Source of the DNA: Channallabes apus
Taxonomy: Eukaryota > Chordata > Actinopteri > Siluriformes > Clariidae
Length of the DNA stretch: 64,000 bases
Direction of reading: 5' to 3'
NCBI GenBank assembly: GCA_030522415.1
Contig: CM060112.1
Location: 8,971,001-9,035,000 of the forward strand
This document shows, one piece after another, positions 1-64,000 of this stretch. Under the pieces are notes generated by a model, which worked only from the letters and a program-made list of their open reading frames with translations, searched no databases and had not been told where the DNA came from. The stretch's first letter is position 1. Every line of letters begins with the position of its first letter. Made by a program: the position numbers and the translations under genes.

Positions 1-1533
1 CCATCAGCAGGGAAGTTTGTTCAAGCTTAGAAGAGAACATATGGCACTGCAACAGGACTGTCAGCATCAGTAGCTCAAGGATAACCATTAGTGATCCTGA
101 TTATCTCCTCCTGCTCCACACCTCCTGTTTCTTCATCTGGAGCTTTCTGCTTTTTGCCTTACCTCCTGTAGCTGTGGATAATCTCACATAGATTTAATAT
201 TTAAATTTTCCCCAAACACTTTAATAATACAGTTTAATCAGTGCGTGATCTTACCTTAATACTAGCATATTATTGCACTTCAGTGTGACACAGAAGAGGA
301 TGAGTTCCCTTTTGGGTGTTGCCCTTTCCATGGTTTCTTCGTCATGATACAGTAGCTCAATATGTTTTTCCTTGCTAATTTCAACCCATATTTCCCTATT
401 CTCTATCTACAGTAAATATATTCTTTAATCTACTGTAATCTATTCCTGATAATTAACTTGGTATAGGTGCCCTAGCAATAAAATAACCTGAAGATTAAAC
501 AAATAAGCAAAAAAAAGAGTTAGTTATTACAAACTTTTTCAAATTATTATTTTTGTTTCTTTGTTGTTTTTGCACCAAATTGTACATTCAATAAAATGTT
601 ATGTTTAACCACAACTTACATGCATTTTTCCATGTACAAAGTTACATTAATCTAGCCATTTTGTCTCATAATAGTGGCATGCAATTAAAATGTTAAAAAT
701 GAAAATTAGATTGTTCTTATTACAAGTAGAACAATCTTATTGAAATACTGTTGCTTTGTTAAAACATAAATGTAGCTTTATCACATATTGCAAGCTTCCT
801 TAAAATCTAATTTATTCATTCATACACCGATCAGCCATAACGTTAAATATACCACAAGCTAAATTGAATGATGCTGATTATCAGTTATAGTTTTTATCAG
901 TAAACTGGTGATAGGAAAAAACAATGCAGTATAAATTGACAAAAGATGAAAAAAAAGATCAAAGGCTAAGGAACACCCATTGCACAACAGCTTGATTTGA
1001 CACTTTTAAAAGATTATCCACAGGAGGTGGCACAGGTAAGGCAGCAGAAACCCCACACTTACATGTAGGCTATAGTATCTGCTTCATGCCTTCAGAGAAT
1101 GTACTGTAGGAGACTGATACCCACGTTGTAAATGGCAATTTCTTTTTTTTTTTGACGAGGTATGTTTATGTTGAGATATCAACTTGTCAATATAGCAATC
1201 AGCTTTCTTAATATAGACTTGCATATTCTAACATAAGTATAAATGTGTTTTATAAATGAAACTTTTTTAGCATCTAACTACTACTGAGGAAATAATTTTG
1301 AAGAGAAAGCAGGGGGGGGGGCATAGGGAAAGTTAAATGTTGATATGATTGTATAAGGGGAACTATGGTGTTATGGTGATCAGCAGCTGGAGGCGGGGAT
1401 ATTCTAATTACAGCTTTCTGATTGGCTAATTTGAATAAGCCGCTGCAGGGATTAACTTACACCTATAAGGGTAAAGGAGTCAAATGAACTGGGCTGAGCT
1501 CTTTTGAAATAGAGTACTTAATGCTGATTTTCT
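1..1533. other. AT-rich intergenic DNA, no gene seen
   Basis: No convincing coding frame is visible on either strand. The stretch holds A/T homopolymers, a G-run near 1311 and one degraded interspersed repeat that is listed separately. The last 8 bases (1526-1533) form the left target duplication of the long-TIR transposon that follows. Confidence 0.6.
828..1075. repeat. Degraded fish interspersed repeat (mariner/MITE-like)
   Basis: The motif CCGATCAGCCATAACGTTAAA near 829 resembles the conserved end of a very common non-coding fish repeat. The following sequence is too diverged to define the other end. The assignment rests on memory of the end motif only, so family and boundaries are uncertain. 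Confidence 0.35.
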
Positions 1534-2235
1534 ATGGAGCGATATCGCGGACAATATTCAAATGCAATTGCAAATTGCATTTGCAATTGCGTTTCCCATA
1601 TGTGGACGCACAAAGTGTGCCATAATTCGAATGCAATTGCAAACTTTGCATTACCGTTTGCTGATTCGCCTTTGCGAGCGCACACTGACTGCCAAATTTC
1701 AAATGAAGAAACAAAGTCCATTTGCATTTGTATTTCCCAGGTCTTACACGTCATGAACCTGTCATATTTAAATATCAAAATCAATCACCACGTTTGCTTT
1801 TTCACTTTCTCTGCACCGCGCGTCAAGCCGGCCAAAATTCAAACGCAATCGCTAATCCATTTGCAATTGCATTTCCAACACGTTACACAGAAACCTGTCA
1901 ATCAGGGGCGGGTCTATACTGTGGGGCGGGATTGTATGGGGAGTGACGTCACTCGCACTCGCCGACCAAGAGGGGGATATTTGAGCACTGGAGGTGAACC
2001 GAGATTATCTCATTTGTTTATCAAGAAATAAACACACAAAAATGACAAATCGCATATTTTCTTGCTCCGGAGTGGACAGAGAAGTTTTTACAAATAAAAA
2101 TATTTTTAGATCTTTACCTGTTACAGCCTGCTGGAGCTAAATCTTTCAGAAACGCTGCGTACCGGTGTTATGCGCTAAAATGCCCCCCTGCCACTGATTC
2201 CCCCCCCCCCCAACATAACCTCTATCAAATATTAT
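1534..2235 (+). repeat. Left terminal inverted repeat, long-TIR transposon
   Basis: This is the left arm of the inverted pair. It is built of short internal near-palindromes of the type AATGCAATTGCA, TTGCATTTGC and TTGCAATTGC, which recur at about 1560-1600, 1630-1655, 1715-1735 and 1855-1875. A frame of 165 codons runs through it and its mirror holds one of 167 codons, but these probably reflect the duplicated sequence rather than a gene. Confidence 0.8.
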
Positions 2236-2904
2236 ATTACAACATAAATTAATAGGTTTATGATTTACAAATTGCACCAAACGAATTTGATTATAAAATA
2301 ATCTATATAAAAAAACACATGTAGTATAGGGGGAAACTATATTAATTATATATTATTTTCATATACAACCCCTGGCAAAAATTCTGGAATCACCTCTCTC
2401 AGAAGATGTTCATTCAAATGTTTAATTGTGTAGAAAAAAAAACAAGCACATACATGCCACAAAACTATTTTCACTCAACAATCCAAACTTCTGGCTGTAT
2501 AAAACACTTAAAAAAAAAAACAAAGAAAGATAACTGTTTTAACAACTCAAACAGAGGAAAAAAATATGGAATCACCAAATAAAAACACTACTTGTTCTTT
2601 GTTGCACCACCTCTGGCTTTTATAACAGCTTGAATTCTCTGAGTCCTGGATTTAACTAATGTCCAACAGTATACTTCATCAGTCTGTCTCCAGCTTTGTC
2701 TTATTGCAGTTGCCAGATCAGCTTTGCAGGTTGGAGCCTTGTCCTGGACCATTTTCTTTAATTTCCACCACAGATTTTCAATTGGATTAAGGTCCGGACT
2801 ATTTGCAGGCCATGCCATTGACATTATATGTATTTCCTGTAGGAATGTTTTCACAGATTTTGCCCTATGGCACGATGCATTATCATCCTGAAAAATGATG
2901 CTAC

Positions 2905-3844
2905 TGTGGTGGATTTTTTATTCTCCCCACACTGAAGTTGCCCTAATTTAAAACATTAACCAAATACTGTAACTTTTAGTAAAAGAAATCAAAGAAAGAC
3001 TTCGGACTCCGTGCAGATCTAGATGAAGTAAGGATAAGTTTTTATTGCAGCAATAAAAACAAAGTGAACCAGCCTAGGTTATGAATCCAGCCATCACCAA
3101 GGACAGACTGATCTGGCAGTGCCGTACATGACTTTTTATACAGTTTTTTCAAGGGGAGGGGAGCTCACCTTGTCCCCTCCTCTGTACATCTCTTACCAAA
3201 TTATTAACCCATTACAATCATGCTTTCCTCTACCTTGTTTCGTTACATCATATACCTCGTCATCTGACTCCATATTTTTCCCATTATAACTTATTTTTAT
3301 TGCAAATAACTTTCCATTACCTTTTCACTTTGTTTATTTTAAATATATAGGGGTGGCGCTTATTTTTCTTATACATTTTGGTTATTTGTCTGTGTTCCTT
3401 TAATTTGACCTCACAGTTAAGATCACCCCATGAGTCAGCTGACATTACATCATGTCCAGGGACTTTCCCTTATCAGGTGCTTTTGGGTACAAAGATTACA
3501 TCATATGTTCTAAAGTACACTCTGTCCACTAAGCATATCTAGAGGTCATTTGAGTTCAGGTCCTTTTGGGTACAAAGATTACATCATATGTTCTAAAGTA
3601 CACTCTGTCCACTAAGCATCACACTTCTAAGATGGCGACCTAAGCATCTCAGACCTAAGATGGCAACCTATCCAGAGTTCATTTGAGTTCATACTGCACA
3701 CGATCTAAGATGTCCTTGCTACTGTGACATCACCTTGTCCTTGACTCAACTCTGTTCTCCTTGCCCCATCTCTATAAGATAAGATTAATAGTTTTCTGTC
3801 ATATTACTGCGTGCACAAATATATTTAATTAAAATATGCTTACA
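2905..3844 (-). mobile_element. Solo LTR of an endogenous retrovirus-like element
   Basis: The 940-bp insert starts TG and ends CA and is flanked by the 4-bp duplication CTAC (2901-2904 and 3845-3848). Its orientation is inferred as minus because an AATAAA signal (reverse complement around 3040-3060) lies in the downstream third on that strand, as in a U3-R-U5 LTR. No internal gag, pol or env remains, so it probably formed by LTR-LTR recombination. The host is the Tc1 transposase. Class is uncertain; a Ty3-type LTR is the alternative. Confidence 0.75.
3481..3619 (-). repeat. Direct duplication inside the solo LTR (U3)
   Basis: A 56-bp block starting TTTTGGGTACAAAGATTAC occurs at 3481-3536 and again at 3564-3619, a period of 83 bp with no obvious mismatch. 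Tandem duplication in U3 is typical of retroviral enhancers; an enhancer role here is inference. Confidence 0.8.
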
Positions 3845-5182
3845 CTACCATCACCAAACATCCTTTCAATTGATGGAATAAGAAAAGTGTCCAAAATCTC
3901 AACATAAACTTGTGCATTTATAGAAGATGTAATGACTGTCATGTCTCCCATACCTTTACCTGACATACAACCCCATATCAATAATGATTGTGGAAATTTG
4001 TATGTTTTCTTCAGGCAGTTGTCTTTATAAATTTCATTGGAACGGCACCAAACAAAAGTTCCAGCATCAGCCCAATGCAGATTCGTGATTCATTACTGAA
4101 TCTAACTCTCATCCAGTCATCCACAGTCCAAGATTGTCTTTCTTTAGCCCACTGAACCCTTGTTTTTTTTCTGTTTAGATGTTAATGATGGTTTTCTTTT
4201 GGCTTTTCTGTATGTAAATCCCATTTCATTTAGGCGATTTCTTACTGTCCGGTCACAGACATTGACTCCACTTTCTGCCCATTTGTTCCTCATTTGTTTT
4301 GTTGTACATTTTCTGTTTTCAAGTCATATTGCTTTAAGTTTTCTGTCTTGGCGCTTTGATGTCTTTCTTGGTCTACCAGTACGCTTCCCTTTTACAACCT
4401 TTCCATTTGATTTGTACTTGGTCCAGATTTTAGACACAGCTGACTGGGAACAACCAACATCTTTTGCAACATTCCATGAAGATTTACCTTCTTCAAGAAG
4501 TTTGATAATTCTCTCCTTTGTTTCACCTGACACCTCTCGTGTTGGAGCTATGAGTTATGTCAATCATCTTGGTTCAACACATCCCTAATGTGTGCAAGCA
4601 CTCTTTTTTAACTGTAGACTAATTAGCAGTTGTAGAAATGCAAAGTGCATGGTGATTCCATATTTTTTTCCTCAGATTTGTGTGATTCCATATTTTTTTC
4701 CTCTGTTTGAGTTGTTAAAACAGTTGTCATTGACTATAGTTATCTTTCTTTGTTTTTTTTAAAGTGTTTTATACAGCCAGAAGTTTGGATTGTTGAGTGA
4801 AAATAGTTTTGTGGCATGTATGTGCTTGTTTTTTTTTCTACACAATTAAACATTTGAATGAACATCTTCTGAGAGGGGTGATTCCAGAATTTTTGCCAGG
4901 GGTTGTACATGTATATTTTTATATTTCTTATTTATAATAAAAATCGCTTCGTGTAATTTTTCATCATAAACAATATTTGTTTAGTGTAAACATTTTTGTA
5001 TTACATGACAAACCCCTGCAAAATAAATGTGCCACAAAATAAACATTATATGAGAATTTGTATTATGTGTCTTAATTTCCATGTCACGTGCTTAGGGTAA
5101 ATTATAATAGTAATAATATATTTGATAATACTCATATATTATATTTGATAATAATAATATGAATTTTTGATTGTGATGTCCT

Positions 5183-5885
5183 CATATATTTGACAGAGAT
5201 TTTTTGGGGGTGCAATCAGTGGCAGGGGAGCATTTTAGCGCATAACACCGGTACGCAGCATTTCTGAAAGATTTAGCTCCAGCAGGCTGTAACAGGAGAA
5301 GATCTAAAAATAATTTTATTTGTAAAAACTTCTCTGTCCACTCTGGAGCAAGAAAATATGCGATTTGTCATTTTTGTGTGTTTATTTCTTGATAAACAAA
5401 TGAGATAATCTCGGTTCACCTCCAGTGCTCAAATATCCCCCTCTTGGTCGGCGAGTGGGAGTGACGTCACTCCCCATACAATCCCACCCCACAGTATAGA
5501 CCCGCCCCTGACGCTGATTGACAGGTTTCTGTGTAACGTGTTGGAAATGCAATTGCAAATGGATTAGCGATTGCGTTTGAATTTTGGCCGGCTTGACGCG
5601 CGGTGCAGAGAAAGTGAAAAAGCAAACGGGGTGATTGATTTTGCTATTTAAATATGACAGGTTCATGATGTGTAAGACCTGGGAAATACAAATGCAAATG
5701 GACTTTTCTTTTTCATTTGAAATTTGGCAGTCAGTGTGCGCTCGCAAAGGCGAATCAGCAAACGGTAATGCAAAGTTTGCAATTGCATTTGAATTATGGC
5801 ACACTTTGTGCGTCAACATATGGGAAACGCAATTGCAAATGCAATTTGCAATTGCATTTGAATATTGTCCGCGATATCGTTCCAT
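5183..5885 (-). repeat. Right terminal inverted repeat, long-TIR transposon
   Basis: Reverse complement of the left arm with scattered substitutions and small indels, for example an extra few bases near 5510. It ends exactly at the 8-bp target duplication. The limited divergence between arms suggests a moderately recent insertion or gene conversion between arms. Confidence 0.8.
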
Positions 5886-5893
5886 AATTTTCT

Positions 5894-6680
5894 TAAAGAG
5901 CGTTAGCTGGTATGCTCCTAACTGTTGTATAAGATTTGTGTCTGACCCTGTTTTAGCCAGACAAGGTCAGATATTACTTATTTCACATTAACAACTGCTT
6001 TTACTGTTCAAAATGTAAACCCACAAACATTGTGTACTGTTTTTGTACTTTTAAATGACTCATTCCAAATGTCAACACACTTCAGTTAGAATAAATTTAT
6101 ATTCATGTAAATATTCTCACATCTTGTATATAACACAGTATAATTTTACTGAGAGTTCATCAAGCCAAGGTGAGGATTGTTATTAGAAGTAAGTGAGAAC
6201 AAATACCACATGTTGCTATGTATGTGTAGCTGCTTGCTTCTGTGTGATATTTACATATCCAACTGTGATTATTGCTACTGATATGAAACTTGCTTAAATT
6301 TTTTAATTAAACATTGGAACATGGGATAAGAGGCATCCAGTAGAGAGACAAGTCCATCATTAGTAAGTACGGAATGCAATATAAGACTACTTTGAATCCT
6401 TTCATGGTGATTTAAAAGGGAACCCTCTCAACTGTGGATCATTTTGAGTCCGATTTTTTTTATTGTGTAGAGATTCTTTCTGCATTGTGTCACTTTTATA
6501 AGCCTGTCTGATGTACACTGATCTCACTTATTTAAAAAAAAAAAAAAAAGGGGCCCCAGTTTAAAGGTTCTTGTGTCCCTTTAACATAATTAACTTTAAC
6601 ATTCCCATTAACTTAATTTGTTCTTTACTCCTTTCTTCCAGTCCACCCTAAGGCATCAAGGATCGTCACTGGTTACTTTG
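5894..6680. other. Intergenic DNA, nothing recognised
   Basis: AT-rich sequence with an A-run at about 6533-6549. I see no coding frame, terminal repeat or known element in it. Confidence 0.5.
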
Positions 6681-8210
6681 AATTCAATTCAATTCAATTC
6701 AGTTTTATTTATATAGCGCTTTTAACAATTGACATTGTCTCAAAACAGCTTTACACAATCAAAAGAATTATTTAAGTTTGTATGGAATGTGAATGTGTAT
6801 GGATCAAAATGTTCAGATAGTCCCTGGTGAGCAAGCCCAAGGGCGACAGTGGCAAGGAAAAACTCCCTGAGATGGTAATAGGAAGAAACCTTGAGAGGAA
6901 CCAGACTCGACAGGGAACCCATCCTCATCTGGGTGAAACAGATAGCAGGAAATGATCTGCATTTATACAGTGTTAGGTTCAGCTATAATAGTTGATGTTA
7001 ATTGATGTTATAATAGTTGATGTTAAATGGAGTCCAGTAGTTATTCGAGACTCAGATAGACTTGTAGAAAGTTCCAGTCCTGAACTATCGAATTGTCAAG
7101 TCCTCAGAGAAACAGCTGACAACACCAGTCGAGGCCAGAACCATCTTCTAAGTAGATAGAATCATCCCCAGACACCAGGCACATCCTAAAGAGACACACG
7201 GGGCATCCATGCGATGAGACCTCCAACCAGAAACCGGGCACCAGGATGGATCAGACAGGTCCGGAGGGCAGAGGGAGTCTGGATCACTGGCAGCTCAGGA
7301 ACCACATGTGTAGCTCGACAGAGAGAGAGAGAGAGAAAGAGTGAAAGGGGAAGACAGGGGGAGAGAGGAAAGAGAAAGAGGGGGAGGAAGAGAAGAGGAG
7401 GAGAGATTGCAATTAGGTATGGTCACAGTCACAATGTCTAATGTGAATGTATATTTACTGTAGAGTGCAAGCAGGGACTCCGGCAGGACTAACTATGACA
7501 GCATAACTAAAAGGGAGAGCCAGAAGGAAACACAAACATGAGGGCTCCCTGAGATGTAAAGCAAACAATCACCTCACCGTCAAGAAACCTGAGTGATCAA
7601 ATGAGACTGAGGAAGACAGCATCTAAACATACCAGTTCACCATAATACTCTACGTCCATGAGTCCCTCAGATCTGCTCCTTTACCTTATGGCAAATCTAT
7701 TCATAAAAATGCTTGGCTAAATAAATAGGTTTTGAGCCTAGACTTAAACACTGAGACTGTGTCTGAGTCCCGAACACTATTTGGAAGACTATTCCATAAT
7801 TTTGGGGCTTTGTAAGAAAAAGCTCTGCCCCCAGCTGTAGTTTTCATAATACGCGGTACTGATAAGGAGCCTGCATCCTTTGACCGAAGTAGGCGTGGTG
7901 GATCGTAAGACACTAGCAGTTTGCTCAGATACTGCGGGGCGAGACCATTTAATGCCTTATATGTCAAGAGTAGTATTTTAAAATCATTGCGAAATTTCAC
8001 AGGGAGCCAATGCAGTGAAGATAGGATAGGGGTGATGTGCTCATATCTTCTGGTTCTAGTGAGGACTCTCGCTGCTGCATTCTGGAATAGCTGAAGCTTG
8101 TTTATGCACCTAGGCATTACAATAGTCCAACCTAGAAGTGATAAAAGCATGAACTAGTTTTTCTGCATCGTTTAGCGACAATATATTTCTTATTTTGGCA
8201 ATATTTCTGA
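6681..8210 (-). mobile_element. 5'-truncated L2-type LINE
   Basis: On the minus strand this is the 3' part of an L2-clade non-LTR retrotransposon: the end of the reverse-transcriptase ORF, a ~1-kb 3' UTR and a terminal ATTGA/ATTCA pentanucleotide tail at 6681-6701. The 3' UTR contains a purine-rich GA tract (about 7318-7405). The 5' end is lost at about 8210, where DIRS sequence begins. The last ~100 bp of the tail recur at 40.6 kb and 57.7 kb, so this family is a repeated component of the region. Confidence 0.85.
7701..8205 (-). pseudogene. L2 LINE reverse transcriptase, C-terminal end
   Basis: The minus-strand frame ending at 7701 encodes about 150 residues of the C-terminal region of an L2-clade ORF2. 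Recognisable motifs are LQLFQNAAARVLTRTRR, ITPILSSLHWLPV, LLLTYKALNGLAPQYLS and APKLWNSLPNSVRDSDT, ending FKSRLKTYLFSQAFL. In a complete element this follows the reverse-transcriptase core and contributes to target-primed reverse transcription. The endonuclease and catalytic RT motifs are missing because of 5' truncation, so the copy is inactive. Truncation is the usual outcome of LINE insertion. Confidence 0.88.
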
Positions 8211-8326
8211 GGTATCCCTGTTCCCTGAAAAAGTGGGAACGCGATGCTGCATGAAAACACTATGGGAAAAAGGTCTTCATTCACCGGTTGTTGAAGCATG
8301 TGTGTCAAACACGCCAAAAACTTGGC

Positions 8327-8382
8327 TTATATAACCTCGGTCAGGTGATCATCTGATCAGGTACACCTGGAGGTTATAAATA
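8327..8382. promoter_or_regulatory. TATA-flanked palindrome in DIRS-A terminal repeat
   Basis: ATAACCTCGGTCAGGTG and CACCTGGAGGTTAT face each other across a short centre that itself reads GATCATCTGATC. TATA-like boxes (TATATAA and TATAAATA) lie on both outer edges. The arms contain CAGGTG/CACCTG E-boxes. Promoter function is inferred from position in the terminal repeat; the same arms occur in LTRs at 19.05, 21.79, 45.44 and 57.33 kb. Confidence 0.6.
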
Positions 8383-8699
8383 GGTCTGACCCGGAAACAT
8401 CCTCAGGTCAATTTTGTCTGAAAGCACGTCCAGTCACGCCTAGAGTGCGGCACTGGAGCGCAGTATCTCGTTCCCACTTTTTCAGGGAACAGGGTTACAG
8501 CAAATAACCCGAGACAATCCCTTTCAAAAGCTACACTTGATGCTGCGTGAAAATGCTATGGGAAGGAGAATACCAAGACCGCCACACTGAAAGTTTCTGG
8601 ACCCCAGGGTTGTGTAGCATGTGCGCACAATTATCAAAGAGGTCTAGACCTGATTGTGGGATGCTGACTTGAGAACCCGTGAGCCTGGAGTAGCATGGA

Positions 8700-9560
8700 C
8701 ATCAAAACTATAAAATCTGACAAATGTGCAGAGAGGACCAACCTATCGCATCACACACTTGCTGCAAGGGGACAACTCTTGCCAAAGCCACTGACGATGC
8801 AAGGCCCCTAGTTGAAAGGGCCCTAACTCCTAGAGGTGAAGTGTGACCAAGCACCTCATAGGCTAAGGCAAAAGCATCCCTCACCCAATGTGACACAGTT
8901 TGTCTAGTGGCAGCCGCCCTTCTAGTTGCGGCCACCATGACATATAAAGAGCTGCTCCGATTTGCGCCACTGACTAGTGCTGTGGATGTAAATCTGTAGA
9001 GCATGCACTGGACATAGTAAGTGAAGTCTTTCCTGCTCCATAGCATAAAATGGCGGAAGACAGAAGGCTTCGAGAACAACTGGGTCCATGGTCGAGAATG
9101 GAACTTAATCGGAAGTTAATTCGGGTGAGGATGCAGAACAGCTTTGACCAGCGCTCGGGCAAAGTCTCGGTGGGATGACAAAATTAACAGAGCCTGCAAG
9201 TCCCCAATTCTCTTCAGAGAAGAAATGGCTATTATAAAAACCATCTTAAGGGTCAGAAACAACAGGCGCTGACTCTATAGGTTTGAAGGGGTCTCTGCCA
9301 TTTGCAGCCAACTAACGGGTGCTTTACCACAGAAAATCCGCTCAATCAGAACATGGTAAGCCGAAATGGCTGCCACATACGTTCTGAGAGTGCGTATGCA
9401 TAAGACATATGCCTGAGGACAGTTTCTCCTGCAGAAACTACAGCACTGAAACAGTGGCAGTGGACTGGGTCTACATGGTTTGCCATACACCTATTTACAA
9501 AACCATTCCATTTGAGGGCATAAGTTTCTAGTAGAGGGAGCCCTAGCACAAAGAATTGTT
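8700..9560 (-). pseudogene. DIRS tyrosine recombinase, copy A
   Basis: The tyrosine recombinase would integrate the circular DIRS cDNA without making a target duplication. The minus-strand fragments contain the C-terminal catalytic block STRGLASSVALARVVPLQQ followed by VCDAIGWSSLH, matching the HxxR box region of copy B, and an N-terminal stretch at 9549-9346 (LYALKWNGFV-like). The equivalent of the catalytic histidine in HSTRG reads LSTRG here. The sequence around the final tyrosine is disrupted after SSLHICQIL. Several frames are needed to read it, so it is inactive. Confidence 0.82.
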
Positions 9561-9639
9561 CCTATTACATTGGCTGAAAGACCCGTGTCTTTTAATTGGC
9601 CAAACATGAAGGTCCCAGAGCTTGGGCCTGGGATGAAAT

Positions 9640-10790
9640 ATTATTCCCTATGCCTGAGACAGAAAATCCCTCCTGACCGGAATTGAGCCGTCAAGGAGGG
9701 ATATTAGATCTGAGAACCATATTCTGGTCTGCCAACGGGGCGCTATCAATAAGTGGCGGAGTCCCTGTTGACGGACCTTCGCTAGGACTCCGGGGAGGCA
9801 TCCTAGACCCAGGGGAGCTGGAGGATTCAGAGAGTAGTAAAGGGGACATTGTTTCGTGTCCTGCGAAGCAAAGAGGTCCACCTCTGCTACCTAAATTGTC
9901 TCCCAGATTTGAATAACCACTTCAGGGTAGTGTTTCCATTCCCCATGTGTCACAGCATGTCTGGACAGCTGTAGTGTTGTCCACCCGCACTAGGACATGG
10001 TAGCCTCTCAACTGCTGGAGGAAGTATTTCAAAGCCAGAAATAAAGCCATAATTTCGAGGCAATTGGTGTGCCATGTGAGAAGATGACCTCTCCAGATTC
10101 TTTGGGCTGGACAGCCATCTAAGACCACACCCCAACCCATAAGGAAAGCGTATGTCAGTAGCATCTTGCGACGACAACACGGACCTACAGTGGGACCCAA
10201 AGTCAGAAACCGGAGTCTGAACCACATAGAAAGGGTACGAAGCCCCTGGCGCATAACCCTTGTTTTACTCAGGGGATTGCCTCTTGGATGGAATCCTGTG
10301 GCTCTTAGGCACAACTGAAAGGGTCTCATGTGCCTAAGGGTATTACCATGGATACACCTGCCATGAGACCTAGGATTTTCTGAAAGTAAAAGTCACTTTC
10401 TGGCCTAGCTTGATGTTCCTTAGGGTACTTAGGATGGATTCGATATGTACAGGAGACAGTTGCGCCTGCATTCTGATCGAATCCCATATGACCCCCAATA
10501 GGTTGTCCTCTGAGCTGGAGAGACAACGCTTTTCCTGGCGTTGAGTATCAACCCTAGAGATTTGAGATGAGCTAGGACAACATCCCGATGTCGAAGTGCT
10601 ATCTCCTGAGACTGAGCCCAAATGAGCCAGTCGTGTATATAATTCAAAATATGGATGCCCTGGAATCATATAGGGACCACAGCTGCATCCATGCATCCCT
10701 GCTAGGCCAAATGGAAGGACCCGATAAGCTTCACCTTCACTGGTAAGCTTCACCCCACGAAAGGAACCTCAGGAACTGTGGCAATATTTC
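9640..10790 (-). pseudogene. DIRS reverse transcriptase/RNase H, copy A
   Basis: On the minus strand the RT is entered at DAYFHIEILPQ (about 10790), followed by VLPFGLAG and NYIHDWLIWAQS near 10647, where the catalytic YLDD-type motif has become YIHD. RNase H follows (GWGVVLDGCPAQRIWRGH, about 10140-10080, then RVDNTTAV near 9975). A downstream segment at 9881-9650 (VDLFASQDTKQCPLYYSLN) is typical of the RT-to-recombinase linker of fish DIRS. The frame shifts repeatedly. Loss of a catalytic aspartate plus frameshifts make it non-functional. Confidence 0.85.
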
Positions 10791-11340
10791 TATATGAAAA
10801 TATGCGTCCTCTTCGCCGATGGACCCGCCGGTGCTCAAGTCCTTCAGCAGGTCAGCCTGGTATGCCTGCAACACCGCCATGGTGTGCAGGGCAGCACTGG
10901 CCTGGTCCGCTGAGTGAAAAGCTTTCCCCACTAGTGAAGATGTTAGTCTACACAGCTTAGTGGGGAGTGTGGGCTTCTTCAATGAAGATGAGCACCCAGG
11001 AGAAAGATAGCCTGCAAGCGTCTCCTCAGTCTGGGGCATCATCATATAGCCCCATGTCTTTGCATCAGCAATCATCGAATAAATGGACGTTGATGACACA
11101 AAGATACGGGACAAATAAGGTTTACTCCATGAACGAGTTACCTCATCATGGAGGTCACCAAAGAAGGGGAGAGACCTTCGTTGAGGTTTGTGTTTAAAGA
11201 ATGCGAGCCGGGCGAGAAGCTGTGAAGATCAGTGCTCGCATTCTCCCTCGAGTTCAAGGATAGCGTGCTCTTCACCCAAACACTCAAAACAGAGAGCATG
11301 GCAATCATCGGAGAAAAGTCTCTCACATGGAGGTAAACGT
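10790..11340 (-). pseudogene. DIRS gag-like ORF1, copy A
   Basis: The N-terminal part (about 11336-11170) has the DIRS Gag cysteine region, CERLFSDDCHALCFECLGEEHA. It is followed at about 11114-10800 by segments shared with copy B: GYMMMPQTEETLAGYLSPG, then LHTMAVLQAYQADLLKDLS. That sequence passes directly into the RT motif DAYFHIEILPQ, so the end of gag and the start of RT have been deleted and fused. The frame upstream continues into the terminal repeat. The protein would form the DIRS ribonucleoprotein; this copy is broken. Confidence 0.78.
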
Positions 11341-11473
11341 CTCGGGTTACTTTGCTGTAACCCTGTTCCCTGAGAGGCGGGAACGAGATGCTGCGTTAGA
11401 ACGCTTATGGGAACTATCTTGTCGCATTGCCGGCCGTGAAGCATGTGTGGAAAAACGCCATTATCTGACTATA

Positions 11474-13094
11474 CAGTGGTGTGAAAAACTATTTGCCCCC
11501 TTCCTGATTTCTTATTCTTCTGCATGTTTGTCACACTTAAATGTTTCTGCTCATCAAAAACCGTTAACTATTAGTCAAAGATAACATAATTGAACACAAA
11601 ATGCAGTTTTTAAATGAAGGTTTACGTTATTAAGGGAGAAAAAAAACTCCAAATCTACATGGCCCTGTGTGAAAAAGTGATTGCCCCCCTTATTAAAAAG
11701 TAACTTAACTGTGGTTTATCACACCTGAGTTCAATTTCTGTAGTCACCCCCAGGCCTGATTACTGCCACACCTGTTTCAATCAAGAAATCACTTAAATAG
11801 GAGCTACCTGACACAGAGAAGTAGACCAAAAGCACCTCAAAAGCTAGACATCATGCCAAGATCCAAAGAAATTCAGGAACAAATGAGAACAAAAGTAATT
11901 GAGATCTATCAGTCTGGTAAAGGTTATAAAGCCATTTCTAAAGCTTTGGGACTCCAGCGAACCACAGTGAGAGCCATTATCCACAAATGGCAAAAACATG
12001 GAACAGTGGTGAACCTTCCCAGGAGTGGCTGGCCGACCAAAATTACCCCAAGAGCGCAGAGACAACTCATCCGAGAGGCCACAAAAGACCCCAGGACAAC
12101 ATCTAAAGAACTGCAGGCCTCACTTGCCTCAATTAAGGTCAGTGTTCACGACTCCACCATAAGAAAGAGACTGGGCAAAAACGGCCTGCATGGCAGATTT
12201 CCAAGGCGCAAACCACTTTTAAGCAAAAAGAACATTAAGGCTCGTCTCAATTTTGCTAAAAAAACATCTCAATGATTGCCAAGACTTTTGGGAAAATACC
12301 TTGTGGACCGACGAGACAAAAGTTGAACTTTTTGGAAGGTGCGTGTCCCGTTACATCTGGCGTAAAAGTAACACAGCATTTCAGAAAAAGAACATCATAC
12401 CAACAGTAAAATATGGTGGTGGTAGTGTGATGGTCTGGGGTTGTTTTGCTGCTTCAGGACCTGGAAGGCTTGCTGTGATAGATGGAACCATGAATTCTAC
12501 TGTCTACCAAAAAATCCTGAAGGAGAATGTCTGGCCATCTGTTCGTCAACTCAAGCTGAAGCGATCATGGGTGCTGCAGCAGGACAATGGCCCAAAACGC
12601 ACCAGCAAATCCACCTCTGAATGGCTGAAGAAAAACAAAATGAAGACTTTGGAGTGGCCTAGTCAAAGTCCTGACCTGAATCCTATTGAGATGTTGTGGC
12701 ATGACCTTAAAAAGGCGGTTCATGCTAGAAAACCCTCAAATAAAGCTGAATTACAACAATTCTGCAAAGATGAGTGGGCCAAAATTCCTCCAGAGCGCTG
12801 TAAAAGACTCGTTGCAAGTTATCGCAAACGCTTGATTGCAGTTATTGCTGCTAAGGGTGGCCCAACCAGTTATTAGGTTCAGGGGGCAATTACTTTTTCA
12901 CACAGGGCCATGTAGGTTTGGATTTTTTTTTCTTCCTAAATAATAAAACCCCTCATTTAAAAACTGCATTTTGTGTTTACTTGTGTTATCTTTGACTAAT
13001 AGTTAAATGTGTTTGATGATCAGAAACATTTTGTGTGACAAACATGCAAAAGAATAAGAGATCAGGAGGGGGCAAATAGTTTTTCACACCACTG
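11474..13094 (+). mobile_element. Tc1-like transposon (copy B)
   Basis: A complete 1621-bp element. Its inverted ends start CAGTGGTGTGAAAAACTATTTG and are bounded by TA (11472-11473 and 13095-13096). The ends are inverted for about 200 bp. It is the same family as copy C at 37188-38810, from which it differs at few positions. The TA target lay in the TATA-like box of the DIRS terminal palindrome. Confidence 0.95.
11853..12876 (+). pseudogene. Tc1 transposase (copy B), one frameshift
   Basis: This is a DDE transposase of about 340 codons. The first frame (11853-12275) carries the helix-turn-helix DNA-binding domain (YKAISKALGLQRTTVRAII) and the GRPTKI-type hinge, here GWPTKI. An extra A in the A-run near 12258-12264 shifts the frame. 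The second frame (to 12876) carries WTDETK with the first catalytic Asp, QQDNGPKR around the second, and SQSPDLNPIEMLW with the final Glu (DD34E type). In copy C the second motif reads QDNDPKHTS, so this copy also changed there. A single-base insertion makes it a very recent pseudogene. Confidence 0.93.
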
Positions 13095-13095
13095 T

Positions 13096-13150
13096 ATATA
13101 ACCTCGGTCAGGTGACATCATCTGATTAGATCAGGTGGAGGTTATAAATA
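13096..13150. promoter_or_regulatory. TATA-flanked palindrome in DIRS-B terminal repeat
   Basis: TATAACCTCGGTCAGGTGA faces TCAGGTGGAGGTTATAAATA across about 12 bp, matching the copy A palindrome at 8327-8382. The left TATA-like box is immediately beside the TA where Tc1 copy B inserted. The promoter role is inferred from the TATA boxes and conservation in both copies. Confidence 0.6.
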
Positions 13151-13417
13151 CCGGAAAGCCGGCAACAAACCCTCAGATTATTTGTCTGAATGGACGTCCG
13201 GTCACATGGTAGTGCGGCGTTCGGACGCAGCATCTCGTTCCCGCCTCTCAGGGAACAGGGATACAGCAAAGTAACCCAAGACATTCCCTTTTCGAGGCTT
13301 CACTCAATGCTGCGTTAGAACGCTTATGGGAACGAGAATACCAACGCCGCCGCACTACAGGTGTCTGGACCCCAAGGTTGTGTAGCGTGTGCGCACAAGA
13401 CCGAGAAGGTCTCAGAT

Positions 13418-14740
13418 TCATGTCCGGGAAGCTGACCCGAGGACTCGTGAGCCCGGAGTGGCATGGACATTCAGACGATAAAATCTTATAAATGTGTGCG
13501 GAGAGGACCAACCCGCCGCGTCACACACTTGTTGCAGGGGAGTACCTCTTGCAAGAGCAATAGATGAGGCGACCCCTCTGGTTGAATGAGCCCTGACTCC
13601 TAGGGGCGAAGTGAGTCCACGCGCCTCGTAGGAGAGGGCAATAGCATCTCTCACCCAGTGTGACAGAGTATGTGTGGTGGCAGCCGCCCCCCGGTTGCGG
13701 CCTCCATAACATATAAAGAGTTGCTGTGACTTACGCCACTGGCTGGTGCGGTGGACATAAGCCTGAAGAGCACGTACTGGGCACAGTAGGTGAAATTTCT
13801 CCTGCTTCAAATCCACAAAAGGCAGAGGACAGAAGGCTTCCAGGATGACAGGGTACATGGTTAAGAAAGGAACTTTCGGTAGATAGTTTGGGTGAGGATG
13901 CAGAATGGCCTTGACTAGCCCAGGGGCAAAGTCCAGGCAAGATGGGGAGACTGACAATGCACGCAGGTCTCCGATCCTCTTTAGAGAGGTGATGGCCATA
14001 AGAAGAACCATCTTGAGAATCAGAAGCTTGTCGGGCGCTGACTCTAGCATTTCAAAAGGAGTGTCGATCAGACCTTCGAGCACGATAGATAAATCCCATG
14101 AGGGAGCTGTGACTCTAGTGGGTGGCCTCAACCGTTTAGCTCCACGAATGAAACGGGCAACTAAACGGTGATTTCCCACAGTAACCCCTTCAGTCAGGAC
14201 GTGGCAGGCTGAAATAGCGGCCACGTACGTTCTGAGGGTACTAGGGCACAAGCCCGAGGACAATTTCTCTTGCAGGACTCTTGCAGACTCCTGGAGTCTC
14301 AAGGGAGCCAGAACTGCATCCATGCATTTTGTGTATGTGTGGGGTGATAAGGCTATACCGAATGGAAGAACCCGAAATTGGTAGGCTTTTCCCCCAAAAG
14401 CAAACCTCAGGAACTTCCTGTGCTGTGGCAAAATTTCTATGTGGAAATATGCGTCCTTTAAATCTATTATCACAAACCAATCCTGTGATTGGATTTGTGA
14501 AACAATAGTTTTTATGGTCAACATTTTGAAGTTGCATTTTTTGAGATAGCGGTTCAAACCGCAAAGATCCAGAATTGGACGCAGACCCCCATCCTTTTTG
14601 GGGACCAGGAAGTACCGACTGTAGTAACCTGACTCCATATCTGGAGGAGGAACCTGTTCTATGGCTCCCATCTGCAGTAATTTCTGGAGTTCGGAACTCA
14701 GAAAATGCACCCTTTTCGGTATCACGGAAGTGGAGACCAC
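13418..14740 (-). CDS. DIRS RT-tyrosine recombinase fusion, in-frame deletion
   Basis: The open frame of 440 codons starts with the RT N-terminal region: KKDGGLRPILDLCGLNRY at about residues 49-66, WFVIIDLKDAYFHIEILPQ around 87-106, and VLPFGIALSPHTYTKCMD. Near residue 150 it passes straight into the recombinase (LCPSTLRTYVAAISACHVL). The recombinase keeps the conserved Arg region (RIGDLRALS), the HxxR box (HSTRGVASSIALARG) and the tyrosine region (GWSSPHTFIRFY). The YLDD catalytic RT motif, RNase H and linker are absent compared with copy A. It could at most supply a recombinase, or move with help from complete copies. Whether it is expressed is unknown. Confidence 0.85.
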   Translation of the reverse strand: MVSTSVIPKRVHFLSSELQKLLQMGAIEQVPPPDMESGYYSRYFLVPKKDGGLRPILDLCGLNRYLKKCNFKMLTIKTIVSQIQSQDWFVIIDLKDAYFHIEILPQHRKFLRFAFGGKAYQFRVLPFGIALSPHTYTKCMDAVLAPLRLQESARVLQEKLSSGLCPSTLRTYVAAISACHVLTEGVTVGNHRLVARFIRGAKRLRPPTRVTAPSWDLSIVLEGLIDTPFEMLESAPDKLLILKMVLLMAITSLKRIGDLRALSVSPSCLDFAPGLVKAILHPHPNYLPKVPFLTMYPVILEAFCPLPFVDLKQEKFHLLCPVRALQAYVHRTSQWRKSQQLFICYGGRNRGAAATTHTLSHWVRDAIALSYEARGLTSPLGVRAHSTRGVASSIALARGTPLQQVCDAAGWSSPHTFIRFYRLNVHATPGSRVLGSASRT

Positions 14741-15075
14741 GCCGTTGAAACGCGGAGGGCGATATGCAAACTGTATCCTGTATCCTTTCTCTACAATCTT
14801 TTAAACCCAGGGGGATATGCCTGGCAGTAGCTTCCACGCTGCCAGCTTCTCCGAAAGGGGTGCAAGTACTTGTACGGGGCTGGGGGGTGTTAGTGGTTCA
14901 GTGTCCTGGAATATAGCAGGATGCGACCGAAGGACTAACGTGTCGGAGACCGGTGTTGTCCGAAACACCAAAGGCGGCGGAAACTGAACATCGATCTCCT
15001 GGGGGTGCCCGGGGGGGCATGCTCCTATATGCCCGTCCCCAGGGGGGGTCACCCAGACGGTACTGAGCTCTGCTC

Positions 15076-16047
15076 TCAGGAACGCTTCTTGGCGAAGAAG
15101 ACAGAGTGGTCTATTTTTTGGGGGGCAGCCTGAGGGGGGCGCCGAGCCGTACCCCAGTCCTTACGGGGGGGTGCGCGGCTACTAACGCTTTCCTTCTGCA
15201 CCTCTCGTCTAGCGAGACTCAGATCGGGTCGAGGTTGGGTGGCCGATGGCCTCGACACCTGGGCACGGCGTCGGATAAATTTCCCAAAAGCTTGTTCATA
15301 GAGACTGGCCTCTCTAAATCTGGTGGCGACAGTATTTACTGCTTCGCCAAATAGGCCTGTGGGTGAGATGGGAGCATCGAGAAGGAATGCCCGATCTTTG
15401 TCCTTAATACCAGTTAGATTTAGCCAGAGGTGCCTCTCTGCAGACACCAGGGAGGCCATAGAACAGCCAATAGCACGAGCTGTCTGTTTCGTCACACACA
15501 GGGACAGATCAGTAGCCCGGCGTAATTCTATGAACGCTTCCTGATTCATATTGCCGCTCGTGCTCAGATCATTCAGCAGGTCAGCCTGATACGCCTGCAA
15601 AACCGCCATGGTGTGCAAGGAAGCGCTGGCCTGACCAGCTGCTTGGAACGCCTTCCCTAACAGGGTAGAAGAAGTTTTTCATGACTTGGAGGGAAGGGTT
15701 GGCTTTTTTAATGAGGATGATGTTCCAGGAGCGAGATAGCCCACGAGCGTCTCCTCAATCTGGGGCATCATCACATAACCCTGTGCCTTTGCATCAACAA
15801 TGTTCGAATAAAACGAAGTTGAAGGTACAAAAATAGGGGAAGAAAAAGGACGTCTCCATGAACGAGATAACTCGTTGTGGAGATCATCAAAAAAGGGGAG
15901 AGAGCGGCGTTGTGGCGCCATCTCCTGGCCACCCGACAGAAATCTGTCATCCAGTTTGGAACGTTTTGTATGAGCTTGCTCCTGTGGCCAGTCAATGTGT
16001 AAACGTTCGACTGCGCATGTTACAACCTCAATTAATTCCTCATACTC
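15076..16047 (-). pseudogene. DIRS gag-like ORF1, copy B, one stop
   Basis: From about 16047 the minus frame reads through EYEELIEVVTCAVERLHIDW, DDRFLSGGQEM, GYVMMPQIEETLVGYLAPG and LHTMAVLQAYQADLLNDLS. It ends with a basic tail (FIRRRAQVSRPS) and a Pro/Arg-rich C-terminus. One in-frame TGA at about 15676-15678 interrupts it within PTLPSKS; the frame is otherwise open on both sides of the stop. The N-terminal cysteine region found in copy A is lost by truncation at about 16050. The protein would package DIRS RNA. It is annotated as a pseudogene because of the stop and the missing start. Confidence 0.8.
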
Positions 16048-16050
16048 TTT

Positions 16051-16689
16051 AGTTTATTTACAGGTTCTAAAGCATGGGAGCAATAAATGATTTCAGGAGA
16101 GGGCCAAGGCCAACATAACAAAACACACTAACTGTTTGTGGGAGTACTAAATAACCTAACCAGGTAAAATAAAAGAAATCAACAAAGGCTTTCCTCAACT
16201 CCCTTACTAACTGAAAAACAGGAATAAACATGGGTTAAACAAAATAAAAGGGCACCCTCTCCCTAGGGCTTCCCATTTAACTATAACAAAAATAAAAAAT
16301 AGCCAAGTTAGACTACCAAAAAAAATATATATTAAAGTAGGTTGCAGGGGAGTCTGGAGCAGGGGAGAAGTGAGCTTCTCCTCGGGAATGCGTGCACTGA
16401 TCTTTTGTAGCAGCCGTCTGTAGCCACCCTCTGATTGGCATCACCTGTGAGCATTTAACTGCCAAGCAAGCAGAATGAGTGAGAGAGAGAGCACACACAG
16501 CACAGGAACCAGACAGCCACACCCAAAGGGCGGGGAAAACCACACCCCAAATGAATATTAATACACATACATCCCTAGGGATGCAACAATTACAAACTTT
16601 GTAAAACTTTAAGTTTGTGTTAACACTTTATTGAACATGAGTGTTTATATTAACTTATTATTATTACATTTATATAAATGTAAAAAAAT
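16051..16689. other. Unrecognised sequence between DIRS-B and L1
   Basis: This holds a T-rich/A-rich low-complexity section (16280-16340), a GAGAGAGAG tract near 16481 and GC-richer sequence around 16360-16540. It may be part of an unrecognised element because its left edge truncates DIRS-B gag, but I see no terminal repeats or coding frame. Confidence 0.4.
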
Positions 16690-17656
16690 ATTTTAATCCG
16701 GGGGTGCTCTTGCATGGCAATGGAGTAGGACGTGTTTGGCTCGTGCTCTCGCGGAACTCTTGTTTTTTTTATGTAATAAGCGCTTTATTTTACAAAACAG
16801 TACAACAAATTTGATATGATTTACCCTCTGAAATAAGGGGGAAATTAATATGAGGGTCAATGGCGGAAAAACTACGCAAATATAAATACGACGCATCATC
16901 CAACACTAGGCCCAATGTCGCCTCGTCTTCGTGCTCCACCGTCACCCGGTCGCGAGCAACACCACCCCTTCCGGGCAGTCCGGAGAAAATGGATGCTGAG
17001 GCCTTGAAATCCGAGATTCTTCGCTAATTAAGGCTGAACTAAAAAACGCGCTTGCCGATGATTTCAACGACCTTAAAAACGAGATACAATCCGTCAAAAG
17101 GGAAATTATAAATAATGCGGCGGCGTTTCACTCCGAAATCGAACAGATGAAGACCGTGATACAGGAGGTGGAAGGCGGCCTTTCAACGTGGTCGGACGAG
17201 GTGACAACTTTAAAATCTGTGGTCACTTGTTTGAAAACAGAGGTAGCTGAGCTAAGAGGGAAATGTGAGGACATGGAGGGAAGGATGAGGAGGTGTAATA
17301 TCTGTCACGTTGTGGTGTTACGGGCTGTTCTTATCGCCGTGGGCATATTAAAGGCAGGCATAAACGCAGGGGGGTTGGATTAACAAAAAAAATGTCTTTA
17401 TTCAAAAACACTCAAAACCAAAATAAAACACTGGCTCTGAAAGCATACCATCACACACATACCAGGAATTCGGGATCAAAACCCCCACAGGGGGACACGG
17501 AACAACACCCATTCAAGGGAAAACGAAACAAAACACACTTAATGATAAGAGAACTTAAACACACTCAAGGGGCACCAGAAACATAACACACTCTGACTCT
17601 GGGAGCTGGTACACATAATCTCCGTCTATGGTGAGATACCATCTCTGTAACATGTA

Positions 17657-18010
17657 GGCTCTAATACCTGAAACATACAATAACATACAGTGACAAGAGC
17701 TCAGTGTTGTGACACAGGCTCGGACATACAGGCTCTAATACCTGAAACATATAGTGACCAGAGCTCTGTTGTAACACAGGCTCTGGGATACAGGCTCTAA
17801 TACCTGAAACATATAGTGATCAGAGCTCTGTTGTGACACAGGCTCTGGGATACAGGCTCTAATACCTGAAACATATAGTGACCAGAGCTCTCTGTTGTGA
17901 CACAGGCTCTGGTATCCAGACTCTAATACCTGGAACATATAGTGACCAGAGCTCTGTGTTGTGACACAGGCTCTGGGATACAGGCTCTAATACCTGGAAC
18001 ATATAGTGAC
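17657..18010 (-). repeat. 62-bp minisatellite inside element 1 LTR
   Basis: About five and a half tandem units contain CTCTAATACCTGAAACATA and the CAGAGCTCTGTTGTGACACAG-type half. The matching array in the other LTR is at about 20408-20750 and lacks part of the units. Open frames on the minus strand with a repeated FQVLEP motif arise from this array and are not treated as genes. Confidence 0.85.
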
Positions 18011-18339
18011 ATATAACAAACAGTAACAGACTCAAGACATACATAGACGGTATAACCCAAGCTCGGTTAGGTGGTAACTAAAGCAGGGCTCTACGAGCGG
18101 CACCCACATTCGCCATAGCGCATCACGCATGCACGCTCCTATGAGTGACCAACGCTCCATCCTAGGAGCTACCCATCCACACGCTCACCTCGATGAGCGG
18201 CACTCTCTCCCACACGTATAGCTAACACCTGGAAAACATACACACCCATACTCACCTACGCCCATCATACGCACACCCACACAAACCCACACGTAACCCA
18301 CGCTCCTATGAGCGGCCTTACACAAACACACACCTAACA

Positions 18340-18560
18340 AACACATGCATATCATACACACCTATACTCACCTAAGCACATCAAACATACCCACACACGT
18401 AAGCTATGCTCCTATGAGCGGCCCTAAACACACACACACACACACACACATGCATATCATACACACCTATACACACCTAAGCTCATCACACATACCCACA
18501 CACGTAAGCCACGCTCCTATGAGCGGCCCTACACACACACACACACACACACATGCAAAA
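18340..18560. repeat. CA-rich microsatellites in element 1 LTR
   Basis: Runs of (CA)n near 18426-18450 and 18530-18552 are interspersed with a ~120-bp repeated unit containing CACGCTCCTATGAGCGGCC. The equivalent tract in the other LTR (21165-21295) has different CA lengths, as expected of microsatellite drift. Confidence 0.8.
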
Positions 18561-19049
18561 CCTATACACCTATACTCACCTAAGCACATCACACATACAC
18601 ACTTAAACCCGCACTGAAACCACGCTCCTATGAGCGGCACTACAGGCAAACGCCAACCCGGCTAAGAGTCGCGCTATACACGCGCACACACACACACACC
18701 CACAGAACAAACACTCACATTCATACACACTCGTAGAGTATACCCAGGAGCCGAGCTTAGGTTACATACCGGGAGAGTCTCCAGAGACCGGGGAAGGGCA
18801 CTAGGAATTGGTGAGAGACACAAACGACTTGACAAGGGCAATAGAAACACAGGGGTAACCATCACAGCTTCCAGACACGTAACTAAGGGTGAAATCAAAG
18901 AAACACATAATTACATTCACTCAGAAAACACATTCTCAGAGCCAGTCTAACACAAAGTGAAATTAAACAAAACAAAAGCCCACTAGACAATAACAATGTT
19001 CGACCCAGTTTCCCAGAGCTAATAGCTTTTTATACAAGTTCTAATGAGC

Positions 19050-19092
19050 CACCTCAGCACAGGTGAAACTTTGTCATCACCTGACCGAGGTG
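19050..19092 (-). promoter_or_regulatory. Promoter palindrome, element 1 left LTR
   Basis: CACCTCAGCACAGGTGA faces TCACCTGACCGAGGTG across about 10 bp. On the minus strand TATAAAAAG follows within about 20 bp. The equivalent in the other LTR is 21791-21833. E-box CACCTG/CAGGTG cores are in both arms. Confidence 0.6.
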
Positions 19093-19175
19093 CCTTCTGG
19101 GAAACTGGGTCTTCTAACAAAAAACTACAGAAACCAAAATTCAGCCACAGTGCCCTCTAGGGGCAGTCCCTTACA

Positions 19176-19210
19176 GTACCCCCCACCCCTTACAACGCTC
19201 CAATGGAGCG
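19176..19210 (-). other. Polypurine tract and preceding hairpin, element 1
   Basis: On the minus strand the hairpin CGCTCC-ATT-GGAGCG (19210-19196) is followed by a purine-rich tract AAGGGGTGGGGGGTAC up to the LTR. A hairpin of the same design stands at the same place in element 2 (45614-45598). Confidence 0.65.
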
Positions 19211-20051
19211 CTATCGGCGATGTCTTCACCCACCTCTCCACATCGGCGATTTAGTTCGCTGAACTGGGTGGGAGGGTGGACGCGTTTGAACAGACTCCGA
19301 AGTCGTGCTGTGGGTGCAGCCGCTGGACCCTTTAGGTAGCCTGGGCTGTTGAGGCAGTACTGGATCGTTGGAGTAGGCCGGGCGGCGGAGGCAGCACTGA
19401 ACCACTCGCGCATCCCGCGCAGCGAATGCAGCACTGGGTCTTCCTCCAAGCCGGGCGGCCGATGCAGCACTGGGTTGTCCTAAGCGCCAGGCAATGGGTG
19501 CAGCCTTGATTCGCCTTTGCAGCTAGACTCCGGCGACGGCTCTCGCTCATTGTCGGGTGTTGGTGGACTCCGGAGGCTGATGCAGGATGGTGGAAGCAGT
19601 CTTGGATCCTTTGATGAACCTAGCTGACGAGGCAGTGCCAGATCGAGGTGGACCAGGCGGCGGAGGCAGCATTGCATCGCTCGGGAAACTCGAGCCTCGT
19701 AGGCAGCGCTGGGTTGTCCTCCTAGTCGGGTGGCCCGTGCTCGGGTTGTCCTCTCAGCCAGGTGATGGGGATGATCTGGATCCTTTCTATGGACCCGGCT
19801 GATGAGACAGCACCGGATCCTGTGGACCGAGCGGCGGAGGCAGCACTGCGTCGCTCCGGAAAGTTGAGCCTCATAGGCAGCGCGGGGTTGTCCTCCCAGC
19901 CGGGCGGTCGATGCAGTGCTGGGTTATTCTCCCAGCCGGTGCCTCCACTACTGCTCTCGCCTAGTCACAGAGTCTCACCTGAGGTTCTCAAAAAAAAAAG
20001 GGGGTGAAGGGACCTTTACTGTGGGATCCCCCTGCTATGCCCTTGTATGTA

Positions 20052-20062
20052 GGTCGAGCATT
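20052..20062 (-). other. Self-complementary primer-binding site, element 1
   Basis: On the minus strand the sequence after the 5' LTR is one G (20063) then AATGCTCGACC. It does not begin TGG, as a tRNA-primed site would. It matches the complement of the predicted first 11 nt of the transcript exactly, and the identity stops after 11 nt on both sides. Confidence 0.65.
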
Positions 20063-20063
20063 C

Positions 20064-21916
20064 TGTCACGTTGTGGTGTTACGGGCTGTTCTTATCGCCG
20101 TGGGCATATTAATGGCAGGCATAAACGCAGGGGGGTTGGATTAACAAAAAAATGTCTTTATTCAAAAACACTCAAAACCAAAATAAAACACTGGCTCTGA
20201 AAGCATACCATCACACACATACCAGGAATTCGGGATCAAAACCCCCACAGGGGGACACGGAACAACACCCATTCAAGGGAAAACGAAACAAAACACACTT
20301 AATGATAAGAGAAATTAAACACACTCAAGGGGCACATAACACACTCGGACTCTGGGAGCTGGTACACATAATCTCCGTCTATGGTGAGATACCATCTCTG
20401 TAACATGTAGGCTCTAATACCTGAAACATACAATAACATACAGTGACAAGAGCTCAGTGTTGTGACACAGGCTCGGACATACAGGCTCTAATACCTGAAA
20501 CATATAGTGACCAGAGCTCTGTTGTAACACAGGCTCTGGGATACAGGCTCTAATACCTGAAACATATAGTGACCAGGGCTCTGGGATACAGGCTCTAATA
20601 CCTGAAACATATAGTGACCAGAGCTCTCTGTTGTGACACAGGCTCTGGTATCCAGACTCTAATACCTGGAACATATAGTGACCAGAGCTCTGTGTTGTGA
20701 CACAGGCTCTGGGATACAGGCTCTAATACCTGGAACATATAGTGACATATAACAAACAGTAACAGACTCAAGAAATACTGTACATAGACGGTATAACCCA
20801 AGCTCGGTTAGGTGGTAACTAAAGCAGGGCTCTACGAGTGGCACCCACATTCGCCATAGCGCATCACGCATGCACGCTCCTATGAGTGACCAACGCTCCA
20901 TCCTAGGAGCTACCCATCCACACGCTCACCTCGATGAGCGGCACTCTCTCCCACACGTATAGCTAACACCTGGAAAACATACACACCCATACTCACCTAC
21001 GCCCATCATACGCACACCCACACAAACCCACACGTAACCCACGCTCCTATGAGCGGCCTTACACAAACACACACCTAACAAACACATGCATATCATACAC
21101 ACCTATACTCACCTAAGCACATCACACATACCCACACACGTAAGCTATGCTCCTATGAGCGGCCCTACACACACACACACATGCATATCATACACACCTA
21201 TACACACCTAAGCTCATCACACATACCCACACACGTAAGCCACGCTCCTATGAGCGGCCCTACACACAGACACACACACACACACACACACACATGCAAA
21301 ACCTATACACCTATACTCACCTAAGCACATCACACATACACACTTAAACCCGCACTGAAACCACGCTCCTATGAGCGGCACTACAGGCAAACGCCAACCC
21401 GGCTAAGAGTCGCGCTATACACGCGCACACACACACACACCCACAGAACAAACACTCACATTCATACACACTCGTAGAGTATACCCAGGAGCCGAGCTTA
21501 GGTTACATACCGGGAGAGTCTCCAGAGACTGGGGAAGGGCACTAGGAATTGGTGAGAGACACAAACGACTTGACAAGGGCACTAGAAACACAGGGGTAAC
21601 CATCACAGCTTCCAGACACGTAACTAAGGGTGAAATCAAAGAAACACATAATTACATTCACTCAGAAAACACATTCTCAGAGCCAGTCTAACACAAAGTG
21701 AAATTAAACAAAACAAAAGCCCACTAGACAATAACAATGCTCGACCGAGTTTCCCAGAGCTAATAGCTTTTTATACAAGTTCTAATGAGCCACCTCAGCA
21801 CAGGTGAAACTTTGTCATCACCTGACCGAGGTGCCTTCTGGGAAACTGGGTCTTCTAACAAAAAACTACAGAAACCAAAATTCAGCCACAGTGCCCTCTA
21901 GGGGCAGTCCCTTACA
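20064..21916 (-). repeat. Element 1 upstream LTR (promoter copy)
   Basis: This 1853-bp LTR is nearly identical to 17303-19175 and in minus orientation is the promoter-bearing copy. It carries the palindrome at 21791-21833, TATAAAAAG at 21775-21767 and the predicted RNA 5' end at 21746. The main differences from its partner are indels in the minisatellite and microsatellite tracts. Confidence 0.9.
21736..21746 (-). promoter_or_regulatory. Predicted RNA 5' end (R start), element 1
   Basis: On the minus strand the 11-mer GGTCGAGCATT begins 29 nt after the start of TATAAAAAG (21775). It is the exact complement of the 11-mer next to the 5' LTR at 20052-20062. The start site is predicted from TATA spacing and this complementarity, not measured. 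Confidence 0.6.
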
Positions 21917-23184
21917 ATATCAGGATAGTGGGGGTAGCTGAGACGGAGGGATCAAACTCTACTGTGTTTGTGTCGAGGCTGCTGAAAGAAACACTACAAA
22001 TGGAGAAGGATGTGCTTGTGGACCACTCGCATAGAATTCAGGCTCAAAGAAGATTGGATGGAAAACCGCATGTCATCATGGCGAAACTTCACTACCACCA
22101 AGACTCAGCGCTTGGGCTCCGCTGAGATTTAACGGAGAATCGGTCGCCATTTTCCCGGATTATACTGCGAGTGTTGCCAAGGCCAGAGCTGCATTTACCG
22201 AGGCTCGGAAATTACTGCGGAATCGTCGGGGCGTCTGGTTTGGTATTCTATACTCAGCCCGTTTACATGTTTCACACGACAGAACAGAAAAGGTGTTTAC
22301 AGATGCAGAGGAAGCCATGAGGTATATCAGGAAGAATATTATCCCCGCAGAGCCCTGAAAATTATGCAAACACTTAACTTCTATTCGTCTATACCGTCTT
22401 CCAGCCTAGACCACGCTTCAGTGGAGCAGTGACCTTTTGTTTGCATTGTTTTTAGCTCCTCTTAGAGGGCGTACAAGGTACTATTCAGTCAAGAGCAGGA
22501 GAATTTCCACTGATAATACTGACATGACAATATTTGCTTAATAGTCTCGCTGCTGATGGAAACATCACTGACTCTATTGTTGGTGTACCGTTAAGGTTTC
22601 CATCTCTACTTTTATCCTTTTTGGTTTATCTATTTTACTGTTGTTATTATTATTACTTTATATCTTTTAATTAATGGTGTGACTCTTCCTCAATTCTGAG
22701 CTTGTATTGCTTAGTTGCATTTTAAGAGAAGCGTTTAATATCTTGGCCGGTGTTAATAGGCTTACTTTAATTTACTTTTTTTCCCTATTGTTATTACCAT
22801 TATTATTCTTACTGTTATTACTATGTTATTCCGCAGATTTTACGACATATCATAATGCGCTATTTGAGTTACTTTAGTATGGTGGGTTTGGCGGGAGCGT
22901 GAGCTGATGGCTCTGTAGAGCTCCCAACACAAACACTTAATGTGTGGATTAGTTTTTGCAGGGTATTTTGTTCACCATGTTCGTGTAGGTGATAGGGGGG
23001 AGCGGGGAGGGGGTTTATTGGGTTTTTTTTGTTTGTTTGTTTTGTTTTTTGTTTTTGTTTCCTACCAGATTCTGTCAGATGTCCATGTTAATTTACACTT
23101 GTTTTCAAGTTGCTTTATGGATTTCATTTATATAAACACTTCCCCTTAAAATGACAGCTACTAAAACTTCCTAAACTACTAAAA

Positions 23185-24433
23185 GTGTTGGATGGCTGTT
23201 CAGTTAATTTCGTGAGCTGGAATGTTCAGTCACTTAACCATCCAGTGAAACGTAAAAAGACATTTGCACATTTAAAACAACTTGATCCAGACATCGCATT
23301 TCTTCAGGAGACTCATTTACGTTCAGCAGATCATTTCCGGCTTAGAGGGAGTTGGGTGGAACAGATGTATCATTCCAATTTCCATTCAAAAGCTAGAGGT
23401 ATGGCCATACTCATCAAGAAAAACACGCCATTCACTATGACTAGTGTAGAGGTTGATTCCTTGGGGCGATATGTTATTGTGGTGGGCCAGCTTTATTCTC
23501 TTCCAGTCATCCTGGCCAATATTTATGCACCAAACCGGGATAACCCGGCATTCTTTTCAAACCTTTTCTCTCGGCTACCAGATATATTATCACACCACCT
23601 TATTCTTGGTGGCGACATGAATTGTGTACTCTCCCCCGTTTTAGACCATAGCTCGTCCAAAAAAGCTCCCCTTTCTAAATCAGCACGTTCAATTAAACTT
23701 TTTCTTAAATATAGCTGTTTTTCATAACCCTATTTCCAGAGGATATTCCTTCTTTTCCTCTGTTCATAAGACCTTTTCCCATATAGATATTTTTTTTCTA
23801 GACAAGAGACTTCTTCCTTCTATCACCAAGTGTCATTACGGATCTATAGTTATATCTGATCATGGTCCCTTAACTGTGAAAATGCGTATCCCCGATACAC
23901 AGTCCAGCTACCGTCCCTGGAGGTTCAACTCTCTGCTTCTATCAGAGGAAGCTTTTACTGAATTCATTTCCTCTGAGATTACATTATTCCTTGAGATCAA
24001 TCAAACACCAGGGATGTCCTCTTCAACTATATGGGAGTCACTTAAGGCATATTTACGAGGCCAGATAATTTCATATTGCGCAAGGAAGAATAAAAATGAC
24101 ACTGCACACCTTAAAGAACTGGCTGATGGGATACTGGAGCTAGATAGACTATATAGTTACCTACCCTCTGCAGACACAACGAAAAAACGTGTACTTTTGC
24201 AGACTGAGTTTGATCTCCTGTCAACAAGCCAGGCTGAATATCTTATTTCTAAATCAAGATATATGTCCTATGAGCATGGAGATAAGGCTGGGCGAAGACT
24301 TTCTCATCAGCTAAGACAAAGGACTGCCAATCAGTCCATCCCTGTAATTAACAATGAGCAAGGCTTAAAAAACACTGATAGCCTTAAAATTAATGCATGT
24401 TTCCAAAATTATTATCAGTCACTATATACTTCC
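23185..24433 (+). pseudogene. L1 ORF2, AP-endonuclease part
   Basis: This is the N-terminal part of ORF2p, whose endonuclease nicks target DNA for target-primed reverse transcription. The frame 23185-23727 shows VNFVSWNVQSLNHPVKR, DIAFLQETHL with the catalytic Glu, VILANIYAPN and LGGDMNCVLSP with conserved D-N residues. A shift near 23727 moves to the frame that continues at 23876-24430 (RPWRFNSLLLSE, then SRYMSYEHGDKAGRRLSHQL). An LTR-type insertion follows at 24434. Frameshifts indicate an old, inactive copy. Confidence 0.88.
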
Positions 24434-25015
24434 CGTAGATGCGGTCATGTCATTTCACTAGTTTTGACGCGTAGCTTTGGTTGGATCATTTACTCACAAG
24501 AAGTCCGATTATTTCTTTGTCTTGGTATTTTATTTTCAGCATCAAAGATTCAACACTTCATACAGTCGTCTTGAGTAAATCCACTGTGGTTACAACACCT
24601 GTTGCTGTATCTTGTAAATTTCTGACTTTTACAACAACCTATGTTATATCTATCTGATTGTGTTCAGCTCACGCATCTAACAACACTTTCGTTGAATATA
24701 TCTGCTTACGGGTAGCTCATGGTCAAAAGCTTGTGTTTCCGTAGCCTTCCGCATCTAAACTGAATTTTCTATCATGCGATAGTCATACAAATACATGTAA
24801 TAGAGGAATGACATCACAGACCAACTCACGATTGTCAAAATGGATGCTTAACTAACAAATTTAAAGCTTATGGCTTATGTAATAAACTTAATGCTTAATG
24901 CTTTACTAATGAACAGAATAAGATAGAATGAATGAAATAAAAGAGATAAAATAAAATAAACAACAACAAATTCTGCAGATCCATCTTACATAACAAATGT
25001 GATATGGCTCTTACA
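24434..25015 (-). mobile_element. Solo LTR in L1 ORF2 (family shared with 57880-58415)
   Basis: The 582-bp insert is flanked by CTTCC duplications (24429-24433 and 25016-25020). Over most of its length it matches 57880-58415, including GTTTTGACGCGTA, CAACACTTC and TATGGCTCTTACA. The right end is CA; the left end is slightly altered, CGTAGATGCGG versus TGTGCGG in the other copy. A 5-bp duplication and TG/CA ends indicate a solo LTR. The orientation call is weak. Confidence 0.75.
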
Positions 25016-25020
25016 CTTCC

Positions 25021-28000
25021 GATTCATGAGCTGATCATCTTTCTCTGGAGGACTTTTTCAATAAAATTTATATCCCTTCTGTGGATCCGGTGACGATTGC
25101 TGAATTGGAAGAAATAGCTTCAGAAGAGATAGCTTCAGCAATTAGATCTATGCAGAGTGGCAAGTCACCGGGACCAGATGGTTTCCCAACAGATTTCTTT
25201 AAAAAATTTTCAGAGCAACTTTCCCCTTTATTGTTGTCAGTTTTTGAAGAGTCACTCTCAGTAAAATCTCTACCACCAACCATGCGTCAGGCAGTTATCT
25301 CATTAATCCTTAAAAAAGACAAGAACCCTCTTGAGTGTAGCTCATTTCGTCCAATTTCCCTTCTTAATACTGATGCCAAAGTGCTTGCTAAAGTCCTTGC
25401 GCGACGTTTAGAAGGGGTGTTGCCCTCCATCATATCACCTTTATTAAGAATCGTTATTCTTTTTTTAACATCAGACGACTTTTGAATATTCTTTACGGCC
25501 CCTCTCCACCTGGCATACCGGAGGTAGTTCTCTCATTGGATGCGGATAAGGCATTTGACCGTGTGGAATGGGGTTATCTTTTTCATACTCTGGAGAGATG
25601 TGGATTTGGTCGCAAGCTTACAGTATATCATGGATAAAACTTTGATATATGTCTCCATTAGCCGCTGTGCATACTAATAACAGCATATCTGCTAATTTTG
25701 AACTTCAACGTGGCACGAGGCAGGGATGCCCTCTATCTCCACTTCTATTTGCAGTCCCAATGGAACCACTTGCTTTGACTTTGAGACAAAAAGCCGATAT
25801 CCAGGGTATTCAACTGGCAGGATTGGAACATAAGGTTTCGCTTTATGCAGACGACATGTTATTATACTTGTCACAACCGCTGATAAATTTACCTAAGTTA
25901 GTGACTCTGCTTACAGAGTTTGGCAAAATATCTGAAGTGAACTAATGCCTGTTGGTGATGAGGTCAGTCTGTCATCTTTAAGCTCAATTCCTTTTAAAAT
26001 TAGCCCTAAAAAATTTAAATACCTTGGGATTTGGGTTACGCATGATCATAAAGACTTGTTCGGAGCAAATTATCCACCTCTCTTATCCAATCTAAAACAA
26101 GATCTTGAGCGTTGGGACCACCTCCATCTTTCATTGGTTGGAAGAATTAATACAATAAAAATGAGTGTATTGCCCAGGTTTCTGTATACTTTTCAGTGCC
26201 TTCCGTTATTTTTAACAAAATCTTTCTTCTCCAAATTAAATAATCATATTTCAACCTTTATTTGGAACAAAAAATCACCAAGAATTAAAAGTATACTGCA
26301 GAGACCTTGTGCAAAAGGAGGGATGGCACTTCCAAATTTCATGTACTATTACTGGGCAGCCAATATAAGAGCACTGATGTTCTGGTTAAACAATGACATT
26401 AATCCCCCTGTATGGACAATTCTGGAGGCGGCCTCAGTTAGGCACACCTCTCTAATGGCATTATTGTGTTCTAAAATACCACTTATTCAACCAATCTCTA
26501 GTTTGACCTCTAATCCAGTTGTTATGCATTCAGTTAAAATCTGGAACCAATTCAGAATATCGTTTTCTCTTAAAGTATTATCACTGGTTGCCCCAATTGC
26601 TAAAAATTACATGTTTGTTCCATTTATGATGGATGATGCTTTTAAAATTTGGGCTAGAAATGGATTAATCTCATTGTCTGAACTTTATATTGATGGAAAT
26701 TTTGCATCCTTCGAACAGTTGGTACAGAAATACGACATTCCTAAATCACATTTTTATAGGTATTTTCAGCTTCGGAATTTTGTGGCATTGAATTCTGATA
26801 ATTTCCCATCATGCCCTCCACTTTCTTTATTAGATTCAATATTTGAATGTAAATCAGTCCAAAAACAAACTATATGCAGGATCTATGAAATACTCAATGT
26901 GTATGATTCAACACCCTGTCACGTTCTGCTATGATGTAGGACTGTGGGCTTGGTGTTGAGGCATAAATGCAGAGGGGATGCAGTGAAACAGAAAAGAGTC
27001 TTTAATGAGATTAATAATAATAAACCAAACAAGCAAAACAAAACATGAACAAAGGAAGTTGGCTTAAACTTGGGAGCATAATGTAACAGAACTCAAACAC
27101 TTAGACACAAGACTAGGGATTACATACATTGATACACAATACAGACATGGGATACAAACTGGACAAGACTACTAAACAGCCTAGAGGACTAAACACAAGG
27201 GACTATGCATGCAAGGGATAAACAAACACAAGACAGGCTTGGCTAGGCCTACCACCTATTCTGCACATTAGCTGCTAAGCTAGCTCATAGCTAATCAGAC
27301 TAATGGCTAAACAGGCTAGTAGCCTGAGACCCAAGGGAATGAACAGACAAGGTACACAGCAGACTAGGTATGAAACAGACTAAGAACTCTAAAGGTTAGT
27401 GGCTAAAGAGGTTAGTACCTAAACAGACTAAGAGCTAAGCAGACAAGGAGACTAGACAGACTCAAAGACTAGACAGACTAAGATCTAAACATGTTAGTAT
27501 CACCCTCATTAGTATTTAAACAGACTACTAGCTAAACATGCAATGGGGGTTACTTACACAAAAGGGTAAACACAAAAGGCTAATTCTCCTAGAGGCTAAT
27601 CCTGCTAGGAGACACAGAGACAAAGAGACATAAACTAAATCAAAGCAAATACAAACTTAAAGAGCTCCAGAAACTAAATGCCAACCATACTGTTAAACTC
27701 AAACCAGAAGAAAACAAAATCCACATAACAGAAATTAATGCTCGACCCAGCTTCCCAGAACAAACAGGTATTTACAGTATGCTTATACTAATTGCATCCT
27801 AACTAAAAACACTGCCCTCTAGTGGGCAACCCTCACACACCCTTAGACTTACTCAGGAATAAATGGGAGACAGATTTAGATGAACCAATTTCAGAGGAAA
27901 TCTGGCACAAAATAATACAGGGAATTTTCTCATCATCCATTTGCCTTAGACATGCTGTAATACAATTTAAGATTGTGCATCGTCTACACTGGTCAAAAGT

Positions 28001-28270
28001 CAGACTAAAATTTTCTAAAATTAAAACTGATATAGACACCACATGTGACAGATGCAGGCAGGCTCTTGCAACTCTGCTGGACATGTTCTGGACTTGTCCA
28101 AGACTCTACATGTTTTCGAGACTTTTCCTGAAATATTTGGAGAGATAGTAGAGCCAACTCCATTTTTTGCATTGTTTGGTGTGCCTCCAGAAAACACCAG
28201 TTTTGACCAAAGGAAAATTAAAATATTGGCCTTCTGTTCCTTTTTAGCTAGGAGATTAATTCTGATTTAA
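25021..28270 (+). pseudogene. L1 ORF2, reverse transcriptase and C-terminal part
   Basis: After the 24434-25015 insert the RT continues: MQSGKSPGPDGFPTDFFKKF and SSFRPISLLNTDAKVLAKVL (25081-25485). A frameshift is followed by LSLDADKAFDRVEWGYLF, QRGTRQGCPLSPLLFA and the catalytic SLYADDMLLYL (to 25945). The thumb/C-terminal region is open from 25945 (KFKYLGIWVTHD, IWNKKSPRIKS). A solo LTR interrupts it at 26917-27837 and the last ~140 codons follow, with CDRCRQALATLLDMFWTCP, a zinc-finger-like end. At least three shifts are needed to read it. Confidence 0.88.
26917..27837 (-). mobile_element. Solo LTR related to elements 1 and 2
   Basis: This 921-bp insert in L1 ORF2 starts TG, ends CA and has a CACCC duplication (26912-26916 and 27838-27842). 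On the minus strand it begins TGTGAGGGTTGCCCACTAG, close to the starts of element 1 and element 2 LTRs. It carries a TAAATA box at 27774-27769 and GGTCGAGCATT at 27747-27737, the same 11-mer as the predicted RNA start of element 1. The body has short degenerate repeats of CTAAACAGACTAA. It probably arose by LTR recombination. Confidence 0.8.
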
Positions 28271-28651
28271 TGGAAAGACCCTGATCCACCAATATTTAGC
28301 CACTGGATAAGGGAAGTGATGTACTGCCTTTTTGGAGAAAATTAGGTATACAGTTAAAGGGTCTACTGACACATTTTATGATATTTGGCAGCCTTTCTTA
28401 ACTTTTTTGCTGAGGGCCTGAACACAGATATTATTGTACTGTAAAGGAAGTATGTGGAGAAGATTACTTATTTACTTATTATTATTTCATTTACATTTTT
28501 TATGGACATCTGATTGTTATGGCATCCTTGTGTTGTCTGGTGTTGGGGGGATGGGGGGGTTGGTTTTGTGTTCTCTTTTGTTGTGTTTTCATGTGTTTTT
28601 TTCTGTATAGTTTAAAAAAAAAAAAAAAAACTTTGATCAAAAAAAAATGTT

Positions 28652-29400
28652 AGTCCATAAAATATTGGTTTAATGAAGGTGTTTAATTGTGTACATTTAG
28701 GAAACATCTGTTAAATAATGTATTTTATCTGCTAAACTACTAGTGATTTTAGTTTAAGCTTAATTACTGCATATCAATTTACATAAATACTCACATATTG
28801 ACCATCTGTCAGACAAGGGTACTTTTTTGTGATGGCTGAGATGCCCCCCTCTGAACTTTTGACCAGCATCTCCACTCTATCCTGCCTAGTGCTTTTCAGC
28901 AGTGCCTTTATATGGAAGGGGCTCTGTCCATTGACACTCTTTCCCCAGTTCAACATGTCTCGCCACATCCTCTGCGGAAACGACCTCTGTTGATTCGCAA
29001 AGTCAAGCGGCCTGAAACATCTTTCTTGGTAGGTGGATTTCGTTGGAGCTGCCAGGCTGACACTGTGACTTTTTTTTTTTGAGCGCACAGCGAATGTGCC
29101 TTATTTTTTGAGATAGGCTCTTGTTGAGGGCAAACTGAAATCAGGAGAATTTTATAAGTGGGCAGATAATTACTTAATGATTAAGTAAGCAAATGCTTAT
29201 TTAATGCTATCCTTAGATTTTTTTTTCTTACTGGGAATCATAATGTAAATCACTTGGAGAGCCTGCATCACTTGGTGTCTTTAGTGTTCTTGGTGTACTG
29301 GGGCATTCTTGTCTGGCTGTGACTGTGCTAGTGGTAGGCAGTGATTCTGGCAGTGTCTGTAGTAGACTCTGGGTAGGCGTGGATGGCATCAGAATTGGTG
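28652..29400. other. Intergenic DNA after L1
   Basis: No terminal repeats were recognised. It contains a T-run near 29069 and one minus-strand frame (28774-29088) that is listed separately. Otherwise nothing was identified. Confidence 0.5.
28774..29088 (-). pseudogene. Possible coding fragment of unknown origin
   Basis: A 104-codon minus-strand frame has ordinary protein-like composition, for example WRDMLNWGKSVNGQSPFHI and KALLKSTRQDRVEMLVKSS. I do not recognise the family. It could be an exon fragment of a host or transposon gene, or a chance frame. Basic residues at its start overlap a poly-T tract, which argues that the annotated ATG is not a real start. No neighbouring exon or splice context could be established. 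Confidence 0.25.
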
Positions 29401-29401
29401 C

Positions 29402-29980
29402 TGCTGTCCAGGGGTCCGTTCTTCATACGCCGCTTGACACATCCGAGATGAACTGATACATCTAAGATGAGATCATTGTGCTAATTAAGACCTGGCTAAG
29501 TTGGTTCTTCGAGCACAGCTGTTGTTGATGATTAGTATGGCCGGATTGAGTTGTCTAGGATTATTGCGCGTTCGTGCGTTGGTTTAAAAGGCGATATGAA
29601 TCGAAAGTAGAAACACTGATCACAAGTCCTTTGATTGTTTGATGAAATGACAAAAGAACAAGCTAAATTTTTTTTGTAAGACCTGTTATGTGCTGAAATG
29701 CCCCCCCACGTGTTATGCGCTGAAATGCTTCCCTGCGATGGATCCCCCCCTCCCCACCACACACACATAATCGCTATCAAATATTATATTAGAACATAAT
29801 ATGCGCATATGTTTTACAAATTACATGAGACAATAAAATTAAATAAGAAATATGAAAATAAATATGTTGTATATGGAAAAATAGAAATATTAATATTTTT
29901 TTCAAAAACATGTATACTTTTATATTGTTTACTTTATAATAAAATTAGTTTTGTCCAATTTTTCATTATAAAAATATTTT

Positions 29981-30021
<41 letters not shown>

Positions 30022-30182
30022 TTTATTTGCATATTCATAATGAACCCCTGAAAAATAAATGTGTTACAAAATAAACATTATACAAGAATTTGAATTAATG
30101 GTCATGAGGGCAGTCTCGTGCCTAGAATTTATTATAATAATAAAAAACCTATGAATTTATGTTCTAATTTAATATTTGATAT
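29402..30182. mobile_element. Relative of the long-TIR transposon, incomplete
   Basis: The left end reads CCAGGGGTCCGTTCTTCATA, a hAT-like start. The interior from about 29690 shares with the element at 1.5-5.9 kb the block GTTATGCGCTGAAATGCCC, the C-run and CTATCAAATATTATATTA. From about 30035 it shares AATAAATGTGTTACAAAATAA with 5020-5045. The outer sequences differ from those of the first element. A (TA)n tract lies at about 29984-30016. The right end is lost at 30182 where an LTR element begins. Confidence 0.5.
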
Positions 30183-30256
30183 TGTAGCGTTTTTCGAGAA
30201 CCCGAGAACCCCCGCAAGACATGACGGCCGTCAGCCGGCGCCCCGCCCACGCCACA

Positions 30257-30830
30257 CTGCCCCCACCTGAGCTGTGACCGTGCCCGGTCACCATGACTCC
30301 CAGTCTTGGAGGCGTGAAGGCAGTCGGGGTCATTTTGTGGAGAAGTGCAACATTGTCCCGGAGGCAGTCCGGCCTCCGCAGAGTTCGATGTTTCGCCGGC
30401 GGTCACTCGGCTCTTTCGCTGTGATGCACCGCAATTATGGGTTCAGCGTGCTGTGCTGCGCGTAGCGCCTCGGTAAGGGTAGCTGGTGCTGCTAACCTGA
30501 TGTGCTCACGGAGCCGCGGCGGTCGGAGTCCTCGAAGAACAGCGCGATAAGCTAGCTTTGCCCAGTCCTTCCGCTCATCGGTCCGGAGGTCTTCCAGCGC
30601 CCGGAGCGCGTCGCCCTTCCAAGCGTCAACGTTGGGCTCTGCTCCGAGATCCAGTGCCGGGATCCTCATCTCGCCGCTCCGCTTTCATCGTGCCGCCTTG
30701 CTGGTACTGGTTCCGTCCGGAAGATGCTCCTTCTTCCGGAGTTGTGCTGCAACTTGGCGGCCCTCCTGGATGTTCCGCAGGTCCTCCGCCGTTCGCTCCA
30801 ACTCGAGACTCTCCATCCCACCTCTGACAC
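30257..30830 (-). pseudogene. Ty3-type gag fragment
   Basis: The minus-strand frame 30669-30403 reads AWKGDALRALEDLRTDERKD and then LREHIRLAAPATLTEALRAA, a capsid C-terminal pattern found in fish Ty3/gypsy Gag. It is followed by a Cys-containing stretch (CCTSPQNDPDCLH) that may be a decayed zinc knuckle. The N-terminal half and all of pol are deleted. In a complete element Gag would assemble the particle. The assignment rests on pattern memory. Confidence 0.6.
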
Positions 30831-30833
30831 CAA
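30816..30833 (-). other. tRNA-type primer-binding site
   Basis: Directly after the 5' LTR the minus strand reads TTGGTGTCAGAGGTGGGA. It begins with the TGG expected for pairing with a tRNA CCA end, as in many fish Ty3/gypsy elements. It is a useful contrast to elements 1 and 2, which lack this signal. Confidence 0.7.
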
Positions 30834-31079
30834 TGTAGCGTTTTTCGACGCTAGCAGGGATCTTGGAGTACGAGTGAGCTTACTTGCTCCCCAATGCAAA
30901 TGGCTGGGGAGTAGTTTATTAAACTCAGCACAAGCACACACACACGTCAAGCACACACACCTACACACGCCCAACTTGGCCGAAGCCACTAACCCAAACA
31001 CCCTTCTCTCTCATGGTGGACACATCGAGAACCCCCGCAAGGCATGACTGTCGTCAGCCGCCGGCCTGTCCACGCCACA
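30834..31079 (-). repeat. 5' LTR of the small Ty3-type element
   Basis: 246 bp with TG/CA ends. The first ~60 bp and last ~15 bp on the minus strand match the 74-bp remnant at 30183-30256, with about 170 bp missing from the latter. It contains a CA-rich stretch at about 30930-30975. Confidence 0.75.
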
Positions 31080-31179
31080 CTATCAATTATATGCAAGATA
31101 CTTTTCTTTCCCCACAATGAACCTGGGTGATAGCTTTCGTGACTGTGTGCAGGTGGAGGTTCTTGGTGGAAAGCCACAC

Positions 31180-31960
31180 CTTGTCACCTACGTGGTACAA
31201 CAATCCCGGGGGTGCCGGCGGCGGTGTTGGGTTACGTAGCTGGTGTTGGTGCGCCGTATGGTGAGGTTGGCTTGGTGCCATAGCCGCCGGCACCGACGAA
31301 CCAACTGTTGGGCCGATGGTACATCAACCTCCGGTTCTTGGTGGTCGAACATCGGAGGTTGGAAACCATAGCACACCTCAAATGGGCTTAGGTTGGTGGC
31401 TGAGGACACATGGAGATTGTGGGACAACTCAGCCCACCTGAGGTAACGGGCCCAGGAGCGTTGACGATCTGACAAGAAGCATCTCAGGTAACGCTCCAGC
31501 TGTTGGTTGGTTCGCTCCGTCTGACCATTCGTCTGGGGATGGTAACCGGAGGACAGACTGCAGGACGAATTGATCAGACGGCAGAAAGCCCTCCAGAACC
31601 GGGCGGTGAACTGGGTACCTCTGTCTGAGACAATGTCCTTGGGGAACCCATGCAATCGGACTACGTGCTCCAATATCAGCTCGGCTGTGTTTTTAGCTGA
31701 CGGGAGTCCGGCGAGGGCCACCAGGTGCACTGCCTTGGAGAAGTGGTCCACGATGGTGAGGATGACGTCCTTTCCTTCCAAGGCTGGCAGGCCCGTGAGT
31801 TGACGGCAATGTGCGACCAGGGCCGACGGGGAACTGGGAGTGGTTGGAGCTCCCCCGGCGTTGGTTGGTTAGAGTTCTTCGCCCTGGCGCACACTGGGCA
31901 TGCCCGGACGAACTCGGTGACCTCCCTCCTCATCGACGGCCACCAGAAGGCCCGTCCCAC
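31180..31960 (-). pseudogene. Ty3/gypsy integrase
   Basis: Two overlapping minus-strand frames cover it. The first (31960-31676) has the end of the zinc-binding N-domain, CPVCARAKN. The second (31781-31188) has the catalytic core: [15 protein letters not shown] (first Asp), DIVSDRGTQFTARFW (second Asp) and GQTERTNQQLERYLR (Glu), the D,D-35-E pattern. The frame then decays, and the C-terminal GPY/F-like part (YHVGDKVWLST) is in a third frame near 31195. It is inactive. Confidence 0.9.
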
Positions 31961-32094
31961 AAAGCTGAGGGTTCTTCAGGTTCCCTGGTGTCCCGCAATG
32001 GGCGAAGAGTGGCCCCACTGGAAGACTTCGGGCCTGAGTGGAGTGGGAACATAGAGCCGTCCGGGTGGCACGCCTGCTGGTGCGGGTTCGTTGG

Positions 32095-33378
32095 TCAGTG
32101 CCTGGTGGACCCTCGTATCCATGTCCCAGTGCAGGGGTGCGATGATCCGGGTGGGTGGAAGGACAGGCACGGGCTCCGCCCGGGGTGCCTCTCGCTCGTA
32201 CTGACGGGAGAGGGCGTCGGCCTTGGTGTTCTTTGACCCCGGGCGGTACGAAAGATGGAAATCGTACTGTTTAGCTGTTTCAGGTTACGGATCGTGAGTA
32301 GGTTCTGGTGGTCCGTCCAGACGATGAACAGCTCACTGGCACCCTGGAGCCAGTGACGCCATTCCTCCAAAGCCCACTTTATGCCCAACAGTTCACGGTC
32401 CCCTACTCCGTATCGCTGCGGAGTGGGGTTAAACTTTTTGGAGTAGAAGCCACATGGGTGTAGCTTCTGGTCTGGACCTCGTTGAGAGAGAACAGCGCCG
32501 GCGCCCACCTCTGACGCATCCACCTCCACAATGAACGGTTGGCTGGCATCCAGATGGAGAAGAATAGGTGCGGTGGTGAACAGGTGGCAGAGTCTGTGGA
32601 AAGCTGAGATGGCGGTAGGGTTGAGTTGGAAGGAATGGGTGGAGAGCCTGGTAAGTGCACTGAGCGGTGCTGCAACTGTACTGTAGCCCCGGATAAATTG
32701 ACGATAAAAATTTGCAAACCCGAGAAAGCGTTGGAGCTGTTTTAGTGTCCTGGGTAGGGGCCAGTGACGTACAACCTCCAGCTTCTGCGGGTCCATGGCC
32801 ACACCCTGGGGCGAGATGATAAAACCCAGGAACGTGGTGGAGTGCTTGTGAAAAGCACAATTTTCCAGCTTACAGTACAGCTGGTGGGCGAGCAATCTCT
32901 TTAGAACCGCTCTAACATGCTGGGTGTGTTCTTCAGTGGTACGGAAGTAAATTAATATGTCGTCCAGATAAACGAACACCCATCGGCCTAGCATGTCCCT
33001 GAGGACATCGTTGATTAATCGTTGGAAGGCCGAGGGTGCGTTGCAGAGTCCAAAAGGGATAACCAGGCTCTCGTAGTGTCCAGTGGGGGTGATGAAGGCC
33101 GTCTTCCACTCATCACCCTCCCTGATGCGCACCAAGTTGTAGGCGCTCCGGAGGTCCAACTTAGTGAACATGGTAGCACCAGAGAGGGCGTCCAGGGCTG
33201 AGTTGGTAAGAGGCAGCAGATGACGGTTCCTGATCGTGATCTTATTTAGCCCCCGATAGTCGACACACGGACGAAGTTCGCCCCCTTTCTTCTTCACGAA
33301 GAAGAACCCCGCGGCTGCCGGCGAGGAGGATGGCCGGATGGTGCCATGGTGGAGGGCGCTGGTGACATATTCCTCCAT
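32095..33378 (-). pseudogene. Ty3/gypsy reverse transcriptase and RNase H
   Basis: An open frame of 427 codons begins inside the RT fingers. Motifs in order: [47 protein letters not shown], then the catalytic VYLDDILIY with both Asp residues. These are followed by the connection region ([15 protein letters not shown]) and RNase H ([42 protein letters not shown]). RNase H then shifts frame near 32250. All RT catalytic residues are preserved, but upstream and downstream shifts make the copy non-autonomous. Confidence 0.9.
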
Positions 33379-33599
33379 CGCCTGGTTCTCGCTGCTGGAA
33401 AGGGAGTAGAGGTGGCCGCGGGGGGGGGGGGGGGATGGGTGGAACCCGGCTGGAGTTCAATGGCCAGGTCATAGGGACGGTGAGGTGGCAGGTGGTTGGC
33501 CCGGCGTTTGCAGAACACCTCAGCCAGGTCCCGATAAGGTGGTGGGATGGCGTGGATGTCGACGTCGGGGGCCTCGGACTCCCTGGAACACGTCCCAGC

Positions 33600-34050
33600 C
33601 TGGCCCGTAGGCATAAGTCGGTGCAGGTCGGCCCCCACTGAAGGATCCGGTTTTGAGACCACGAAATGAGCGGGTCGTGCTGCAGAAGCCATGGGTAGCC
33701 GAGGATGATGGGTGGAGAAGAGATGGGTGTGAGGTGAAATTGAATGGGTTCTTGGTGCTGACCGATGGCAAGAGTGATGGGTTGGGTCTGCTGGGTAATG
33801 GGACTAGACGAAAGGGGCCGCCCGTCGACATACGTGATTTTCATCGGCTGGGATAACGCCTCAATCTTTACCCCCAACCCTTTGGCGTGTGTGGAGTCAA
33901 TGAAGTTACCCGCGGCACCGGAGTCAATGAACGCGGTACTTCGGACCGGTTTGTGGCCAAGGTGGAGGGTTACCTGAACCGTGAGTCTGGAGGTGGTGGT
34001 TTCGGTGGTGGCGGAGAGATGGATGGTGCCCTGTGAGTCTCTCCTCTCAT
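33600..34050 (-). pseudogene. Ty3/gypsy aspartic protease
   Basis: The minus-strand frame contains AFIDSGAAGNFID, with the DSG active-site triad of retroviral-type aspartic proteases, followed by GLGVKIEALSQPMKITYVDG and the [16 protein letters not shown] end region. It would process Gag-Pol. The frame runs on but shifts before the RT near the G-run at 33421-33433. Confidence 0.85.
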
Positions 34051-34551
34051 TCACCGGGGTTGGGCATTTCCCGGACGGAAGGGACAGGTGGCTCGGTGGT
34101 GTGCTGCTGAACCACAGTAGGCGCACAGTCCCTCGTGGTAACGCCTCTCGCGTTCCGCCACGGTCAGGGAGGCGCACCCTAGTTGCATGGGTTCCCCGGC
34201 TCCGGTGTCAACCACGGCAGGGGGTGGAGATCCGACACGTCCGGTGAAGGCAGGGGTGACGGTGAGTGGTGGTCTGGATGTGGTATGAGTATAGGTGGGA
34301 GCTGGCAGCAGGGTTCGAGGTGCTGGCTTTGGACGAGAGAGAAGGCGCTGGTCAATGCGGAGGGCCAGTTGGTTCAGCCCCTCCAGTGTGGCTGGGAGCT
34401 CTCGTCCAGCTAGCTCGTCTTTGATACGAGTAGCCAGTCCCTCGAAGTAGGACGTCCGGAGGGCTGCGTCTCCCCAGGAGGTCTGGATGGCGAGGGTGCG
34501 GAAGTCGTCTTGACTTCTTGAGGGTGCGGATTGACTAAAATGGAGATGCAT
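34051..34551 (-). pseudogene. Ty3/gypsy gag, C-terminal part with zinc knuckle
   Basis: The frame shows the capsid end ([36 protein letters not shown]) and a Pro/Thr-rich linker. A CCHC knuckle, [14 protein letters not shown], fits C-x2-C-x4-H-x4-C and would bind RNA in the particle. The N-terminal part is deleted at 34545. It continues into the protease region after a shift. Confidence 0.85.
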
Positions 34552-34639
34552 TTAATATTATTCAGTTCAGTTATTCAAATCATCTAACAAGCTGCATACA
34601 AGAGGCACACATTTGTTGTCATCTTCCTAGTTTATATAT

Positions 34640-34642
34640 ACA

Positions 34643-34715
<73 letters not shown>
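34640..34715. repeat. (TA)n then (CA)n microsatellite
   Basis: About 60 bp of TA dinucleotides are followed by a short CA run. No element is associated beyond the Tc1-like remnant to its right. Confidence 0.95.
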
Positions 34716-34717
<2 letters not shown>

Positions 34718-34727
34718 TACACTCACT

Positions 34728-35226
34728 ACCGTTCTAAAGTTTTAGATAATTTTCTAACTCCATAATTGTTCCTGATTTTTATTTCTGTCTACATTGTAAA
34801 AGAATGCTGAAGGCATCCAAAAAATGCATTAATCTCCTTTGAACAGTTGATATTGAGATGTGTCTCAAAGACTTCATAACGCCTCTAATCTGAGGTGCTG
34901 TTAATTGGTCATTTTTCAGGCTGATAACTCTAAATGAACTTCTCGTCTGCAGCAGAGGTAGGTTTTGGTCTCAGAGGTAGGTTTTGGTCCTGGGACGGCC
35001 TTCATGAGAGCCAGTTTCATTATGGTGCTTGACGGATTTTGCAAATGCACTTGACAATAGTGTTCTTGCAAGAACTATTACAGAAAGGCTGACCTCTGTG
35101 TCTTAAAATAACAACTAACTGATGTTTTTGTTGTTATGTAATTACCCAATTCCATTTGTGTTATTTTATAGTTTTGAAATCCCCAGTATTGTTGTAGAAT
35201 GTAGAAAATAAATCACTAAACAAAAA
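34728..35226. mobile_element. Decayed Tc1/mariner-type remnant
   Basis: The left end CACTACCGTTCTAAAGTTT resembles a widespread Tc1-type terminal repeat. Sequence near the right (TTGTAGAATGTAGAAAATAAATC) is roughly complementary to the left part (CTACATTGTAAAAGAATG). The interior has short blocks of a minus-strand transposase-like sequence but no readable frame. The right terminus is lost in a microsatellite. Confidence 0.5.
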
Positions 35227-35247
35227 CAAAGAAATTTGCAAGTGATC

Positions 35248-35276
35248 TATGTATGTATGTATGTATGTATGTATGT

Positions 35277-35338
<62 letters not shown>
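35248..35338. repeat. (TATG)n and (TA)n microsatellite
   Basis: About eight TATG units at 35248-35278 are followed by a (TA)n run to 35338. Confidence 0.95.
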
Positions 35339-35341
<3 letters not shown>

Positions 35342-36489
35342 GCATGGTTATAATGACATATGGAATAATTTTCTTTATGAGAAATAATTGAATATTAAAG
35401 GTGAACAGTAAAGTTTGCAAGGTTAAACTTCCAGTTATTTTCTTATGTAATTTTAAAATGCAATTTAAACAGTCATGTATAAAATCTGTTTGTACTTAAG
35501 AAAAGAATACAAGTTGTTGCACTCCTGCATTGATTAATTTCACCCAGGCTAAAACCTGAAACCTACAGCAAGCTGCTGTTTTTCTTTAACATATGGCAAG
35601 GTGACAGTGCTTCTCTGCTCATTATTACATTACGCATATCTGAACCCACATCTTTATTTATTCCCTATTAATAATCTATAGTCCCTTCTCACAGTTATGT
35701 AAGGATCAAACAGGATTCAAGCAACTATTTATCCACTTTACATATGCAGTTGTGTTGTTGAATTTGCAATTCTTGCTGGTTAAAAGACATTAAGAGTTCA
35801 AGTAAAACTTATTAATGGCTCATATTAATGCACACCTATAAAAATATTTTAGTCTTGATAGTAAAAACTTGTTCTCAAGGATCACTGTTCAGGGCCTGGG
35901 CCGTGTTAAGTATTATGCATCGTATAGTTTCTCATTATTAAAATTTATTATTATAATTTTGTTATTTGTTACTATAATATAAATTATTTTCATTAAACAT
36001 ATGCACTCTACACTATGTTATGTTCATGCTGGGCGATAATCAAAATTACTCCCGTAAGTGATCTGATAGTGATTTCTGTTCTCCTTCCCCAGTTATTTTT
36101 TTTTAACTGTTATTTATTTTTTTTATGTTCAGTTCTTCTCTTGCCTTTACTCTGGTGCATTTCGCGAAGACATAACTATGTTAATGAAGCATGTAATTAA
36201 AAAGTAAATAAGTGTACTTTCTGCCTGCTTGACAGAGACCATCTGGAATGGACGTTATGAGTAATCCTTGTGTCAGAACCTTTAGTGAAGGTTATAGGTC
36301 CAAAATACTTCTCTACCCTCTGCACTTCATTCACATAACCTTGAGAAAGTTTCTGAGAATTATGTCTAAAATCTGTGTTCCTATTGAGTTAACGCAGCAT
36401 GCAGGGACAAAAATGTGAAAAAAGCATGTGCTAATTCTGCTTAACAGAGATGATAAGAGTAATTTCAGGCATTGTTGACTTAGTTGTAT
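35339..36489. other. Intergenic DNA, nothing recognised
   Basis: AT-rich, without repeated ends or coding signals that I can support. Confidence 0.5.
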
Positions 36490-36690
36490 GTTTCTTGCAT
36501 GCCATGGGGAAGGCCTGGGTTTAATTGCTCCCACTCAATGCTCAAACCCCGGCCACTGGATGCAGTGCCGGTCCCAAACCCATATAAAATAAAAGGGCTG
36601 TGTCTGGCATAAAACCTGTGCCAAGTTGTGTGCAGATCAGATGGTCCACTGTAATCACCCCTTGATGGAAGGAGCCAAAAAAGTGACTGA
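36490..36690 (+). repeat. LINE/SINE 3'-tail fragment
   Basis: The block around GCCGGTCCCAAACCCATATAA and CTGTGCCAAGTTGTGTGCAG resembles the 3' tail of a common fish non-LTR element (GCCGGTCCCAAGCCCGGATAA type). No coding part remains. The family is not named with confidence. Confidence 0.45.
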
Positions 36691-36924
36691 CAGGAGTAAT
36701 TTACTGTAATTTAAAAAGTTTAACTCTTATATTCTAGATTCATTATACATAAAGTAAACAATTCAAACCCTTTTTGTTTTTAATTTCAATGTTATGTCAT
36801 GGAAATACAGTACAAAACCCAGGAACACAGAATATTAGGATATTTCTTAACATCAATCGATGTTCGTTTTCGCAATCGAAAAAACGATTTGCCACCAAAG
36901 AGATCCATCATCTGAAATGTAACA

Positions 36925-37115
36925 TGTTCATTTTTACACTTAATACTTGTTCTGTGCTCCGTTAGCATGAATTACTGCATTTTATAGCATAGGATGGGGG
37001 CAATCAATCTGTGGCACTAGTAAGGCTTTCCTGAAGGCCAGGTTGCTTTGAAAGCAGTCTTCACCTTCACAGAAACAGCTTGATAATAGCAATGTTGTAG
37101 CCCAGTGCATTTCTT
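36925..37115. repeat. Tc1-like fragment (same family as 39290-39570)
   Basis: The stretch with GAATTACTGCATTTTATAGCA, CAATCAATCTGTGGCACTAG and GCCAGGTTGCTTTGAAAGCA parallels 39341-39440. It is a short diverged piece of the same transposase region in antisense. Neither copy has recognisable ends. Confidence 0.5.
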
Positions 37116-37187
37116 TCAAAAAGCAGCAGAGTCATCTTCATTTACTTTGTTCTGTGAGTTGTACTGCATGAAAACAGGAAAGACATA

Positions 37188-38810
37188 CAGTGGTGTGAAA
37201 AACTATTTGCCCCCTTCCTGATTTCTTATTCTTTTGCATGTTTGTCACACTTAAATGTTTCTGCTCATCAAAAACCGTTAACTATTAGTCAAAGATAACA
37301 TAATTGAACACAAAATGCAGTTTTTAAATGAAGGTTTACGTTATTAAGGGAGAAAAAAAACCTCCAAATCTACATGGCCCTGTGTGAAAAAGTGATTGCC
37401 CCCCTTGTTAAAAAAATAACTTAACTGTGGTTTATAACACCTGAGTTCAATTTCTGTAGTCACCCCCAGGCCTGATTACTGCCACACCTGTTTCAATCAA
37501 GAAATCACTTAAATAGGAGCTACCTGACACAGAGAAGTATAGACCAAAAGCACCTCAAAAGCTAGACATCATGCCAAGATCCAAAGAAATTCAGGAACAA
37601 ATGAGAACAAAAGTAATTGAGATCTATCAGTCTGGTAAAGGTTATAAAGCCATTTCTAAAGCTTTGGGACTCCAGCGAACCACAGTGAGAGCCATTATCC
37701 ACAAATGGCAAAAACATGGAACAGTGGTGAACCTTCCCAGGAGTGGCCGGCCCACCAAAATTACCCCAAGAGCGCAGAGACAACTCATCCGAGAGGCCAC
37801 AAAAGACCCCAGGACAACATCTAAAGAACTGCAGGCCTCACTTGCCTCAATTAAGGTCAGTGTTCACGACTCCACCATAAGAAAGAGACTGGGCAAAAAC
37901 GGCCTGCATGGCAGATTTCCAAGGTGCAAACCACTTTTAAGCAAAAAGAACATTAAGGCTCGTCTCAATTTTGCTAAAAAACATCTCAATGATTGCCAAG
38001 ACTTTTGGGAAAATACCTTGTGGACCGATGAGACAAAAGTTGAACTTTTTGGAAGGTGCGTGTCCCGTTACATCTGGCGTAAAAGTAACACAGCATTTCA
38101 GAAAAAGAACATCATACCAACAGTAAAATATGGTGGTGGTAGTGTGATGGTCTGGGGTTGTTTTGCTGCTTCAGGACCTGGAAGGCTTGCTGTGATAGAT
38201 GGAACCATGAATTCTACTGTCTACCAAAAAATCCTGAAGGAGAATGTCCGGCCATCTGTTCGTCAACTCAAGCTGAAGCGATCTTGGGTGCTGCAGCAGG
38301 ACAATGACCCAAAACACACCAGCAAATCCACCTCTGAATGGCTGAAGAAAAACAAAATGAAGACTTTGGAGTGGCCTAGTCAAAGTCCTGACCTGAAACC
38401 TTTTGAGATGTTGTAGAATGACCTTAAAAAGGCAGTTCATGCTAGAAAACCCTCAAATAAAGCTGAATTACAACAATTCTGCAAAGATGAGTGGGCCAAA
38501 ATTCCTCCAGAGCGCTGTAAAAGACTCGTTGCAAGTTATCGCAAACGCTTGATTGCAGTTATTGCTGCTAAGGGTGGCCCAACCAGTTATTAGGTTCAGG
38601 GGGCAATTACTTTTTCACACAGGGCCATGTAGGTTTGGATTTTTTTTTCCCTAAATAATAAAACCCCTCATTTAAAAACTGCATTTTGTGTTTACTTGTG
38701 TTATCTTTGACTAATAGTTAAATGTGTTTGATGATCAGAAACATTTTGTGTGACAAACATGCAAAAGAATAAGAAATCAGGAGGGGGGCAAATAGTTTTT
38801 CACACCACTG
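37188..38810 (+). mobile_element. Tc1-like transposon (copy C)
   Basis: A 1623-bp element. Its ends start CAGTGGTGTGAAAAACTATTTG and are bounded by TA (37186-37187 and 38811-38812). It is nearly identical to copy B at 11474-13094. The terminal repeats are about 200 bp and the transposase gene lies between them. Confidence 0.95.
37571..38593 (+). pseudogene. Tc1 transposase (copy C), one stop codon
   Basis: The frame is open from ATG 37571 for 281 codons. It includes the helix-turn-helix (SKALGLQRTTVRAIIHKWQ), the SGRPTKITPRAQRQLIREA hinge, WTDETKVELFGR, QQDNDPKHTSKST and SQSPDLKPFEML. A TAG at 38414-38416 stands where copy B reads TGG. Beyond the stop the frame continues to 38593 without further damage. 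PDLNPIE has become PDLKPFE, so residues at the third catalytic region are also altered while the Glu itself is kept. The frameshift of copy B is absent here. Confidence 0.93.
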
Positions 38811-38812
38811 TA

Positions 38813-39289
38813 AATATAGAGGCCAATAACAGCAGGCCAAGGGTGATGATAATGATGACGATGAATAATTGTATCCTTTTCTCCAATTAAGTCAACGTAA
38901 AGGTCAGCTGCAATGGCCTATGACTTTATGCCAGTGTTCATTGCTGTAGAGAACACTGTATTGCAAACACTCACACACTCAATAATACAATAATATATTG
39001 CAGGCAATTTGAGAACAAAAATCAACCTTGTTCTCAGCATGGCCAGAACTGCATGGACAAAAACGTGATTCAAGCACTCAAAACTGAAATTGTGAGGCAA
39101 CATTGCTAGAGTAATTGCACCTAAAGAAAAAAAAAAGAATATAGATATATTTCTAGTGTTTATTTATTTTACTTATGATATTCATGCCTTTTAGCTAATG
39201 AAAACTCAAAATTCATTATCTCAGAAAATTAGAATATTACTTAGAACCAATAAAATAATAAATAAAATAAAAAAAAGATTTTTAACAAA
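38813..39289. other. Intergenic DNA, nothing recognised
   Basis: It contains a GATGATAATGATGACGATGA-like tract near 38850 and A-runs near 39128. No element boundaries are seen. Confidence 0.5.
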
Positions 39290-39570
39290 GAAATGGACTA
39301 CTGAAATGTACTGTATGACCATGTACAGTACTTAATACTTTTCATGAATTACAGCAGCAATTCGGCATGGCATGGAGGTGATCAGTCTGTGGCACTGCTG
39401 AGGTGTTATAGAAGCCCAGGTTGCTTTGATAGCGGCCTTCAGCTAATTCTCTACAGGTTTAGGCTGGGCGAGTTTGCTGGCCAATCAAGTAAAGGGATAT
39501 CATGGTCCTTAAACCAATTATTAGTACTTTTGGCAGTGTGGGTGGGGCAAAGTCCTTGATAAGCTCTTAG
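39290..39570 (-). mobile_element. Tc1/mariner-like fragment, antisense transposase remnant
   Basis: The block with CATGGCATGGAGGTGATCAG, AGCCCAGGTTGCTTTGATAG and GAGTTTGCTGGCCAATCAAG is the antisense of a fish Tc1-like transposase region (DWPANSPDLN-like part). Stops prevent a usable frame. A shorter relative is at 36925-37115. Confidence 0.55.
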
Positions 39571-40593
39571 TATAGTGAAGTGAAGGTCTTCTCCCCACAT
39601 GGCCATGTCCTATCTCTTTGGATCTAAAGACACAGTAGCAAAAGTTGCAACAGCAGGCAAAAGTTAAATCCACTTTTTTAATAGATTCACATACTACTGC
39701 CCAGAAAGTTATCAGGCTATTGCAGAATATGGTTCACTGGCCCAACTTGCTTCATGGCGGTATAGGGATGTGCCATCATGCCAGGAACTTGCACTTGGCA
39801 CTGGGAAGCAGCAGCAACAAACTGTTTAAATTCTCTTGGGTGTGTTGGATGATCATATGCATGTCATTGTTCTGCCTTGGTTCATTCCACGGGGTTGTGC
39901 ACCACCACAAAAATGCAGTCAATCATCTGTTGCACTTCACAAATGAGGACAACAACAGACCTGAAGGGAGATGGGTGGGATTCCAGGCTTCCTTCATTCA
40001 CCTCAAGTAGACCCCTGGGTCAACTTCAAAACTGCAGCTAAAATTAGGTGAACCCCATGGAGGCTTGCAGTGTTTCCTAGATGGCAAACAGGACATAAGA
40101 GAAGAGTTAGTCTGAGTTTCAGCCCTCTTCATCCACAACATCAGGGGTCTTAGAAGCTTCTTCCTGGAGAATCTTAGTCTATGTTATCATACAATTTCCC
40201 CGTCGGTCTCCCACTGTGACATGGGTAGTGAGTAGGAGGTTGGAGTCTACAGGAGCACAAGGACAAAGCCAGCACCATGAGTTATAAACTCGACTCACCC
40301 AACTTCCCATACTGACATGCTGGCAGCATTTTATAGCAGAGTGATTGCTCCAGGACTGTGAGCTGAAATGCACTGCCAGCCGAGATGAGTTTTGCTACTC
40401 CACCCCTTGAGCGCACGTTATGTAGCTGGCTGTGGTACGGAATGTGCACCATACTTTCATTTTCCTGGATGAGCAAGGAGCAACAGCTTGTGTGTTTGCA
40501 CTTCCTGCAAGCCCACTTTCACACTACCAAGAAACAAGTAAAATGACATCACCTGAATACAAAGGACGGGGACAAACTGACCATTTTGATTCA
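39571..40593. other. Unresolved sequence, no supported gene
   Basis: GC content is higher than around it and a 121-codon plus frame exists (39645-40010), but its composition and lack of recognisable motifs give no support for a gene. It could be an old retroelement body. Confidence 0.35.
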
Positions 40594-40712
40594 TACGCAT
40601 TCACATTCCATACAAACTTAAATAATTCTTTTGTGTAAAGCTGCTTTGAGGCAATGTCAATTGCTAAAAGCGCTATACAAATAAAATTGAATTGAATTGA
40701 ATTGAATTGAAT
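40594..40712 (+). repeat. L2 LINE 3' tail
   Basis: A short 5'-truncated copy on the plus strand, with GTAAAGCTGCTTTGAGGCAA, GCGCTATACAAATAAAATTG and a terminal (AATTG)n run. It is homologous to the tail of the L2 copy at 6681-6800. Confidence 0.85.
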
Positions 40713-42084
40713 ACATGCCTGTGCTGAATAACCAGGTTAGTCCATCAATGAATTTTCTTTTCTTCCCTGATGGCATGGGCATATTCCAGCACTCAAATTG
40801 TAAAAGAGGGGTTCTATGAGCATTAGACAAATGCTGAAAATTATTTTGACAAATAAATTGACCACCACATTGTGCTCCAAAATGAAAAAGGAGGTCAAAT
40901 AAAATATAAATATGAAATCACCCGACAGTGTACATACAATGTACCATGTTTATATAATTCATGTGTGTGTTTTAAATACATAAACTCTACATACAAAATT
41001 AACATTCATAACAACTTTCCTCCAATCTCAAATTATATTACTTGGTTAACATTTGCATTATGCAGATATTTAAAAAAATATATATAGCAAGTTGTTTGTT
41101 CATAATGCAGGCAAATAGGTAAAAACCCACTGACGGTACACTTTTAGTGAAATTCCTGGATTCACTTTCCTTCACTTGATTCCATTAAAGTCATTTGATC
41201 CACAGCCAAACTAAAAGTCACTCTTCATTAGTGGTTATTTCAATGTTTTAAAGAATTCAATGCCATTGATTGAATATATTGATTCTATCTCAGCTTTAAA
41301 CTTACACTCAGAGGATCACTTAAACTCTAAAAGACATTTGAGACACAATCTGGGTAAGGAAGAATTGGTTAAGCTGACAGTCACTTTTGATTAGTGGTTA
41401 CAAAAGAACTTGATATTACAGTTGAAAGAGCTTATCTAATTGATATTATTGAACAGAGATATGTCTCAAAGAACATAATTACTTTTTCCATCTTTTCTTG
41501 GATTGACTACAATTGAGTTTTTGTCTGGAAAACTGTCAGTTTACTATGACTAAATTCTCAGAACAGATCTAAAGGAATGAATACAGTATGCAGTATACAG
41601 GAAATAATAATATTAATTAATTAATTAGAAACATTTGACTAGTGCTGTACAGTATATATCTGTGGTTCTTGTAACAAAAGAGATGCTGTATATGGCAACA
41701 TGTGAAAAATATATAATACATTCATTGTGGTGTGAACTTTTATTCAGGTGAGGGTTTATTAAGAGCATTTAGCTTCTATCAATACTCACTGGTCAGTTTT
41801 ATAAAAAAAAAAAAAGCTAGAATATAGGTCACTTTGGAGTTATACCGTAGTTCCTAACAATTTCTTTTCATTATAAAATTAGGTCAACATTGACTAGATA
41901 AATTCTTAATAGGAGTCTATGATTAATAGGAGTCTATGACTGCAATGTCCAGCTAAATGCTGTGGTCATAAAAACCTGACCCTAATAAAATAAAGAAATA
42001 ATAAAAAAAGTTGGCTGCACATACAATGTTTATCAAATAAAGAAGCTATATAAATGGTAGTGACTGCCAAGAAATATATTGAAA
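40713..42084. other. AT-rich intergenic DNA, nothing recognised
   Basis: No coding frame or repeat boundaries that I can support. Confidence 0.5.
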
Positions 42085-42095
42085 ATGTATGAAAT

Positions 42096-42424
42096 TGGCA
42101 GCACGGTGGCATTGTGGTTAGCACTGTCGCCTTGCACCTCCAGGGTCCGAGTTCGATTCCTGGCTAGGCTCGATTCCCTTCTCTGTATGCATGGAGTTTG
42201 CATGTTCTCCCTGTGCTTGGTGGGTTTCCTCTGAGTACTCCGGTTTCTTCCCACAGTCCAAAGATATGCAGACTAGGCTAATTGCCGTTCCCATAATTGC
42301 CCGTAGTGTGTGAATGAGTGTGTGAGTGTGGTTGTACCCTGCCTCATGCCCTAAGGCTCCTAGGATAGGCTCCAGGACCCCCGTGACACTGAATACAGGA
42401 TAAATCGGTATAGAAGTGAGTGAG
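42096..42424 (+). mobile_element. tRNA-derived SINE with target duplication
   Basis: The 329-bp element is flanked by an 11-bp perfect duplication ATGTATGAAAT (42085-42095 and 42425-42435). The head has box A-like TGGTTAGCACTG and box B-like GAGTTCGATTCCT sequences of a tRNA-derived pol III promoter. The body (GGAGTTTGCATGTTCTCCCTG, TACTCCGGTTTCTTCCCACA) is the common fish SINE type. The tail ends in short GTGAGTGAG repeats. It encodes no protein and depends on LINE machinery. Confidence 0.9.
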
Positions 42425-42435
42425 ATGTATGAAAT

Positions 42436-45223
42436 CACAAGATAGACATTCTGTCATACATTAAAATGTCCACAAGGTGGCAAAATAATGCTATAAATGG
42501 CTTTTAGGCAATGCTTTTAGTTTTTAGATAGATTTGTTTATTAATGAATGCACAATGCTTTAGTATTACAAATGTAACATTTAGGTATATGTAAGATGTA
42601 AATGCATAGGCAAAACTATATATGGTGAATAACAGGATTCATTGATTTGGAATTTAAGGAGTTATATATTTCAGTAACACTATCTTTGCATAGTCTACAG
42701 AGTCAGCAAAAACATCTCTAGACCATGTTTAGTGGATATTCATTAACATATAAACAATGAACTTTAAAAAGATACATAATTGAAAGACTGTTAAAATGCT
42801 TTTGATCTTCATTTTGACGACCTAATTTATGGCACTTTGCTTATTAGTAGATGCAATGTAATGTAGATCGAACTAAAACAAAAAATTATAATTTCTAATA
42901 TATTATCTACATAATTTTTAAACTGTACTGTATGTGCAGTCTACGCACCTTGCGAGGTAAGCTTGGGTAGGCGACATAGTTGCACTCTGTCCACCTGCCC
43001 TTACTGTATGTGCAATGAGCTCAATCAGGTGACATGGCTACACTCGCCTTTGTCTCACGAGCTTAAACAGGTGAAATGGCGGAATTAAGATGAAATGAGC
43101 TTAGATAGGTGAAATGGCATTATTGCTTTCTCAGGCTGGTGCAATGACAGATGACAAATGAATCAAGCTCTTGCATCAACAGTGTAACATGCTCACCTTT
43201 AAAGTCCCCTGGGCGTATGTTCATATTGGTGTCCACTTACGTGTTCATATTGGTCTAGGTTGGCAGCTTTAGTGTAGCAGTGTAGTTTTTCCTGGGCAGC
43301 AGCTCTTGTGGGATTTTTAATGCATCTCTCTTCTCCTCTCGCTGTGGTGGCTGGCCAGTCCTGTCCAGCCATCCACTGGCACGGCCTCGGTGTGAACGCT
43401 TGGGACTTCTAATGTTCAGGTGGCTTACCTTGACTGGGAACATGGGACTTAACAGGTAACACCGCAGCCTTTTTTCGCTTTGCAGCTGGCTTGCGAAAGT
43501 TGGTTCACTGTGCAGATGAAGCAGTGCATACAGTCCCTTGGCCACTCTTTTCTATGTCGTGATCAAACAACGACATTCAGTTTACTCACCTTTGAAGTGC
43601 TTGGGGCACATGGCATCACCCTGTCCGCATGCCGCTCTCACCTGCCGGACAACTCTTGACTCTGATTCCTAAACTCCAAACCTTAAAATCTCACCATTGT
43701 TAATCTGAACTCTGGATCCTGGATAAAGCTCCCCATCTCACTTTTATAACGTGGCATGAGCCCCAGATCCTACACCAGCCATGCCCAATCCATCAACCCC
43801 ACCCCTTCACACACCTGCAGAAGAGGATGCTGTCTCTGTAAGCAGCCTTCTGAGTGAACAAGGAGCGATACTACCATTGATTCTATCCATGATCGGTGCA
43901 TCAGTTCATAAATTCCGTTCTAATCCTGACACACCATCACTCTGGAAAAGGGCCAAATTGGGCTCATCAGACATGACTTTTTTTCCATTGCTCAAAAGTC
44001 CAATATTTATGCTACCTGGTATTTTTTTTTCCACTAAACAAGTGGGTTTCTTTTCTTTTCCAACCTTGTTCTATTTGCAATGTGAAATCGTAATGTGTAA
44101 CTTTCACTTTTAAGCAGAATTTCTTTAAATTGGTTTTCTGATTAAATATTACCAAGTTTATAAGAGATCTCCTATGATCGCATGATTACAGTAGTATAGT
44201 AAGCATATTATAATTATGATATGTCATGTGTAATATGTAATAAGGAGAGAGAGGGAAGCAGAGATAGGTGGAAATTATTTTAGTCTTAAAAAAGTAACAG
44301 TAATAAACTTAAACAGTAATACTAGCAATAAACTTTTTTCAGATCTGCTCCTTTGTATAGAGTATACAGCACAAATCCACAGCACAGGGCAGCTCTTTGC
44401 AAAAATGCCTTGTTCATAGAGACAGAAATACATGCTATCATGCACAGAGACACACACACATAGGTCTCTGAGTTCCTACTCTTTTTCAGGGCATAATAAA
44501 GGCACTGGGAAGGTGAAAATTACCTGAGTAGATGAGTAAGACTATGGCTTTTGTTTATGCTCACTGCTTAACTAGCAGATTTGGCAAAAGATTGTGCATG
44601 TATTTTTAACCTATGTATTTTTTTAAACTATTTAAATTAGCTGGAAGTTATTAATAAATGGCCTGCCAGTTCATTCAATCTACAGTTTCTGCTAAGCTGA
44701 CAATACTTTGTACGGAAGTTGGATGATGATGTATGTAGTGTAGATCTGGGTCTGTAACTTAAAATAAAATAGGTCCTATGAAAAGCAAGTGAAGCAAACC
44801 CCTTTCGTGCAGCAATTTTTTTTGTGTGTAATACATGGATGTTCAGAAAGTTTCTTCAACTTTTATAGTGAGAACATTCTACCTATCCTTAGCACTATGT
44901 TAACAAAAGAAACAACATCCTTCATGTTCACGTTTACTTAGCTTTTTCACTGGTCACATTCAATTCTCTTGATTTCCCAACCACTGCTTTACCAACAAAT
45001 TGAAGTCAAAGCTACAAATGTAACATGTAACATCAAATATGGTACCAAGTTGCATTTTGAGTAATACTGTAGATATTTTCATATTCCTTGTCCAATAAGG
45101 TCCATTTTGATACCAAGTTTATTACTGTATCATGTCTGATTGTTAAAATATGGCAATAAGAATTGTTTTATGAGGAGAGCTTTCTAATGTTTAAATATTA
45201 TGTTTAGAATATTAAATTCAGAA
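42436..45223. other. Intergenic DNA, no supported gene
   Basis: A short degenerate tandem tract at about 42959-43130 has four related units of the type GAGCTTAAACAGGTGAAATGGC. A duplicated GTTCATATTGGT lies near 43217-43251. Frames at 43255-43545 and 43781-44113 show no recognisable domain. The rest is AT-rich with nothing identified. Confidence 0.5.
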
Positions 45224-45228
45224 GAAAG

Positions 45229-45580
45229 TGTCATGATTTTTCCCCTTACTGTGTCTGCGTCGGGTGCGTGGTCGTGGCATGAATGCAGAGGAGGCGAGCT
45301 GACGGTTCGTTATTCTCTTTTATTAACATAAAAGGGAAACAAAACACCAAACACAAACTCAACTTAACTACAACAAAAGCTAGACGCCTGACTGCTGTTC
45401 AGTCAGGCTATTTAAACACAAACAAATCAACTAATAATTGGCTTACCTCGGTTCAGGTGAGCTTCTACGTCACCTGACCGAGGTGCACTCTGGGAACTGA
45501 AGTAAAACACAAAACACAAACAAACTACAAAACGAAACGAAAAACGGGCGCTAGGCGCCCTCTAGGGGTTAACCGTCACA
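45229..45580 (-). repeat. Element 2 downstream LTR
   Basis: 352 bp, starting (minus) TGTGACGGTTAACCCCTAG and ending ATCATGACA. It differs from 57119-57470 by A/G in the ACACAAAA/ACGCAAAA stretch near 45512. The stop codon of the giant ORF lies in its first five bases (TGA, 45578-45576). Confidence 0.95.
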
Positions 45581-48500
45581 GTATCACCCCCCAAAAAATG
45601 CTCCTCCGGAGCATCACCGGAGGTCCTGGACACCCACCCCAATGTTCTACCTTATCTTCCCTGACCAGGGGGCTGGGTGACAGGGCTGGAGACATGCTTG
45701 GCAGAGGCTGGGCTGGAGACGTGCTCGGCCATTGCAGAGCTGTCACTGCGCTCGACGACGGAGTTGGAGCATGCACTGCGCTCGACGACGGCATTGAAGC
45801 GTGCACTGCGCTCGACGACGGCGTTGGAGTATGCACTGAGCTCGCGGATGACGTTGGTGCTTGTGCTGAGCTCGACAGCGGCGTTGGTGCTTGTGCTGAG
45901 CTCGACGGAGGCGTTGGAGCGTACTCGGCGCTCGACGGCGGCGTTGGAGCGTACTCGGCGCTCGACGGCGGCGTTGGAGCGTACTCGGCGCTCGACGGCG
46001 GCGTTGGAGCGTACTCGGCGCTCGACGGCGGCGTTGGAGCGTACTCGGTGCTCGACGGCGGCGTTGGAGCGTACTCGGCGCTCGACGGCGGCGTTGGAGC
46101 GTACTCGGCGGTCGACGACGGCGTTGGAGCTTGTGCAGGGCTCGACGACGACGTTGGAGCTTGTGCAGAGCTCGACGATGACGTTAGTGCTTGTGCAGCG
46201 CTCGACGACGAGGTTGGAGCTTGCGCAGGGCTCGATGACGACGTTAGCGCTTGTGCAGAGCTCGACGACGAGGTTGGAGCTTGTGCAGAGCTCGACGACT
46301 GTGTTGGAACTGTCACTGCGCTCGACGACAACGTTGGAGCTTGTGCAGAGCTCAACGGTAGTGTTGGGGCGTGCACTGTGCTCGACGACAACGTTGGAGC
46401 TTGTGCAGAGCTCAACGGTAGTGTTGGAGCGTGCACTGCACTCGACGACAACGTTGGAGCTTGTGCAGAGCTCAACAGCAGTGTTGGAGCGTGCACGGCG
46501 CTCGATGACGACATTGGAGCTTGTGCAGAGCTCACCAGCGGTTTTGGAGCGTGCACTGCGCTCGTCGACAACGTTGGAGCTTGCACTACGCTCGACGACG
46601 TTGGAGCGTGCACTGCACTCGACGACAACGTTGGAGCTTGTGCAGAGCTCAACAGTAGTGTTGGAGCGTGCACTGCGCTCGACAACAACGTTGGAGCTTG
46701 TGCAGAGCTCAACAGCAGTGTTGGAGCGTGCACTGCGCTCGACGACAACGTTGGAGCTTGTGCAGAGCTCAACGGCAGTGTTGGAGCGTGCACTGCGCTC
46801 GTGGACAACGTTGGAGCTTGCACTACGCTCGACGACAACGTTGGAGCTTGTGCAGAGCTCAACAGCAGTGTTGGAGCGTGCACGGCGCTCGACGACAACG
46901 TTGGAGCTTGCACTACGCTCGACGACAACGTTGGAGCTTGTGCAGAGCTCAACAGCAGTGTTGGAGCGTGCACGGCGCTCGACGACAACGTTGGAGCTTG
47001 TGCAGAGCTCAACAGCAGTGTTGGAGCGTGCACGGTGCTCGATGACGACGTTGGAGCTTGTGCAGAGCTCACCAGCGGTTTTGGAGCGTGCACTGCGCTC
47101 GTCGACAACGTTGGAGCTTGCACTACGCTCGACGACGTTGGAGCGTGCACTGCACTCGACGACAACGTTGGAGCTTGTGCAGGGCTCAACAGCAGTGTTG
47201 GAGCATGCACTGCGCTCGACGACAACGTTGGAGCTTGTGCAGAGCTCAACAGCAGTGTTGGAGCGTGCACTGCGCTCGACGACAACGTTGGAGCTTGCAC
47301 TACGCTCGACGACGTTGGAGCGTGCACTGCGCTCGACGACGTTGGAGCGTGCATTGCGCTCGACGACAACGTTGGAGCTTGTGCAGAGCTCAACGGCAGT
47401 GTTGGAGCGTGCACTGCGCTCGTGGACAACGTTGGGGCTTGCACTACGCTCGACGACAACGTTGGAGCTTGTGCAGAGCTCAACAGCAGTGTTGGGGCGT
47501 GCACGGCGCTCGACGACAACGTTGGAGCTTGTGCAGAGCTCAAGAGCAGTGTTGGAGCGTGCACTGCGCTCGACGACAACGTTGGAGCTTGTGCAGAGCT
47601 CAACGGCAGTGTTGGAGCGTGCACGGCGCTCGACGACAACGTTGGAGCTTGTGCAGAGCTCAACGGCAGTGTTGGGGCGTGCACTGCGCTCGACGACAAC
47701 GTTGGAGCTTGTGCAGAGCTCAACAGCAGTGTTGGAGCATGCACTGCGCTCGACGACGACGTTGGAGCGTGCACTGCGCTCGTCGACGACGTTGGAGCGT
47801 GCAGTGCGCTCGACTGCGGCGTGGGAGCGTGCAGTGCGCTCGACTGCGGCGTGGGAGCGTGCAGTGCGCTCGACTGCGGCGTGGGAGCGTGCAGTGCGCT
47901 CGACTGCGGCGTGGGAGCGTGCAGTGCGCTCGACTGCGGCGTGGGAGCGTGCAGTGCGCTCGACTGCGGCGTGGGAGCGTGCAGTGCGCTCGACTGCGGC
48001 GTGGGAGCGTGCAGTGCGCTCGACTGCGGCGTGGGAGCGTGCAGTGCGCTCGACTGCGGCGTGGGAGCGTGCAGTGCGCTCGACTGCGGCGTGGGAGCGT
48101 GCACGGCGCTCGACTGCGGCGTGGGAGCGTGCACGGCGCTCGACTGCGGCGTTGGAGCGTGCACGGCGCTCGACTGCGGCGTTGGAGCGTGCACGGCGCT
48201 CGACTGCGGCGTTGGAGCGTGCACGGCGCTCGACTGCGGCGTTGGAGCGTGCACGGCGCTCGACTGCGGCGTTGGAGCGTGCACGGCGCTCGACTGCGGC
48301 GTTGGAGCGTGCACGGCGCTCGACTGCGGCGTTGGAGCGTGCACGGCGCTCGACTGCGGCGTTGGAGCGTGCACGGCGCTCGACTGCGGCGTTGGAGCGT
48401 GCACGGCGCTCGACTGCGGCGTTGGAGCGTGCACGGCGCTCGACTGCGGCGTTGGAGCGTGCACGGCGCTCGACTGCTGCGTTGGAGCGTGCACGGCGCT

Positions 48501-51500
48501 CGACTGCGGCGTTGGAGCGTGCACGGCGCTCGACTGCGGCGTTGGAGCGTGCACGGCGCTCGACTGCGGCGTTGATGCGTGCACGGCGCTCGACTGCGGC
48601 GTTGGAGCGTGCACGGCGCTCGTGCTGCATCGCTCGTGCACATCTTCCTCCGCGAGGGTTTTAGGCAGTGGCAGGAGTGGGAGTGCATCGTCCAGATCCA
48701 GGAGAGGAATCGCTTCCGGGATCACGGCCTGGTTCTCCCGAACCTGGACGAGCTGCAGTTGGAGCTGCAGCACCTGCTCGCGCAGGTCCAGAATGCACTC
48801 CCGGTTGAACTCTGCCCACTGCCAGTAGAAGCCCCCCGCGCTGCCGTGTTGCAGCGGTGCACAATCCGCTGTGCTTAGCTCCGGCGGCGGGGATGGGGGA
48901 AACGCGTCCGCGCTGGGTTCAGGCAGTGACCGAGGGAGGAGTGCATCGTCCAGATCCGGGAGGGCGATCGCTTCCGGGACTACAGGCTGGTTCTCCCGAA
49001 CCTGGACGTACTGCAGTTGGAGCTGCAGCACCTGCTCGCGCAGGTCTCGAATGCACTCCTCATTGCGTTCTGCCCACTGCGTTGGAGCGTGCACGGCGCT
49101 CGACGACGGCGTTGGAGCTTGTGCAGGGCTCGACGACGACGTTGGAGCTTGTGCAGAGCTCGACGATGACGTTAGTGCTTGTGCAGCGCTCGACGACGAG
49201 GTTGGAGCTTGCGCAGGGCTCGATGACGACGTTAGCGCTTGTGCAGAGCTCGACGACGAGGTTGGAGCTTGTGCAGAGCTCGACGACTGTGTTGGAACTG
49301 TCACTGCGCTCGACGACAACGTTGGAGCTTGTGCAGAGCTCAACGGTAGTGTTGGGGCGTGCACTGTGCTCGACGACAACGTTGGAGCTTGTGCAGAGCT
49401 CAACGGTAGTGTTGGAGCGTGCACTGCGCTCGACGACAACGTTGGAGCTTGTGCAGAGCTCAACAGCAGTGTTGGAGCGTGCACGGCGCTCGATGACGAC
49501 ATTGGAGCTTGTGCAGAGCTCACCAGCGGTTTTGGAGCGTGCACTGCGCTCGTCGACAACGTTGGAGCTTGCACTACGCTCGACGACGTTGGAGCGTGCA
49601 CTGCACTCGACGACAACGTTGGAGCTTGTGCAGAGCTCAACAGTAGTGTTGGAGCGTGCACTGCGCTCGACGACAACGTTGGAGCTTGTGCAGAGATCAA
49701 CAGCAGTGTTGGAGCGTGCACTGCGCTCGACGACAACGTTGGAGCTTGTGCAGAGCTCAACAGCAGTGTTGGAGCGTGCACTGCGCTCGACGACGTTGGA
49801 GCGTGCACTGCGCTCGACGACAACGTTGGAGCGTGCACTGCGCTCGACGACAACGTTGGAGCTTGTGCAGAGCTCAACAGCAGTGTTGAAGCGTGCACTG
49901 CGCTTGACGACAACGTTGGAGCTTGCACTACGCTCGACGACGTTGGAGCGTGCACTGCGCTCGACGACGTTGGAGCGTGCATTGCGCTCGACGACGTTGG
50001 AGCGTGCACTGCGCTCGACGACAACGTTGGAGCTTGTGCAGAGCTCAACGGCAGTGTTGGAGCGTGCACTGGGCTCGTGGACAACGTTGGAGCTTGCACT
50101 ACGCTCGACGACAACGTTGGAGCTTGTGCAGAGCTCAACAGCAGTGTTGGAGCGTGCACGGCGCTCGACGACAACGTTGGAGCTTGCACTACGCTCGACG
50201 ACAACGTTGGAGCTTGTGCAGAGCTCAACAGCAGTGTTGGAGCGTGCACGGCGCTCGACGACAACGTTGGAGCTTGTGCAGAGCTCAACAGCAGTGTTGG
50301 AGCGTGCACGGTGCTCGATGACGACGTTGGAGCTTGTGCAGAGCTCACCAGCGGTTTTGGAGCGTGCACTGCGCTCGTCGACAACGTTGGAGCTTGCACT
50401 ACGCTCGACGACAACGTTGGAGCTTGTGCAGGGCTCAACAGCAGTGTTGGAGCGTGCACTGCGCTCGACGACAACGTTGGAGCTTGTGCAGAGCTCAACA
50501 GCAGTGTTGGAGCGTGCACTGCGCTCGACGACAACGTTGGAGCTTGCACTGCACTCGACGACAACGTTGGAGCTTGTGCAGGGCTCAACAGCAGTGTTGG
50601 AGCGTGCACTGCGCTCGACGACAACGTTGGAGCTTGTGCAGAGCTCAACAGCAGTGTTGGAGCGTGCACTGCGCTCGACGACAACGTTGGAGCTTGCACT
50701 ACGCTCGACGACGTTGGAGCGTGCACTGCGCTCGACGACGTTGGAGCGTGCATTGCGCTCGACGACAACGTTGGAGCTTGTGCAGAGCTCAACGGCAGTG
50801 TTGGAGCGTGCACTGCGCTCGTGGACAACGTTGGAGCTTGCACTACGCTCGACGACAACGTTGGAGCTTGTGCAGAGCTCAACAGCAGTGTTGGGGCGTG
50901 CACGGCGCTCGACGACAACGTTGGAGCTTGTGCAGAGCTCAACAGCAGTGTTGGAGCATGCACTGCGCTCGACGACGACGTTGGAGCGTGCACTGCGCTC
51001 GTCGACGACGTTGGAGCGTGCAGTGCGCTCGACTGCGGCGTGGGAGCGTGCAGTGCGCTCGACTGCGGCGTGGGAGCGTGCAGTGCGCTCGACTGCGGCG
51101 TGGGAGCGTGCAGTGCGCTCGACTGCGGCGTGGGAGCGTGCAGTGCGCTCGACTGCGGCGTGGGAGCGTGCAGTGCGCTCGACTGCGGCGTGGGAGCGTG
51201 CAGTGCGCTCGACTGCGGCGTGGGAGCGTGCAGTGCGCTCGACTGCGGCGTGGGAGCGTGCAGTGCGCTCGACTGCGGCGTGGGAGCGTGCAGTGCGCTC
51301 GACTGCGGCGTGGGAGCGTGCACGGCGCTCGACTGCGGCGTGGGAGCGTGCACGGCGCTCGACTGCGGCGTTGGAGCGTGCACGGCGCTCGACTGCGGCG
51401 TTGGAGCGTGCACGGCGCTCGACTGCGGCGTTGGAGCGTGCACGGCGCTCGACTGCGGCGTTGGAGCGTGCACGGCGCTCGACTGCGGCGTTGGAGCGTG

Positions 51501-54500
51501 CACGGCGCTCGACTGCGGCGTTGGAGCGTGCACGGCGCTCGACTGCGGCGTTGGAGCGTGCACGGCGCTCGACTGCGGCGTTGGAGCGTGCACGGCGCTC
51601 GACTGCGGCGTTGGAGCGTGCACGGCGCTCGACTGCGGCGTTGGAGCGTGCACGGCGCTCGACTGCTGCGTTGGAGCGTGCACGGCGCTCGACTGCGGCG
51701 TTGGAGCGTGCACGGCGCTCGACTGCGGCGTTGGAGCGTGCACGGCGCTCGACTGCGGCGTTGATGCGTGCACGGCGCTCGACTGCGGCGTTGGAGCGTG
51801 CACGGCGCTCGTGCTGCATCGCTCGTGCACATCTTCCTCCGCGAGGGTTTTAGGCAGTGGCAGGAGTGGGAGTGCATCGTCCAGATCCAGGAGAGGAATC
51901 GCTTCCGGGATCACGGCCTGGTTCTCCCGAACCTGGACGAGCTGCAGTTGGAGCTGCAGCACCTGCTCGCGCAGGTCCAGAATGCACTCCCGGTTGAACT
52001 CTGCCCACTGCCAGTAGAAGCCCCCCGCGCTGCCGTGTTGCAGCGGTGCACAATCCGCTGTGCTTAGCTCCGGCGGCGGGGATGGGGGAAACGCGTCCGC
52101 GCTGGGTTCAGGCAGTGACCGAGGGAGGAGTGCATCGTCCAGATCCGGGAGGGCGATCGCTTCCGGGACTACAGGCTGGTTCTCCCGAACCTGGACGTAC
52201 TGCAGTTGGAGCTGCAGCACCTGCTCGCGCAGGTCTCGAATGCACTCCTCATTGCGTTCTGCCCACTGCGTTGGAGCGTGCACGGCGCTCGACGACGGCG
52301 TTGGAGCTTGTGCAGGGCTCGACGACGACGTTGGAGCTTGTGCAGAGCTCGACGATGACGTTAGTGCTTGTGCAGCGCTCGACGACGAGGTTGGAGCTTG
52401 CGCAGGGCTCGATGACGACGTTAGCGCTTGTGCAGAGCTCGACGACGAGGTTGGAGCTTGTGCAGAGCTCGACGACTGTGTTGGAACTGTCACTGCGCTC
52501 GACGACAACGTTGGAGCTTGTGCAGAGCTCAACGGTAGTGTTGGGGCGTGCACTGTGCTCGACGACAACGTTGGAGCTTGTGCAGAGCTCAACGGTAGTG
52601 TTGGAGCGTGCACTGCGCTCGACGACAACGTTGGAGCTTGTGCAGAGCTCAACAGCAGTGTTGGAGCGTGCACGGCGCTCGATGACGACATTGGAGCTTG
52701 TGCAGAGCTCACCAGCGGTTTTGGAGCGTGCACTGCGCTCGTCGACAACGTTGGAGCTTGCACTACGCTCGACGACGTTGGAGCGTGCACTGCACTCGAC
52801 GACAACGTTGGAGCTTGTGCAGAGCTCAACAGTAGTGTTGGAGCGTGCACTGCGCTCGACGACAACGTTGGAGCTTGTGCAGAGATCAACAGCAGTGTTG
52901 GAGCGTGCACTGCGCTCGACGACAACGTTGGAGCTTGCACTACGCTCGACGACGTTGGAGCGTGCACTGCACTCGACGACAACGTTGGAGCTTGTGCAGA
53001 GCTCAACAGTAGTGTTGGAGCATGCACTGCGCTCGACGACAACGTTGGAGCTTGTGCAGAGATCAACAGCAGTGTTGGAGCGTGCACTGCGCTCGACGAC
53101 AACGTTGGAGCTTGTGCAGAGCTCAACAGCAGTGTTGGAGCGTGCACTGCGCTCGACGACGTTGGAGCGTGCACTGCGCTCGACGACAACGTTGGAGCGT
53201 GCACTGCGCTCGACGACAACGTTGGAGCTTGTGCAGAGCTCAACAGCAGTGTTGAAGCGTGCACTGCGCTTGACGACAACGTTGGAGCTTGCACTACGCT
53301 CGACGACGTTGGAGCGTGCACTGCGCTCGACGACGTTGGAGCGTGCATTGCGCTCGACGACGTTGGAGCGTGCACTGCGCTCGACGACAACGTTGGAGCT
53401 TGTGCAGAGCTCAACGGCAGTGTTGGAGCGTGCACTGCGCTCGTGGACAACGTTGGAGCTTGCACTACGCTCGACGACAACGTTGGAGCTTGTGCAGAGC
53501 TCAACAGCAGTGTTGGAGCGTGCACGGCGCTCGACGACAACGTTGGAGCTTGCACTACGCTCGACGACAACGTTGGAGCTTGTGCAGAGCTCAACAGCAG
53601 TGTTGGAGCGTGCACGGCGCTCGACGACAACGTTGGAGCTTGTGCAGAGCTCAACAGCAGTGTTGGAGCGTGCACGGTGCTCGATGACGACGTTGGAGCT
53701 TGTGCAGAGCTCACCAGCGGTTTTGGAGCGTGCACTGCGCTCGTCGACAACGTTGGAGCTTGCACTACGCTCGACGACAACGTTGGAGCTTGTGCAGGGC
53801 TCAACAGCAGTGTTGGAGCGTGCACTGCGCTCGACGACAACGTTGGAGCTTGTGCAGAGCTCAACAGCAGTGTTGGAGCGTGCACTGCGCTCGACGACAA
53901 CGTTGGAGCTTGCACTGCACTCGACGACAACGTTGGAGCTTGTGCAGGGCTCAACAGCAGTGTTGGAGCGTGCACTGCGCTCGACGACAACGTTGGAGCT
54001 TGTGCAGAGCTCAACAGCAGTGTTGGAGCGTGCACTGCGTTCGACGACAACGTTGGAGCTTGCACTACGCTCGACGACGTTGGAGCGTGCACTGCGCTCG
54101 ACGACGTTGGAGCGTGCATTGCGCTCGACGACAACGTTGGAGCTTGTGCAGAGCTCAACGGCAGTGTTGGAGAGTGCACTGCGCTCGTGGACAACGTTGG
54201 AGCTTGCACTACGCTCGACGACAACGTTGGAGCTTGTGCAGAGCTCAACAGCAGTGTTGGGGCGTGCACGGCGCTCGACGACAACGTTGGAGCTTGTGCA
54301 GAGCTCAAGAGCAGTGTTGGAGCGTGCACTGCGCTCGACGACAACGTTGGAGCTTGTGCAGAGCTCAACGGCAGTGTTGGAGCGTGCACGGCGCTCGACG
54401 ACAACGTTGGAGCTTGTGCAGAGCTCAACAGCAGTGTTGGGGCGTGCACTGCGCTCGACGACAACGTTGGAGCTTGTGCAGAGCTCAACAGCAGTGTTGG

Positions 54501-57170
54501 AGCATGCACTGCGCTCGACGACGACGTTGGAGCGTGCACTGCGCTCGTCGACGACGTTGGAGCGTGCACTGCGCTCGACGGCGAGGGAGCGTGCAGTGCG
54601 CTCGACTGCGGCGTGGGAGCGTGCAGTGCGCTCGACTGCGTCGTGGGAGCGTGCAGTGCGCTCGACTGCGTCGTGGGAGCGTGCAGTGCGCTCGACTGCG
54701 GCGTGGGAGCGTGCAGTGCGCTCGACTGCGGCGTGGGAGCGTGCAGTGCGCTCGACTGCGGCGTGGGAGCGTGCAGTGCGCTCGACTGCGGCGTGGGAGC
54801 GTGCAGTGCGCTCGACTGCGGCGTGGGAGCGTGCAGTGCGCTCGACTGCGGCGTGGGAGCGTGCAGTGCGCTCGACTGCGGCGTGGGAGCGTGCAGTGCG
54901 CTCGACTGCGGCGTGGGAGCGTGCAGTGCGCTCGACTGCGCCGTGGGAGCGTGCAGTGCGCTCGACTGCGGCGTGGGAGCGTGCAGTGCGCTCGACTGCG
55001 CCGTGGGAGCGTGCAGTGCGCTCGACTGCGGCGTGGGAGCGTGCAGTGCGCTCGACTGCGGCGTGGGAGCGTGCAGTGCGCTCGACTGCGGCGTGGGAGC
55101 GTGCACGGCGCTCGACTGCGGCGTGGGAGCGTGCACGGCGCTCGACTGCGGCGTTGGAGCGTGCACGGCGCTCGACTGCGGCGTTGGAGCGTGCACGGCG
55201 CTCGACTGCGGCGTTGGAGCGTGCACGGCGCTCGACTGCGGCGTTGGAGCGTGCACGGCGCTCGACTGCGGCGTTGGAGCGTGCACGGCGCTCGACGACA
55301 ACGTTGGAGCTTGTGCAGAGCTCAACGGCAGTGTTGGAGCGTGCACTGCGCTCGTGGACAACGTTGGAGCTTGCACTACGCTCGACGACAACGTTGGAGC
55401 TTGTGCAGAGCTCAACAGCAGTGTTGGGGCGTGCACGGCGCTCGACGACAACGTTGGAGCTTGTGCAGAGCTCAAGAGCAGTGTTGGAGCGTGCACTGCG
55501 CTCGACGACAACGTTGGAGCTTGTGCAGAGCTCAACGGCAGTGTTGGAGCGTGCACGGCGCTCGACGACAACGTTGGAGCTTGTGCAGAGCTCAACGGCA
55601 GTGTTGGGGCGTGCACTGCGCTCGACGACAACGTTGGAGCTTGTGCAGAGCTCAACAGCAGTGTTGGAGCATGCACTGCGCTCGACGACGACGTTGGAGC
55701 GTGCACTGCGCTCGTCGACGACGTTGGAGCGTGCACTGCGCTCGACTGCGCCGTGGGAGCGTGCAGTGCGCTCGACTGCGGCGTGGGAGCGTGCAGTGCG
55801 CTCGACTGCGGCGTGGGAGCGTGCAGTGCGCTCGACTGCGGCGTGGGAGCGTGCACGGCGCTCGACTGCGGCGTGGGAGCGTGCACGGCGCTCGACTGCG
55901 GCGTTGGAGCGTGCACGGCGCTCGACTGCGGCGTTGGAGCGTGCACGGCGCTCGACTGCGGCGTTGGAGCGTGCACGGCGCTCGACTGCGGCGTTGGAGC
56001 GTGCACGGCGCTCGACTGCGGCGTTGGAGCGTGCACGGCGCTCGACTGCGGCGTTGGAGCGTGCACGGCGCTCGACTGCGGCGTTGGAGCGTGCACGGCG
56101 CTCGACTGCGGCGTTGGAGCGTGCACGGCGCTCGACTGCGGCGTTGGAGCGTGCACGGCGCTCGACTGCGGCGTTGGAGCGTGCACGGCGCTCGACTGCT
56201 GCGTTGGAGCGTGCACGGCGCTCGACTGCGGCGTTGGAGCGTGCACGGCGCTCGACTGCGGCGTTGGAGCGTGCACGGCGCTCGACTGCGGCGTTGGAGC
56301 GTGCACGGCGCTCGACTGCTGCGTTGGAGCGTGCACGGCGCTCGACTGCGGCGTTGGAGCGTGCACGGCGCTCGTGCTGCATCGCTCGTGCACATCTTCC
56401 TCCGCGAGGGTTTTAGGCAGTGGCAGGAGTGGGAGTGCATCGTCCAGATCCAGGAGAGGAATCGCTTCCGGGATCACGGCCTGGTTCTCCCGAACCTGGA
56501 CGAGCTGCAGTTGGAGCTGCAGCACCTGCTCGCGCAGGTCCAGAATGCACTCCCGGTTGAACTCTGCCCACTGCCAGTAGAAGCCCCCCGCGCTGCCGTG
56601 TTGCAGCGGTGCACAATCCGCTGTGCTTAGCTCCGGCGGCGGGGATGGGGGAAACGCGTCCACGCTGGGTTCAGGCAGTGACCGAGGGAGGAGTGCATCG
56701 TCCAGATCCGGGAGGGCGATCGCTTCCGGGACTACAGGCTGGTTCTCCCGAACCTGGACGTACTGCAGTTGGAGCTGCAGCACCTGCTCGCGCAGGTCTC
56801 GAATGCACTCCTCATTGCGTTCTGCCCACTGCCTGTAGAACTCCTTCGTCTCCCCCTTGACTGCTTTCTCCTCCTGCCTTTCCGCCTCCTCGGCGTACCC
56901 GCAGTTCTCCCCGCTCTGCTCGAACCTTGCTTCGCCGTGTTCCTCGCTGTCCTCCAGCAAACTCTCCTGCTCCACCAATAAGCTGTACTCCCAGCTGTGG
57001 TACATCTCGTCCTCGCTGTCCGCTAGCCATTCCGCCAGCTCGCTAGAGATGGTGATCACGCCCCCGAAACTCGTCCCGGGGGGAACCTCCGCCATGCCAC
57101 TTGGTCGGTCTAGCTTTCTGTCATGATTTTTCCCCTTACTGTGTCTGCGTCGGGTGCGTGGTCGTGGCAT
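45576..57170 (-). CDS. Giant repetitive ORF (3864 codons) of element 2
   Basis: I do not recognise the protein. It starts in the 5' LTR with a basic head (MPRPRTRRRHSKGKNHDRK). Residues 30-110 are acidic (WLADSEDEMYHSWEY, EESLLED-like). A cassette of two predicted coiled coils follows (ECIRDLREQVLQLQLQ and ECILDLREQVLQLQLQ). Beyond that the protein is Ser/Ala/Pro/Thr-rich, with 10-residue repeats SAVHAPTPQS or SALHAPTPQS and 20-residue units of the type LLLSSAQAPTLSSSAVHAPT. The coiled-coil cassette recurs near residues 113, 1634 and 2697. The tail has SAEYAPTPPS repeats and ends LRRSIFWGVIL, stopping 5 nt inside the 3' LTR. There is no signal peptide, membrane segment or enzyme motif. The repeat unit lacks stops in every frame, so openness alone is weak evidence for translation. 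A structural or Gag-like role is only speculation. Confidence 0.6.
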   Translation of the reverse strand: MPRPRTRRRHSKGKNHDRKLDRPSGMAEVPPGTSFGGVITISSELAEWLADSEDEMYHSWEYSLLVEQESLLEDSEEHGEARFEQSGENCGYAEEAERQEEKAVKGETKEFYRQWAERNEECIRDLREQVLQLQLQYVQVRENQPVVPEAIALPDLDDALLPRSLPEPSVDAFPPSPPPELSTADCAPLQHGSAGGFYWQWAEFNRECILDLREQVLQLQLQLVQVRENQAVIPEAIPLLDLDDALPLLPLPKTLAEEDVHERCSTSAVHAPTPQSSAVHAPTQQSSAVHAPTPQSSAVHAPTPQSSAVHAPTPQSSAVHAPTQQSSAVHAPTPQSSAVHAPTPQSSAVHAPTPQSSAVHAPTPQSSAVHAPTPQSSAVHAPTPQSSAVHAPTPQSSAVHAPTPQSSAVHAPTPQSSAVHAPTPQSSAVHAPTPQSSAVHAPTPQSSALHAPTPQSSALHAPTPQSSALHAPTAQSSAVHAPTSSTSAVHAPTSSSSAVHAPTLLLSSAQAPTLSSSAVHAPTLPLSSAQAPTLSSSAVHAPTLPLSSAQAPTLSSSAVHAPTLLLSSAQAPTLSSSAVHAPTLLLSSAQAPTLSSSVVQAPTLSTSAVHAPTLPLSSAQAPTLSSSAVHAPTPQSSAVHAPTPQSSAVHAPTPQSSAVHAPTPQSSAVHAPTPQSSAVHAPTPQSSAVHAPTPQSSALHAPTPQSSALHAPTPQSSALHAPTAQSSALHAPTPQSSALHAPTAQSSALHAPTPQSSALHAPTPQSSALHAPTPQSSALHAPTPQSSALHAPTPQSSALHAPTPQSSALHAPTPQSSALHAPTPQSSALHAPTTQSSALHAPTTQSSALHAPTPQSSALHAPSPSSAVHAPTSSTSAVHAPTSSSSAVHAPTLLLSSAQAPTLSSSAVHAPTLLLSSAQAPTLSSSAVHAPTLPLSSAQAPTLSSSAVHAPTLLLSSAQAPTLSSSAVHAPTLLLSSAQAPTLSSSVVQAPTLSTSAVHSPTLPLSSAQAPTLSSSAMHAPTSSSAVHAPTSSSVVQAPTLSSNAVHAPTLLLSSAQAPTLSSSAVHAPTLLLSPAQAPTLSSSAVQAPTLSSSAVHAPTLLLSSAQAPTLSSSAVHAPTLLLSPAQAPTLSSSVVQAPTLSTSAVHAPKPLVSSAQAPTSSSSTVHAPTLLLSSAQAPTLSSSAVHAPTLLLSSAQAPTLSSSVVQAPTLSSSAVHAPTLLLSSAQAPTLSSSVVQAPTLSTSAVHAPTLPLSSAQAPTLSSSAVHAPTSSSAMHAPTSSSAVHAPTSSSVVQAPTLSSSAVHASTLLLSSAQAPTLSSSAVHAPTLSSSAVHAPTSSSAVHAPTLLLSSAQAPTLSSSAVHAPTLLLISAQAPTLSSSAVHAPTLLLSSAQAPTLSSSAVHAPTSSSVVQAPTLSSSAVHAPTLLLISAQAPTLSSSAVHAPTLLLSSAQAPTLSSSAVHAPTSSSVVQAPTLSTSAVHAPKPLVSSAQAPMSSSSAVHAPTLLLSSAQAPTLSSSAVHAPTLPLSSAQAPTLSSSTVHAPTLPLSSAQAPTLSSSAVTVPTQSSSSAQAPTSSSSSAQALTSSSSPAQAPTSSSSAAQALTSSSSSAQAPTSSSSPAQAPTPSSSAVHAPTQWAERNEECIRDLREQVLQLQLQYVQVRENQPVVPEAIALPDLDDALLPRSLPEPSADAFPPSPPPELSTADCAPLQHGSAGGFYWQWAEFNRECILDLREQVLQLQLQLVQVRENQAVIPEAIPLLDLDDALPLLPLPKTLAEEDVHERCSTSAVHAPTPQSSAVHASTPQSSAVHAPTPQSSAVHAPTPQSSAVHAPTQQSSAVHAPTPQSSAVHAPTPQSSAVHAPTPQSSAVHAPTPQSSAVHAPTPQSSAVHAPTPQSSAVHAPTPQSSAVHAPTPQSSAVHAPTPQSSAVHAPTPQSSAVHAPTPQSSAVHAPTPQSSALHAPTPQSSALHAPTPQSSALHAPTPQSSALHAPTPQSSALHAPTPQSSALHAPTPQSSALHAPTPQSSALHAPTPQSSALHAPTPQSSALHAPTSSTSAVHAPTSSSSAVHAPTLLLSSAQAPTLSSSAVHAPTLLLSSAQAPTLSSSVVQAPTLSTSAVHAPTLPLSSAQAPTLSSSAMHAPTSSSAVHAPTSSSVVQAPTLSSSAVHAPTLLLSSAQAPTLSSSAVHAPTLLLSPAQAPTLSSSAVQAPTLSSSAVHAPTLLLSSAQAPTLSSSAVHAPTLLLSPAQAPTLSSSVVQAPTLSTSAVHAPKPLVSSAQAPTSSSSTVHAPTLLLSSAQAPTLSSSAVHAPTLLLSSAQAPTLSSSVVQAPTLSSSAVHAPTLLLSSAQAPTLSSSVVQAPTLSTSPVHAPTLPLSSAQAPTLSSSAVHAPTSSSAMHAPTSSSAVHAPTSSSVVQAPTLSSSAVHASTLLLSSAQAPTLSSSAVHAPTLSSSAVHAPTSSSAVHAPTLLLSSAQAPTLSSSAVHAPTLLLISAQAPTLSSSAVHAPTLLLSSAQAPTLSSSAVHAPTSSSVVQAPTLSTSAVHAPKPLVSSAQAPMSSSSAVHAPTLLLSSAQAPTLSSSAVHAPTLPLSSAQAPTLSSSTVHAPTLPLSSAQAPTLSSSAVTVPTQSSSSAQAPTSSSSSAQALTSSSSPAQAPTSSSSAAQALTSSSSSAQAPTSSSSPAQAPTPSSSAVHAPTQWAERNEECIRDLREQVLQLQLQYVQVRENQPVVPEAIALPDLDDALLPRSLPEPSADAFPPSPPPELSTADCAPLQHGSAGGFYWQWAEFNRECILDLREQVLQLQLQLVQVRENQAVIPEAIPLLDLDDALPLLPLPKTLAEEDVHERCSTSAVHAPTPQSSAVHASTPQSSAVHAPTPQSSAVHAPTPQSSAVHAPTQQSSAVHAPTPQSSAVHAPTPQSSAVHAPTPQSSAVHAPTPQSSAVHAPTPQSSAVHAPTPQSSAVHAPTPQSSAVHAPTPQSSAVHAPTPQSSAVHAPTPQSSAVHAPTPQSSAVHAPTPQSSAVHAPTPQSSALHAPTPQSSALHAPTPQSSALHAPTPQSSALHAPTPQSSALHAPTPQSSALHAPTPQSSALHAPTPQSSALHAPTPQSSALHAPTPQSSALHAPTSSTSAVHAPTSSSSAVHAPTLLLSSAQAPTLSSSAVHAPTLPLSSAQAPTLSSSAVHAPTLPLSSAQAPTLSSSAVHAPTLLLSSAQAPTLSSSAVHAPTLLLSSAQAPTLSSSVVQAPTLSTSAVHAPTLPLSSAQAPTLSSSAMHAPTSSSAVHAPTSSSVVQAPTLSSSAVHAPTLLLSSAQAPTLSSSAVHAPTLLLSPAQAPTLSSSAVHAPTSSSVVQAPTLSTSAVHAPKPLVSSAQAPTSSSSTVHAPTLLLSSAQAPTLSSSAVHAPTLLLSSAQAPTLSSSVVQAPTLSSSAVHAPTLLLSSAQAPTLSSSVVQAPTLSTSAVHAPTLPLSSAQAPTLSSSAVHAPTLLLSSAQAPTLLSSAVHAPTLLLSSAQAPTLSSSAVHAPTSSSVVQAPTLSTSAVHAPKPLVSSAQAPMSSSSAVHAPTLLLSSAQAPTLSSSAVHAPTLPLSSAQAPTLSSSTVHAPTLPLSSAQAPTLSSSAVTVPTQSSSSAQAPTSSSSSAQALTSSSSPAQAPTSSSSAAQALTSSSSSAQAPTSSSSPAQAPTPSSTAEYAPTPPSSAEYAPTPPSSTEYAPTPPSSAEYAPTPPSSAEYAPTPPSSAEYAPTPPSSAEYAPTPPSSSAQAPTPLSSSAQAPTSSASSVHTPTPSSSAVHASMPSSSAVHAPTPSSSAVTALQWPSTSPAQPLPSMSPALSPSPLVREDKVEHWGGCPGPPVMLRRSIFWGVIL
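45581..45614 (-). other. Polypurine tract and preceding hairpin, element 2
   Basis: On the minus strand the hairpin ATGCTCC-GGA-GGAGCAT (45614-45598) is followed by ATTTTTTGGGGGGTGATAC up to the LTR. The tract is translated as the last residues of the giant ORF (FWGVIL). Confidence 0.7.
45581..49080 (-). repeat. Higher-order repeat module 3 and ORF tail
   Basis: The third module carries the pure 30-bp array at about 47800-48620. It then passes into the unique tail with about seven 30-bp units of SAEYAPTPPS type (45900-46110) and the C-terminal end. Confidence 0.85.
49081..52269 (-). repeat. Higher-order repeat module 2 of the giant ORF
   Basis: 3189 bp (1063 codons). It is nearly identical over long stretches to the neighbouring modules; anchors such as CACAATCCGCTGTGCTTAGC occur at the same position in each. 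The pure 30-bp array lies at about 51010-51800. Confidence 0.88.
52270..56832 (-). repeat. Higher-order repeat module 1 of the giant ORF
   Basis: 4563 bp (1521 codons), from one coiled-coil cassette to the next on the minus strand. Relative to module 2 it carries an additional internal duplication: the block near 54127-54600 recurs near 55299-55740. Long pure 30-bp arrays occupy about 54600-55290 and 55760-56360. Confidence 0.85.
57107..57117 (-). other. Self-complementary primer-binding site, element 2
   Basis: After the 5' LTR comes one G (57118) then AAAGCTAGACC on the minus strand. It does not begin TGG. Ten of the 11 nt are complementary to the predicted transcript start of this same element, and the position and one-G spacing match element 1. 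Confidence 0.65.
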
Positions 57171-57219
57171 GAATGCAGAGGAGGCGAGCTGACGGTTCGT
57201 TATTCTCTTTTATTAACAT
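57136..57219 (-). CDS. Upstream ORF overlapping the giant ORF start
   Basis: A 27-codon frame starts at ATG 57219-57217, downstream of the predicted RNA start, and stops at TAA 57138-57136. It overlaps the giant ORF's start (57170) in another frame. It would be met first by scanning ribosomes, so it could lower translation of the long ORF. No conserved peptide is claimed. Confidence 0.35.
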   Translation of the reverse strand: MLIKENNEPSARLLCIHATTTHPTQTQ

Positions 57220-57265
57220 AAAAGGGAAACAAAACACCAAACACAAACTCAACTTAACTACAACA

Positions 57266-57275
57266 AAAGCTAGAC
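57266..57275 (-). promoter_or_regulatory. Predicted RNA 5' end (R start), element 2
   Basis: On the minus strand GTCTAGCTTT begins 31 nt after the start of TTTAAATAG. It is the exact complement of 10 nt of the primer-binding site at 57107-57117. The start site is predicted from spacing and complementarity. Confidence 0.6.
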
Positions 57276-57333
57276 GCCTGACTGCTGTTCAGTCAGGCTA
57301 TTTAAACACAAACAAATCAACTAATAATTGGCT

Positions 57334-57375
57334 TACCTCGGTTCAGGTGAGCTTCTACGTCACCTGACCGAGGTG
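57334..57375 (-). promoter_or_regulatory. Promoter palindrome, element 2 upstream LTR
   Basis: TACCTCGGTTCAGGTGA faces TCACCTGACCGAGGTG across 9 bp, about 28 bp upstream of the TATA-like box on the minus strand. An identical copy is at 45444-45485 in the other LTR. It shares arms with the palindromes of element 1 and of both DIRS terminal repeats. Confidence 0.65.
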
Positions 57376-57475
57376 CACTCTGGGAACTGAAGTAAAACGC
57401 AAAACACAAACAAACTACAAAACGAAACGAAAAACGGGCGCTAGGCGCCCTCTAGGGGTTAACCGTCACAGAAAG

Positions 57476-57879
57476 GGGGAACCCTCAGTCTAATTTTGAT
57501 ACTACGAATTCCCTGATACTCAAAAAAAAAATTGTATAGCATTTTTTATAAATAACAAAAAATGCTGGCTTGTCTAACAAAACTGGAGTAGTCAACTTAG
57601 ATTGTGTTAATTAGTTGAAAACAATGTTTGGGATTCAAGCTTCATCAGTGGATCAGGAAAATAAGATATTTATAAGAAACTTATAAAACTAATTATTTTG
57701 ATTGCGTAAAGCTGCTTTGCGACAATGACAATTGTTAAAATCGCTATACAAATAAAATTGAATTGAATTGAATATTTATTAACCGATTTTCATAGCTTTC
57801 AGGTTGCACCCTTATCACCATAATAAAATTTGTAAATTCGATAAATACTACAATAAGGATGAAGCATACATTTTGGCAC
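57476..57879. other. Intergenic DNA between element 2 and a solo LTR
   Basis: AT-rich with an A-run near 57521. It contains one L2 tail, listed separately. Nothing else was recognised. Confidence 0.5.
57700..57773 (+). repeat. L2 LINE 3' tail (short)
   Basis: A 74-bp piece with GCGTAAAGCTGCTTTGCGAC, GCTATACAAATAAAATTG and a terminal AATTG run. It is the third copy of this tail in the window. Confidence 0.8.
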
Positions 57880-58415
57880 TGTGCGGTCATATTATTCCAC
57901 AAGTTTTGACGCGTATCGTTGTTTGATTATTTACTCACATCACGGAAGTCCAATGATCCTTGTCTCTCATTTAATTTTTCCAGCATCAAAGTATTCAACA
58001 CTTCGGACAGTTGTCTTGAGTAAATCCACTGTAGTTACAACAACCCAATCACTTTATCTGTAGGTCACAATCTTAAATCAAGTTTACAACATTATGTTAT
58101 CTTTTAGCTTACGTTTTCTTAGGTTGGATCACCTTTTCTTAAGGTCAAAAAGCTTGTGTTCTCCACAAGTTCCGCATCTAAATTGCAATTTTTTACAGTG
58201 ACATAGTCATGCAACTTCTGGACGTGTAACAGTGGAAACATCACAGACATTACACACAATACGGTTGTCATAAATGGATGCTTAACTAATAGCTTAATAC
58301 TAAATGAATAACTGATAAACTTGGTGATTAGTGCACAACCAACAAAATACAATAAAATGAAATAAAATAAAATAAACACAACAACAAATTCATAAATTAA
58401 AATATGGCTCTTACA
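57880..58415 (-). mobile_element. Solo LTR (same family as 24434-25015)
   Basis: This 536-bp insert starts TGTGCGGTCA and ends CTCTTACA. It has a perfect 5-bp duplication GGCAC (57875-57879 and 58416-58420). It matches the insert in L1 ORF2 along most of its length, with moderate divergence and small indels. The T-rich minus-strand start (TGTAAGAGCC) suggests minus orientation, but no RNA start or PBS can be seen. Confidence 0.8.
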
Positions 58416-59185
58416 GGCACCATAGTGAACACTGTAGTGAATACAAAAAAGAAAAAGACGCTGCAAGATGATAATTTCTCATTCTGCAGGAGATTTAAGG
58501 TCTATCATGTTTTAATGATTTAAGGTTTAGTCATGGCATACACAGGGTAAAAAGCTGGTTAGGGATTCTATTTATTCCTAATGCATAACACTTGTCTCTA
58601 TATGACAGATTTTACATTTCGGAATTTAGAGACAAGTGTTATGAATCAGAAAGTAATAGAATTCCCAACAAAGTCTTCACCCTTGGCCTGCCAAGACTTA
58701 CACCTCATATCCCTTGAATCTCCTGGTCAAAAAGAGAAATTGCCACCTGGTAACCCCTTTGACAAGACTCATATCTCTAGAATGCAAAATGTCCTTCCTT
58801 CATTCCCACCTCTTTTCTACAACATACATTCAGGTTTTCCTTCCTCCTTTTTCAACAGAGGGGATCTTGCTGAATATCTTCTCTTGCCATAGCACCACAT
58901 GCCCACTATATCCAATCCTTTCCACAATGCTGCAGACTATCAGACCATCTTATTAAACTGATGATGATGATGATGATGATGATGATAATGATGATCCTCA
59001 TCTGCATCTGGCCAGTTTACTGACCTAACCAAAAAGAAGGTTACGTAGCTGGTGGCATGTACAACACCCACGCACACCATAATACACACACACTCCAAAC
59101 AAAGTATTAACATGAACATCAAACTTGAAGTGACACCCAAGGCTGACCCAATTATCCTTGTTTACAATCTAAGGCCCTACAGAAC
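58416..59185. other. Intergenic DNA with hairpin and GAT repeat
   Basis: It holds a perfect 17-bp inverted repeat (58584-58600 and 58627-58643, loop 26 nt) and a (GAT)n tract at about 58961-58997. The frames here are short and unsupported. Confidence 0.5.
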
Positions 59186-59856
59186 TGTGAATGAATGTCT
59201 GGTTGCGTTTCGTGGGCACTGCCCCTTTAGACAATACCGGTAAGAATTTATAGAATGGTTTGTGTGCTGCCCCCATGAGGCAGAGACTGTGATTGTTTGT
59301 TTTTTGTCCTTTCTGACTTACCGTAGTTTGCCTTTACTTCTAGAAGTTTCATCAGTTCAGTTCAGAAGAAGTCGGTTTAGCTGTTGTTTTCCCTCTCTTA
59401 ACTTTTGTGAGTGCCTAAAGAACATATCTGTGAGTAAAAGTGATATTTGGTTGTAAAGCTGTGCATTTTGTGTTTTTGGTGAAATGTAAAATCTGTACAA
59501 TGTTAATTAAGTTTGCACAATGCTAATTACCAATGAAAATGCATTCAGTTTATATTTTTAGCCTTAACTATTTTATTTTATATAATTTGCAAATGTATCT
59601 ATTTTGATATAAAGGGTACAATTTTGTGTTTCAGTTTTACAGTATATTTCTTCAGTAAAGATCCTAATCTGAGAGACTTCCTTGCTGGGTATTTATTGAA
59701 GAGACTTGTTAGCCAACTGTCAAGCTAGGATCCGCATACTTCACTCTCTAGCGAGGACAGTATAGTAAAAAGATATCTACAGTCAGGCAGCCAAACAAAG
59801 GTTGACAACAGAAAACACAGCATTCTTCATACACTGAAGCAACATCCAGCAACAAA
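59186..59856 (+). mobile_element. Putative 5' LTR and leader of the BEL/Pao element
   Basis: The sequence directly upstream of the BEL/Pao frame begins TGTGAATGAATGTCTGG near 59186 and includes AATAAAG-like and T-rich signals up to about 59760. The second LTR is outside the window, so the boundaries cannot be checked and the call rests on position. Confidence 0.35.
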
Positions 59857-62800
59857 ATGGATGACATAGAAGAAACACTAGAAACACGTTCACAGTGCTC
59901 GAGTATCTCACGTTACAGTCAGCGTTCTTCAGCCAGTGTTATAGCAGCAAAAGCACGCGCAAAGGCAGAGGCTGCAAGAACACAAGCATCGTTTGCGCAG
60001 AGAGAAGCGGACATGATTAGAGCACAAGCGTATATCGAAGCGGAACAACAGAAGGCCGCAGCTGAAGCTGCGAGGAAGAAAGCTGAACTTGAAGCAGATT
60101 TACATGCATTAAGGCTAGAGAGAGCAGCTGCAGCAGCCATTGCTGAAGCCAAAGTACTTGAAGCGGCTGCCGAAAATGAATTTGAGGATCTGTGCTTACC
60201 AAGCATGTCAAAGGTGAATGTTCAACACCAACTAGCAAAAAAGGCAACAGATACTCAGAGAGACTATAAGGTAGTACATCCCGTATGCACACAAAGGGTC
60301 CAACTACAAATGGACACAGATGAGACAGCAGTGCGCTACATGGGAAAGAACAACACACTGCCAAGTGAGGTCAGCGACTATGAGTTCAGCGATTTATCAG
60401 TTCTGCAACCATTAAAGCCAGATGCTGGTAGCTCCCCATATGACGCATACCCTCAAGACATTTCCAGAAATACCTGCTTGCACGTTGATCATCAGCGCCA
60501 TCCCAATCCTCCTACCTTTCCAACCTCCCAATCCAACTACCAAACGCATATATACAACACCAGACCGGACAATATTAATTCCAAGTCCAACCAAAGACCT
60601 CCACAACCAAACTTTAGAGTTAATGAGTCCAACGTACTTGCTACAACAGACTTAGCAAAGTATTTAATACGTAGGGAGCTGGTAAGCTCTGGACTATTGA
60701 AATTTGATGATAAACCGGAAAACTACTGGGCCTGGAAAGCATCTTTTGTCAGTTCCACTGAAGACCTGAACTTAACACACAGAGAAGAGCTTGATCTTCT
60801 CTGTAAATGGCTAGGACCCAAATCGTCTGAGCAGGCAAAAAGAATAAGAGCCGTGCACATTCACAATGCAACGGCAGGTGTCAACATGGTGTGGAAAAGG
60901 CTAGAGGACTGCTATGGGTCACCAGAAGCAATAGAAAATTCTCTTCTAAAGAAAATAGATGAATTTCCAAAGATTGCAAGTAGAGAAAATTACAAGCTGA
61001 GAGAGTTGGGGGACATTCTAATGGAAATAGAGGCAGCTCGTACCGATGGATTCCTACCAGGCCTTAATTACCTGGACACTTCCCGTGGCACTACTCCTAT
61101 TGTCCAAAAGCTTCCATACCACTTACATGACAAATGGATCTCTTTAGCATCACACTTCAAAAATGAACATCACACTACTTATCCACCTTTTTCTGTTTTT
61201 GTGAAGTTTGTGAGTGACCAAGCCAAAACTCTCAATGACCCAAGCTTTGCACCTCTACTCAATGATGCTTCCATCATGCCAAAAAGGGAGAAGCCCACCA
61301 AATATACTTTCAAAGGTCCAGTGTCTGTCAGAAGAACAGAGATCTCAACTGATTCAGATATCAGCAATGACTCCTTAGAAAAAAGAATGATCGATCCAGT
61401 TAAGCAGTGCCCGCTTCACAACAAACCACATCCTCTTAGGAAATGTCGCAGTTTTAGGAGCAAATCATGGGATGAAAGGAGAGCCTTCCTCAAAGAAAAT
61501 AACATTTGCTATAAATGCTGTTCCTCAATCAGCCACAGAGCTAAGAACTGCAACAATAATATACAGTGCAGAGAATGTAGCAGCAGCCAACACCCTACAG
61601 CTTTGCATCCAGGCCCAGCACCATGGATGTCCACCACATTTTCAGCCCCTGAAGTGCAGGGTGGGGAGCAAACAGGAAATACCTCGACAGCTGTGATATC
61701 GAAATGCACTGGGGTTTGTGGAGGCACGAACAGTTTAAGGTCCTGCTCCAAAATTTGTCTAGTCAAAATGTATCCATCAGGGGAGAAAGGAAAGGCTGTT
61801 AAGACCTATGCAGTTTTTGATGAGCAGAGCAATAAGTCCCTGGCAAAAACTGAGCTCTTTGAAATCTTTGATATCAAATCCTGTGCAATGCCATATACTT
61901 TAAAAACCTGCTCGGGCGTCATAGAGACAAGAGGACGGCGAGCTAATGGGTTTATCATAGAGTCATTAGATGGCAAAATCAGTATCCCCCTACCTCCATT
62001 GATCGAGTGTGATAAGCTCCCAGATGACAAGTCTGAAATCCCGACACCTGAGGTTGCGAGATACTACGGTCACCTAAAGCAGATAGCAGACAAAATCCCA
62101 GCTCTTGATCCTAGTGCGGACATACTTATTCTGCTTGGTCGAGACATACCACGGGTGCACAAAGTCAGAGAATACTGTAATGGGCCACACAACGCACCAT
62201 ATGCCCAGCGTCTCGACCTCGGCTGGGTTATAATAGGGGAAGTCTGTTTAGGAGGTGCTCACTTGCCAGCGAATATCAATGTTTTCAGGACACATGTACT
62301 GAGCAATGGACGTACATCTCTCTTTGAACCTTGCAACAACCGCATCCACATTAAAGAAGAAACTGATGATACAGTGTTTCACAAAATTCCTTCAGGCATA
62401 GTTGAGAGTATTGATACTGATGAAACTGATAGTCTCTGCAAAGAATTGTTCAGGAGAACACCACATGATGACAAGCCTGCCATGTCTGTAGATGATGAAG
62501 TCTTCCTAGAAATTATGGACAGGGAGGTCTTTATGGATGACTCAAATAGTTGGGTGGCACCTCTACCCTTTAGAAAACCAAGGCATAGACTTCCCAACAA
62601 TCGAAACCAAGCAGTCAAATGCTTCACGTCACTGTGCCGTATGTTAGAAAAAAGACCAGACATGAAAGAACACTTTTTCACTTTTATGAAAAAAATCTTC
62701 GAATCAGGACATGCTGAACTGGCTCCACCACTCAAAACAGACCAAGAGTTTTGGTATTTACCAATCTTCGGTGTTTACCATCCCCGCAAGCCTGGCCAAA

Positions 62801-64000
62801 TTCGCGTAGTATTCGACTCCAGTGCCAGCCATGAGGGTGTTTCCTTGAACAGTGTCCTGCTAAGTGGCCCTGACTTGAACAACACGCTCCTTGGGGTTCT
62901 TCTTCGTTTCCGCAAGGAACCTGTTGCTGTAACAGCAGACATAGAACGAATGTTTTATTGCTTTATTGTTCGTGAAGATCACCGTGACTTTCTACGTTTC
63001 TTGTGGTTCGAAGACAACAATCCTGACAAACCTTTTAGAGAGTATCGCATGACTGTACATGTTTTTGGCAATAGTCCTTCTCCTGCTATTGCCATATATG
63101 GTCTGAGAAGAGCCACCCTGTATGGACAAAAGGAATACGATGTAGAAGCGAAAGAGTTTGTTCTAAGAAACTTTTATGTTGACGACGGACTTGCTTCTTT
63201 CCCTACAGACAATGAGGCCATCCATGTATTGAAAAAAACGATACAAATGTTAGCAGACTCGAACATTCGTCTTCACAAAATAGCATCTAACAGTCCCACA
63301 GTACTGGAAGCATTTCCATTGGAGGAACGTGTTAAGGAGTTAAAAGATCTGGACCTTGGTGCAGAAACCTTACCCTTGCAACGAAGCTTGGGACTCAATT
63401 GGGACTTGAAGAACGACACTTTCACTTTCATTGTCTCTCGTGAAGAAAGGCCATTTACAAGGAGGGGTGTTCTGTCAACAGTCAACAGTTTATACGATCC
63501 ACTGGGATTTGCAGCACTAATTACAATGCAGGGCAAGGCTCTGATCAGAGAACTTTGTTCTGAAAACTGTGACTGGGATACACCATTGCCAGTTGACAAA
63601 GAGACACAGTGGAGATCATGGAAAGCCTCATTACTGGAGCTTGAGAAGCTCGAGGTTCCCAGAAAATATTTTCCTCTTTCTCTGCTTTCCACCCATCAGA
63701 GGGAACTGTGTGTCTTTGCAGACGCTTCCACCATGGCGATTTGTGCTGTGGCCTACCTCAGGGTACATGACAAGGAAGGACATGTTCGCATAGGATTTTG
63801 CATGGGAAAGTCTAAATTAGCTCCTCGTCAACCCCATACTGTCCATCGGCTAGAGCTATGTGCTGCTGTCCTTGCTGTTGAACTAGCTGATCTAGTGCTG
63901 AATGAGCTTGATATTGAAATCCACAAGGTCAAGTACTACACAGACAGCAGAGTTGTATTAGGGTATATCAACAATACCAGCAGAAGATTTTATGTGTATG
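59857..64000 (+). CDS. BEL/Pao retrotransposon Gag-Pol, 3' end outside window
   Basis: From ATG 59857 I read an uninterrupted frame to the window edge, about 1381 codons. Residues ~20-125 are an Ala/Glu/Lys/Arg-rich coiled coil. A capsid-like DUF1759 region lies near residue 280 (FDDKPENYWAWKASF). A pair of zinc knuckles follows (CYKCCSSISHRAKNC and CRECSSSQHPTALH, ~551-590). The Pao-type protease (peptidase A17) is near 650 (YAVFDEQSNKSLAK). RT follows (GQIRVVFDSSAS ~978; NFYVDDGL ~1106), then RNase H (CVFADAST ~1286; HRLELCAAVLAVELAD; YTDSRVV ~1360). Integrase would lie beyond 64000. The order is typical of BEL/Pao. No stop or frameshift is seen in 4.1 kb, so it is the best-preserved autonomous element here. 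Confidence 0.92.
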   Translation, partial: MDDIEETLETRSQCSSISRYSQRSSASVIAAKARAKAEAARTQASFAQREADMIRAQAYIEAEQQKAAAEAARKKAELEADLHALRLERAAAAAIAEAKVLEAAAENEFEDLCLPSMSKVNVQHQLAKKATDTQRDYKVVHPVCTQRVQLQMDTDETAVRYMGKNNTLPSEVSDYEFSDLSVLQPLKPDAGSSPYDAYPQDISRNTCLHVDHQRHPNPPTFPTSQSNYQTHIYNTRPDNINSKSNQRPPQPNFRVNESNVLATTDLAKYLIRRELVSSGLLKFDDKPENYWAWKASFVSSTEDLNLTHREELDLLCKWLGPKSSEQAKRIRAVHIHNATAGVNMVWKRLEDCYGSPEAIENSLLKKIDEFPKIASRENYKLRELGDILMEIEAARTDGFLPGLNYLDTSRGTTPIVQKLPYHLHDKWISLASHFKNEHHTTYPPFSVFVKFVSDQAKTLNDPSFAPLLNDASIMPKREKPTKYTFKGPVSVRRTEISTDSDISNDSLEKRMIDPVKQCPLHNKPHPLRKCRSFRSKSWDERRAFLKENNICYKCCSSISHRAKNCNNNIQCRECSSSQHPTALHPGPAPWMSTTFSAPEVQGGEQTGNTSTAVISKCTGVCGGTNSLRSCSKICLVKMYPSGEKGKAVKTYAVFDEQSNKSLAKTELFEIFDIKSCAMPYTLKTCSGVIETRGRRANGFIIESLDGKISIPLPPLIECDKLPDDKSEIPTPEVARYYGHLKQIADKIPALDPSADILILLGRDIPRVHKVREYCNGPHNAPYAQRLDLGWVIIGEVCLGGAHLPANINVFRTHVLSNGRTSLFEPCNNRIHIKEETDDTVFHKIPSGIVESIDTDETDSLCKELFRRTPHDDKPAMSVDDEVFLEIMDREVFMDDSNSWVAPLPFRKPRHRLPNNRNQAVKCFTSLCRMLEKRPDMKEHFFTFMKKIFESGHAELAPPLKTDQEFWYLPIFGVYHPRKPGQIRVVFDSSASHEGVSLNSVLLSGPDLNNTLLGVLLRFRKEPVAVTADIERMFYCFIVREDHRDFLRFLWFEDNNPDKPFREYRMTVHVFGNSPSPAIAIYGLRRATLYGQKEYDVEAKEFVLRNFYVDDGLASFPTDNEAIHVLKKTIQMLADSNIRLHKIASNSPTVLEAFPLEERVKELKDLDLGAETLPLQRSLGLNWDLKNDTFTFIVSREERPFTRRGVLSTVNSLYDPLGFAALITMQGKALIRELCSENCDWDTPLPVDKETQWRSWKASLLELEKLEVPRKYFPLSLLSTHQRELCVFADASTMAICAVAYLRVHDKEGHVRIGFCMGKSKLAPRQPHTVHRLELCAAVLAVELADLVLNELDIEIHKVKYYTDSRVVLGYINNTSRRFYVY

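Follow-up and report, generated by a model that had tools for sequence, protein, structure and literature searches.

Candidate self-primer pairs in two LTR elements of Channallabes apus in which no pol was found

Two LTR elements and the question of their primer

A tRNA-type primer site is expected to have TGG. Two LTR elements within a 64,000-nucleotide stretch of Channallabes apus DNA (the window) have no TGG at the primer-site position, as read from the sequence. Element 2 presents the following features:

45229..57470, minus strand: element 2, an LTR element that is pol-less as far as recognised, with the target duplication CTTTC at 57471-57475 and 45224-45228
57119..57470, minus strand: 5′ LTR, 352 nt, different from the 3′ LTR at one base (1/352)
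57298..57306, minus strand: TATA-like box TTTAAATAG, of putative function
57266..57275, minus strand: predicted RNA start and self-primer GTCTAGCTTT, the start being placed by its spacing from the TATA-like box
57107..57117, minus strand: predicted self-primer binding site AAAGCTAGACC, after the spacer G at 57118, giving a 10-nt pair
45576..57095, minus strand: single ORF of 3,839 codons, mainly 10- or 9-residue repeats
45581..45592, minus strand: purine-rich GGGGGGTGATAC ahead of the 3′ LTR, by its position the likely PPT
45229..45580, minus strand: 3′ LTR, 352 nt

Element 2 is 12.2 kb long, its target duplication is 5 bp, and the ORF fills the element, with a stop codon located within the 3′ LTR. 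No pol was found in this ORF, which gave zero Pfam matches at E<=0.01, and no homologue was found among candidates restricted to lengths near that of the query. AlphaFold, run on residues 1-232 without an alignment, returned a pLDDT of 46.7, which is not used as evidence. In the longest alignment of the repeat copies, third codon positions differ 212 times versus 158 and 138 for the other two, counts that were not used for selection because alignment gaps break the frame. The first TGG of element 2 lies 19 nt beyond the LTR end, too far inside for an offset tRNA site.

The features of element 1 are as follows:

17303..21916, minus strand: element 1, with LTRs at 20064-21916 and 17303-19175, an interior of 888 nt and the target duplication GATAT
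21775-21767, minus strand: TATA box TATAAAAAG
21736..21746, minus strand: predicted RNA start GGTCGAGCATT, 29 nt from the TATA box
20052..20062, minus strand: predicted binding site AATGCTCGACC, after the spacer G at 20063, giving an 11-nt pair

The LTRs of this 4.6 kb element differ by 12 substitutions over 1838 aligned nt and by 6 gap runs. No pol was found in its interior, as judged on the longest open sense stretch (147 codons) rather than by Pfam.

Two matched pairs

In element 2, the first 10 nt of AAAGCTAGACC are perfectly complementary to GTCTAGCTTT, which is also present in the 3′ LTR (45385-45376), and a recheck confirmed to the base the positions and sequences that the original prediction had given for this pair. 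The binding site lies at the same offset (+1) past the LTR in both elements. The prediction had further claimed that each half matches only its own partner and that the two pairs carry matched substitutions at the same positions, and both claims hold: over the 10-nt core, mismatches number 0 and 0 within elements and 2 and 2 across them, no cross-element match reaches 7 nt, and the pairs differ from each other at two positions, each changed on both sides. When two-base changes are made in the 10-nt site of element 1, 1 of 405 pairs fully with the RNA start of element 2. The spacing from the TATA box had been called the same; it is similar but not identical, being 31 nt in element 2 (from the start of TTTAAATAG to the start of GTCTAGCTTT) versus 29 nt in element 1. 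Just past the 10-nt core, the C at 57107 of element 2 is the same base as in element 1, and the opposing LTR base differs. The 3′ LTR copy of the element 1 RNA start (18995-19005) is GGTCGAACATT, with 1 mismatch to the element 1 binding site, a point absent from the original prediction.

Two further LTRs of the window were compared:

26917..27837, minus strand: solo LTR with the target duplication GGGTG, containing GGTCGAGCATT at 27737-27747
30834..31079, minus strand: control LTR followed by the tRNA-type site TTGGTGTCAGAGG

Aligned over 68 nt at 75%, the solo LTR and element 1 carry the same RNA start in register. The control element with its tRNA-type site has no self-primer match, the longest complement to its own LTR being 5 nt. 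The window also holds a truncated Ty3-like pol (34551-31191). Searches for its relatives yielded 2 pattern-fitting stretches among viral contigs and 17 stretches among genome contigs, none of them a relative, and comparison with phages gave one partial match (31.8%) that was of no use. The palindrome common to the LTRs had no match among viral contigs, and across the window Rfam gave no match and ARAGORN no tRNA.

Probable self-priming and its alternatives

These arrangements very probably represent, as far as can be judged from sequence, the two halves of a self-primer of the Tf1/sushi type, and the RNAs of elements 1 and 2 are likely to fold back and prime their own copying into DNA. In element 2 the predicted transcript would pair through its first 10 bases, and in element 1 through its first 11, with the site on the inner side of the 5′ LTR. 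RNase H would then cut the self-paired RNA behind these bases, and the freed 3′ end would start minus-strand DNA, as in Tf1 of fission yeast. With no pol found in element 1 or element 2, the reverse transcriptase would have to come from elsewhere, in trans.

The case for self-priming comprises two elements (n=2), and the complementarity might be the chance product of having searched two LTR elements for any complement. The probability of such matches was estimated with 92,100 12-mer probes covering both strands of the window outside the two elements and the solo LTR. When compared with the 30-nt stretch that follows the TATA box of element 2, 23 of these probes reach at least 10 nt; among the matches listed are two sites with overlapping probes, and extra copies of GTCTAGCTTT lie at 11840 and 37558. 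Perfect 10-mers to this target thus occur elsewhere in the window, but none of the 92,100 outside probes reaches 10 nt against the corresponding stretch of element 1 (16 reach 9). Moreover, both pairs share their offset from the LTR end, lie at nearly equal distances from the TATA box and differ from each other by double changes. Taken together, these observations make chance extremely unlikely.

It is quite unlikely that the pairing instead closes a leader stem in the RNA, for packaging or translation, and that DNA synthesis begins from a tRNA or some other primer. The predicted leader fold of element 2 does close with the primer-site stem (mean pair probability 0.83), but the site stands directly after the LTR, the place required of a primer site, it has no TGG, and a stem alone would not call for a partner that ends where the RNA is predicted to start. 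When the remainder of the leader was shuffled, the duplex reached a mean probability of 0.84, with 161 of 200 shuffles attaining the native value, and 168 of 200 folded equally or more stably. The element 2 leader thus does no better than its shuffles, which gives no sign that anything besides the 10-nt pair supports the fold. In the predicted leader fold of element 1 the duplex is absent, with a pair probability of 0.0 at 11/11 positions. Added leader structure resembling the 'pretzel' of self-primed (Tf1-like) elements, in which flanking duplexes accompany the primer on its site, found no clear support in either element. These fold results, together with the mismatch in the 3′ LTR of element 1 and the departure of the LTR starts from a sushi motif (below), count against self-priming or are neutral to it. 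We also consider it highly unlikely that the pairs are unused relics of a self-primed ancestor and that other means moved or shaped the elements seen today. Such a history would fit the lack of a recognised pol in both elements and the mismatch already present in the 3′ LTR of element 1, but the LTR pairs are near-identical, so that reverse transcription of each copy must be recent and must have taken place with the differing primer pairs that they carry now.

Self-priming, as put forward in the original prediction, is the best reading, given that the pairing is exact and involves the predicted start of the RNA, that the site lies at LTR+1 in both elements, and that double substitutions are present and TGG is lacking, but the mechanism has long been known. 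The two pairs are real, but calling them independent was too strong, as they probably share ancestry. Selection for compensating mutations is not needed to explain their covariation, since copying of the primer would create it: if the primer is kept on the cDNA and plus-strand synthesis copies it, one or two cycles would suffice to carry a change at the RNA start over to the binding site. The agreement of the C at 57107 with element 1, despite the different opposing LTR base, is expected if copying stops at the RNA start.

Relation to known elements

Self-priming was reportedly inferred by Butler et al. 2001 for Tf1/sushi elements in vertebrate hosts; those elements are described by their pol, whereas none was found in elements 1 and 2, and the truncated Ty3-like pol in the window is a further point of likeness. 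According to PMC7175516, the first RNA bases of Tf1 of Schizosaccharomyces pombe are complementary over 11 nt to the site adjoining the 5′ LTR, and its self-priming was demonstrated experimentally; PMC4600332 and PMC10085805 describe the same arrangement for Tj1 and for the Tf1/sushi group, respectively. Elements 1 and 2 resemble Tf1 in that an LTR-adjoining site is complementary, over 11 and 10 nt, to the first bases of the RNA, whose start is predicted. By contrast, Tf1 encodes Gag and Pol, whereas elements 1 and 2, known here from sequence alone, have no pol found. A pol of the Tf1/sushi (chromovirus) clade with a chromodomain was found neither in element 2 (Pfam, E<=0.01) nor in element 1 (at most 147 sense codons), and we therefore regard both as probably working like the Tf1/sushi group without classing them as members. 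When compared by eye with the sushi end motifs TGTYANR ... CNTNACA, as given in PMC3601003, the LTR starts (TGTGACG and TGTAAGG) do not fit and the LTR ends (CATGACA and CGTGACA) do.

The LTR pairs, target duplications, predicted primer sites, purine stretch (located in element 2) and lack of a recognised pol are as expected of non-autonomous LTR retrotransposons. Elements 1 and 2 share with TRIM and biv-TRIM elements the LTRs and a short or non-pol interior; in PMC6934838, biv-TRIM likewise has no clear tRNA-type site, and no priming mechanism is proposed there. TRIMs are, however, under 1000 bp according to the same text, versus 4.6 kb for element 1 and 12.2 kb, with a huge repeat ORF, for element 2.

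Self-priming is a mechanism long published for the Tf1/sushi group, in yeast and in vertebrate relatives. Less ordinary are the lack of a recognised pol in both elements and the filling of element 2 by a single repeat ORF. We tentatively propose, at somewhat less than even likelihood, a pol-less family of self-primed retrotransposons in which primer and site drift together, the site being overwritten by the RNA start at each cycle. The pair would then be a self-updating signal not bound to any particular sequence, which a sushi-type reverse transcriptase acting in trans would accept on the strength of its position, not its sequence, and one member would carry and spread the 3,839-codon repeat ORF. 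The known mechanism gains two elements without a recognised pol and with differing primer pairs, and a testable question is raised, namely whether the halves are kept matched by primer copying rather than by selection for compensating mutations. It could be answered by counting such pairs across the genome and dating the copies by the divergence of their LTRs.

Putative primer-site complementarity in two LTR elements

Two LTR elements of the window carry a putative self-primer pair each:

57470-45229, minus strand: element 2, 352-nt LTRs that differ by 1 base, target duplication CTTTC
21916-17303, minus strand: element 1, LTRs of 1853 and 1873 nt, target duplication GATAT

The LTRs of element 1 show 12 substitutions over 1838 aligned nt, and 6 gap runs. 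In both elements, the LTR ends in TGACA, followed by one G and then by the predicted primer binding site (AAAGCTAGACC or AATGCTCGACC). The first 16 internal nt were compared with the element's own 5' LTR and the longest complement was taken. As originally noted, the complement of element 2 lies beside the 5' LTR and measures 10 nt, its partner being located at LTR position 196, 31 nt past the start of the TATA-like TTTAAATAG; coordinates and length were both reproduced. Element 1 was said to hold a different yet matched pair, and its longest complement indeed reaches 11 nt (LTR position 171, 29 nt past the start of TATAAAAAG), no match of at least 7 nt being found when the sites were compared with the LTRs of the other element. 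Within the 10-nt core, two positions differ between the pairs, on both sides. The element 2 site also finds a 10-nt complement in its own 3' LTR; the element 1 site finds none of at least 7 nt there, because this LTR has GGTCGAACATT. Positions 170 and 177 of the element 1 LTRs differ (21747 and 21740 versus 19006 and 18999), so 2 of the 12 inter-LTR substitutions fall at primer base -1 and base 7 (P 0.0025, post hoc).

Chance pairing was estimated with 92,100 12-mers, taken from both strands outside elements 1 and 2 and the solo LTR described below. With the 30-nt target of element 2, 23 of the 92,100 probes paired over at least 10 nt, representing, among the matches listed, two sites with overlapping probes. 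With the element 1 target, none of the 92,100 did so at 10 nt and 16 at 9 nt. Only 1 of 405 two-base changes of the 10-nt element 1 site gives full pairing with the start of element 2. Another LTR element served as control:

30834-31079: LTR, followed by T and TGGTGTCAGAGG

We take TGGTGTCAGAGG to be a tRNA-type site, and this LTR holds no complement to it longer than 5 nt.

Folding of the element 2 leader gave a mean primer-site pair probability of 0.83, compared to 0.84 when the rest was shuffled; 161 of 200 shuffles reached the native pairing value and 168 of 200 were at least as stable. The primer-site duplex was absent from the predicted fold of the element 1 leader. The complementarity is a true observation in both elements and very likely means self-priming, as claimed; the element 2 shuffles, the element 1 fold, the two substitutions at the element 1 primer and the LTR starts (see below) give no support to this reading or count against it.

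A perfect 9-bp hairpin, GCCTGACTG-AACAG-CAGTCAGGC (57276-57298, minus strand), lies directly 5' of the predicted RNA start of element 2; no counterpart was seen in element 1. In element 1, the predicted RNA start (LTR position 171) and AATAAA (position 1755) are so far apart that R would be about 1.6 kb (21746 to about 20162, minus strand).

Probable relatedness of the two pairs

The two pairs had been considered independent, which they probably are not: the upstream block, the alike sites and their position make relatedness likelier. Elements 1 and 2 have 53 nt at 79% in common upstream of the TATA box, and their sites are identical at 9 of 11 positions. BLAST also aligned another 31 nt at 81%, but this stretch is rich in T and not in register with the primer; the case for a common origin of the two starts therefore rests on the upstream block, the alike sites and their position. 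A relative of the element 1 LTR is also present:

26917-27837: solo LTR, 68 nt at 75% with element 1, in register across TATA and start

This solo LTR retains GGTCGAGCATT.

If the primer were copied into the plus strand, the site would be rewritten from the RNA start, which would yield covariation without selection. Such copying would be allowed because, as Atwood-Moore and co-workers reportedly found in 2006, the Tf1 primer is retained on the cDNA. Element 2 has C at 57107, as element 1 does, and the opposing LTR base is C, not G; from two elements, this shared C fits copying that stops at the RNA start.

Coding content and other mobile elements

Element 2 holds a single reading frame:

45576-57095, minus strand: ORF of 3,839 codons, ATG at 57095, stop within the 3' LTR

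It comprises 305 counted repeat units, all in frame (285 of 10 residues, 20 of 9), and Tandem Repeats Finder reports a 30-nt unit in 356.4 copies (45744-56374). The ORF had no Pfam match at E<=0.01, its first 280 residues gave only two sub-threshold matches at E<=5, and protein searches, confined to candidates of about the same length, found no homologue. The element 1 interior spans 888 nt, with a longest open stretch of 147 codons in the three sense frames.

Other mobile elements of the window are:

34551-31191: broken Ty3-like pol (protease, RT, RNase H, integrase core), best solved relative Ty3 RT
8328-11186 and 13095-15915: retroelement, two copies, RT domain E 9e-15
11471-13100 and 37185-38816, plus strand: Tc1/Sleeping-Beauty-like transposon, two copies, 98.3% identical

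The Sleeping-Beauty-like transposase would point to a vertebrate host, probably a fish. The two-copy retroelement is perhaps DIRS-like; its minus strand also matches phage-integrase (E 0.03) and LAP2alpha (E 0.014) below threshold. A palindrome block, CCTCGGTCAGGTGA...CACCTG, precedes the TATA box in the LTRs of elements 1 and 2 (57373, 45483, 21831 and 19090, minus strand) and occurs, followed by TATAAATA, at one end of both retroelement copies (8335 and 13102, plus strand).

Self-priming in known elements

PMC7175516 describes self-priming in Tf1, PMC4600332 in Tj1 and PMC10085805 in the Tf1/sushi group, with its 'pretzel' leader. In plants it is a prediction, made for Tcn1 and TAR elements (PMC6317226). 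For vertebrates, PMC4600332 and PMC6317226 refer to Butler et al. 2001; the available parts of PMC3248453 and PMC4340606 hold nothing on self-priming of elements. By eye, the LTR ends of both elements fit the sushi motif given in the accessible part of PMC3601003, and their LTR starts do not fit its 5' LTR motif. The biv-TRIM is pol-less and without clear tRNA-type site, no mechanism being proposed in the accessible sections of PMC6934838. Among the open-licence papers listed, neither titles nor abstract beginnings name a pol-less element with a self-primer, which is weak evidence of absence. Elements 1 and 2 would represent a new case of a known mechanism, in elements for which no pol of their own was found.
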